From positions 1 to 23,324 of the IMG/VR virus record IMGVR_UViG_3300048916_000238: a stretch of DNA of 23,324 bases; one strand, given 5' to 3'. Numbering within the stretch: position 1 is the stretch's first letter; every line of letters starts with the position of its first letter. Origin of the DNA: a virus. The position numbers were made by a program, and so were the translations under genes. The notes beneath the pieces are model-generated. The model saw only the letters and a program-made list of their open reading frames with translations. It did not search any database and was not told the DNA's origin. This document shows, piece after piece, positions 1-23,324 of this stretch.

Positions 1-1382
1 GGCTCGTGCGCCTCCGAGCGCATGCGCTCGCGCGAGCGCAGGAACGCCTGGGCGTGGACGAGGGCGTCCACCCGGTCGGGACTGTCCGGGTCGGTGTCGG
101 GCACCCAGGTGCACTGCTGGTCTTCCATCTCGGCGAAGGTGCCGACGTGATGGACGCGGCCCTGCTCGTAGCGCAAGGCCGTCGGCTGGGCGCGCAGCCG
201 CTTGCCGTGGATCGCGTTGACGGCCTTCATGGGCGGCGAACCTCCGGGCGGGAAGTCGCCCGCATCCTGCATCTCGCTGTAGACATCGGCCAGCATCTCG
301 GTCAGGTAGAGCTTGCCGTAGTTGTCCTCATAGACGAGCAGGTCGGCCTCGACCGCTTTGAACAGTAGCCACGCACGCCGGCAGGAGGCCCGGCCGGCCA
401 TGCGCATCGACCAGTCGGCCAGCACGTAGTCGTCGTCGTCCTCGCCTCGGCCGACGGCCACGAGGCCCATCTCGTCGCCAGTGCCGGTGCCGGCCGGGTC
501 CATGCCGACCACGATCATGTGCAGGCCAGGAACCTCGCTGCGCCGCTGGACGCGGTACTTGTCGATGAGGGCGTGGTTCCACAGCGCGCCCTCCACCTCC
601 TCCAGCAGTTCGCCGTGCAACTCCTGCCGGCCCAGCGCGGTGCCCTCGTACTCGCGGCGGAACTCGGCCATCTGGGCCGGGGCGAGGTTGGCCAGGTTCT
701 CGTACGTGGAGCCGCCGGTGAGCCGGATGGACAGGTCGCCGGAACGGGCCCGCTTCACCCACCGCTTGATCAACTTGATGGACTTGGGGGTGGTGGTGAC
801 CACGACCTGGGGCCGGCCCCCGTCAGGCAGGTTCGCGCGCAGCGACAGCATCACGCCCTCACGCCACACGGTCTCGGTGTAGCGCCACTTGCCAAGCTCG
901 TCGAGCCAGGCCCCGGCTGCGTTGTAGCCACGGCCCGTGTCCTCGTCGTCCACGCCCTCGAAGTAGATCAACTGCTCGCCGGGTAAGGCGATGATCGGCT
1001 TGGGTGCCTTCTGGTAGTGGTACGGGATGCGGCGCCGGTCCAGGGCCCGCTTGATGCCGGACGGGCCGTCGATGCAGAACGTGCGGGTGTCGGAGATGGT
1101 CTCGCCGATGACGAGCCAGTTGGTGGGGTTGCCGGCGAGGTCGCGCGGGTAGCGCAGCGCCTGGTCCACGAGCCACTCGGCGCCGGCCCGGGTCTTGCCG
1201 AACCCTCGGCCGGTGAGCAGCAGCCAGATGAACCACTCCCCGGAGGGGGCCATCTGCTCGGGCCGGCCGGTCCACCACCAGGCTTCCCGTTCAATGTCGT
1301 CGATGACCCATTCGGGCTGGTCCAGGAGCCAGGCGCGCTGCACGTACTGGGGCAACTCGGCCAGTTGCATCTTCGCCGACAT
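1..1382 (-). CDS. terL: Phage terminase large subunit (TerL), C-terminus outside window
   Basis: DNA-packaging motor: the ATPase that translocates DNA into the prohead and the nuclease that cuts it. About 460 residues are visible, read from the minus strand. N-terminal ATPase: Walker A LTGRGFGKTRAG (about 56-67), Walker B plus catalytic Glu AWLDE (158-162), coupling motif TTTPK (196-200). C-terminal RNase H-like nuclease: VVGMDPAG (Asp295), YEDNYG (351-356) and DRVDALVHA (436-444) supply the acidic residues. The GRQELHGELLEE stretch (251-262) is typical of phage large terminases. The frame is open to the left edge, so the extreme C-terminus is missing. I chose ATG at 1382; in-frame GTGs at 1388 and 1415 are alternatives, and AGGAGAGG lies 11 nt before GTG 1388. 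Portal and head genes are expected to the left. The identity is firm; the start is not. Confidence 0.93.
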   Translation of the reverse strand, partial: MSAKMQLAELPQYVQRAWLLDQPEWVIDDIEREAWWWTGRPEQMAPSGEWFIWLLLTGRGFGKTRAGAEWLVDQALRYPRDLAGNPTNWLVIGETISDTRTFCIDGPSGIKRALDRRRIPYHYQKAPKPIIALPGEQLIYFEGVDDEDTGRGYNAAGAWLDELGKWRYTETVWREGVMLSLRANLPDGGRPQVVVTTTPKSIKLIKRWVKRARSGDLSIRLTGGSTYENLANLAPAQMAEFRREYEGTALGRQELHGELLEEVEGALWNHALIDKYRVQRRSEVPGLHMIVVGMDPAGTGTGDEMGLVAVGRGEDDDDYVLADWSMRMAGRASCRRAWLLFKAVEADLLVYEDNYGKLYLTEMLADVYSEMQDAGDFPPGGSPPMKAVNAIHGKRLRAQPTALRYEQGRVHHVGTFAEMEDQQCTWVPDTDPDSPDRVDALVHAQAFLRSRERMRSEAHE

Positions 1383-1494
1383 GCCCACGGCGCCCCCCTC
1401 TCCTGTGGGGTCCACCGTAAGCCGACGCGGCGCCCCGGGTAGAGACCGGAGCGCCGCAACCCTGCCAGCCTTCTCGGGAAGGAAGGGCGACGCG

Positions 1495-1500
1495 AGTATA
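1495..1500 (-). promoter_or_regulatory. Possible -10 box for terL
   Basis: A perfect-looking TATACT hexamer on the minus strand about 110 nt upstream of terL. No convincing -35 hexamer stands 16-18 nt before it, and a TTGACA at 1551-1556 on the same strand is too far away (about 50 nt). It is therefore only a candidate. Confidence 0.25.
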
Positions 1501-1507
1501 GCCGGGC

Positions 1508-1571
1508 CAGACAGGCAACGCCCGTTCTGTCGCCTACTGGACACTTCCCTTGTCAAGTCCGGGTAGACAGG
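1508..1571. repeat. Two AGACAGG-type direct repeats between divergent promoters
   Basis: CCAGACAGGCA (about 1507-1517) and GTAGACAGGGCA (about 1563-1574) lie in the region between terL and the plus-strand island. The second copy overlaps the -35 box at 1564. A third similar copy, CCAGACAGGAG, is at about 4916-4926 just upstream of the gene at 4935. They could be operator half-sites, but short repeats of this kind are weak evidence. Confidence 0.25.
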
Positions 1572-1592
1572 GCAGGACCTTAGGTGTATGAT
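1564..1592 (+). promoter_or_regulatory. Sigma70-like promoter for the plus-strand island
   Basis: TAGACA (1564-1569), a 17-nt spacer, then TATGAT (1587-1592). Both hexamers differ from the vegetative consensus at one position and the spacing is ideal. It is the best promoter-like sequence seen in the window and points into the plus-strand island. It implies a structured leader of about 290 nt before the first gene. Confidence 0.55.
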
Positions 1593-1761
1593 TAGGGTAT
1601 ACAGCAAAACGGGGGACCTGAAACTTGACAACTGGATCCGACGCACACAGTCGAGACGCACAGACCAGCCGGGGTGCGGTAGCACGATCTCCCATCGAGC
1701 GCCCCCCGGCCTTGGCTTCGGCAGCAGGTTGCAGCCGCACAGATACGTCAGCCGGACGACA

Positions 1762-1835
1762 GGTCCGTAACCAGCGCCCCCCGTACCGGCGGGGCGGGCG
1801 AGACAGCGGAGGGGGTTCGAGTCCCCCCGGGGCCA
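1762..1835 (+). ncRNA. tRNA-like element 1 (T-arm and partial acceptor)
   Basis: The T-arm is perfect: stem GGGGG/CCCCC around the loop TTCGAGT (1811-1827). The 3' strand CGGGGCC and an A discriminator follow directly. The likely 5' strand GGTCCGT (1762-1768) gives five pairs including one G-U; an alternative, GGCCTTG at 1708-1714, would give seven pairs but a much longer element. In place of the D and anticodon arms there is a CCCCG-TACCGG-CGGGG hairpin (1779-1794). No anticodon loop with U33 can be drawn, so it is unlikely to decode. The boundaries are uncertain. Confidence 0.4.
1779..1794 (+). ncRNA. TACCGG-loop hairpin, copy 1
   Basis: Stem CCCCG/CGGGG, five pairs, loop TACCGG. It belongs to the family described at 1841, 3504, 3851 and 4488, but this copy sits inside a tRNA-like element rather than just before a start codon. 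Confidence 0.5.
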
Positions 1836-1840
1836 CGATC

Positions 1841-1860
1841 AACCACCTACCGGGGTGGTT
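1841..1860 (+). ncRNA. TACCGG-loop hairpin, copy 2
   Basis: Stem AACCACC/GGTGGTT, seven pairs, loop TACCGG. It ends 26 nt before the ATG at 1887, and the ribosome binding site GGGAG lies between. The stem sequence is unrelated to those of the other copies while the loop is identical, the pattern expected of a structured RNA rather than of a DNA site. Confidence 0.6.
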
Positions 1861-1886
1861 GGCACTCAAGTCGAATGGGAGTCGAC

Positions 1887-2654
1887 ATGAGCAAGCTTCA
1901 AACGCAGGCCGCCATCTTCGCCGCAGAGCACGCGAAGAACGCAGCGACCGAGGCGTTGTCCAACATCAAGGCCAACGCCAAGGCGGCCGAGAGGGTCACC
2001 AAGATCGCTCTCGGGGTCAGCATGCCCCACCAGATTGCGTTCATTCTCAGTCTGGTGCCCCTCCAGTTCCCGACCACGGGTGGGTTCTTCCACATCGTGT
2101 TCACGTGGCTGGAGTCGCTCACTCTGATCGGCGGGAGCATCGGCATCCCGGTCGGTCTCGACTACCTGATCCTCATCTGCATCCGGACCCTCACCGCCCG
2201 TGCGGCGGCTGGGGTCGCGAAGAAGGTCTCCGGTTGGGTGATCCTCTTCCCTGTGGGTGTGAGCGGCACGGTCAACGTGCTCGCCCCGGCGCCCACGCTG
2301 GTCAAGGTCCTGTTCGGCGTCGTCGTCGTCCTGATCCCCTTGAGCCAGTTGGTGCGGGTGGTTTCCCAGAGCCCCGATTTCCGCAAGATCGAGGCCATGG
2401 AACTGGACATCCAGACTCAGGTAGCTCCGACCACCGAGGTTGCTCCCGCGAACGGCGTCACCCGACAGGGCACGCCGGCTCAGCAGGCCCGGCGGCGCGC
2501 GGCGAATGCGCGTCGGCTGTTCGCAGCGAACCCGGGGCTCACCGTGGCAGAACTCGCGGCTGCTGCTGGTGTTGGCCGTAACACGGCCAAGCGGATCATC
2601 GACACCTACGCCACCGAAACCCTTGCCGAGATGGAAGAGGAACTGGCGGAGTGA
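1887..2654 (+). CDS. Multi-pass membrane protein with C-terminal helix-turn-helix
   Basis: 255 residues. The start ATG is chosen because GGGAG stands five nucleotides upstream; an in-frame ATG twelve nucleotides earlier lacks this. The N-terminal 40 residues are Ala-rich and helical. Residues about 45-185 contain three or four hydrophobic segments (around IAFILSLVPLQF, the IGIPVGLDYLILI region, VSGWVILFPVGVS and VKVLFGVVVVLIPL). A linker then leads to a helix-turn-helix near the C-terminus (LTVAELAAAAGVGRNTAKRI). The architecture recalls actinobacterial DUF2637/SpdB-like membrane proteins from plasmids and phages; that family call is by general resemblance only. A membrane-anchored DNA-binding role is possible. 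First gene after the island promoter, followed by a strong hairpin at 2661. Confidence 0.85.
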   Translation: MSKLQTQAAIFAAEHAKNAATEALSNIKANAKAAERVTKIALGVSMPHQIAFILSLVPLQFPTTGGFFHIVFTWLESLTLIGGSIGIPVGLDYLILICIRTLTARAAAGVAKKVSGWVILFPVGVSGTVNVLAPAPTLVKVLFGVVVVLIPLSQLVRVVSQSPDFRKIEAMELDIQTQVAPTTEVAPANGVTRQGTPAQQARRRAANARRLFAANPGLTVAELAAAAGVGRNTAKRIIDTYATETLAEMEEELAE

Positions 2655-2660
2655 GCGAAC

Positions 2661-2689
2661 CCCAGGGGGCCCTGCTCGGGCCCCCTGGG
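2661..2689 (+). terminator. Strong hairpin, possible intrinsic terminator or attenuator
   Basis: A perfect 12-bp stem, CCCAGGGGGCCC/GGGCCCCCTGGG, around TGCTC, starting seven nucleotides after the stop of the membrane protein. It has no T-tract (TCCATCTCC follows), so it could be a weak terminator, an RNA stabiliser or a processing boundary. Confidence 0.5.
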
Positions 2690-2694
2690 TCCAT

Positions 2695-2765
2695 CTCCAC
2701 CGTTGAATGGCACGGACTCCTGACTGGCCAGTCGGAGTCGCCGGGTTCGAGTCCCGGGGTGGAGG
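2695..2765 (+). ncRNA. tRNA-like element 2 with long hairpin in place of anticodon arm
   Basis: A perfect 7-bp acceptor, CTCCACC (2695-2701) with GGTGGAG (2758-2764), and a perfect T-arm, CCGGG-TTCGAGT-CCCGG (2741-2757), joined directly as in tRNA. The 39-nt interior forms a long interrupted hairpin, GACTCC-T-GACTGG/CCAGTC-GGAGTC (2715-2739), not D and anticodon arms. Overall length (71 nt) is tRNA-sized. With no 7-nt loop carrying U33 it should not decode. Known RNAs with this layout (acceptor plus T-arm plus long helix) include the tRNA-like domain of tmRNA. Confidence 0.5.
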
Positions 2766-2768
2766 CGA

Positions 2769-2789
2769 GGTGACCTAACGAAGGTCACC
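2769..2789 (+). ncRNA. Hairpin upstream of lipoprotein gene
   Basis: GGTGACC-TAACGAA-GGTCACC, seven pairs, loop seven. It occupies the same position relative to its gene as the TACCGG hairpins do at other genes (20 nt before the GTG start at 2810), but its loop is different. Confidence 0.45.
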
Positions 2790-2809
2790 CACACAGATGG
2801 GAGAGCAAC

Positions 2810-3424
2810 GTGCGCAAGATCCTGGCCGCCAGTACGGCGGCCGTGCTCACGCTGACAGGCTGTGGAACCGACTTCTGGGGCAACCCGACGCCGGAACCCA
2901 GCGACGACGGAAGCGAGTGTGTGGCGGGCCCCGTGGCTCCGCCGCCACCGTTCGACCCCGCTGCCCAGGAGCGCCCGAGCGGCGTCACCCCGGGCAACTC
3001 GTGGATCGTCTTCGAGCTTGAGGTGCGGGCGCTAAGCCCGGCCGGCTCGAACGACTACTGCGTGCCGATCGCTGTCCACGTCTACACCCGCTCGGGTGAG
3101 GCGGACGCTGTCGCCCTCGACAGCAAGGGCATGGTGGCGGGGCCGTTCGACCTCCGGACCACGACCCCGTGGACGGGCCGCTACGTCGCCCTCCAGTACA
3201 ACCCGACCGACGAGCGGTTTGCCGGTCGGCCCCCGGCGTACGAGGTTCACCTCGACGCCACCTACCTCGCTGATCGGGACACGCTCAACGAGGTGGCGCC
3301 GAGGGCGCTGCGCTGCGCGATCAAGTTGCGTGGCGCCACCGTGGCCACCGACCTCGCGGTGGTCGCCGCGCGTAGCAATGTGCGGTGCGAGTTGAGGGGC
3401 AGCGACGCCTGGATTCACGGCTAG
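2810..3424 (+). CDS. Predicted lipoprotein of unknown function
   Basis: 204 residues. The GTG start is preceded by GGGAG with six nucleotides between. A short positively charged N-terminus, a hydrophobic segment and the lipobox LTGC (residues 15-18) predict a lipoprotein attached to the outer face of the cytoplasmic membrane. The mature N-terminus is Pro/Asp-rich, then the remainder appears beta-rich, with several Cys residues. No catalytic motif is recognised. Phage lipoproteins often block superinfection or DNA entry; that is inference from class and accessory position only. It ends in TAG. The frame after this stop stays open for 38 codons across the next tRNA-like element and closes with a TGA overlapping the ATG at 3538. 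Confidence 0.85.
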   Translation: MRKILAASTAAVLTLTGCGTDFWGNPTPEPSDDGSECVAGPVAPPPPFDPAAQERPSGVTPGNSWIVFELEVRALSPAGSNDYCVPIAVHVYTRSGEADAVALDSKGMVAGPFDLRTTTPWTGRYVALQYNPTDERFAGRPPAYEVHLDATYLADRDTLNEVAPRALRCAIKLRGATVATDLAVVAARSNVRCELRGSDAWIHG

Positions 3425-3432
3425 CCGTTGGT

Positions 3433-3501
3433 TGCTGTTGCAGGTGCGGTGCTGTATGGTCAGACCAGACAGCACCCCGGGTTCGACACCCGGAACAGCA
3501 C
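3433..3501 (+). ncRNA. tRNA-like element 3 with long hairpin in place of anticodon arm
   Basis: Perfect acceptor TGCTGTT (3433-3439) with AACAGCA (3494-3500), and perfect T-arm CCGGG-TTCGACA-CCCGG (3477-3493) contiguous with it. The interior is one long hairpin at 3448-3476: GGTGCTGT/ACAGCACC with an inner TGGT-CAG-ACCA. There is no D-arm and no decoding loop. The same overall architecture as the element at 2695, with no stem sequence in common, is strong evidence for conserved RNA structure. Confidence 0.55.
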
Positions 3502-3503
3502 GA

Positions 3504-3519
3504 GGCCCTACCGGGGGCC
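3504..3519 (+). ncRNA. TACCGG-loop hairpin, copy 3
   Basis: Stem GGCCC/GGGCC, loop TACCGG, ending 18 nt before the ATG at 3538. The ribosome binding site GAAGGGAGC lies between hairpin and start. Confidence 0.6.
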
Positions 3520-3537
3520 CACTGAAGGGAGCACCAC

Positions 3538-3747
3538 ATGAAGACCAAGACCAACGAGCGTTGCGCGCGAAGCGGCCAGGGTGCCCGGGTCATCGACGGC
3601 CGCACCGGCCACCTCGTGATCCTGGAGACCGTCAACCGGGCGTGCATGGGATGCGGGAACGTCCTGCCGGTCACCACGAACGCCTTCGGGCTGGCCCGCT
3701 GGCCCGAGCACAGCAAGAGCACCGGGTCCTGGCTGGACGAGGTGTAG
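3538..3747 (+). CDS. Small cysteine-containing protein, unknown function
   Basis: 69 residues, basic and compact. It starts at ATG after GAAGGGAGC. Cysteines near residue 9 and in CMGCGN (about 36-41) could form a small zinc site, but the usual four-ligand spacing is not obvious. Not recognised. It is flanked on both sides by a tRNA-like element plus a TACCGG hairpin. It ends in TAG; beyond the stop the frame is open for 47 codons and closes with a TGA whose A is the first base of the next ATG (3891). Confidence 0.75.
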   Translation: MKTKTNERCARSGQGARVIDGRTGHLVILETVNRACMGCGNVLPVTTNAFGLARWPEHSKSTGSWLDEV

Positions 3748-3775
3748 CACCACCCGCCCCCACGGGGGCGGCCAA

Positions 3776-3847
3776 GGGCACGTAGCTCAAGGGCAGAGCA
3801 CCGGCACGACTTGCCGGTAGATGCAGGTTCGAGTCCTGCCGGTCCAC
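3776..3847 (+). ncRNA. tRNA-like element 4, cloverleaf-like but non-decoding
   Basis: Normal-looking TA at positions 8-9, D-arm GCTC-AAGGGCA-GAGC, and T-arm GCAGG-TTCGAGT-CCTGC (3823-3839). The acceptor is poor: GGGCACG against CGGTCCA gives about four pairs. The anticodon arm is an over-paired hairpin, ACCGGCA-CGACT-TGCCGGT (seven pairs, five-nt loop); forced into a 7-nt loop it would read ACGACTT, with C instead of U at position 33. A tRNA finder might call it Val(GAC) or a pseudo-tRNA. Either a decayed tRNA or a member of the non-decoding series in this island. Confidence 0.5.
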
Positions 3848-3850
3848 GAT

Positions 3851-3869
3851 CCCCGCTACCGGAGTGGGG
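3851..3869 (+). ncRNA. TACCGG-loop hairpin, copy 4
   Basis: CCCCGCT pairs with AGTGGGG (one G-U), leaving the loop ACCGG; the TACCGG string is kept at the apex. It ends 21 nt before the ATG at 3891, with GAAGGGAGC between. Confidence 0.55.
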
Positions 3870-3890
3870 TCACATGAAGGGAGCGCTCTG

Positions 3891-4409
3891 ATGAGCGACA
3901 AGTACCTCACCGGGCTGGTGCAGGACATCTTCACCCGCTACGGCGTCACCGAGGCCAGCATCGCCGCCCTGCCGACCATCGTGGCAGACCTCGCGTACCT
4001 GGTGGAGCGCGTCTCCACCGAGACCACCGAGATGGCGATTGCCAACCTCACCGACCCGGCCTGCCCGGCCTCGATCGTGAAGGACCGCACCTACAACCTC
4101 ATGATCGGGTTCACCGAGTCGGACCGCGCGAGCGGCTACGTCTCGTTCTGTGACGGCTACCGCGAGGGCGCCACGCAGCGCCTGGTCCTGCTCACCGTCC
4201 GGTCGGCCCGCACGTACGACGGTCCCGAGGTGGCCGAGGCGACCTTCGTCGCCACCAACCACCCCGAGCCGCACACCCTGGGCGGGCTGGCCGGCACCAT
4301 CGCCAAGGCGATGGACGGCAAGTGGGTGCGCTCGCTGTCGGTGGGCGACACGGTGGACGTCAACGGCACCAACTGGGCGTGCAGCCGCGCTGGCTGGGTC
4401 CAGGTCTAG
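3891..4409 (+). CDS. Hypothetical phage protein, 172 residues
   Basis: Unrecognised soluble protein with no membrane segment. The start at ATG 3891 is set by GGAG seven nucleotides upstream. The N-terminal third is helical (LTGLVQDIFTRYGV and following), the middle is mixed, and the C-terminus ends in a small beta-rich segment (RSLSVGDTVDVNG then NWACSRAGW) of a type common at the ends of small actinophage proteins. The stop is TAG, and the 39 codons after it contain no stop and lead in the same frame straight into the ATG of the gene at 4527. Confidence 0.85.
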   Translation: MSDKYLTGLVQDIFTRYGVTEASIAALPTIVADLAYLVERVSTETTEMAIANLTDPACPASIVKDRTYNLMIGFTESDRASGYVSFCDGYREGATQRLVLLTVRSARTYDGPEVAEATFVATNHPEPHTLGGLAGTIAKAMDGKWVRSLSVGDTVDVNGTNWACSRAGWVQV

Positions 4410-4415
4410 CAAGTC

Positions 4416-4485
4416 AGGCCAGTTGGAGACGGGTGTCTCCGCCCCCCGCGAGGGGGAGGGCCGGGTTCGAGTCCCGGCTGGCCAC
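4416..4485 (+). ncRNA. tRNA-like element 5 with tetraloop hairpins
   Basis: Acceptor AGGCCAG (4416-4422) with CTGGCCA (4478-4484) gives six of seven pairs. The T-arm CCGGG-TTCGAGT-CCCGG (4461-4477) is perfect. Between them are two clean hairpins: GGAGAC-GGGT-GTCTCC (4425-4440), where the D-arm belongs, and CCCCC-GCGA-GGGGG (4443-4456), a GNRA tetraloop where the anticodon arm belongs. A GNRA-capped stem cannot decode, so this is a tRNA mimic rather than a translating tRNA. Confidence 0.5.
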
Positions 4486-4487
4486 GA

Positions 4488-4507
4488 CCTCCGCTACCGG
4501 GCGGGGG
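4488..4507 (+). ncRNA. TACCGG-loop hairpin, copy 5
   Basis: Stem CCTCCGC/GCGGGGG (seven pairs, one G-U), loop TACCGG, ending 19 nt before the ATG at 4527, with GAAGGGAGC between. Same order of parts as at 3504 and 3851. Confidence 0.6.
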
Positions 4508-4526
4508 CACCGAAGGGAGCACAGCC

Positions 4527-4718
4527 ATGAAGATCACCGTCACCCTCGACGTGGACGTGAACGTGGACGACTGGCAGGCCGAGTACCACCTGAACAGTTC
4601 CATCGAGACGCTCCAGGACATCCTGCGCGACCTGCGCACGGCCGGCCACTACCTGACCTCGGAAAGGTACGCGGGCCTCGTCGAGGTCAAGCAAGCCCAG
4701 GCGACGATCATCCTGTGA
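4527..4718 (+). CDS. Small acidic protein, unknown function
   Basis: 63 residues: an N-terminal beta strand (KITVTLDVDVNVDDW) followed by helices. It starts at ATG after GAAGGGAGCACAGCC and ends in TGA two nucleotides before a strong terminator, so it closes the first plus-strand transcription unit. It is in the same frame as the gene upstream (3891-4409), separated only by a TAG and an open linker. No function is recognised. Confidence 0.75.
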   Translation: MKITVTLDVDVNVDDWQAEYHLNSSIETLQDILRDLRTAGHYLTSERYAGLVEVKQAQATIIL

Positions 4719-4721
4719 CGA

Positions 4722-4768
4722 GAAAGGCCCCGGCCACCGTGAGGTGGTGCGGGGCCTTTCTTATGCCC
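4722..4768 (+). terminator. Intrinsic terminator, probably bidirectional
   Basis: GAAAGGCCCC (4722-4731) pairs with GGGGCCTTTC (4751-4760), with an inner CCACC-GTGA-GGTGG arm, and TTATG follows. Transcription from the left stops after the gene at 4527; the same stem read on the other strand could end the minus-strand tRNA-Met transcript. Confidence 0.8.
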
Positions 4769-4781
4769 TCCGCAGGGCAAG

Positions 4782-4853
4782 TGGCGGATGCCGGAGCCGA
4801 ACCGGCGACCTCAGGGTTATGAGCCCCGCGCGCTACCACTGCGCCAATCCGCT
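4782..4853 (-). tRNA. tRNA-Met (CAU), initiator-like features
   Basis: Complete cloverleaf of 72 nt on the strand opposite to its neighbours. Acceptor AGCGGAT/ATCCGCC, D-arm GCGC-AGTGGTA-GCGC, anticodon arm CGGGG-CTCATAA-CCCTG, variable loop AGGTC, T-arm GCCGG-TTCGGCT-CCGGC, discriminator A, no encoded CCA. The anticodon is CAU. Position 1:72 is an A-C mismatch and three consecutive G-C pairs close the anticodon stem; both are hallmarks of initiator tRNA, though the D-arm looks more elongator-like. CAU could also belong to an isoleucine tRNA modified to lysidine. Confidence 0.9.
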
Positions 4854-4860
4854 GGCCCCC

Positions 4861-4894
4861 ACGATACGCCAGGGCTTGCCCGGTCGTGTATCGT
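4861..4894. promoter_or_regulatory. Inverted repeat ACGATAC...GTATCGT between tRNA-Met and next gene
   Basis: ACGATAC (4861-4867) and GTATCGT (4888-4894) are perfect inverted copies 20 nt apart, in the gap that must hold the promoters for the minus-strand tRNA-Met and for the plus-strand unit starting at 4935. TTGCCC (4876-4881) and CATACA (4900-4905), 18 nt apart, are a weak plus-strand promoter candidate. An operator role is inferred from position. Confidence 0.35.
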
Positions 4895-4934
4895 TACCCC
4901 ATACATCAGCCCTCCGCCAGACAGGAGCACCACC

Positions 4935-5384
4935 GTGATCACCGAGACACCCGCCGCCCAGGCCGTGGAGGAGGTGCTCGTCGAGCGCGTCGCACGCGGC
5001 CTCGGCTGGCTCCTCACCGAGGGCCACAAGCACGACCTGTCCATCGACCGCCTGTGCGACCGCCTCGGCTCGCTCAACATGGTGATGGCCGACACCTGCA
5101 TCCTCGGCCTCGCCTACACCGGCACGAACTCCGACGACCTGGCCGGGTTCTTCGCCACCCACAAGGCGGTCTGCACCGCACCCGCCACCGACGCGGACTG
5201 GCTCGGCCGGGGCTGGCTGCACAACGTGGACGAGGTGCCGGCGTGCTGGGCCATCCAGCACGGGTTCGACCTCGACGAGGCCACCGCCTCCACCCTCGGC
5301 CGCAACAAGACGTGGAACCTGCTGGAGACGCTGTGGACCCAGACCCTGGAGTCAACCTGTCGCGGGACGGAGGATCACCGGTGA
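4935..5384 (+). CDS. Hypothetical protein, distant tandem paralogue of the next gene
   Basis: 149 residues. GTG start with AGGAG seven nucleotides upstream (CAGGAGCACCACC). Mostly helical and acidic. The pattern RGLGWLLTEG (about 20-29), then a helix ending in a Cys-rich CILGLAYTG segment, then QHGFD near the C-terminal third, recurs in the next gene (RGLKWLREEG, WCVIALASG, RHGFE), so the two look like diverged duplicates. Function is not recognised. It ends in TGA overlapping the GTG of the following gene (GTGA), implying translational coupling. Confidence 0.85.
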   Translation: MITETPAAQAVEEVLVERVARGLGWLLTEGHKHDLSIDRLCDRLGSLNMVMADTCILGLAYTGTNSDDLAGFFATHKAVCTAPATDADWLGRGWLHNVDEVPACWAIQHGFDLDEATASTLGRNKTWNLLETLWTQTLESTCRGTEDHR

Positions 5385-5728
5385 ACATCCCGAAGCGGGT
5401 CCAGCGGGGCCTGAAGTGGCTGCGCGAGGAGGGCGGCGGCGAGGGGCTGCAACTCAGCAGCGCCGTTGCCGAGCGGGGCCGGCTGATGATGTCTAGCCCC
5501 TCCTGGTGCGTCATCGCCCTGGCTAGCGGCCACGAGAGCCCGTACGCGCGCTCCGACGCCTACTCGCGCGTGGCCGACAACCACGGCAAGGAGTGGCTGT
5601 GGCGGCACGGGTTCGAAGGCCGGGACGACGACCCGTACGGCGTCTACCACGCCCTTGACGGTGAGTGGCTCCGCGTGCTGGCGCTGGAGCAGGCGAAGCT
5701 CCCCGAGGTGCTGACCATCGGGGTCTAG
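5381..5728 (+). CDS. Hypothetical protein, paralogue of the preceding gene
   Basis: 115 residues. GTG start overlapping the upstream TGA by four bases, with GGAGG six nucleotides before it. Shares with its neighbour the RGLxWLxxEG opening, a buried-looking SWCVIALASGHESPYA segment and a WRHGFE motif. It probably adopts the same helical fold. Small actinophage proteins of this shape are usually annotated hypothetical; I can add no role. It ends in TAG, but a TGA follows one codon later, so read-through would change nothing. Confidence 0.85.
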   Translation: MNIPKRVQRGLKWLREEGGGEGLQLSSAVAERGRLMMSSPSWCVIALASGHESPYARSDAYSRVADNHGKEWLWRHGFEGRDDDPYGVYHALDGEWLRVLALEQAKLPEVLTIGV

Positions 5729-5934
5729 AAGTGAGCGGGCGCCCTGGCCGCGACTAAGACACAACGGCCCGGTTGCGACGCGCCACGGTCACACGGGGGC
5801 CGCCGGAGGAACGTCAAGACGCCGACCATCTGTCAGATGTCGCCAAGCCCCCGACCTGTGTTCACAGGGCCTGCGGACTGCAATGGGGATCACGGGCTCC
5901 CGGTCCGCAGGCTCCTCAGAAACGGAGAGTGATC
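5729..5934 (+). promoter_or_regulatory. Structured leader upstream of the gene at 5935
   Basis: 206 nt without a gene, unusually rich in hairpins: GGCCG/CGGCC around 14 nt (about 5746-5769), CATCTG-T-CAGATG (5827-5839), CCTGTG-TT-CACAGG (5855-5868), a 10-bp stem GCCTGCGGAC/GTCCGCAGGC (5869-5912), and CTCC-TCAGAAAC-GGAG (5912-5927), in which the GGAG is the ribosome binding site of the next gene. The last hairpin would hide the Shine-Dalgarno sequence unless opened. This looks like a translational control region, either a ligand- or protein-responsive leader or RNA processing signals. Confidence 0.5.
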
Positions 5935-6333
5935 ATGGCCCCACCGACCACCGCCACCCCCGACGAGACGTACGTGCGCTGGCCCCGGGCCGGCGGGTTC
6001 GTCCGGGAGATGCTCTACGACACGGTCGACGCGTACGTCGAGGCCGACCGTCACGCCCGCTGGTGGAACGTGCAGTGGGCGCGGGCGGCCCTCACCGAGG
6101 AATGGCGGGCCACCGAGGCCCGCCCGTTCGACGCCTCCATGTGGGCCGTCACGTACAAGCCGTTCGGCTACGTCGAGCGGTGGCGCTACCTCATCGAGGT
6201 CAACGCCTCCATCCAGGTCGGCGACCACGTCGTCGACATGAACTACGGCCTGTCGAGCGAGACGCGCTGGACCGCGATGCGCCTGTGGGGCGACCTGATC
6301 GGGGGGGCGACGGTCCGGCTGGTGGTGCACTGA
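5935..6333 (+). CDS. Hypothetical phage protein, 132 residues
   Basis: ATG start with GGAG seven nucleotides upstream; that GGAG can pair with an upstream CTCC. The protein is Trp- and Tyr-rich (YVRWPRAGG, RWWNVQWARAAL, YVERWRYLIEVN) and probably a compact alpha/beta fold. No catalytic or binding motif is recognised. Its TGA overlaps the next ATG (TGATG), so the two are translationally coupled. Confidence 0.8.
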   Translation: MAPPTTATPDETYVRWPRAGGFVREMLYDTVDAYVEADRHARWWNVQWARAALTEEWRATEARPFDASMWAVTYKPFGYVERWRYLIEVNASIQVGDHVVDMNYGLSSETRWTAMRLWGDLIGGATVRLVVH

Positions 6334-6590
6334 TGCCCCACGAGCCTACGGCGGCGTGCGAGCAGGACCACTGCGCCTGGCACAACGAGGACGAGCCGGC
6401 CACGGGCGTGGCCGATGGCGTGCTGTGCCACGAGTGCCTGCACTGGTACCCGACCGAGGCGGCCCTCATCGAGGCCCACGCCGACCGCCTGGCGGCCGAC
6501 GTGGTGCCCTCGGTGGACAGGGCGTTCCTCATCGCCAACACGCGGGTGGAGGACATCCACTCGTGCCCGCTCTGCTCACACGACTTCTAG
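6333..6590 (+). CDS. Small putative zinc-binding protein
   Basis: 85 residues, acidic. Two CxxC pairs, CHECLHW (about 31-37) and CPLC at the C-terminus, plus Cys/His near the start (CEQDHCAWH), resemble the ligand pairs of a treble-clef or zinc-ribbon fold. Coupled to the preceding gene by TGATG. It ends in TAG. Probably a nucleic-acid or protein adaptor; no closer assignment is possible from sequence. Confidence 0.75.
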   Translation: MPHEPTAACEQDHCAWHNEDEPATGVADGVLCHECLHWYPTEAALIEAHADRLAADVVPSVDRAFLIANTRVEDIHSCPLCSHDF

Positions 6591-6598
6591 GGGCGACC

Positions 6599-7021
6599 GT
6601 GATCCGCTACCGCTACAACCTCACCGTCGACTCCGAACCGGGGCCGCACGTGCGCCGGCTCCACACCTGGCACCCGGACTACCCGGGCGACCGCACCGTG
6701 TGGACTCGGCGGCCCTGCCGGGGCCGGGGCTACCGCATCGAGTGGCGGCGGATGAGCCGCACCGACCGGCGCTGGGCGCGGCGCAAGGGCGTGTTCTGGG
6801 TCAGCGCCGGAGGGCGGCGCCTGCATCACACGGGCTTCCGTCACCGGCGGGGCGCCTGGACCTGCGTACGGGCCACCGGCGGGTCGGGCCACTACCACTG
6901 GACCGACGGTGACAAGTCGCGCGCCTGGGGCCCCCTGCGGGGCGACGTGCTGGCCGCCGATGCGGACGCCTTCCGGCGTCTCCACTCGGCCAAGCCGCGC
7001 AAGTGGAGGCGGTGGCGGTGA
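6599..7021 (+). CDS. Very basic Arg-rich protein, unknown function
   Basis: 140 residues with many Arg, Trp, Tyr and His (RRPCRGRGYRIEWRRM, WARRKGVFWV, a KPRKWRRWR tail). GTG start about eight nucleotides after the TAG of the previous gene, with AGGGG upstream. The charge suggests nucleic-acid or nucleoprotein binding, but no known fold is visible. Its stop overlaps the GTG of the small membrane protein that follows. Confidence 0.75.
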   Translation: MIRYRYNLTVDSEPGPHVRRLHTWHPDYPGDRTVWTRRPCRGRGYRIEWRRMSRTDRRWARRKGVFWVSAGGRRLHHTGFRHRRGAWTCVRATGGSGHYHWTDGDKSRAWGPLRGDVLAADADAFRRLHSAKPRKWRRWR

Positions 7022-7131
7022 GCACCGACGCGGCCAGCGCGCTGCTCGGCCCGGGCCTGATCCTGTTCGGCCTGGCCGTGCTCGCGCTGCTGTGCGTGCT
7101 CGTCGCCCGAACGGTCAACGGCCGTGGGTAG
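7018..7131 (+). CDS. 37-residue single-pass membrane protein
   Basis: GTG start inside the end of the upstream gene, with GGAGG eight nucleotides before it. Residues about 9-31 are one uninterrupted hydrophobic helix (LLGPGLILFGLAVLALLCVL) followed by a basic tail, predicting a membrane segment with the tail inside. It ends in TAG, which lies within the first codons of the next gene. Short phage membrane proteins can be holin-like or exclusion factors; here only the topology can be stated. Confidence 0.6.
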   Translation: MSTDAASALLGPGLILFGLAVLALLCVLVARTVNGRG

Positions 7132-7342
7132 GACCGGCGCGGCGCCCTGGGCCCGGTTCGTGGACCGGCTCCACGACGAGCGGGTCAAGGCCGGGCTCAC
7201 CCAGGAGGACGTGGCCGATTGGATGGGCACCACCCAGAGCGCGGTCTCCGAGTGGGAGGCCGGCCGCACCCACCCCGGGGTTGGGTTCATCGACCGGTGG
7301 GCCAGCCTGTTCGGCCTGCACCTCGACTTCATGGAGGACTGA
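7124..7342 (+). CDS. XRE-family helix-turn-helix regulator
   Basis: 72 residues. A Cro/CI-type helix-turn-helix occupies residues about 12-65; the core GLTQEDVADWMGTTQSAVSE carries the usual TQEDVA and QSAVSEWE positions, followed by a short C-terminal helix. A small DNA-binding repressor or activator, probably acting as a dimer on island or phage promoters. The GTG start at 7124 overlaps the upstream stop, so expression would be coupled; there is no clear Shine-Dalgarno sequence. Followed 12 nt after its TGA by the suppressor-type tRNA. Confidence 0.85.
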   Translation: MGRTGAAPWARFVDRLHDERVKAGLTQEDVADWMGTTQSAVSEWEAGRTHPGVGFIDRWASLFGLHLDFMED

Positions 7343-7354
7343 GGAACCTCCCCC

Positions 7355-7426
7355 GGCCACGTAGCTCAACGGCAGAGCAGGCGCCTCTAAAGCGCACGGT
7401 TGCGGGTTCGAGTCCCGTCGTGGCCC
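7355..7426 (+). tRNA. tRNA with anticodon CUA (amber suppressor type)
   Basis: Fully canonical cloverleaf. Acceptor GGCCACG/CGTGGCC, TA at 8-9, D-arm GCTC-AACGGCA-GAGC, anticodon arm GGCGC-CTCTAAA-GCGCA (four pairs plus a G-A at the base), five-base variable loop, T-arm GCGGG-TTCGAGT-CCCGT, discriminator C, no encoded CCA. The loop has C32, U33 and A37, and bases 34-36 are CUA, which reads the stop codon UAG. The charged amino acid cannot be told by eye; discriminator C73 is unusual in bacteria outside tRNA-His. TAG stops are common in this island. Confidence 0.88.
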
Positions 7427-7604
7427 CTCGGAACGATGGCGTCAAGCGGCTGCCCGGGAAAGGGGACGATCCAGCCGTAAGGTCAGGCCGCATCGCCGAC
7501 TGGCTACGGCGGGTGCGGAAGGGTCTTTCACCCCGGGTTCCTTTCTGGCCCTGGAGCTTGGCCTGCGTCAGCGGGGGCCTCCCGTCCCGTGCGGCTCATA
7601 GGGA
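7427..7604 (+). other. Non-coding, hairpin-rich stretch after the suppressor tRNA
   Basis: No credible gene. Contains CGCCG/CGGCG (about 7493-7510), GGGTG/CACCC (about 7511-7533) and a long stem, GCGGGGGCCTCCC with GGGAGGCTCCCCGC (about 7571-7613), around a 17-nt loop. Together with the following tRNA-like pieces it makes about 500 nt of structured RNA up to the terminator. No known RNA family is recognised, and conserved group I intron core sequences were not found. Confidence 0.4.
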
Positions 7605-7766
7605 GGCTCCCCGCAACCCCTGTCGTGATACGGTAGACACGCGGTTGGCACGGAGAGGCTGCGCAGCGCTCCGGACTCTGGGCCAACCGCGTCACGGCCC
7701 TCAGGTGTAACCAGAGCACGCGCCCCTTCGGGGGGCGAAGGCGAGGTGCGATTCCTCGGGGGGCCC
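7605..7766 (+). ncRNA. Oversized tRNA-Leu-like element
   Basis: Pieces of a class II tRNA are present. The D-arm-like GTG-ATACGGTAGA-CAC (7625-7640) resembles tRNA-Leu, a UUCG-capped GCCCC/GGGGC arm (about 7721-7736) could be the long variable arm, and the T-arm-like CGAGG-TGCGATT-CCTCG (7742-7758) has G at loop position 55. Where the anticodon arm belongs there is a long stem, CGCGGTTGGC (7640-7649) with GCCAACCGCG (7682-7691), enclosing further pairing. A possible acceptor is GGCTCCC (7605-7611) with GGGGGCC (7759-7765). Total size of about 160 nt is twice a tRNA. Boundaries are uncertain. Confidence 0.35.
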
Positions 7767-7807
7767 CACAACTCCAGAGGTGCCCGGTGCGTAGGGCACG
7801 GTTACTT

Positions 7808-7888
7808 CATTTAATCGGCAGGTCGCGGGTTCGAATCCCGCCACGCTCCCCTCGGGGAGTGGGTAGCTCAGCCCGGTAGAGCAGCCGA
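7808..7888 (+). tRNA. Possible circularly permuted tRNA-Lys(UUU): 3' half before 5' half
   Basis: 7815-7849 is a perfect tRNA 3' half: anticodon-stem strand TCGGC, variable loop AGGTC, T-arm GCGGG-TTCGAAT-CCCGC, acceptor strand CACGCTC. 7857-7888 is a tRNA 5' half: GAGTGGG, TA, D-arm GCTC-AGCCCGGTA-GAGC, A, GCCGA. Across the eight-base linker they fit each other: GCCGA/TCGGC is 5 of 5 and GAGTGGG/CACGCTC is 6 of 7. TTTAA before TCGGC supplies UUU plus A37-A38. Position 33 is not U in any simple joining. The alternative is two decayed tandem copies of one tRNA. Confidence 0.4.
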
Positions 7889-7934
7889 ACAGGCACCGAG
7901 TCCGTCTTTGAACTCGGGCACCACTGGACAGGAA

Positions 7935-7970
7935 ACGGCCCCGAGCGTGAAGCTCGGGGCCGTTTTCGTT
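7935..7970. terminator. Bidirectional intrinsic terminator between convergent blocks
   Basis: A 12-bp perfect stem, ACGGCCCCGAGC/GCTCGGGGCCGT, around GTGAA, followed on the plus strand by TTTCGTT and on the minus strand by TTTCC. It sits exactly where the plus-strand island meets the minus-strand virion block, so it should stop both transcripts. Confidence 0.85.
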
Positions 7971-8006
7971 GGTGTCTCGCGAGGCCGCCGTCAAGCGGGC
8001 TCCAGC

Positions 8007-8327
8007 TTACGGCGTCATCTCCTCGATGACCGGGGTCTCCAGCACGACGGCCGCGACGCCACCGGCAACGGCGTCGATGTTGTCCGAGCCGAAGATGGCC
8101 GGGTTGGCCGAGTCGGTCACGGTGACGAGCGTCGAGCCGACGCCGACGAATTTGACGAGCAGTTCGTCCTTGCCCGAGGCGGTGCCGGCGGTCGCCTCGA
8201 TGATCTCGGCGGTGGCGACGGAAGGGTCGCTGGAGGTGGCGGTGAGGGCGGCGTCGACCGGGAAGCCCCGGTCATCCGCCGACGAGATGACGTAGCGGGC
8301 CTGCTGGCTGCTGTCGATGGTGGTCAC
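8007..8327 (-). CDS. Ig-like (Big2-type) structural protein, probably virion-associated
   Basis: 106 residues. The GTG start overlaps the previous TGA (GTGA). The sequence is beta-rich, with the pattern ALTATSSDPSVATAE then GSTLVTVTDSANP, typical of bacterial Ig-like domains found on phage capsid, tail or decoration proteins. Last gene of the minus-strand block, ending in TAA just before the convergent terminator. The C-terminal sequence TPVIEEM repeats the end of the upstream neighbour. A virion role is inferred from fold type and from the lysis/packaging neighbourhood. Confidence 0.75.
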   Translation of the reverse strand: MTTIDSSQQARYVISSADDRGFPVDAALTATSSDPSVATAEIIEATAGTASGKDELLVKFVGVGSTLVTVTDSANPAIFGSDNIDAVAGGVAAVVLETPVIEEMTP

Positions 8328-8539
8328 GGTGATTCCATCTCCTCGATGACTGGGGGGCTGAGGGTGATGCTGGCCGTGCGCCGCAGCCACGCCACGAACA
8401 CGTCCGCAACCTCGGTGACCCGGCGGGCCGCCTCGGTGTCGCTGGTGGCGCAGGCGATGGCGGCGAACCGCTCACCGGCCATGAGCCTGACGGCGGCGTC
8501 CAGCGCGATGTCGAGGTCGTCCTCTTGCGGGTTGGCCAC
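8324..8539 (-). CDS. Small helical protein, unknown function
   Basis: 71 residues, mainly one or two amphipathic helices (DIALDAAVRLMAGERFAAIA, RRVTEVADVFVAWLRR), then a short tail PPVIEEM. The GTG start at 8539 has only a weak ribosome binding site, so the start is uncertain. Coupled to the next gene by GTGA. Its position among virion genes suggests a structural or chaperone role; there is no direct evidence. Confidence 0.7.
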   Translation of the reverse strand: MANPQEDDLDIALDAAVRLMAGERFAAIACATSDTEAARRVTEVADVFVAWLRRTASITLSPPVIEEMESP

Positions 8540-8571
8540 GGTTTGGAGCCTAGCAACCCTGCGGCGAAACG

Positions 8572-9081
8572 TCAGGCCGAGGCGCCGATGACGATGATGT
8601 CGTAGTTGACGCTGGTGCCGGCGCCCGAGTTGGCCACGCGCAGGATGTCGCCGGTGGCGGCGACCACGGTGGAGGCGATGGCATCGGCCTGGCCTGCGAA
8701 GTAGGCGTTCACGCCACCGGGCTTGAGGGTGGTGGTGCCGGTGGCGTTGTAGAGGCCGATCCACGGGTTGGCGGCGGCGGCGCCGATGACGACGTTGTTG
8801 GTGTTGGCCGCAGCCGCGCCGATGATCAGGGCCTTGACGCGGACGAACGAGAGCGTCGTGCACAGCGGGTCGAGCAGGACGCCCGCCAGGTCCAGGTCGT
8901 CGTTTGACGAGGGCGCGATGGTGCGCGTGTCGTGGAAGATCAGGTCGGCCTGGCCGGCCAGCACACCGTTGGTCAACGCCACCGAGTAGGTCTTGATCAG
9001 TGGCACGCGGGCCTGGGCGAGGTCCAGCGCCTTGGTGAGGTCGGCCGAAATCGTCAGGCCGATGCTGGTCGTCAGTCCCAT
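8572..9081 (-). CDS. Putative virion protein, beta-rich, 169 residues
   Basis: ATG start with GGAGG upstream. A low-charge, Ala/Gly/Thr/Asn-rich sequence with two near-repeats, IIGAAAANTNNVVIGAAAANP (about 87-107), and a C-terminal beta-rich part rich in short hydrophobic strands (GDILRVANSG, VNYDIIVIGASA). This composition is typical of phage tail, fibre or decoration proteins. No enzymatic motif. It lies directly after the endolysin gene in transcription order. Confidence 0.8.
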   Translation of the reverse strand: MGLTTSIGLTISADLTKALDLAQARVPLIKTYSVALTNGVLAGQADLIFHDTRTIAPSSNDDLDLAGVLLDPLCTTLSFVRVKALIIGAAAANTNNVVIGAAAANPWIGLYNATGTTTLKPGGVNAYFAGQADAIASTVVAATGDILRVANSGAGTSVNYDIIVIGASA

Positions 9082-9153
9082 GGCAAGCCCTCCACACCCG
9101 GTTTAGGCAGCAGCGTAGCAGCTAGCCAAGACCACGAGTAGCGACCGCGCGGG

Positions 9154-10047
9154 CTAGCTGTCCTCGGCCAACTCGGCGCCCTGCCGGGCCGCCTCCACCA
9201 GCGTCTCCATCGACGGGCCCGAACCGCCGCCGCCGGTGCCGGCCGGGATCGCGCCGATGACGGCCTGCACCGCCTGCGGAGAGGTGTCACCCCACGACAG
9301 GATCTCGGCACGCGGGTCGCCGTAGAACAGCTTGATCGCACCCAGCAGGTTCTTGGCGCTCGACTCGTCCGGGATCTCGCGGTGGTAGATGCCGTCACCG
9401 GCCCACCAGCGGCTGTGCTCGGTCGTCTCGCCGTTCGGGCCCGCACCCGACTTCGCCACCATCAGCATGTCGTCTCCCACCCTCCGTTGCGGCTCGCCCA
9501 CCACGAGCTTCATGAACACGTCCCACGGGAACTCGGGCCCCATGTCCGTATGGTTGCCGCCATCCTCCGGGAAGGCGTCCGTCACAGCCCAGTGGTCGCA
9601 GATGCCGCCCGGGCCGTCCTCGTAGTAGGCCGCCCTCACCTCGTCGACCGTCATCAGCCGCAAGGGAAGACGGATCGTGTCGCACACCCACCGGGCCGCC
9701 CCGGCGGCGTTGACCAGCGTCGGGTAGGACACCTCGTCGAGCCAGCCGGCGCGGCTCTGCACCGTGTCGCAGGTCTCGATGTGGACGCCGATCTCGTTGC
9801 CGTGGAAGTAGGCGCTGTGCGAGCGGTCGCCGAGCGGAACCTCCTGGAGCGGGGCGCCCAGGCTGTCGGCGAAGATGTGGCACGAGGTGCCGTCGGTGCG
9901 GCGCTTGTCGTAGGCGACGCCATCCTCGGCGGCCAGCGGGCCTGCGTAGCCGGCCGTGTAGTGGATGACGCACAGCTTGGGGGCTCGCGCGCGCCCGGGC
10001 GTGTACGACTTGGGGTAGCCGGCCCAGATGGGCGCTATACCAGCCAT
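9154..10047 (-). CDS. Endolysin: N-acetylmuramoyl-L-alanine amidase (Amidase_2)
   Basis: 297 residues. It cleaves the amide bond between N-acetylmuramic acid and L-Ala in peptidoglycan at lysis. The Amidase_2/PGRP-type domain spans about 20-180: LCVIHYTAG (metal ligand His29), an HIETCD strand, GICDHWAVTD (His152) and NHTDMGPEFPW (His166, with the usual H-x-D-x-GP-x-FPW pattern). After a linker, the C-terminal about 100 residues have no recognised wall-binding domain; the end is Gly/Ser-rich, then a helix. ATG start overlapping the previous gene. It ends in TAG; read-through would add about 16 mostly hydrophobic residues. No holin is certain nearby. Confidence 0.92.
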   Translation of the reverse strand: MAGIAPIWAGYPKSYTPGRARAPKLCVIHYTAGYAGPLAAEDGVAYDKRRTDGTSCHIFADSLGAPLQEVPLGDRSHSAYFHGNEIGVHIETCDTVQSRAGWLDEVSYPTLVNAAGAARWVCDTIRLPLRLMTVDEVRAAYYEDGPGGICDHWAVTDAFPEDGGNHTDMGPEFPWDVFMKLVVGEPQRRVGDDMLMVAKSGAGPNGETTEHSRWWAGDGIYHREIPDESSAKNLLGAIKLFYGDPRAEILSWGDTSPQAVQAVIGAIPAGTGGGGSGPSMETLVEAARQGAELAEDS

Positions 10048-10205
10048 CGGTTGTCCAGCGGTCCGGGCCGGCGGTTGTCCTCCGGGTGACCGATGTTCGG
10101 CGCGGGCGCCGCGTCCGGGTCGACCACAACCTCGTTGGAGGGCGGCTCACCCCGGTCCGGGAACCGCTCGGCCACGGTCTCCTCGGTGCGCTCTGTCGGG
10201 CCCAT
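10035..10205 (-). CDS. Small Pro-rich acidic protein upstream of the endolysin
   Basis: 56 residues, Pro/Glu/Asp-rich, probably disordered. The frame runs from ATG 10205 to a TAG at 10035 that overlaps the endolysin ATG. The ribosome binding site before ATG 10205 is poor; an in-frame GTG at 10175, after GAGGAG, is another start. Support comes from the end overlapping the endolysin start, as with most genes in this block. No function is recognised. Confidence 0.55.
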   Translation of the reverse strand: MGPTERTEETVAERFPDRGEPPSNEVVVDPDAAPAPNIGHPEDNRRPGPLDNRWLV

Positions 10206-10214
10206 GTCGACAGA

Positions 10215-10481
10215 CTAGCTGGGCGGCTCCAGCTTGGCGAGCCTGTCCAGGGCCTCAACCAGGGCGGCGGCGACGTGCATCGGCGGCCACTTGTTCATCA
10301 GCCCGATGACGTAGGCGGTGTTGACGGCGGCGAGCCCCCGGCTGGCCCGGGCGGTGCGGTAGGCGGCGAGCAGCGCATCCAGGTCGGTGGACGCGGCAGC
10401 ACGGACCTGGTCATGTTCGGCCAGGTCCGCAGGGGTGTGGGTTCCGTGCATGAGTCGCATGGCGGGCAGGTCGTGCTCCAC
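10215..10481 (-). CDS. Hypothetical protein, 88 residues
   Basis: Helical, with a central segment DLDALLAAYRTARASRG and a C-terminal helix ending ALDRLAKLEPPS. The start is uncertain: GTG 10481 has a weak GAAG upstream; an ATG 24 nt downstream is an alternative. It ends in TAG. The 61-nt gap before it holds two palindromes, GTGCATGCAC and GAACGTTC. No family recognised. Confidence 0.7.
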   Translation of the reverse strand: MEHDLPAMRLMHGTHTPADLAEHDQVRAAASTDLDALLAAYRTARASRGLAAVNTAYVIGLMNKWPPMHVAAALVEALDRLAKLEPPS

Positions 10482-10542
10482 GGGCTTCAGGTTACGCGGT
10501 GAACGTTCGTGCCCATCGGCGGAATGTGCATGCACCTGCACA

Positions 10543-10878
10543 TCAGCCGGCGTCCTCGGCGTCCTCGGCGTCCTCGGCGCGACGCTGGGCCCGGTAAGCG
10601 ATGTGCTCACCGATGCGGGCGTGAAGATCGGCCAGCGTGAACGTCGCAGCCTCGTCGCCGTAGTGGTCGTCGCCCCGGATCAGTTCGCTGCCCTCGGCGG
10701 CGCAGCCGCAGCCGTCCTTGGCGCAGTAGACGCCTCCGTACTCCCAGCCGCTGAACAGAGGCCAGGCCCTCACCTCGTCGTCGGGGGCCGGCGGCGGGGT
10801 CACCCACTCGCGCAGGGCGGCGATGGCGTCGAACATGGCGCGGGTGAGGCCCTCGGGGAGGGTGCGGTCTGTGTCCAT
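10543..10878 (-). CDS. Hypothetical protein, 111 residues, acidic C-terminal repeat
   Basis: ATG start overlapping the stop of the TerS-like gene (TGATG). An N-terminal helix (RAMFDAIAALREWV), a central Cys-containing stretch (YCAKDGCGCAAEG) that could bind a metal, then LADLHARIGEHIAYRAQRR. The C-terminus is three tandem copies of a nine-base unit encoding EDA, a simple repeat open to slippage. Function unknown. Confidence 0.78.
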   Translation of the reverse strand: MDTDRTLPEGLTRAMFDAIAALREWVTPPPAPDDEVRAWPLFSGWEYGGVYCAKDGCGCAAEGSELIRGDDHYGDEAATFTLADLHARIGEHIAYRAQRRAEDAEDAEDAG

Positions 10879-11480
10879 CAGGCGGCGTCCTCGCGGAACT
10901 CGCCCTCGATGGCACGCTGCCGGGCGGCGACCTCGGCCAGCCCGTCGAGGATGCTCGCCAGGCGGTTGGCCCGGTCCTGCTCGGTGATGACCACATCCAC
11001 CCGCGCGACGGTCTCGACGCCCGAGTCGACGCCGGTGATGCGGGCCAGCCGGTCATGGATCTTGAGGATCATGTCGGCGGCGACCTGGCTGGGCTCGACG
11101 CCCTCGGCCGGGTTGCCCAGGGCCATCGGCCACCAGCGGCGGTGAAGCGCGACCAGCCGGTCCATGAGGATGGCCCGCACCTGCCCCGCCTCCTGGCGGT
11201 TGATCTCCAGGGCGCGGCGGGCGACCGCCTTGTCGACCAGCAACTGGGCGTTGCGGCGGGTGATCGACAGGATCTTGCCGATCTGCTCGTACGTGGCCCC
11301 GGCGGCCGTCAACTCCAGCGCCCGGTTCTCTCGCTCGGTGATGGTGGTCCAGCGGCGCGCCTGCCGGCTCGTCGGCACCATCCGGGGAGAGGCGCCGATG
11401 GCCGCACGCAACTCCTCCACCGTGCCCTCACCCACGGGCGGCAGGTGGTCGTCGTTGCGGTCAGGCATCGGCTGTGGCAC
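10878..11480 (-). CDS. Probable terminase small subunit (TerS-like)
   Basis: 200 residues. A helix-turn-helix at about 48-90 (RENRALELTAAGATYEQIGK then SITRRNAQLLVDKAVARR) is followed by RLVALHRRWWPMALGNPAEG and a helix IHDRLARITGVDSG. HTH, then RLxxLxxxxWPxAxxG, then a helix ending in a RxTGVD-like motif is the usual layout of actinophage small terminases, which recognise phage DNA and load TerL. GTG 11480 is used; ATG 11468 is an alternative. Unusually it lies about 9.5 kb from terL, with the virion/lysis genes and the plus-strand island between. Confidence 0.65.
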   Translation of the reverse strand: MPQPMPDRNDDHLPPVGEGTVEELRAAIGASPRMVPTSRQARRWTTITERENRALELTAAGATYEQIGKILSITRRNAQLLVDKAVARRALEINRQEAGQVRAILMDRLVALHRRWWPMALGNPAEGVEPSQVAADMILKIHDRLARITGVDSGVETVARVDVVITEQDRANRLASILDGLAEVAARQRAIEGEFREDAA

Positions 11481-11706
11481 TCTTCACCATCTTCAGACGG
11501 GCCTCCAGGGTCGCGTTCTCCCGTTCGGCGCGGCGCAAGTGTTCCCACAGCGCCTCAACCGTCTCCTCGCTGGCCTCCAGGCGGTCTTCCAGTTGGAGGA
11601 CGCGGCGCTCCAACTGGGCTCGCTCGTGGGCGCGGTGCGACGTGTCGAACCCGAGGGCGTCGAGCAGTTCGTACAGACCGTCGTCAGTCAGCGGCCGAAT
11701 CCCCAC
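11461..11706 (-). CDS. Coiled-coil protein
   Basis: 81 residues. After a short N-terminal part (IRPLTDDGLYELLDALGF), residues about 27-75 are a continuous heptad-like, charged helix (RAQLERRVLQLEDRLEASEE and onward to RAERENATLEARLKMVKS), predicting a coiled-coil dimer. GTG start with GAGGAG seven nucleotides upstream. It overlaps both neighbours. Possibly a scaffold or a regulator; no closer call. Confidence 0.8.
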   Translation of the reverse strand: MGIRPLTDDGLYELLDALGFDTSHRAHERAQLERRVLQLEDRLEASEETVEALWEHLRRAERENATLEARLKMVKSATADA

Positions 11707-12004
11707 CGTTGATCTCCTCGATGATCGCGTTGCGGGCGCGGTCCAGCAGAAGGTAGAGGGTGACGCGGCGCAGCGTCTCCCCGTACTCCTCCAGGCCCGG
11801 CTGCTGGTGGGTGCCGTGGCCCGAGGACAGGCTCGTCGCGTAGGTGTGGCCGCCGATCGTCACCTCGGCCACGGTCAGCGCCAGCTTGTGGACCTGCTCG
11901 GTCTCCGGGTCGACGATGGCCGTGTTGTCCGGCCCGGCCACCGTGGCGTGGGCCTTCAGCCAATCGAGCATCTCCGCCTGGCTGATCTCTCTACGCCTGG
12001 GCAT
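11684..12004 (-). CDS. Hypothetical protein, 106 residues
   Basis: ATG start with GGAGGAGAAGG directly upstream. An N-terminal helix (SQAEMLDWLKAHATV) precedes a beta-rich middle (TAIVDPETEQVHKLALTVAE, VTIGGHTYATSLSSG) and a helix rich in Arg/Leu (TLRRVTLYLLLDRARNAIIE). It overlaps the preceding gene by 14 nt and the following one by 23. Not recognised. Confidence 0.8.
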   Translation of the reverse strand: MPRRREISQAEMLDWLKAHATVAGPDNTAIVDPETEQVHKLALTVAEVTIGGHTYATSLSSGHGTHQQPGLEEYGETLRRVTLYLLLDRARNAIIEEINGGDSAAD

Positions 12005-12188
12005 CCTTCTCCTCCAACCGTCGCAGGGACTCTTTCAACAGTGTGCGCAGCAACCGGCGCTGGAGTCGATCGGCCGGCGGCGGGTCCTGGAGCAGGTCGT
12101 AGAGCTTGCCGGCGCACGCGCCATACACGCCCATGCCGCCAACCTTGGGCCGGATCGTCCACTGAAGGTCCGGGGCCGGGGAGGTCAC
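11991..12188 (-). CDS. Hypothetical protein, 65 residues
   Basis: The GTG start overlaps the TGA of the upstream gene (GTGA). The N-terminal half contains a Gly-rich segment (PKVGGMGVYGACAGKLYDLL), and the C-terminal half is a basic helix (DRLQRRLLRTLLKESLRRL). It ends in TAG inside the next gene. No family recognised. Confidence 0.72.
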   Translation of the reverse strand: MTSPAPDLQWTIRPKVGGMGVYGACAGKLYDLLQDPPPADRLQRRLLRTLLKESLRRLEEKDAQA

Positions 12189-12559
12189 GAGCCTTCCACC
12201 TCCATCCACTGTGGGCCCAGGAACAGGGTCTCCCGGGCCTCGCTGAAAGCTACCGAGTCCTGCCGGTACTTGGCGGCGAGCTTGGCCCACGACACCTTGG
12301 CCTCATCCATCAGGTGGGGCCAAGCCTCGTAGCACCAGCAGGCGTTCTGCCACGGGTCGTCCGACTTGGACCGCCAGTTGCCGTGGATGCGGATGCCGTA
12401 CTGGAGGACCAGCACTTCGGCGTCGCCGCAGAAGTCGTGCCACTCGCGCTGGGTGAGCTTGTCGTCGCTGTTGCCGATCATGACGAACACGGTCGGCGGC
12501 CGTCCGGTCAGGTAGTTGGTGTCGCGCTTGAGGCGGTCAACAGTGCCGGCGCGGGGCAT
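12185..12559 (-). CDS. Hypothetical protein, 124 residues
   Basis: ATG start immediately after a TAA. Begins with a hydrophobic strand, TVFVMIGNSDDKL, then mixed alpha/beta with several Trp and Cys (REWHDFCGDAEVLVLQYGIR, WQNACWCYEAW). The early strand-loop pattern and the GNWRSKSDDPWQN region suggest an alpha/beta nucleotide- or nucleoside-handling fold, but the motif evidence is too thin to name one. Confidence 0.82.
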   Translation of the reverse strand: MPRAGTVDRLKRDTNYLTGRPPTVFVMIGNSDDKLTQREWHDFCGDAEVLVLQYGIRIHGNWRSKSDDPWQNACWCYEAWPHLMDEAKVSWAKLAAKYRQDSVAFSEARETLFLGPQWMEVEGS

Positions 12560-12754
12560 TTAGTCGGTCCTCGGGGAGACCAGCGTGCCGTTGGTGGCCG
12601 GAATGACCATCCATCCGTGCGGGGCCGGCGCCAGCACACCCTCATGCTCGCCCAGCGAGAGCAGGGCCTTGACCACCCGCTCGACCTCCTCATGCGACCG
12701 AACCACGATCACGATGGGGCGGCCTTCCGACCCGGGCACCTGAAGGCTCACCAT
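12560..12754 (-). CDS. Hypothetical protein, 64 residues
   Basis: ATG start with GGAGGAGAAGC upstream, overlapping the end of the previous gene. A compact sequence: strand IVIVVRS, helix HEEVERVVKALLSL, strand GWMVIPA. Probably a small beta-alpha-beta domain. It ends in TAA, one of few TAA stops in the window. Confidence 0.78.
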   Translation of the reverse strand: MVSLQVPGSEGRPIVIVVRSHEEVERVVKALLSLGEHEGVLAPAPHGWMVIPATNGTLVSPRTD

Positions 12755-12999
12755 TGCTTCTCCTCCCCCAGCAGGGCGTCGAGGGCCCGGCGGGCGCACC
12801 ACAGGGCCCCGTCGTCGTAGTCGTGCTTGAACTGCACGCGGCGCTCCGGCTCGTCGTACACGTACGCCTCATACGTGTAGACCCGGCCGGTGCCCTGGCC
12901 CGGCTGAACGTGCCCGTCGCCGAGCGGCTCCAGCCGCTGGATGACCAACTCGATGCCGATGGGCCGGTCGTTGACCATCAGGTCAAAGTGCAGCGCCAC
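12748..12999 (-). CDS. Hypothetical protein, 83 residues
   Basis: The GTG start lies inside the end of the upstream gene, without a strong ribosome binding site; an internal ATG eight codons later is possible. Strand-rich first half (ALHFDLMVNDRPIGIELVIQ), Tyr-rich middle (RVYTYEAYVYDEP) and a C-terminal helix (ALWCARRALDALLGEE). Unknown function. Confidence 0.72.
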   Translation of the reverse strand: MALHFDLMVNDRPIGIELVIQRLEPLGDGHVQPGQGTGRVYTYEAYVYDEPERRVQFKHDYDDGALWCARRALDALLGEEKQW

Positions 13000-13537
13000 C
13001 GGTCTCACCCCACTTGCCCATCGTCGCGTCGAAGTCGCCCTGCTCGGCCGCGCGCAGCATCGCACCCGCCATGCCGCACAGGTGCCACACGTTCGCCACC
13101 AACTGGCCGTCGTCGCCCGCCTGGATGGGCGCGTAGAACAGGCTGGTGGCGATGGTCAGGTCGCGGTTGAGGCAGGCGGTGAAGAACCGGCCCACGAACA
13201 CGACGGCCCGTTCGTGGATGGCGTCGTCGTCTTCCAGGCCGAAGCCCTCCTCGGGTTCGACTGGGCCGTCGTCGCCTTGGAACTCAACCCCCCACCAGCC
13301 GTCGCCCGGGTAGCCGGCGGCGCGGGCGGTGGCCTCGCCCGTCTCGCGCATCCGGTTGGCCTGCACCACCAGTTCGGCCAGGCCGGCGCAGACGCAGAAC
13401 ACTCCCCGGTCGCCGTACTCGTCGCCGATGCCGTCGATGGCGGCGGCGACGCGGTCGTCGTCGTCGTCCATGGCGCCCCGGGCCACGATCATGGTGGCCT
13501 CGGCCAGGGCGGCGTTGCGGTCGTCAGCCTCGCTCAA
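12983..13537 (-). CDS. Hypothetical acidic protein, 184 residues
   Basis: TTG start (rare) with GAGGAGG ten nucleotides upstream, overlapping the previous gene. Mostly helical, with an acidic DDDDD run near residue 25, a Cys-containing helix (GVFCVCAGLAELVVQANRM) and a conserved-looking ERAVVFVGRFFTACLNRDL segment. No known motif. Similar all-helical proteins of unknown function are common in actinophage early regions. Confidence 0.78.
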   Translation of the reverse strand: MSEADDRNAALAEATMIVARGAMDDDDDRVAAAIDGIGDEYGDRGVFCVCAGLAELVVQANRMRETGEATARAAGYPGDGWWGVEFQGDDGPVEPEEGFGLEDDDAIHERAVVFVGRFFTACLNRDLTIATSLFYAPIQAGDDGQLVANVWHLCGMAGAMLRAAEQGDFDATMGKWGETGGAAL

Positions 13538-13715
13538 TCTGATGCAACCTCCTCAGAATGCCGGGGCCAAAGGTCACCCCGAGAACGAACGCCACGCCGA
13601 ACCCGACGAGCACGGGCCACGCGCTGAACCCGACGACGAGGCACAGCACACCAGCCGAGGCGGCGAGGGAGAACGCGAACCCGACGACGAGCATGGCCCG
13701 TTCGGTGACGCTCAC
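13524..13715 (-). CDS. Small two-helix membrane protein
   Basis: 63 residues. GTG start overlapping the upstream stop. Two hydrophobic segments (about 7-28, MLVVGFAFSLAASAGVLCLV; about 30-52, WPVLVGFGVAFVLGVTFG), with a short basic tail. The topology is that of many small holin-like or envelope phage proteins; it is far from the endolysin and belongs to the early block, so the lysis role is not supported. Confidence 0.75.
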   Translation of the reverse strand: MSVTERAMLVVGFAFSLAASAGVLCLVVGFSAWPVLVGFGVAFVLGVTFGPGILRRLHQIERG

Positions 13716-14116
13716 AGCCACTGCCCTCCGGGCCCGGGCACCCACCGGTTGGGGTGGGAACGGTGGGCCTGCTCCTCGGGCACCATGATCGGCTCGCCAT
13801 AGATGGTGGTGCCGATGCGCTGCCCAGGCGACAGGAACAGGTTGCCGGTCGACCAGGTGCCGCAGTCGATGCAGCGGTCCTTGGCGTGGCGGCCGTGGCG
13901 GCACCGGTCGAGCGCGGACAGCAGCGGCGAGTAGCCGGCGGCGTACGGGTCGAGTAGGCCGGCCTCGCGCAGCGCGCTGTAGACGGCGGTCGCCAGGCTC
14001 TCGTCTGGCGTGCCGGCGTGCGAGCAGGCCACCTCGTTGCAGTAGTGGGGCATGGGCGGCAGCACCTTGGCGATGGTCTCGATGACCTCGCGGCGCTGAT
14101 CGATGGCGGCGGTCAC
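13712..14116 (-). CDS. Hypothetical protein with a CxxC/His cluster, 134 residues
   Basis: GTG start overlapping the stop upstream (GTGA). The N-terminal helix contains CNEVACSHAG; the middle has DRCRHGRHAKDRCIDCGTW, a likely zinc-binding cluster (Cys, His, His, Cys, Cys). The C-terminal part is Gly/Pro/Trp-rich (NRWVPGPGGQW). Probably a small zinc-stabilised domain; function not recognised. Confidence 0.8.
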   Translation of the reverse strand: MTAAIDQRREVIETIAKVLPPMPHYCNEVACSHAGTPDESLATAVYSALREAGLLDPYAAGYSPLLSALDRCRHGRHAKDRCIDCGTWSTGNLFLSPGQRIGTTIYGEPIMVPEEQAHRSHPNRWVPGPGGQWL

Positions 14117-14385
14117 AGTTCGGGCCCTTCGTACGAGTCGAGCACGTCGTCTCCGGCGCGGGTGGTCTCGGCGGTCACGGCGCGCGGCTCGTTCGGTTTG
14201 CGGTCCGGGTAGCTGACCAGCCGGTCGCGGATCAGCAGGTGAAGGGCGTGAGTAACGGTCGGCCAGCCGTTCTTGTCGATGCGGTAGGCGTGCCGGTCGG
14301 CGGACAGCACGTCCACCCTGACGCTGCCGTCTTTGACGGCCCGCAGCAGTTCGATGCGGGCCGGTGTCATGCGGAGGGCGGCCAC
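14113..14385 (-). CDS. Winged-helix-like DNA-binding protein
   Basis: 90 residues. GTG start with GGAGG seven nucleotides upstream. TPARIELLRAVKDGSV, then a segment containing NGWPTVTHALHLLIRDRLVS, match helix-turn-helix plus wing spacing (MarR/phage winged-helix style). The C-terminus is hydrophilic. A transcriptional regulator of the phage early region is the natural reading; the target is unknown. Confidence 0.75.
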   Translation of the reverse strand: MAALRMTPARIELLRAVKDGSVRVDVLSADRHAYRIDKNGWPTVTHALHLLIRDRLVSYPDRKPNEPRAVTAETTRAGDDVLDSYEGPEL

Positions 14386-14387
14386 GG

Positions 14388-14651
14388 TCAGACCTCCTCG
14401 GCCTCGTGGCGGCCCTCGATGGAGGGGTCGCCGGTGAGGGGGAGGGGCTGCTCGACGTGGCCGGCGTGGGCCGGCCCGTCGGAGCCGAGGCGCATGGCGA
14501 CGCCGACCTGTTCCATGGCGTGGAGCAGGTGGGCCTGGAGGAGGCGGCGCTCCAGGGCACCGAACAGGCGGAACCCGCCGCCGCTGAGGTCGACCTCGCG
14601 GCCTTCACGGGTCACGTAGTAGAGACCCGATTCGCGCTTACGTGCCGGCAT
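14388..14651 (-). CDS. Hypothetical protein, 87 residues (internal start form)
   Basis: Same frame and stop as the longer frame, but starting at ATG 14651 with GGAG nine nucleotides upstream. MPARKRESGLYYVTREGREV is a natural basic N-terminus followed by a strand. Then comes FRLFGALERRLLQAHLLHAMEQ, a long helix, and a Pro/Gly-rich tail ending HEAEEV. I favour this as the main product because codon bias recovers exactly at this ATG. The helix-rich core has no named family. Confidence 0.6.
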   Translation of the reverse strand: MPARKRESGLYYVTREGREVDLSGGGFRLFGALERRLLQAHLLHAMEQVGVAMRLGSDGPAHAGHVEQPLPLTGDPSIEGRHEAEEV

Positions 14652-14912
14652 TGGCTCACTCTCCGTAGTGGGTCCGGGGTCTCGGCCCGGGGTTCGGGGA
14701 CACCCATACTCGTCGGTAACATCGCTCTGTGCCGGTCTGTCCGGGTTCTGCAGCAACCCACCGTGACCGGCTGTCTGATCGTACACGACAGACGGGCCGC
14801 TGTGGCGGAGCCACGGTGCCAGAGGATGGGCGCCCAACCGGTCCTCCAGCCAGTAGGCGCGCAGGGCGGCGACGAGGGAGGCTCGCCCCAGGGCGCTCGG
14901 CGGAACCGTCAC
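14388..14912 (-). CDS. Long open frame spanning two coding segments (174 residues)
   Basis: From GTG 14912, which overlaps the upstream stop (GTGA), the frame is open to TGA at 14388. The first 44 codons have the strong G/C third-base bias of the neighbours and an ALGRASLVAALRAYWLED helix. The next 43 codons (about 14652-14780) do not: roughly 16 end in A or T, as in non-coding DNA. The last 87 codons are normal and have their own ATG and ribosome binding site at 14651. Either one protein with an odd linker or two genes whose separating stop has been lost. No function is recognised. Confidence 0.5.
   Translation of the reverse strand: MTVPPSALGRASLVAALRAYWLEDRLGAHPLAPWLRHSGPSVVYDQTAGHGGLLQNPDRPAQSDVTDEYGCPRTPGRDPGPTTESEPMPARKRESGLYYVTREGREVDLSGGGFRLFGALERRLLQAHLLHAMEQVGVAMRLGSDGPAHAGHVEQPLPLTGDPSIEGRHEAEEV
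14652..14780 (-). promoter_or_regulatory. Lower-GC segment, possible internal promoter region
   Basis: The only stretch in the minus-strand block from 8007 to 22170 that loses the coding third-base bias. It has GACAG-type repeats (CAGACAG, GGACAGACC) and inverted CCGGG/CCCGG pieces. No convincing -10/-35 pair was found, but its position before a fresh ribosome binding site suits a promoter for the genes from 14651 leftward. Confidence 0.3.
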
Positions 14913-15106
14913 GGCTCGTCCTCCTCGGCCTCGACCGGCGACCCCGAGAGGGCCTCCAGGGGCTTGCCGACGTGTGCCTGGACCCGGATGGGCCCGCCAC
15001 AGTTCGGGCACTCCTCGGGCGGCTCGAACAGCAACTCGGCCAGGCTCGCAGCCTGGGTGCGGTGGCCACAGCGGGCGCACCGGTGCGTCATCTCAACCCG
15101 AGGCAT
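14909..15106 (-). CDS. Small zinc-ribbon protein
   Basis: 65 residues. ATG overlapping the upstream TGA (TGATG). RCARCGHRTQ (about 9-18) and ECPNCGGPI (about 34-42) form a classic four-cysteine zinc ribbon. The C-terminus is acidic (EAEEDEP). Likely a nucleic-acid or protein interaction module; small zinc ribbons are common in phage early operons. Confidence 0.82.
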   Translation of the reverse strand: MPRVEMTHRCARCGHRTQAASLAELLFEPPEECPNCGGPIRVQAHVGKPLEALSGSPVEAEEDEP

Positions 15107-15204
15107 CAGCGCAGCACTCCCGTCAGGCAGGCGGCGGCCAGCAGGTAGAGCAGCACGGCCATGACCCACAGCGCGCGCCCCAGGTCCCGTCCCAGGTTGC
15201 CCAT
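15106..15204 (-). CDS. 32-residue single-pass membrane protein
   Basis: ATG and stop both overlap neighbours by TGATG, which supports reality despite the length. GRALWVMAVLLYLLAAACL is one transmembrane helix with a basic N-terminal flank. Directly follows the TET/JBP-like gene. Function unknown. Confidence 0.6.
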   Translation of the reverse strand: MGNLGRDLGRALWVMAVLLYLLAAACLTGVLR

Positions 15205-16085
15205 CAGCGCTTCGCCCACCACTCGGCGGCGCGGCGAGCCTCGGTGTCGGCGTCGGCGCAGCCCACCATCGCCGTACGGAAGTACGACACGACCGAGATG
15301 CGCTCCGCCCCGCACGTCTCGCACAGCCCGAACAGGGTGTTTCCGCAGCCACAGACGATGTCGGTGTTGGCGTGCCACTCATGGGCGTCCATGAGCAGCA
15401 GGTCGCCGTTGCCCATCGAGACGGCCACCCGGTACTCGGGGAACAGCAGGTTCCCGCCCGTGAACGAGCCGCCCCGGCGGAGCACGGCCAGGGTGGAGAA
15501 GCCCGCATCCAGGTCGCCCTTGTCCGTGTGCATCCCGGTTGGGTAGGTGTTGTTGACGGTGACGGTGGTGAACGGGGTGCCGGGCACGACCCATTCGGGG
15601 CGGGTGGCGATGACCTCGCGCATCTGTGCGCGGTGGCGTTCGGGTACGTGGGCGGCCATCTGGTCGGCGATGGCGGCGAGGAACGGCTGGAGGGTCTCCC
15701 ACCTGGGGAGGTTGCGGCCGGTCCAGGCGGTGAGGCGGCAGTAGCGGCGGTAGCTGTTCGGGTCGAACGCTCCGATGATGGTGCTGCTGGTGGTGGGTGC
15801 GTAGCGCTTGCCGGAGGGGGATTTGGCGATGCCGCCGCCGCTGGACATGCCCCGGTTGTTGGTGGTGTGAGTCCGCAATTCGTGCAGGATGCCGTAGATG
15901 GTGTCGTTGTTGGCCCATTCGTCCAGTACGTGGGGAAGGTAGACGCAGAGGGGTTTGCCGTCGGGCTTGAGGACCTTGGCGGGGCCGGTGAGGAGCACGT
16001 CGTAGTCGGCTGGGCCGAGCACCTTGCCTTGCTTGGGTTCCAGGTGTTCGGCGGCGAGGCGGGTGCGTAGCCGTAGCTCGATCAT
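15204..16085 (-). CDS. TET/JBP-family 2-oxoglutarate/Fe(II) DNA base dioxygenase
   Basis: 293 residues. The family oxidises the methyl group of thymine or 5-methylcytosine in DNA to hydroxymethyl (or further), using Fe(II), O2 and 2-oxoglutarate. TVTVNNTYPTGMHTDKGD supplies the HxD pair (His186, Asp188); GNLLFPEYRVAV, then GDLLLMDAHEWHANTD, supplies the distal His (235 or 238); ERISVVSYFR the Arg that holds 2-oxoglutarate. The HTDKGD and MDxHEWHxN strings are strikingly JBP-like, favouring thymine, though phage members acting on 5-methylcytosine are known. Between the distal His and the Arg is an insertion with four cysteines (VCGCGN, GLCETCGA). ATG overlaps the previous stop. It lies in one operon with a P-loop kinase, an FAD enzyme and a pyrophosphorylase-like protein. 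Confidence 0.88.
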   Translation of the reverse strand: MIELRLRTRLAAEHLEPKQGKVLGPADYDVLLTGPAKVLKPDGKPLCVYLPHVLDEWANNDTIYGILHELRTHTTNNRGMSSGGGIAKSPSGKRYAPTTSSTIIGAFDPNSYRRYCRLTAWTGRNLPRWETLQPFLAAIADQMAAHVPERHRAQMREVIATRPEWVVPGTPFTTVTVNNTYPTGMHTDKGDLDAGFSTLAVLRRGGSFTGGNLLFPEYRVAVSMGNGDLLLMDAHEWHANTDIVCGCGNTLFGLCETCGAERISVVSYFRTAMVGCADADTEARRAAEWWAKR

Positions 16086-16375
16086 GTCTGCGAGTCTCCC
16101 ACCGGCGGGCGGCCCCAACGGTGCAGCAGATGCTCGGCGGTGCCGGCCATGGCCCGGGTGATGTCGCTGTTGTCGGTCTCCATGAGGTTGAGGATGGCGC
16201 CGGTGGCGTCCAGCAGGGCGTAGTCCCGGTCGGGTTCGGGTGTCTCGGCGACCTGGCGGATCACCTTGGCGATCAGGGACGCCACCGGGTCGAGCATGAT
16301 GCGCCGGGCGATGGCCGGCCGGGCGGCCTTGATGGCCCGCTGGACGCGGTGGACGATCTCGAACTCGTCGGGCAT
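16082..16375 (-). CDS. Hypothetical helical protein, 97 residues
   Basis: ATG overlapping the upstream TGA (TGATG) and ATGA overlap with the dioxygenase downstream, so it is tightly coupled. Helical throughout (EFEIVHRVQRAIKAARPAIA, PVASLIAKVIRQVAE, ALLDATGAILNLMETD). No motif. Its neighbour upstream is similar in size and style; no role in modification can be claimed beyond position. Confidence 0.8.
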   Translation of the reverse strand: MPDEFEIVHRVQRAIKAARPAIARRIMLDPVASLIAKVIRQVAETPEPDRDYALLDATGAILNLMETDNSDITRAMAGTAEHLLHRWGRPPVGDSQT

Positions 16376-16662
16376 CACTGCCGTGCCGCCTTGATGAAGA
16401 CGTTGGTGAGCGCGGCCTGGAGGTTGCAGCCGGTCTCGTGGCACGCCAGGTCGTGGATGGTCTCGGCCATGCCCACGTATGAGCCGGACAAGGTGGCGAA
16501 GATCGCCTGGCCGCCGCTGCCCTTCGGGTATCCGGCGGCCTGGTCCATGGCGTGGTCGGCGAACTCCAGGAACGTGGCGGCGGTGATCAGGGCGGCCGTC
16601 GCGGCCGTCTCGGGCCCGAGGGCGTCGGTCAGGTTCTTCATCAGGGTCTCAGCGGGGCTCAC
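16375..16662 (-). CDS. Hypothetical helical protein, 95 residues
   Basis: GTG start with AAGG six nucleotides upstream, overlapping the upstream stop. Ala-rich helices (GPETAATAALITAATFLEFA, DHAMDQAAGYPKGSG) and two Cys near the C-terminus (ACHETGC). No recognised domain. Confidence 0.78.
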   Translation of the reverse strand: MSPAETLMKNLTDALGPETAATAALITAATFLEFADHAMDQAAGYPKGSGGQAIFATLSGSYVGMAETIHDLACHETGCNLQAALTNVFIKAARQ

Positions 16663-16895
16663 GGCTTGCCTTTCTTCTGGACGACGGAGTCGAGTGCCTC
16701 CTGGAGGGCGGTCTGGCGGGCGGCGTCGATCTGGCCGCGCAGGGAGCACGGCCACTCCTCACCGTCCTGTTCGCACACGACCTGGCAGGTGGCGATGCCG
16801 TAGCTGTTGCGGATCGTGACCTCGCTGGGTTGGTGGTTGCGGTCGGCCATCTCCCGCACGCGCGGGTCGTGGAGCAGTTGGATGGTGTGGTTCAC
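16659..16895 (-). CDS. Hypothetical protein, 78 residues
   Basis: GTG start overlapping the upstream stop, GGAG nine nucleotides before. NHTIQLLHDPRVREMADR, then a strand segment VTIRNSYGIATCQVVCEQDG with three Cys in total, then a helix QIDAARQTALQEALDSVV and a basic tail. Possibly metal- or nucleic-acid-binding. Not recognised. Confidence 0.77.
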   Translation of the reverse strand: MNHTIQLLHDPRVREMADRNHQPSEVTIRNSYGIATCQVVCEQDGEEWPCSLRGQIDAARQTALQEALDSVVQKKGKP

Positions 16896-17074
16896 GGCAG
16901 GCAACTCCATCCGTCTCCGTGCTGGGCTTCGACGACGTGGCGGCCGGACAGTTCGCATCGGGCCTGGGCGTGCTTTTCGCGCTGGTCGAGGACCACGGCG
17001 ACGGTGATCAGGGCGGCCCACAGGATGGCTATGGCGACCAGGAGCGGCGGCGGCGGGCCGTTTCGGGTCACCAT
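16892..17074 (-). CDS. Small single-pass membrane protein, 60 residues
   Basis: ATG overlaps the upstream gene. After VTRNGPPPP comes a transmembrane helix (LLVAIAILWAALITVAVVLD) and then a charged, Cys/His-containing tail (ARCELSGRHVVEAQHGDG), predicted cytoplasmic or periplasmic depending on orientation. One of four short membrane proteins in this block. Function unknown. Confidence 0.7.
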   Translation of the reverse strand: MVTRNGPPPPLLVAIAILWAALITVAVVLDQREKHAQARCELSGRHVVEAQHGDGWSCLP

Positions 17075-17211
17075 GCCGGGTACCGGCCCCAGATGGTGCT
17101 GACGGTCTCGGCGCAGATCAGCACCGTGAGCACCAGCGCACCGGCGAGCACGGCGACCACCATCAGGCAGCCGTGGGGCAACTCGGGCCGGGTCTTCGGC
17201 TCGTCACCCAT
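17068..17211 (-). CDS. 47-residue single-pass membrane protein
   Basis: ATG start eight nucleotides inside the upstream gene, ending in a TGA that overlaps the next ATG. A polar N-terminus (GDEPKTRPELPHG), one hydrophobic helix (MVVAVLAGALVLTVLICAE) and a short tail. Pairs with the adjacent 60-residue membrane protein. Confidence 0.62.
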   Translation of the reverse strand: MGDEPKTRPELPHGCLMVVAVLAGALVLTVLICAETVSTIWGRYPAW

Positions 17212-17452
17212 GGGTGGCCTCCTGGATCTCGTTGGGCTTGCGCTCGTTGTCGAGGTAGACGATTCGGGTAGCGCCCCCGTGGCCGTGGATGATCGCCACG
17301 TCGGCCATGGAGGCGTACACGGCGGTCGAGGCGGTGGCGGTCAGCCAGCGCAGGGCGACGGTGCCGTCGGTGAAGGCGACGCCCTCGGCGACGGTGCCGA
17401 CGCCGGAGACGCCCGACTCGTCGCGGATACGGTGCAGGCGGAAGCGGCGCAT
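17204..17452 (-). CDS. Hypothetical beta-rich protein, 82 residues
   Basis: ATG overlapping the kinase stop (TGATG) with GAGGAG five nucleotides upstream. A strand-rich sequence, SGVGTVAEGVAFTDGTVALR, then VYASMADVAIIHGHGGATRI and IVYLDNERKPNEIQ. Several actinobacterial phage proteins of this style are annotated only as hypothetical. Its place directly after the kinase makes a link to base modification possible but unproven. Confidence 0.78.
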   Translation of the reverse strand: MRRFRLHRIRDESGVSGVGTVAEGVAFTDGTVALRWLTATASTAVYASMADVAIIHGHGGATRIVYLDNERKPNEIQEATHG

Positions 17453-18060
17453 CAGAACTCCTCGGGGAGGGGCAGCAGGGGCGGGTCGTTGTGGACGTCG
17501 AGGCGGAGCAGGGGTGGCCACTTGCGGGCGACGCGCTGGGCGTTGACCCACACCGGGGCGGCGGCGTCGAGCGGCAGGTAGCTGTGGGCGTTGGTGGCGG
17601 CCCACTCGCCGACGCGGCGCACCTTGGTGGCCCGCCCCGACCGCCAGGTTGCCGACTGGTTGGAGCCCCGCTCGGCGCACCGGATGTCGAGCAGGTCGGG
17701 TGAGGCGATGAGGTGGGCAACGTTGACCCGCCAGTTGAGGTTGAGCATCGCCGACAGGAACTTGACGTTGCCGAGCCGGTCGCCCTCGCCGAGGACCAGT
17801 TCGTAGGGTGCGGTGCGCATCCAGTCCTCCACCTTCGGCTGCACCGACATGGAGAGGGCGTCGGTGCCGCTGAACCCGCCCTCGCGGGTGATGCCAAGCA
17901 TGGCGGCCTCAGACTTGTCGGGGCAGGCGAGCACGGTGAACCCGAACGGGCGCAGCGCCCGGTACGGCTGGCACTTGGCGACGAGGGCCTGCATGAGGGT
18001 CGTCTTGCCGGCCCCCGGGGCGCCGATCAGGTAGACAAGAGTGTGCGCATGCGGGCCCAC
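17452..18060 (-). CDS. P-loop kinase, candidate 5-hydroxymethyl-pyrimidine DNA kinase
   Basis: 202 residues. GTG start after GGAGGAGG with seven nucleotides between, inside the end of the FAD-enzyme gene. The start of the protein is VYLIGAPGAGKTTLMQAL, a textbook Walker A (residues 13-21); LVLGEGDRLG (88-97) is a Walker B-like element, and RCAERGSNQS to RATKVRRV is an Arg-rich lid. Phage kinases of this type phosphorylate 5-hydroxymethyluracil in DNA as the activating step of thymine hypermodification. The P-loop is certain; the substrate is inferred from the adjacent pyrophosphorylase-like, FAD and TET/JBP genes. Alternatives are a deoxynucleotide kinase or another small P-loop NTPase. Confidence 0.82.
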   Translation of the reverse strand: MGPHAHTLVYLIGAPGAGKTTLMQALVAKCQPYRALRPFGFTVLACPDKSEAAMLGITREGGFSGTDALSMSVQPKVEDWMRTAPYELVLGEGDRLGNVKFLSAMLNLNWRVNVAHLIASPDLLDIRCAERGSNQSATWRSGRATKVRRVGEWAATNAHSYLPLDAAAPVWVNAQRVARKWPPLLRLDVHNDPPLLPLPEEF

Positions 18061-18953
18061 TGGGCCACCTCCTCCACGAGACTGGGCGCCCAGCGGACGC
18101 CGGAATGCCACAGGGCCGGGTAGATGATCTGGTTTTCGGTGCGGATGATGCGTCCCTCCGAGCCGGTGTGGGGTTTGGGGCGCCATCCCTGGAGGATCTC
18201 CGGGTCCGTCCCAACGATCTTGACGCCCGGGAACAGGGTGGCGAAGTCTGTGCGCCAGCGCAGGTAGGCGTCCTGCAACTGAAGCTCGCTCCGGGTGTAC
18301 GGGTAACGCTCGTTGACCAGCGACGAGCCGGCCCACCAGAGGCCAGGCTCGGCGGCCACCGGGTAGGCGTAGGTGAGGGCGAACCGGTGGACCTTCCCGT
18401 AGAGGGCGATCCGCTTGCTGTCGTACGGGTCGGTCACGCCGAGGGGGAAGCGGAGGAAGACGCGCCGGCTCCAGCCCCACACGGTGCCGTTGGTGGTGAG
18501 CGCGTTGGGCCGGGCCACCACCACGGGCACGTCCTGCGGGACGTGCCCGATGCGGTAGGGCTCGAAGATGCGGCGGGCGACCTCGACCACGCGCTGGACG
18601 TTGACGGCCACGCCCATGGCGGCCGACACCTTGAGGCCAGGTACGCCCGGGGCGGCGGTGAACGGATGCTTGCCGTCGTGGGGTGGGCGCTTGTGGGTCC
18701 AGGCCCACTGGGCCAGGCAGGCGTAGTCGGTGACCTCAGGCCCCAAGGGGCCGTCGCCGTTGAGCACCCAGCGAATCCAGGAGGCCCGCTCCTGCTCGCT
18801 GCGCACATCGCCGGACGGGTAGACGAACCCGGTCGACGCCCGCCACGCCTGGTACGCCGACTCGGTGTCATCCCAGGTGAACTCGATGCCCTCACGGGCC
18901 AGGGCAAAGGCGGTCATCGCCCCAAACCAGCCCATACCGTTAACGTGGATCAA
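18027..18953 (-). CDS. FAD-dependent oxidoreductase (DAO-like), probable base-tailoring enzyme
   Basis: 308 residues. TTG start with GGAG six nucleotides upstream. The N-terminus is a dinucleotide-binding fold: IHVNGMGWFGAMTAFALA (Gly6, Gly8, Gly11) and an acidic strand end (FTWDDTE). GLWWAGSSL (204-212) and IIYPALWHSGVRWAP (276-290) recall the substrate and FAD-tail regions of D-amino-acid-oxidase-like enzymes. In phages such enzymes occur in thymine hypermodification loci, where they are thought to oxidise or cleave the amine attached to the base. Overlaps the kinase by 34 nt and the pyrophosphorylase-like gene by 14, implying coordinated synthesis. The FAD fold is fairly sure; the substrate is inference. 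Confidence 0.75.
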   Translation of the reverse strand: MIHVNGMGWFGAMTAFALAREGIEFTWDDTESAYQAWRASTGFVYPSGDVRSEQERASWIRWVLNGDGPLGPEVTDYACLAQWAWTHKRPPHDGKHPFTAAPGVPGLKVSAAMGVAVNVQRVVEVARRIFEPYRIGHVPQDVPVVVARPNALTTNGTVWGWSRRVFLRFPLGVTDPYDSKRIALYGKVHRFALTYAYPVAAEPGLWWAGSSLVNERYPYTRSELQLQDAYLRWRTDFATLFPGVKIVGTDPEILQGWRPKPHTGSEGRIIRTENQIIYPALWHSGVRWAPSLVEEVAQWARMRTLLST

Positions 18954-19872
18954 TGATCTCTCCGGTCTCGCGGTAGACGCGGCGGCGGGCCTTGTCCACG
19001 TCGTAGGGCCAGCGGAACGGGAACAGCACGGCCCCGGCGGCGCTGGCCCGCAGGAGCAGCACGCCCTCCTCGGTCCGGTCGGCCCCGTCCACTGAGTCGA
19101 TGCCGATGGCCTTCATGGCGCGGCGCAACTGGCCGCCCATCTGGTCGATGTCGTGGCCCACGTAGTAGCGGCCGGCGGCCAGCGAGTGGAAGTCACACAG
19201 GGTGGTCTCGGTGGTGGGTTGGGTAGCGAGCAGGTCACGGCGCCACAACTCGTCCACGAGCAGCCCCGACACGGCGTTGAGCCGGCGCACGGCGGCGGCG
19301 CTGTGGCCGTAGGGCAGCGGCCCCCGGAACAGCAGGGCCAGGCCGGCACGCGGGCCGGAGGAGTGGGCGTGGCCCATGTCGGTCGGGGCAAGCTCGGGCC
19401 GGCCGAAGACGGACGCGAGAAGCTCGCACGTCTTGTAGGCGGCCCAGCGGCCGTTGCCCCAGATGGACAGGGCCTTGCCGAACAGGTCACCGTAGCCAGA
19501 TGCGCTTGTCACAAATCGGTCTAGGCCCTCATGGTGGGTGTCCAGCGCCACCAGGGCCTCAAGGTGGCGCTTGAGCACGCGCGGGTCACGGTGGCCCCGG
19601 CGCTCGGTGCCGCACGGCAGGGTCAGCAACTCGGGCACCCACTGGCCGGCCAGCATCAGCGACGCGGCCCGCAGGGCCGAGCCGAGGTCGTAGTAGGCGA
19701 CGTGCAGGAAGCACATCCACGCCAGGCTGTGCGGAGGGTAGTTGCGGCCGAGGCGGCGCAGCACCGGGTAAACCGGGTCCACGTCGCCGGTGGCGGTGGC
19801 AAGGTCGTGGAACCGGGCGTAGTCGTCGATCAGCCCCGGCTGCCAGACGGTCTGGCCGTGGGTGAGCCTCAC
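18940..19872 (-). CDS. Alpha-glutamyl/putrescinyl-thymine pyrophosphorylase-like (amino acid:DNA transferase)
   Basis: 310 residues. GTG start overlapping the upstream stop; TAA stop. All-helical, with AWMCFLHVAYYDLGSALRAA, a possible HhH-like GKALSIWGNGRWAAYKTCEL (132-151), a His/Gly-rich TDMGHAHSSGPRAG (164-177) and TTLCDFHSLAAGRYYVGHDI (223-242). These features, and above all the neighbours, suggest the DNA-glycosylase-fold group that replaces the pyrophosphate on activated 5-hydroxymethyluracil with an amine such as putrescine or an amino acid. The sequence is divergent, so a profile search is needed before the family is accepted; otherwise it is a conserved unknown of the modification operon. 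Confidence 0.6.
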   Translation of the reverse strand: MRLTHGQTVWQPGLIDDYARFHDLATATGDVDPVYPVLRRLGRNYPPHSLAWMCFLHVAYYDLGSALRAASLMLAGQWVPELLTLPCGTERRGHRDPRVLKRHLEALVALDTHHEGLDRFVTSASGYGDLFGKALSIWGNGRWAAYKTCELLASVFGRPELAPTDMGHAHSSGPRAGLALLFRGPLPYGHSAAAVRRLNAVSGLLVDELWRRDLLATQPTTETTLCDFHSLAAGRYYVGHDIDQMGGQLRRAMKAIGIDSVDGADRTEEGVLLLRASAAGAVLFPFRWPYDVDKARRRVYRETGEIIDPR

Positions 19873-20054
19873 TTGCCCCCCTGCCCCGGCCGGTCGAACC
19901 GGCCATACCAGTGGGCCCGCTCGTTGACGGCCTCGTCGAAGGCGGCCAGGCAGGCGAGCAGGAACCGGGCCAGCAGGAAATCGGGCGTGTTCGACTCGTT
20001 CTCGGCGCTGTGCCGATTGAGGGTCTCGGTGAGGTCGCGCCGCAGGTCACTCAT
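19869..20054 (-). CDS. Hypothetical protein, 61 residues
   Basis: ATG start with GGAGG six nucleotides upstream, overlapping the previous gene. SDLRRDLTETLNRHSAEN, then a helix FLLARFLLACLAAFDEAVNE, and a Gly/Arg-rich end. A small helical partner of the gene it overlaps downstream is possible. Not recognised. Confidence 0.78.
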   Translation of the reverse strand: MSDLRRDLTETLNRHSAENESNTPDFLLARFLLACLAAFDEAVNERAHWYGRFDRPGQGGK

Positions 20055-20346
20055 CTCCGGCCTCCAGGATCTCGCAGGCGGCCTCGAACCCGTTGAGGTG
20101 CTCCTGGGTGATCATCGAACCGGGCCGGCCGTACTGGGCCTTGAGCCGCTCGAACTCGCCGCGCAGGACGGTGATGGCGGGGCGGGCGGCCTCGCGTCCC
20201 CACAGCGGAACGCACTCCCAGTGCAGGTGGTGAACGCCACTCAAGGCCCTACCGATGTCGGGCGCCTCGGCCGGGGCAGCCGCGAGCAGGTAGGCCACCT
20301 CGTCGATGCGCTTCTTGCAGCGGTCGCAGGAGGTCTGGACGCTCAC
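20047..20346 (-). CDS. Hypothetical protein with CxxC motif, 99 residues
   Basis: GTG start overlapping the ParB-like stop (GTGA). SCDRCKKRIDEVAYLLAA begins with a CxxC knuckle; WECVPLWGREAA supplies a third Cys. The C-terminal half is helical (LRGEFERLKAQYGRPG, FEAACEILEAGDE). Possibly a small zinc-binding adaptor. Unknown function. Confidence 0.78.
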   Translation of the reverse strand: MSVQTSCDRCKKRIDEVAYLLAAAPAEAPDIGRALSGVHHLHWECVPLWGREAARPAITVLRGEFERLKAQYGRPGSMITQEHLNGFEAACEILEAGDE

Positions 20347-21059
20347 GCCGCGCCATCCACAGCCCGGGCAACGGCGGCGTAGACCAGTTCGCCGTTGGTC
20401 AACTGGTCGCCCCACTTGACCCGCAGCACCTGCAGCCAGTTGACCAACTGCTCCTTCTTGTCGGTGGTCAGGACGAGGATGACTTCTTCCAGCCCCTGCG
20501 CCTTCATCGGCTGGTAGTTGGCGACGTTGTCGGCGTGCTGGGCCCGCTCCTCGTCGCTGCCCGAGTAGTGGGCGTCGGTGGCCGCGTTGTAGACCAGCGC
20601 CTCCTGCCCGGCCAGGGCCTGCAACGTCTCCAGGTCGTCGATGGTGTAGCCGGTGCCGCCCAGGTCGTCCAGCGACTCCAGCAGCGCGATCAGCGCGGCG
20701 TCGTCGTAGGTGCCGAGGTCGGCGGTGCGGTTGTCGACGGCCAGGATGCGGCGCTCCGCCTCGGGGGTGAGGCCGTGAAGGAACACGACCTGGATCTGGC
20801 CCCAGCCGAGGTAGCGGGCAGCCATGAGGGTGTGGTTGCCGGCCAGGACGTAGTTGGTCTCGCCCGAGACGATGAGCGGCCGGTACTGGCCGGTGGTCTC
20901 CAGCGACTCGGCGATGGCGGCCATGTTGCCCCGGCGCGGGTTGTCCGGATGGACCTCGATCACGTCGATTGCAACGGTCTCGACCTTCAGGTCGTGGCCC
21001 ACCTTGCCGGTCTGGATGTCCTTGCCCACGCTGTCCTCCACCTCATAGAAGTCGGTCAT
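20343..21059 (-). CDS. ParB-like nuclease/partition-domain protein
   Basis: 238 residues. ATG overlapping the upstream TGA (ATGA). The N-terminal ParB fold shows VHPDNPRRGNMAAIAESLET (36-55), GQYRPLIVSGETNYVLAGNH (57-76) and TLMAARYLGW. The C-terminal part (AERRILAVDNRTADLGTYDD) matches phage ParB-like proteins that accompany DNA-modifying enzymes. ParB folds bind CTP or DNA or act as nucleases; no chromosome-partition partner (ParA) is seen, so a role in DNA modification, packaging or host DNA processing is more likely. Confidence 0.85.
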   Translation of the reverse strand: MTDFYEVEDSVGKDIQTGKVGHDLKVETVAIDVIEVHPDNPRRGNMAAIAESLETTGQYRPLIVSGETNYVLAGNHTLMAARYLGWGQIQVVFLHGLTPEAERRILAVDNRTADLGTYDDAALIALLESLDDLGGTGYTIDDLETLQALAGQEALVYNAATDAHYSGSDEERAQHADNVANYQPMKAQGLEEVILVLTTDKKEQLVNWLQVLRVKWGDQLTNGELVYAAVARAVDGAA

Positions 21060-21259
21060 GATCGGTCCTCCTCGGCAAACCAGTCCCACGCGATGTCGTC
21101 GTCGGTCGCGTCGCGGCCGGTGACGGCGCGGAACACGGCCCGGAAGTCGCCCACCGTGACCGAGTCGCCGTTGGTTCGGCACACCTGGAAGTAGTGAACG
21201 TCGCCGTGATCCGACCGTACGGGGAAGACCCCGAGGGGCCCGCTGGCGCCGATGTTCAC
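21056..21259 (-). CDS. Hypothetical protein, 67 residues
   Basis: GTG start overlapping the upstream stop; a GTG nine nucleotides earlier is an alternative. Beta strands (GPLGVFPVRS, DVHYFQVCRTN), then a helix, VGDFRAVFRAVTGRDATDDD, and the acidic end WDWFAEEDRS. The last part resembles the equivalent segment of the gene upstream (TPGEIRAVYWALGG), so the two may be related. Confidence 0.75.
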   Translation of the reverse strand: MNIGASGPLGVFPVRSDHGDVHYFQVCRTNGDSVTVGDFRAVFRAVTGRDATDDDIAWDWFAEEDRS

Positions 21260-21537
21260 GACTCCCACGAACCCTCGTCGTGGGCCTTGAGCCACGCTTT
21301 GAACTCGGCCGGATTGGCCCCGCCCAGGGCCCAGTAGACGGCCCGGATCTCACCCGGGGTGACCTGGTGCCGGTTGACCTGGTCGGGCCAGGTCACGTTC
21401 CCGCAGGAGGTGCAGCCCCAGTCGGGCGCGTCGTCCTCGGTGCGGGTCTCAACCTGCAGGGCCCGCTTCTGGCACGTCTCGCACCAGCGGCGCGTGCGGC
21501 GGCGGTAGGTCCTGGCCTTGACCTTGGCCGGGTTCAC
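21256..21537 (-). CDS. Zinc-ribbon protein, 93 residues
   Basis: GTG start overlapping the previous TGA; a GTG six nucleotides earlier is closer to GGAGG. A basic N-terminus (AKVKARTYRRRTRRW), then CETCQKRALQ and GCTSCGNVTW, a four-cysteine zinc ribbon (about 17-55). The C-terminal helical half, TPGEIRAVYWALGGANPAEF, is shared in style with the next gene. Likely nucleic-acid binding. Confidence 0.8.
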   Translation of the reverse strand: MNPAKVKARTYRRRTRRWCETCQKRALQVETRTEDDAPDWGCTSCGNVTWPDQVNRHQVTPGEIRAVYWALGGANPAEFKAWLKAHDEGSWES

Positions 21538-21914
21538 AGCCACTCGTCCTCCCCCCAGGCGCTGGGCCACGGGTGGACCACCCCGGCGGGGCGGGCGGCG
21601 AGGGCGGCGGTGCGGCGGGCCATGGACCTCTCGGCGGCGCGCAGGCGGGCCGACTTGAGGGCCTCGTACGCGCGCGAGGGCGTGAAGCGGAACGGGCGGC
21701 CGGGCGGAGTGTAGGACTCGGCCTGGGCGGCCAGGGTGAGCCACAGCCGCTCGCTCGTGGACGGCCGGCCCCGGCCGGCGGCGTGCTTGACGCCACCCAC
21801 CCACAGGTGGTCGAACAGGCCGAGGTACAGCAGCCCGAACAGGCCGAACCCGACGGACCAGCCGCCAAACTGGACGAGGGCCACGGTCTCAGCGGTCTGA
21901 CGTAGCACCAACAT
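21534..21914 (-). CDS. Membrane-associated protein, 126 residues
   Basis: ATG start with GGAG seven nucleotides upstream. One hydrophobic segment near the N-terminus (SVGFGLFGLLYLGLFDHLWV), then a basic helical domain (RPSTSERLWLTLAAQAESY, RAYEALKSARLRAAERSMAR) that should face the cytoplasm, and a short acidic tail. Overlaps the upstream gene by 26 nt. Unknown function. Confidence 0.8.
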   Translation of the reverse strand: MLVLRQTAETVALVQFGGWSVGFGLFGLLYLGLFDHLWVGGVKHAAGRGRPSTSERLWLTLAAQAESYTPPGRPFRFTPSRAYEALKSARLRAAERSMARRTAALAARPAGVVHPWPSAWGEDEWL

Positions 21915-22170
21915 TGCTGGCCTCCCCTTGCTTGAGGATGTTCCACAGGTCGAGCAGGTCGTCGGACAGGCCGGTAACCTCCCGCACCCGTGGGTGGATC
22001 TCCTCGACGGTTTCGCGGGCGGCGGCGATGACCAGGCGCAGCCGGTCGATCTCGGCCCAGAGCACGTCGCCGAGGGGCACGTGCGCGGTGTCGGCGCGGG
22101 TGATGGTCGGTTCACGGCGGCGGTCCGGCGCGGTGCCGAACCCGAACCCACGTGTCCAGGGCCAGGGCAT
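21889..22170 (-). CDS. Hypothetical helical protein, 93 residues
   Basis: ATG start with GAGGAGGA three to four nucleotides upstream. A disordered Pro/Arg-rich N-terminus, then helices LGDVLWAEIDRLRLVIAAAR and REVTGLSDDLLDLWNILKQG. No known family. First gene after a hairpin-containing gap, so it may open a transcription or processing unit. Confidence 0.8.
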   Translation of the reverse strand: MPWPWTRGFGFGTAPDRRREPTITRADTAHVPLGDVLWAEIDRLRLVIAAARETVEEIHPRVREVTGLSDDLLDLWNILKQGEASNVGATSDR

Positions 22171-22267
22171 GTCTCCTCCTCGGTGGCCGCCCGGTGAGCG
22201 TCGGGGCCTTGGTTGGCAGCCCGACGCCCTCCGGGTCGGTGGTGCGTCCCCTGTGTATCGGGTGACT
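22171..22267 (-). promoter_or_regulatory. Intergenic gap with hairpin
   Basis: The largest clear intergenic gap in the minus-strand block (97 nt). It holds an 8-bp stem, GCGTCGGG/CCCGACGC, around about 14 nt, a possible attenuator or weak terminator without a T-tract, then GAGGAGGAGAC before the next ATG. A GATACA string just after the stop of the ParB-like gene is the only -10-like sequence; no -35 goes with it. Confidence 0.35.
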
Positions 22268-23324
22268 CTACACGCCGGGGCGCGGCGAGCGAGGGAACTG
22301 CTCGTCCTTGCGCCAGGCGAAGCCCCGGCCGTTGAACCGCTGCCCGCGCAGGTGCATCTTCCACGCCTTGATCAGCAGCGCGGCGGTCTCGATGGAGTCG
22401 CGGTTGACTCCCCGACGGCCACGGCGGTTGAGCAGCGTCTCCCGTACGGCGTAGCGCGGGTCGTCAGTGTCCAGGCCGGCCCCGTCGCGCACGGCCAGCA
22501 TGAAGTCCTCCACCTGGGCGTCCGGCCAGCCCTCGTGGATCAGCACCCACCAGACGAATGAGGCGGGGGTGACGCCCACGACCTTGTGCAGCAGCCGGCC
22601 GTCGGCGACGCGCTGACGCAGGGACTGGTCCCGCTCGACCATCTTGAGCACCTCGTCGGCCTCCGGGCGGAAGCCCTTGAAACCGTTGGGGTGGAAGGCG
22701 GGCACGGTCTCGGCGTCGTTCTCGATGAAGCGGGTGCTCTGGCGGTAGAAGGCGATGAGCCGGCACAGCGCGCCCATGTGGTTCACGTCGATGACGCCGT
22801 TCATGGACAGGATGTCGGCCAGCGTCTTGGGCTTGCCCACGTCGATCTTCAGGGCCACCTCGGGCTCCAGGTCGTACGTGATGGCCAGGGGCACCTCGAT
22901 GTCGGGCTTGACCTCACCGGCGAGGACCAGCGCGGCCAGGCGGTGCTGCCCGTCGAGCAGGTCGCCGTTGGTGTCCAGGGCGATGCCGGCGTGGATGAGG
23001 ACCCAGTTGCCGGCCAGCATCTCGTCGCAGTACCGCTCGGCCAGGTACGGCTTGAACTTGCGGTTGCAGCGGCCCGCGTGGTCGCTGCCCTCCTCGTAGA
23101 ACCGGTTGGCGGCCAGCAACTCACGGGCGAACACGGGGCCCATGAGGATGACCTCGGTGCGGGCCCCGAAGCTGTGCTCGGGTGCGGGGCTTTCCGGGGC
23201 GGGAAGCCCCTGGGTCCGTGCCGCGTCGGCCTCGGCGGCGCGGGCGATGGCGTCGGCCGCTGCCTGTTCCACTGCCAGGCGCACGTCGGCGGGGCTGGGC
23301 CGTTCGCGGTCGGTGGCCTCCTGG
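22268..23324 (-). CDS. ParB/DGQHR-type protein, N-terminus probably outside window
   Basis: At least 350 residues. The central motif NWVLIHAGIALDTNGDLLDG, followed by QHRLAALVLAGEV, is the DGQHR signature of ParB/DndB-like domains; after it come an Asp-rich strand (ALKIDVGKPKTLADIL) and a long helical C-terminal region. The frame is open to the right edge, and the GTG at 23284 has no ribosome binding site, so the true start is probably further right. It ends in TAG. DGQHR proteins are linked to DNA modification or its control (for example DndB); here a role with the base-modification genes is inference. Confidence 0.82.
   Translation of the reverse strand, partial: QEATDRERPSPADVRLAVEQAAADAIARAAEADAARTQGLPAPESPAPEHSFGARTEVILMGPVFARELLAANRFYEEGSDHAGRCNRKFKPYLAERYCDEMLAGNWVLIHAGIALDTNGDLLDGQHRLAALVLAGEVKPDIEVPLAITYDLEPEVALKIDVGKPKTLADILSMNGVIDVNHMGALCRLIAFYRQSTRFIENDAETVPAFHPNGFKGFRPEADEVLKMVERDQSLRQRVADGRLLHKVVGVTPASFVWWVLIHEGWPDAQVEDFMLAVRDGAGLDTDDPRYAVRETLLNRRGRRGVNRDSIETAALLIKAWKMHLRGQRFNGRGFAWRKDEQFPRSPRPGV

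Follow-up and report, generated by a model that had tools for sequence, protein, structure and literature searches.

A CUA tRNA gene in the RNA-rich island of a phage that keeps UAG as a stop codon

We analysed a stretch of 23,324 bases from an IMG/VR virus record (hereafter the window); a megablast search of 50,697 phage records found nothing that matched it. The window carries a tRNA gene with the anticodon CUA, followed on its 3' side by a tRNA-like RNA, then a Y RNA-like element and then a terminator-like hairpin (Table 1). ARAGORN called the gene at 7355-7427 (+) with the anticodon cta; the program labels any CUA tRNA 'Pyl', so the label is uninformative on pyrrolysine. The match of Rfam RF00005 to 7355-7426 scores 62.6 bits (cut-off 29; E 1.2e-11), which rules out a chance origin. 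The window copy has both the cloverleaf above the curated score and the conserved tertiary nucleotides of RF00005 members, and the cloverleaf is its minimum-energy fold and its centroid alike. The molecule is laid out as GGCCACG-UA-GCUC-AACGGCA-GAGC-A-GGCGC-CUCUAAA-GCGCA-CGGUU-GCGGG-UUCGAGU-CCCGU-CGUGGCC-C73. The preliminary description spoke of a complete cloverleaf. All four arms and all the tertiary positions (U8/A14, A15/U48, G18G19, T loop UUCGA, U33) are indeed in place and the acceptor, D and T stems are perfectly paired, but pair 27:43 is a G.A mismatch that leaves a 4-bp anticodon stem, the discriminator is an unusual C73, and CCA is not encoded; nor is G-1. Both programs bear out the anticodon and the loop C-U-CUA-A-A that had been described. 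CUA is the hallmark of amber suppressor tRNAs, and the earlier expectation that the molecule should read UAG holds at the level of the anticodon (CUA within CUCUAAA). The gene is a real tRNA gene whose anticodon should pair with UAG.

Table 1. Positions of the features discussed in the text
Feature	Position	Strand	Basis or remark
tRNA-like element	2695..2766	+	G003 counterpart is a 45-nt hairpin, acceptor and T arm only
TAG stop of gene 2810-3424	3422..3424	+	
Other forward TAG stops	end at 3747, 4409, 5728, 6590, 7131	+	
tRNA-like element, loop ACGACUU (C33)	3776..3846	+	G003 counterpart with 5-nt loop
tRNA-like element: acceptor and T arm, non-tRNA hairpins between	4417..4485	+	ARAGORN, fold
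Small HTH repressor-like gene (frame open from 7124)	7160..7342	+	Ends 12 nt upstream of CUA tRNA
CUA tRNA gene	7355..7426	+	ARAGORN, Rfam RF00005, sequence layout, fold
tRNA-like RNA, ARAGORN 'Arg-tcg'	7696..7767	+	Short hairpin loop closes anticodon arm; very similar in G003
Y RNA-like (YrlA) element, permuted T arm and D arm	7790..7930	+	Outer ends by eye
Terminator-like hairpin and T run, end of RNA island	7935..7970	+	By eye; counterpart in G003
Endolysin TAG stop (gene 9154-10047)	9154..9156	-	Followed by 16-codon open stretch resembling G003
TET/JBP oxygenase, amino acid:DNA transferase, ParB-like genes	15204-16085, 18940-19872, 20343-21059	-	

The host is probably an actinobacterium, in agreement with the earlier assignment to the actinophages, as all 307 phage record matches of the endolysin have Propionibacterium/Cutibacterium/Mycobacterium-type hosts. 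The terminase gives no host because its prophage matches are only 34-39% identical and mostly from Rhizobiales. The TET/JBP oxygenase, amino acid:DNA transferase and ParB-like genes suggest that the phage DNA is hypermodified. A terminase search found 12 viral contigs. The closest long relative, G003 (60.9 kb, terminase 76% identical), is probably complete because its ends repeat over about 131 bp, and judged by G003 the genome of the window phage would be about 60 kb. Among the close relatives found, G003 alone has a CUA tRNA. Both genomes have the gene in this RNA-rich island, but on different sides of the Y RNA-like element: the gene follows the element in G003 and precedes it in the window. 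No CUA tRNA was detected in the more distant relatives G005 and G010, and the remaining terminase relatives are mostly short fragments; the CUA tRNA is known in just two members of this phage lineage. Searches with the Y RNA, leader and Arg-like element patterns returned G003 again and no further relatives, and gene 6333-6590 as query matched one short contig over 24 residues. In bacteria, an exact, narrow pattern of the same tRNA core was found in 0 of 84,980 species.

The presence of a CUA tRNA could mean that UAG has been reassigned to an amino acid (code 15 or similar), a reading that we virtually discount. Code 11 fits better than TAG-as-sense in both genomes (window, 2535 vs 2298; G003, 6648 vs 6220), and coding density drops in both when TAG is read as sense, which places them outside code 15. 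TAG ends 11/51 genes in the window and 15/104 in G003 (14-22%), as counted with a simple custom codon-model caller, not Prodigal, and after exclusion of a spurious forward call at 718-882 inside the terminase. Among orthologues with aligned C-termini, both members end in TAG in four pairs, and in two others one ends in TAG and the other in TGA. The phage keeps UAG as an ordinary stop and retains the standard code.

The preliminary description also noted a cluster of TAG-terminated genes in the same island. The raw count in the window supports this (6/12 forward-strand genes vs 5/39 others, P 0.013), but the difference is not significant once overlapping genes, whose stop lies over the next start, are set aside (6/9 vs 3/9, P 0.35). 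In G003 the corresponding count is 5/7 vs 7/45 (P 0.005), and no such cluster is present in G005 or G010, both without a detected CUA tRNA; all of these counts are too small to build on.

The tRNA might instead serve specific TAG-ended phage genes through programmed read-through, which we consider very improbable. Examples are the endolysin with its 16-codon extension, the gene pair 10215-10481/10035-10205, and 3891-4409, which would continue into 4527-4718. The endolysin extension and the pair at 10035-10481 are the two strongest candidates. In both the window and G003 the two genes of this pair share a frame across TAG, and the frame of a TAG-ended gene extends across a tRNA-like element and joins the same following gene. 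The endolysin extension equals that of G003 at 39/48 bases, but its end is not conserved, and its nine substitutions (3/2/4 by codon position) are too few to decide whether it is coding. At the gene pair, six bases separate TAGTCT from a start codon downstream (window, 10205-10217 (-); G003, 15701-15715), an arrangement that resembles a leaderless promoter, and this TAG stop may double as the -10 box. In-frame continuation into the next gene is found after 5/17 TAG stops vs 9/36 TGA or TAA stops (P 0.75), there is no enrichment of back-up stops within five codons past TAG, and no read-through target is prominent. Together with the better fit of code 11 and the exchange of TAG with TGA, the continuation counts leave the earlier link of the tRNA to recoding or to TAG-ended genes unsupported.

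The scaffold of the molecule is tRNA-Trp-like. Its best cultured matches are actinophage tRNA-Trp(CCA) genes, one anticodon base from CUA. Those of Mycobacterium phage Steamy and Streptomyces phage Salutena share the scaffold (79-81% over the matched part) and the loop CUCYAAA, whereas the window tRNA has CUA, another acceptor stem and C73 (G73 in Steamy). C73 is present in both the window and the G003 copies, and the other CUA tRNAs that we found have A, U or G. Among bacterial tRNAs, C73 is normal for tRNA-His only, and it is a poor fit to bacterial synthetases except HisRS. C73 and the missing G-1 would argue against charging of the window tRNA. The E. coli amber suppressor su7 (trpT) is reportedly a tRNA-Trp with a C35 to U change that gives CUA, and is said to be charged mostly with Gln by GlnRS. 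The window tRNA likewise has CUA on a tRNA-Trp-like scaffold, but su7 takes Gln through an enzyme, GlnRS, that is absent from most actinobacteria. To our knowledge, no host tRNA of the CUA type is to be expected. Decoding of UAG by the window tRNA, with a putative charging step, appears plausible.

We think it probable that the window encodes a real phage tRNA, with CUA on a tRNA-Trp-like scaffold, that acts in leaky UAG suppression in a standard-code genome. Low-level suppression without recoding is the most likely function, and an uncharged tRNA mimic is its main rival. We propose that the small HTH gene and the tRNA are co-transcribed within an operon of small genes and RNAs, and that the tRNA would then be processed. 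If a host synthetase charges it, the tRNA would compete with RF1 and an amino acid would be inserted at a fraction of UAG codons. The likeliest benefits would be restored translation past accidental amber mutations or a general interference with termination.

The mimic explanation, which we regard as unlikely, holds that the molecule goes through tRNA folding and processing but stays uncharged, so that its anticodon matters little. It could be a decoy for RNases, modification enzymes or a host Y RNA/Ro partner, or a processing site. The neighbourhood lends itself to this idea. The elements at 2695-2766, 3776-3846, 4417-4485 and 7696-7767 keep the acceptor stem and T arm but have lost the decoding loop, and that at 3776-3846 is not credible as a decoder. 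A strict scan for an acceptor stem plus T arm found three in the window, including the CUA tRNA, and none in 20 shuffles. The T-arm/D-arm module of the Y RNA-like element matches the YrlA Y RNA family RF02553 at E 1.7e-5 (39 bits at 7817-7888, below the 69-bit gathering score), and its core is near-identical in G003. At the end of the island, a terminator scan gave just a partial hairpin on the opposite strand. C73 and the degenerate G003 copy would also suit a mimic. However, the window tRNA has every canonical tertiary position and keeps the CUA loop and U33 exactly, unlike the loops of the mimics. In this island a tRNA shape is common and a kept anticodon loop is uncommon. In both genomes the tRNA-like neighbours have lost that loop, so keeping a tRNA shape does not by itself explain why CUA is retained.

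The comparison with G003 bears on how the gene has been maintained. The 15-nt anticodon arm, GCGCCUCUAAAGCGC, is identical in the two CUA tRNAs, and 27:43 is unpaired in both. Provided that the two tRNAs are orthologous, their acceptor and D stems differ by five both-sided compensatory changes, compared with 0-1 in slid controls. The G003 copy is without the U8/A14 and 15:48 pairings, does not reach the Rfam cut-off, and takes a shape other than the cloverleaf in its minimum-energy fold. In a tree of CUA tRNAs, which is weak because it is built on about 70 bases, the G003 copy groups with L052 (support 0.93) and the window copy with L046 and a tRNA-Trp. This split would mean either divergence with compensatory changes or two acquisitions in one island, and either history would point to selection on the CUA loop.

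Another explanation for the 27:43 mismatch, C73 and the degraded G003 copy is that a tRNA-Trp gene changed from C35 to U by chance, has no function today and is in decay. This is very improbable in view of the perfect acceptor, D and T stems, in which the two genomes differ on both sides of pairs, and of the anticodon arm that the two copies share. A more unusual possibility, of which we are quite doubtful, is that the lineage keeps, and maybe acquired twice, a C73 amber tRNA among mimics, and that this tRNA either receives its amino acid from an unexpected host enzyme or, uncharged, serves as an RF1 competitor or decoy. If true, this would be a translation-interference function that is so far undescribed.

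Pattern scans found CUA tRNAs in viral contigs of 34-71% GC, and in several contigs of 57-71% GC the standard code fits better. It scored better in 10/11 sampled CUA-bearing contigs besides the window and G003; in the exception, G016, TAG-as-sense scored higher and coding density was not raised. Among the best matches listed for cultured actinophages in a similarity search, which was no census, none was annotated as a CUA tRNA, and most were tRNA-Trp or tRNA-Lys. The Xanthomonas jumbo phage XacN1, with 56 tRNA genes in a 384.7-kb genome, has two CUA tRNAs with no target found, and in silico amber read-through of XacN1 gave no extra similarities (PMC5852040). The window tRNA differs from those of XacN1 in having C73, in the tRNA mimics and the Y RNA-like element that accompany it, and in the size of its phage, about 60 kb. 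The amber suppressor tRNAs of code-15 phages, the crAss-like phages among them, have the same anticodon (PMC11210395, PMC9523058, PMC10879173), but the window genome is not recoded. Theta ribozymes adjoin many of the code-15 suppressor tRNAs (PMC10879173), and an Rfam scan of the window gave no ribozyme beside the CUA tRNA. Suppressor tRNAs do occur in gut recoders, to which the preliminary description chiefly assigned them, but they are not confined there, as the high-GC standard-code contigs and XacN1 show.

The window tRNA is a further case of a known, unexplained phage habit and not a new genetic code. This is interesting because phage suppressor tRNAs are usually taken as tools for stop recoding, and here, as in XacN1, one is retained without recoding. 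It raises the testable question of what use an amber tRNA is to a phage in which UAG is still a stop. The tRNA mimics beside it offer natural controls for finding out which of its parts are important.

Several other RNA elements were seen. The tRNA-like set at 1708-1834, 2695-2766, 3776-3846, 4417-4485 and 7696-7767 has counterparts in G003, with the arms other than the acceptor and T arms replaced or lost. Several of these elements lie just 5' of genes, and after them come CCACGA, a TACCGG hairpin and AAGGGAG, which resembles a Shine-Dalgarno sequence. The elements of the set may be leader elements or sites of processing by RNase P/tRNase Z. A long leader RNA (window, 1708-1834; G003, 23598-23717) has a strongly conserved core, GGCTTCGGCAGCAGGTTGCAGCCGCACAGATACGTCAG, and a T arm at its end. 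At 4781-4853 (-) the window has a tRNA-Met with the initiator features of a GGG/CCC anticodon stem and an A1.C72 mismatch, and with G58 in the T loop. In contig G009, TAG-ended genes run in frame into the next gene in 6/9 cases and TGA-ended genes in 1/18 (gene ends, L036-L038; not corrected for multiple comparisons). The same contig has a class II tRNA-like element with the five-base loop GCTAA at 42007-42101 (-).

What the first reader, a model, noticed from the sequence alone, without database searches (positions are those of the whole stretch)
15204..19872. Candidate DNA thymine (or 5mC) hypermodification pathway: TET/JBP dioxygenase, P-loop kinase, FAD enzyme, pyrophosphorylase-like protein
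Seen: a JBP-like HTDKGD...MDAHEWHAN...ERISVV dioxygenase, a GAPGAGKTT kinase, a GxGxxG FAD-type enzyme and a GP-rich helical protein, all in one overlapping minus-strand operon with two ParB-like genes upstream. Known: phages hypermodify thymine by making 5-hydroxymethyluracil, phosphorylating it in DNA, displacing the (pyro)phosphate with an amine or amino acid, then tailoring with FAD and other enzymes. TET/JBP genes have been noted computationally beside such enzymes. Inferred: here the oxidase acts on methylated bases already in DNA, so no nucleotide hydroxymethylase is needed. The order oxidise, phosphorylate, substitute, tailor would be a complete post-replicative pathway. The final base is unknown.
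Basis: partly seen in the sequence, partly recalled or inferred. Interest (0 to 1): 0.88.

Follow-up and report, generated by a model that had tools for sequence, protein, structure and literature searches.

The report
Phage cassette for hypermodified DNA thymine
This phage fragment carries a four-enzyme cassette that probably rewrites thymines already built into its DNA (oxidise, phosphorylate, attach an amino acid, trim it to an amine) to hide the DNA from bacterial defences; the general idea was predicted before, but this route has not been shown in the laboratory in any source I could read.

Summary
The minus strand of this 23.3-kb IMG/VR contig encodes a Tet_JBP dioxygenase (PF12851, E 2e-16), a P-loop kinase (PF18751, E 1e-24), an amino acid:DNA transferase (PF18724 ADDT, E 3e-11) and a flavoenzyme. 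The flavoenzyme has no Pfam hit, but its model has the glycine/D-amino-acid-oxidase fold and matches the solved phage PaMx11 N-alpha-glycinylthymidine FAD lyase (TM 0.6).

Context supports one pathway. Of 42 non-redundant ADDT loci in IMG/VR, 37 have a TET, 40 the kinase and 29 a flavoenzyme nearby; none has the TET-associated glycosyltransferase, which has a TET beside it in 25 of 27 clusters and never the kinase or ADDT. Thymidylate-synthase-fold enzymes (nucleotide route, as in phage M6) occur in 1 of 61 record searches, C5-cytosine methyltransferases in 5. Thymine in DNA is the likeliest substrate, 5-aminomethyl-deoxyuridine the likeliest product.

Caveats: the kinase is not of the proven HMUDK family and in some mycobacteriophages sits beside TerL without TET or ADDT; only one 'ParB' has profile support; no chemistry was tested. 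TET-fed hypermodification was predicted before, and phage Tonitrus was annotated in 2025 with the same set. New member of a known, largely untested kind.

The parts
15204..16085 (-). TET/JBP 2-oxoglutarate/Fe(II) dioxygenase, 293 aa, ATG start; clade with a CxC...CxxC (probably zinc-binding) insert before the 2OG-binding arginine
   Evidence: PF12851 E 2.2e-16; invariant HxD...H...R; clade 100/99 with L010-L022, Cr30, HTVC112P, P12024L
17452..18060 (-). P-loop kinase, Ploopntkinase3 family; proposed 5-hydroxymethyluracil-DNA kinase
   Evidence: PF18751 E 1.4e-24; GxPGxGK[ST], R, GTD, EGxRL motifs invariant in 12 relatives; near ADDT in 40 of 42 non-redundant loci
18027..18953 (-). FAD-dependent enzyme of the D-amino-acid/glycine-oxidase fold; proposed N-alpha-glycinylthymidine lyase-like tailoring enzyme; TTG start
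   Evidence: AlphaFold2 model pTM 0.78, mean pLDDT 72.6; Foldseek hits to glycine oxidase, DAAO, iminodiacetate oxidase and phage PaMx11 gp47 lyase 8z79/8z2o; G6/G8/G11 invariant
18940..19872 (-). Amino acid:DNA transferase (ADDT, formerly aGPT-PPlase2), 310 aa, GTG start
   Evidence: PF18724 E 3.2e-11; family profile matches solved glycinyltransferase 8z2m E 4e-11 and ADDT 25qc E 2e-15 over nearly the full length; matches M6 gp051 at 97% probability
20343..21059 (-). ParB-like protein that heads the cassette; conserved but of unknown role (targeting or regulation)
   Evidence: PHROG ParB families E 4e-38; near ADDT in 35 of 42 clusters
19869..20054 (-). 61-aa ORF whose stop overlaps the ADDT start by 4 nt; translational coupling likely
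16113..17446 (-). Run of small ORFs (16113-16375, 16375-16662, 16659-16892, 16892-17074, 17204-17446) between kinase and TET; no family assigned; two are conserved in L010/L011
22268..23323 (-). Second upstream gene with a ParB-like DGQHRLAA motif; runs to the contig end
   Evidence: PHROG phrog_5931 (unknown function) E 5e-37; no Pfam match; relatives upstream in L014, L023, L025

Best explanation
A post-replicative thymine hypermodification cassette of a tailed phage, probably of an actinobacterial host. (1) The TET/JBP enzyme hydroxylates the methyl group of selected thymines in finished DNA to 5-hydroxymethyluracil. (2) The P-loop kinase phosphorylates that hydroxymethyl group. (3) ADDT displaces the phosphate with an amino acid, most likely glycine, through its amine. 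(4) The flavoenzyme oxidises or cleaves the glycine C-N bond, as the PaMx11 N-alpha-GlyT lyase does, leaving 5-aminomethyl-deoxyuridine. The positively charged base would shield phage DNA from restriction enzymes. Shown here: the four families or folds, their genomic coupling, and the absence of the nucleotide-level hydroxymethylase and of a C5-methyltransferase in nearly all relatives. Inferred: every chemical step, the choice of glycine and the final base. Sub-claims: TET- and ADDT-based DNA hypermodification 0.88; thymine as substrate 0.8; kinase acts on 5hmU in DNA 0.75; 5-aminomethyl-dU as product about 0.45. The confidence given is for steps 1-3 on thymine with amine tailoring in step 4, not for the exact final base.
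For: Families: Tet_JBP, Ploopntkinase3 and ADDT, all over Pfam cut-offs. ADDT aligns along nearly its whole length with solved glycinyltransferase 8z2m and ADDT 25qc and with M6 gp051. The flavoenzyme model matches glycine oxidase, DAAO and the PaMx11 N-alpha-GlyT lyase. Coupling: 42 ADDT clusters, TET in 37, kinase in 40, flavoenzyme in 29, TAGT in 0; 27 TAGT clusters, TET in 25, kinase and ADDT in 0; from the kinase side, 27 of 33 clusters have TET and 25 ADDT. No PF00303 in 17 of 18 and 43 of 43 records, whereas the proven hypermodifier M6 has PF00303 and no TET. C5-methyltransferase in 0 of 18 and 5 of 43 records. Complete isolated phages carry TET, ADDT and kinase together: Tonitrus, MakoManhole, Phelemich, LilMcDreamy, Kozie.
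Against: Kimbrough, Zenteno07 and Saguaro keep the kinase beside TerL with no TET or ADDT in the whole genome, so the kinase family is not dedicated to this pathway. Terij and three contigs have TET plus kinase but no ADDT. The kinase is not of the HMUDK family. The flavoenzyme's own subfamily profile finds no PDB relative by sequence; its assignment rests on a model of moderate confidence, and generic amine oxidases score as well as the lyase. C5-methyltransferases are about equally rare in records with TAGT cassettes (4 of 43), so their absence argues only weakly for thymine. The contig is a fragment. No chemistry is available.
Confidence: 0.7

Rival explanations
1. Cytosine version: a host or phage methyltransferase makes 5mC, the TET oxidises it to 5hmC, and kinase, ADDT and flavoenzyme build an aminated cytosine.
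For: Characterised phage TETs act on 5mC with C5-methyltransferases and glycosyltransferases (Burke 2021, as summarised in PMC12730594). Tet_JBP profiles do not separate the two substrates. 5 of 43 ADDT records carry a C5-methyltransferase match.
Against: No C5-methyltransferase in the window, in 9 complete phage records with a TET or in 38 of 43 further records; by contig coordinates most of the hits lie far from the cassette. The experimentally known ADDT partners work on thymine-derived 5hmU in M6 and PaMx11 (names of PDB entries 8z2m and 8z79; PMC6449724).
Confidence: 0.12
2. The P-loop protein is a packaging or other phage function that merely sits next to the cassette; the phosphorylation step is done by another enzyme or not needed.
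For: The nearest PHROG is named terminase small subunit. In Kimbrough, Zenteno07 and Saguaro it sits directly upstream of TerL, with no TET or ADDT, in Saguaro with a 7-deazaguanine cassette. TerL lies near it in 13 of 33 kinase clusters.
Against: In the window TerL is at 3-1685, about 16 kb away, and in L010-L021 and L028 the kinase is in the cassette without an adjacent TerL match. It goes with ADDT in 40 of 42 clusters and with TAGT in 0 of 27. M6's 5-hmdU DNA kinase family protein is likewise annotated terminase small subunit.
Confidence: 0.15
3. Steps 1-3 run as proposed, but the flavoenzyme does something else (for example dehydrogenates the attached amino acid), so the end product is not 5-aminomethyl-dU.
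For: Fold matches spread over many amine oxidases with similar scores. Its subfamily is far from the PaMx11 lyase in sequence. Other cassettes replace it by PLP or Asp/Asn-hydroxylase-like enzymes, so the tailoring slot is variable.
Against: The best structural neighbours are enzymes that break the C-N bond of glycine-like substrates, and the lyase from a solved ADDT pathway is among them.
Confidence: 0.35

Closest known systems
Rhodococcus phage Tonitrus five-gene thymidine hypermodification set (PMC11955845; PP978825)
   Same: ParB-like, TET-like, ADDT (aGPT-Pplase2), PF18751 kinase and a homologue of the window flavoenzyme (42% and 34% identity for ADDT and flavoenzyme)
   Different: Its TET belongs to the other deep clade (100/99), gene order differs, and the flavoenzyme was left as hypothetical protein
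Pseudomonas phage M6 pathway (5-aminoethyl-dU)
   Same: Homologous ADDT (PF18724); phosphorylated 5hmU-DNA as proposed intermediate
   Different: M6 makes 5hmU at nucleotide level (PF00303), uses kinase families HMUDK_HMUD1/HMUDK_hel, has PLP and radical-SAM enzymes for tailoring, and has no TET
Pseudomonas phage PaMx11 N-alpha-GlyT/5-NmdU pathway (PDB 8z2m, 8z2o, 8z79)
   Same: Glycinyltransferase (ADDT) plus FAD lyase of the same fold
   Different: Window flavoenzyme is remote in sequence (14% in the structural alignment). How PaMx11 makes 5hmU was not examined here; a thymidylate-synthase-type enzyme is expected from memory
TET + TET-associated glycosyltransferase (TAGT, PF20691) cassettes; base J in kinetoplastids
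   Same: TET-made hydroxymethyl-pyrimidine as the starting point; L014 has a close relative of the window TET next to a TAGT
   Different: The hydroxymethyl group is presumably glycosylated instead; no kinase or ADDT in any of 27 clusters

Membership tests
TET/JBP dioxygenases (PF12851) | Profile match above cut-off with HxD...H iron ligands and 2OG-binding R | tested here: met
   E 2.2e-16, 59.9 vs 34.9 bits; residues invariant
TET/JBP dioxygenases (PF12851) | Oxidation of T or 5mC in DNA | not testable with these tools
   needs an enzyme assay
Amino acid:DNA transferase, ADDT (PF18724) | Profile match and near full-length alignment with solved glycinyltransferase, ERR and ExxLC motifs | tested here: met
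   invariant E90 R91 R92, E222, C226
5-hmdU DNA kinase HMUDK (PF18748 + PF18723) | Belongs to the HMUDK_HMUD1 kinase family with HMUDK_hel partner | tested here: not met
   Kinase is PF18751, no PF18748 among the families shown; only P-loop-level similarity to M6 gp054, 54% probability; PF18723 not found in the window
Ploopntkinase3 (PF18751) | Profile match above cut-off | tested here: met
   87.1 vs 27 bits
N-alpha-GlyT FAD-dependent lyase (PaMx11 gp47/NGTO) | DAO-type FAD fold | tested here: met
   TM 0.58/0.61 to 8z79, E 9e-9
N-alpha-GlyT FAD-dependent lyase (PaMx11 gp47/NGTO) | Specific sequence kinship with the lyase over other amine oxidases | tested here: inconclusive
   Subfamily profile A5 finds no PDB relative; the wider profile A1 finds lyase and glycine oxidase alike
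M6-type thymidine hypermodification | Thymidylate-synthase-fold deoxyuridylate hydroxymethylase | tested here: not met
   absent from the window, 17 of 18 and 43 of 43 records
5mC-based TET hypermodification | C5-cytosine methyltransferase in the same genome, beside the TET | tested here: not met
   absent from the window (a fragment) and its relatives; matches in 5 of 43 wider records

The most novel reading that the evidence does not exclude
A widespread, purely post-replicative route to aminated thymine, in which a TET/JBP enzyme acts on thymine in phage DNA and a non-HMUDK kinase, ADDT and a flavin lyase complete 5-aminomethyl-deoxyuridine, with TET output used interchangeably by this branch and by a glycosylation branch.
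Probability: 0.45. Interest if true: 0.7.

Novelty: new member of a known kind. Interest (0 to 1): 0.52.

Why it matters
If true, phages have a second, independent way to feed the amino-acid hypermodification pathway: from thymine in DNA rather than from the nucleotide pool. I know of no demonstration of a thymine-acting TET/JBP in a prokaryotic system; that rests on memory and a partial library. Complete, isolated phages with the same cassette (MakoManhole, Phelemich, Tonitrus) exist, so the prediction can be tested directly by nucleoside mass spectrometry. The enzymes would be candidates for placing amines on thymine in DNA. The work also shows that names in public records hide the pathway ('terminase small subunit', 'adenylate kinase', 'queuine tRNA-ribosyltransferase').

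Tried and rejected
Looking for relatives of the FAD gene from the single sequence gave none in IMG/VR; an alignment query worked.

Nucleotide-level hydroxymethylase and C5-methyltransferases were sought in relatives: absent or sporadic. The C5-methyltransferase contrast with TAGT records was not informative (4 of 43), so it is not used as strong evidence.

The kinase was taken as strictly coupled to ADDT after the first census; that was rejected when mycobacteriophages turned up with kinase and TerL only.

The flavoenzyme as an NAD-Rossmann enzyme (weak ApbA and UDPG hits of its relatives) was rejected by fold.

The L014 neighbour of a close TET relative was unknown to Pfam on its own; 13 of 15 family members match TAGT and the model is GT-A-like.

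Key papers (Iyer 2013, Lee 2018 and 2022, Burke 2021, Wen 2024) are not in the library or were seen only as citations, so their content is cited from memory or second-hand.
Full report
What was checked. The window is the whole of a 23,324-base IMG/VR virus record. It is about 70% GC, with a terminase large subunit at the left edge (3-1685 minus), an amidase (9154-10047) and several tRNA genes. Pfam gives Tet_JBP for 15204-16085 (E 2.2e-16), Ploopntkinase3 for 17452-18060 (E 1.4e-24) and ADDT, 'amino acid:DNA transferase', for 18940-19872 (E 3.2e-11), each above the curated cut-off. The fourth, 18027-18953, has no Pfam match. ADDT, the fourth gene and the kinase overlap by 14 and 34 bases. The TET lies 1.4 kb downstream behind small ORFs. 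Of the two 'ParB' genes, 20343-21059 is supported by PHROG profiles (E 4e-38) and the other only by an uncharacterised family.

The enzymes. The dioxygenase keeps HxD, the distal H and the 2OG arginine across 15 phage relatives. Window-type TETs carry a CxC...CxxC insert. The ADDT family profile matches the solved 'Glycinyltransferase' 8z2m (E 4e-11) and ADDT 25qc (E 2e-15) over most of the chain and M6 gp051 (97% probability). The flavoenzyme's AlphaFold2 model (pTM 0.78, mean pLDDT 72.6) matches iminodiacetate oxidase, D-amino-acid oxidase, glycine oxidase and the PaMx11 N-alpha-glycinylthymidine FAD lyase 8z79 (TM 0.58/0.61). A homologue in L028 matches the C-terminal part of Pfam DAO weakly (E 1e-4, below cut-off). 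By sequence alone the window subfamily reaches no PDB entry. Calling it a lyase for glycinyl-thymine is therefore an inference from fold plus context.

Relatives. Isolated actinophages carry TET, ADDT and kinase together: Tonitrus, MakoManhole, Phelemich, LilMcDreamy, Kozie. [quoted passage not shown] IMG/VR contigs with 53-82% identical TETs show variants of the middle slot: L010/L011 with the window flavoenzyme, L012/L013 with a DAO, L016-L022 mostly with a PLP enzyme, and L014/L015 with a glycosyltransferase and neither kinase nor ADDT. L028 adds a GNAT acetyltransferase.

Census. Starting from ADDT, 57 loci collapse to 42 clusters at 90% identity: TET within 6 kb on the same strand in 37, kinase in 40, flavoenzyme in 29, ParB in 35, TAGT in 0. 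Starting from the L014-type glycosyltransferase, recognised as TAGT (PF20691; GT-A-like fold), 27 clusters: TET in 25, kinase 0, ADDT 0. Starting from the kinase, 33 clusters: TET in 27, ADDT in 25. These are loci found by conserved peptide patterns, not a random sample; some are truncated at contig ends, and clusters are not phylogenetically independent. TET products thus seem to feed either glycosylation or phosphorylation plus amino-acid transfer, never both in this sample.

Thymine or cytosine. The TS-fold hydroxymethylase (PF00303) is absent from 17 of 18 records in one search (only Cr30 has it) and from 43 of 43 in another. C5-methyltransferases are absent from 18 of 18 and from 38 of 43. 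M6, a proven thymidine hypermodifier (PMC6449724), shows the mirror image: PF00303, HMUDK kinase, ADDT, PLP and radical-SAM enzymes, no TET. So the window replaces both the source of 5hmU and the kinase by other enzyme families while keeping a homologous transferase. The cytosine route cannot be excluded: many records are fragments, and the methyltransferase is also rare in TAGT records (4 of 43).

The kinase. This is the weakest link. It is not of the HMUDK family. In Kimbrough, Zenteno07 and Saguaro the same family sits next to TerL without TET or ADDT in the whole genome; in Saguaro a 7-deazaguanine cassette occupies the slot. The kinase search hit 388 phage records, 362 of them mycobacteriophages, while ADDT hit only 17, so the TerL context may be common among isolates; only three of those genomes were examined. 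In the window TerL is about 16 kb away, and many cassettes carry the kinase without TerL, so a role in the pathway remains the better reading here.

Evolution. The TET tree splits into two deep clades (100/99): the window, L010-L022, Cr30, HTVC112P and P12024L in one; Tonitrus, Gordonia, Mycobacterium, Microbacterium and L028 in the other. The ADDT tree instead separates L018/L022 from all others including the window (100/100). The partners have therefore probably been reshuffled, and two distant TET lineages serve the same downstream enzymes, which suggests they make the same product. Long branches limit finer claims.

Verdict. The most likely product is 5-aminomethyl-deoxyuridine, at moderate confidence. 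The kind of system is known from prediction (Iyer 2013, content from memory; cited in PMC6449724) and from a genome announcement; this is a further member, with a firmer assignment of the fourth enzyme and clear tests.

Noticed in passing
window 7355-7427 (+): tRNA with anticodon CTA (amber suppressor type; ARAGORN labels it Pyl; Rfam tRNA 62.6 bits), in a phage where 5 of 26 counted genes end in TAG. Role unknown.
   Followed up: partly
L137, L138, L139 (Kimbrough, Zenteno07, Saguaro): PF18751 kinase directly upstream of TerL with no TET or ADDT in the genome; Saguaro has a 7-deazaguanine cassette in the same slot.
   Followed up: partly
L006 (Terij), L153, L156, L157: TET and kinase next to TerL, mostly headed by ParB, without ADDT in the whole record; the end product could be a phosphorylated 5hmU or need an unknown transferase.
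   Followed up: partly
L028 5729-9239: Compact TET-GNAT acetyltransferase-ADDT-flavoenzyme-kinase cassette; might make an N-acetylated aminomethyl base.
   Followed up: partly
L003 and L005 gene 2; L135 gp054: Likely misannotations: 'queuine tRNA-ribosyltransferase' in Phelemich and LilMcDreamy matches Tet_JBP (below cut-off, catalytic residues kept); M6 'terminase small subunit' gp054 is in the 5-hmdU DNA kinase family.
   Followed up: yes
L008 (Caulobacter phage Cr30): TET, a gene annotated cysteine dioxygenase and ADDT close together, plus a thymidylate-synthase-fold gene elsewhere in the genome; no PF18751 kinase.
   Followed up: partly
window 20343-21059 and relatives: A ParB-like protein heads most cassettes (35 of 42 ADDT clusters, 7 of 27 TAGT clusters); its role in modification is unexplained.
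   Followed up: no
window 2695-7767: Further tRNA or tRNA-like genes on both strands (2695-2766, 3776-3846, 4417-4485, 4781-4853 minus, 7696-7767); 3776-3846 was found by Rfam only.
   Followed up: no
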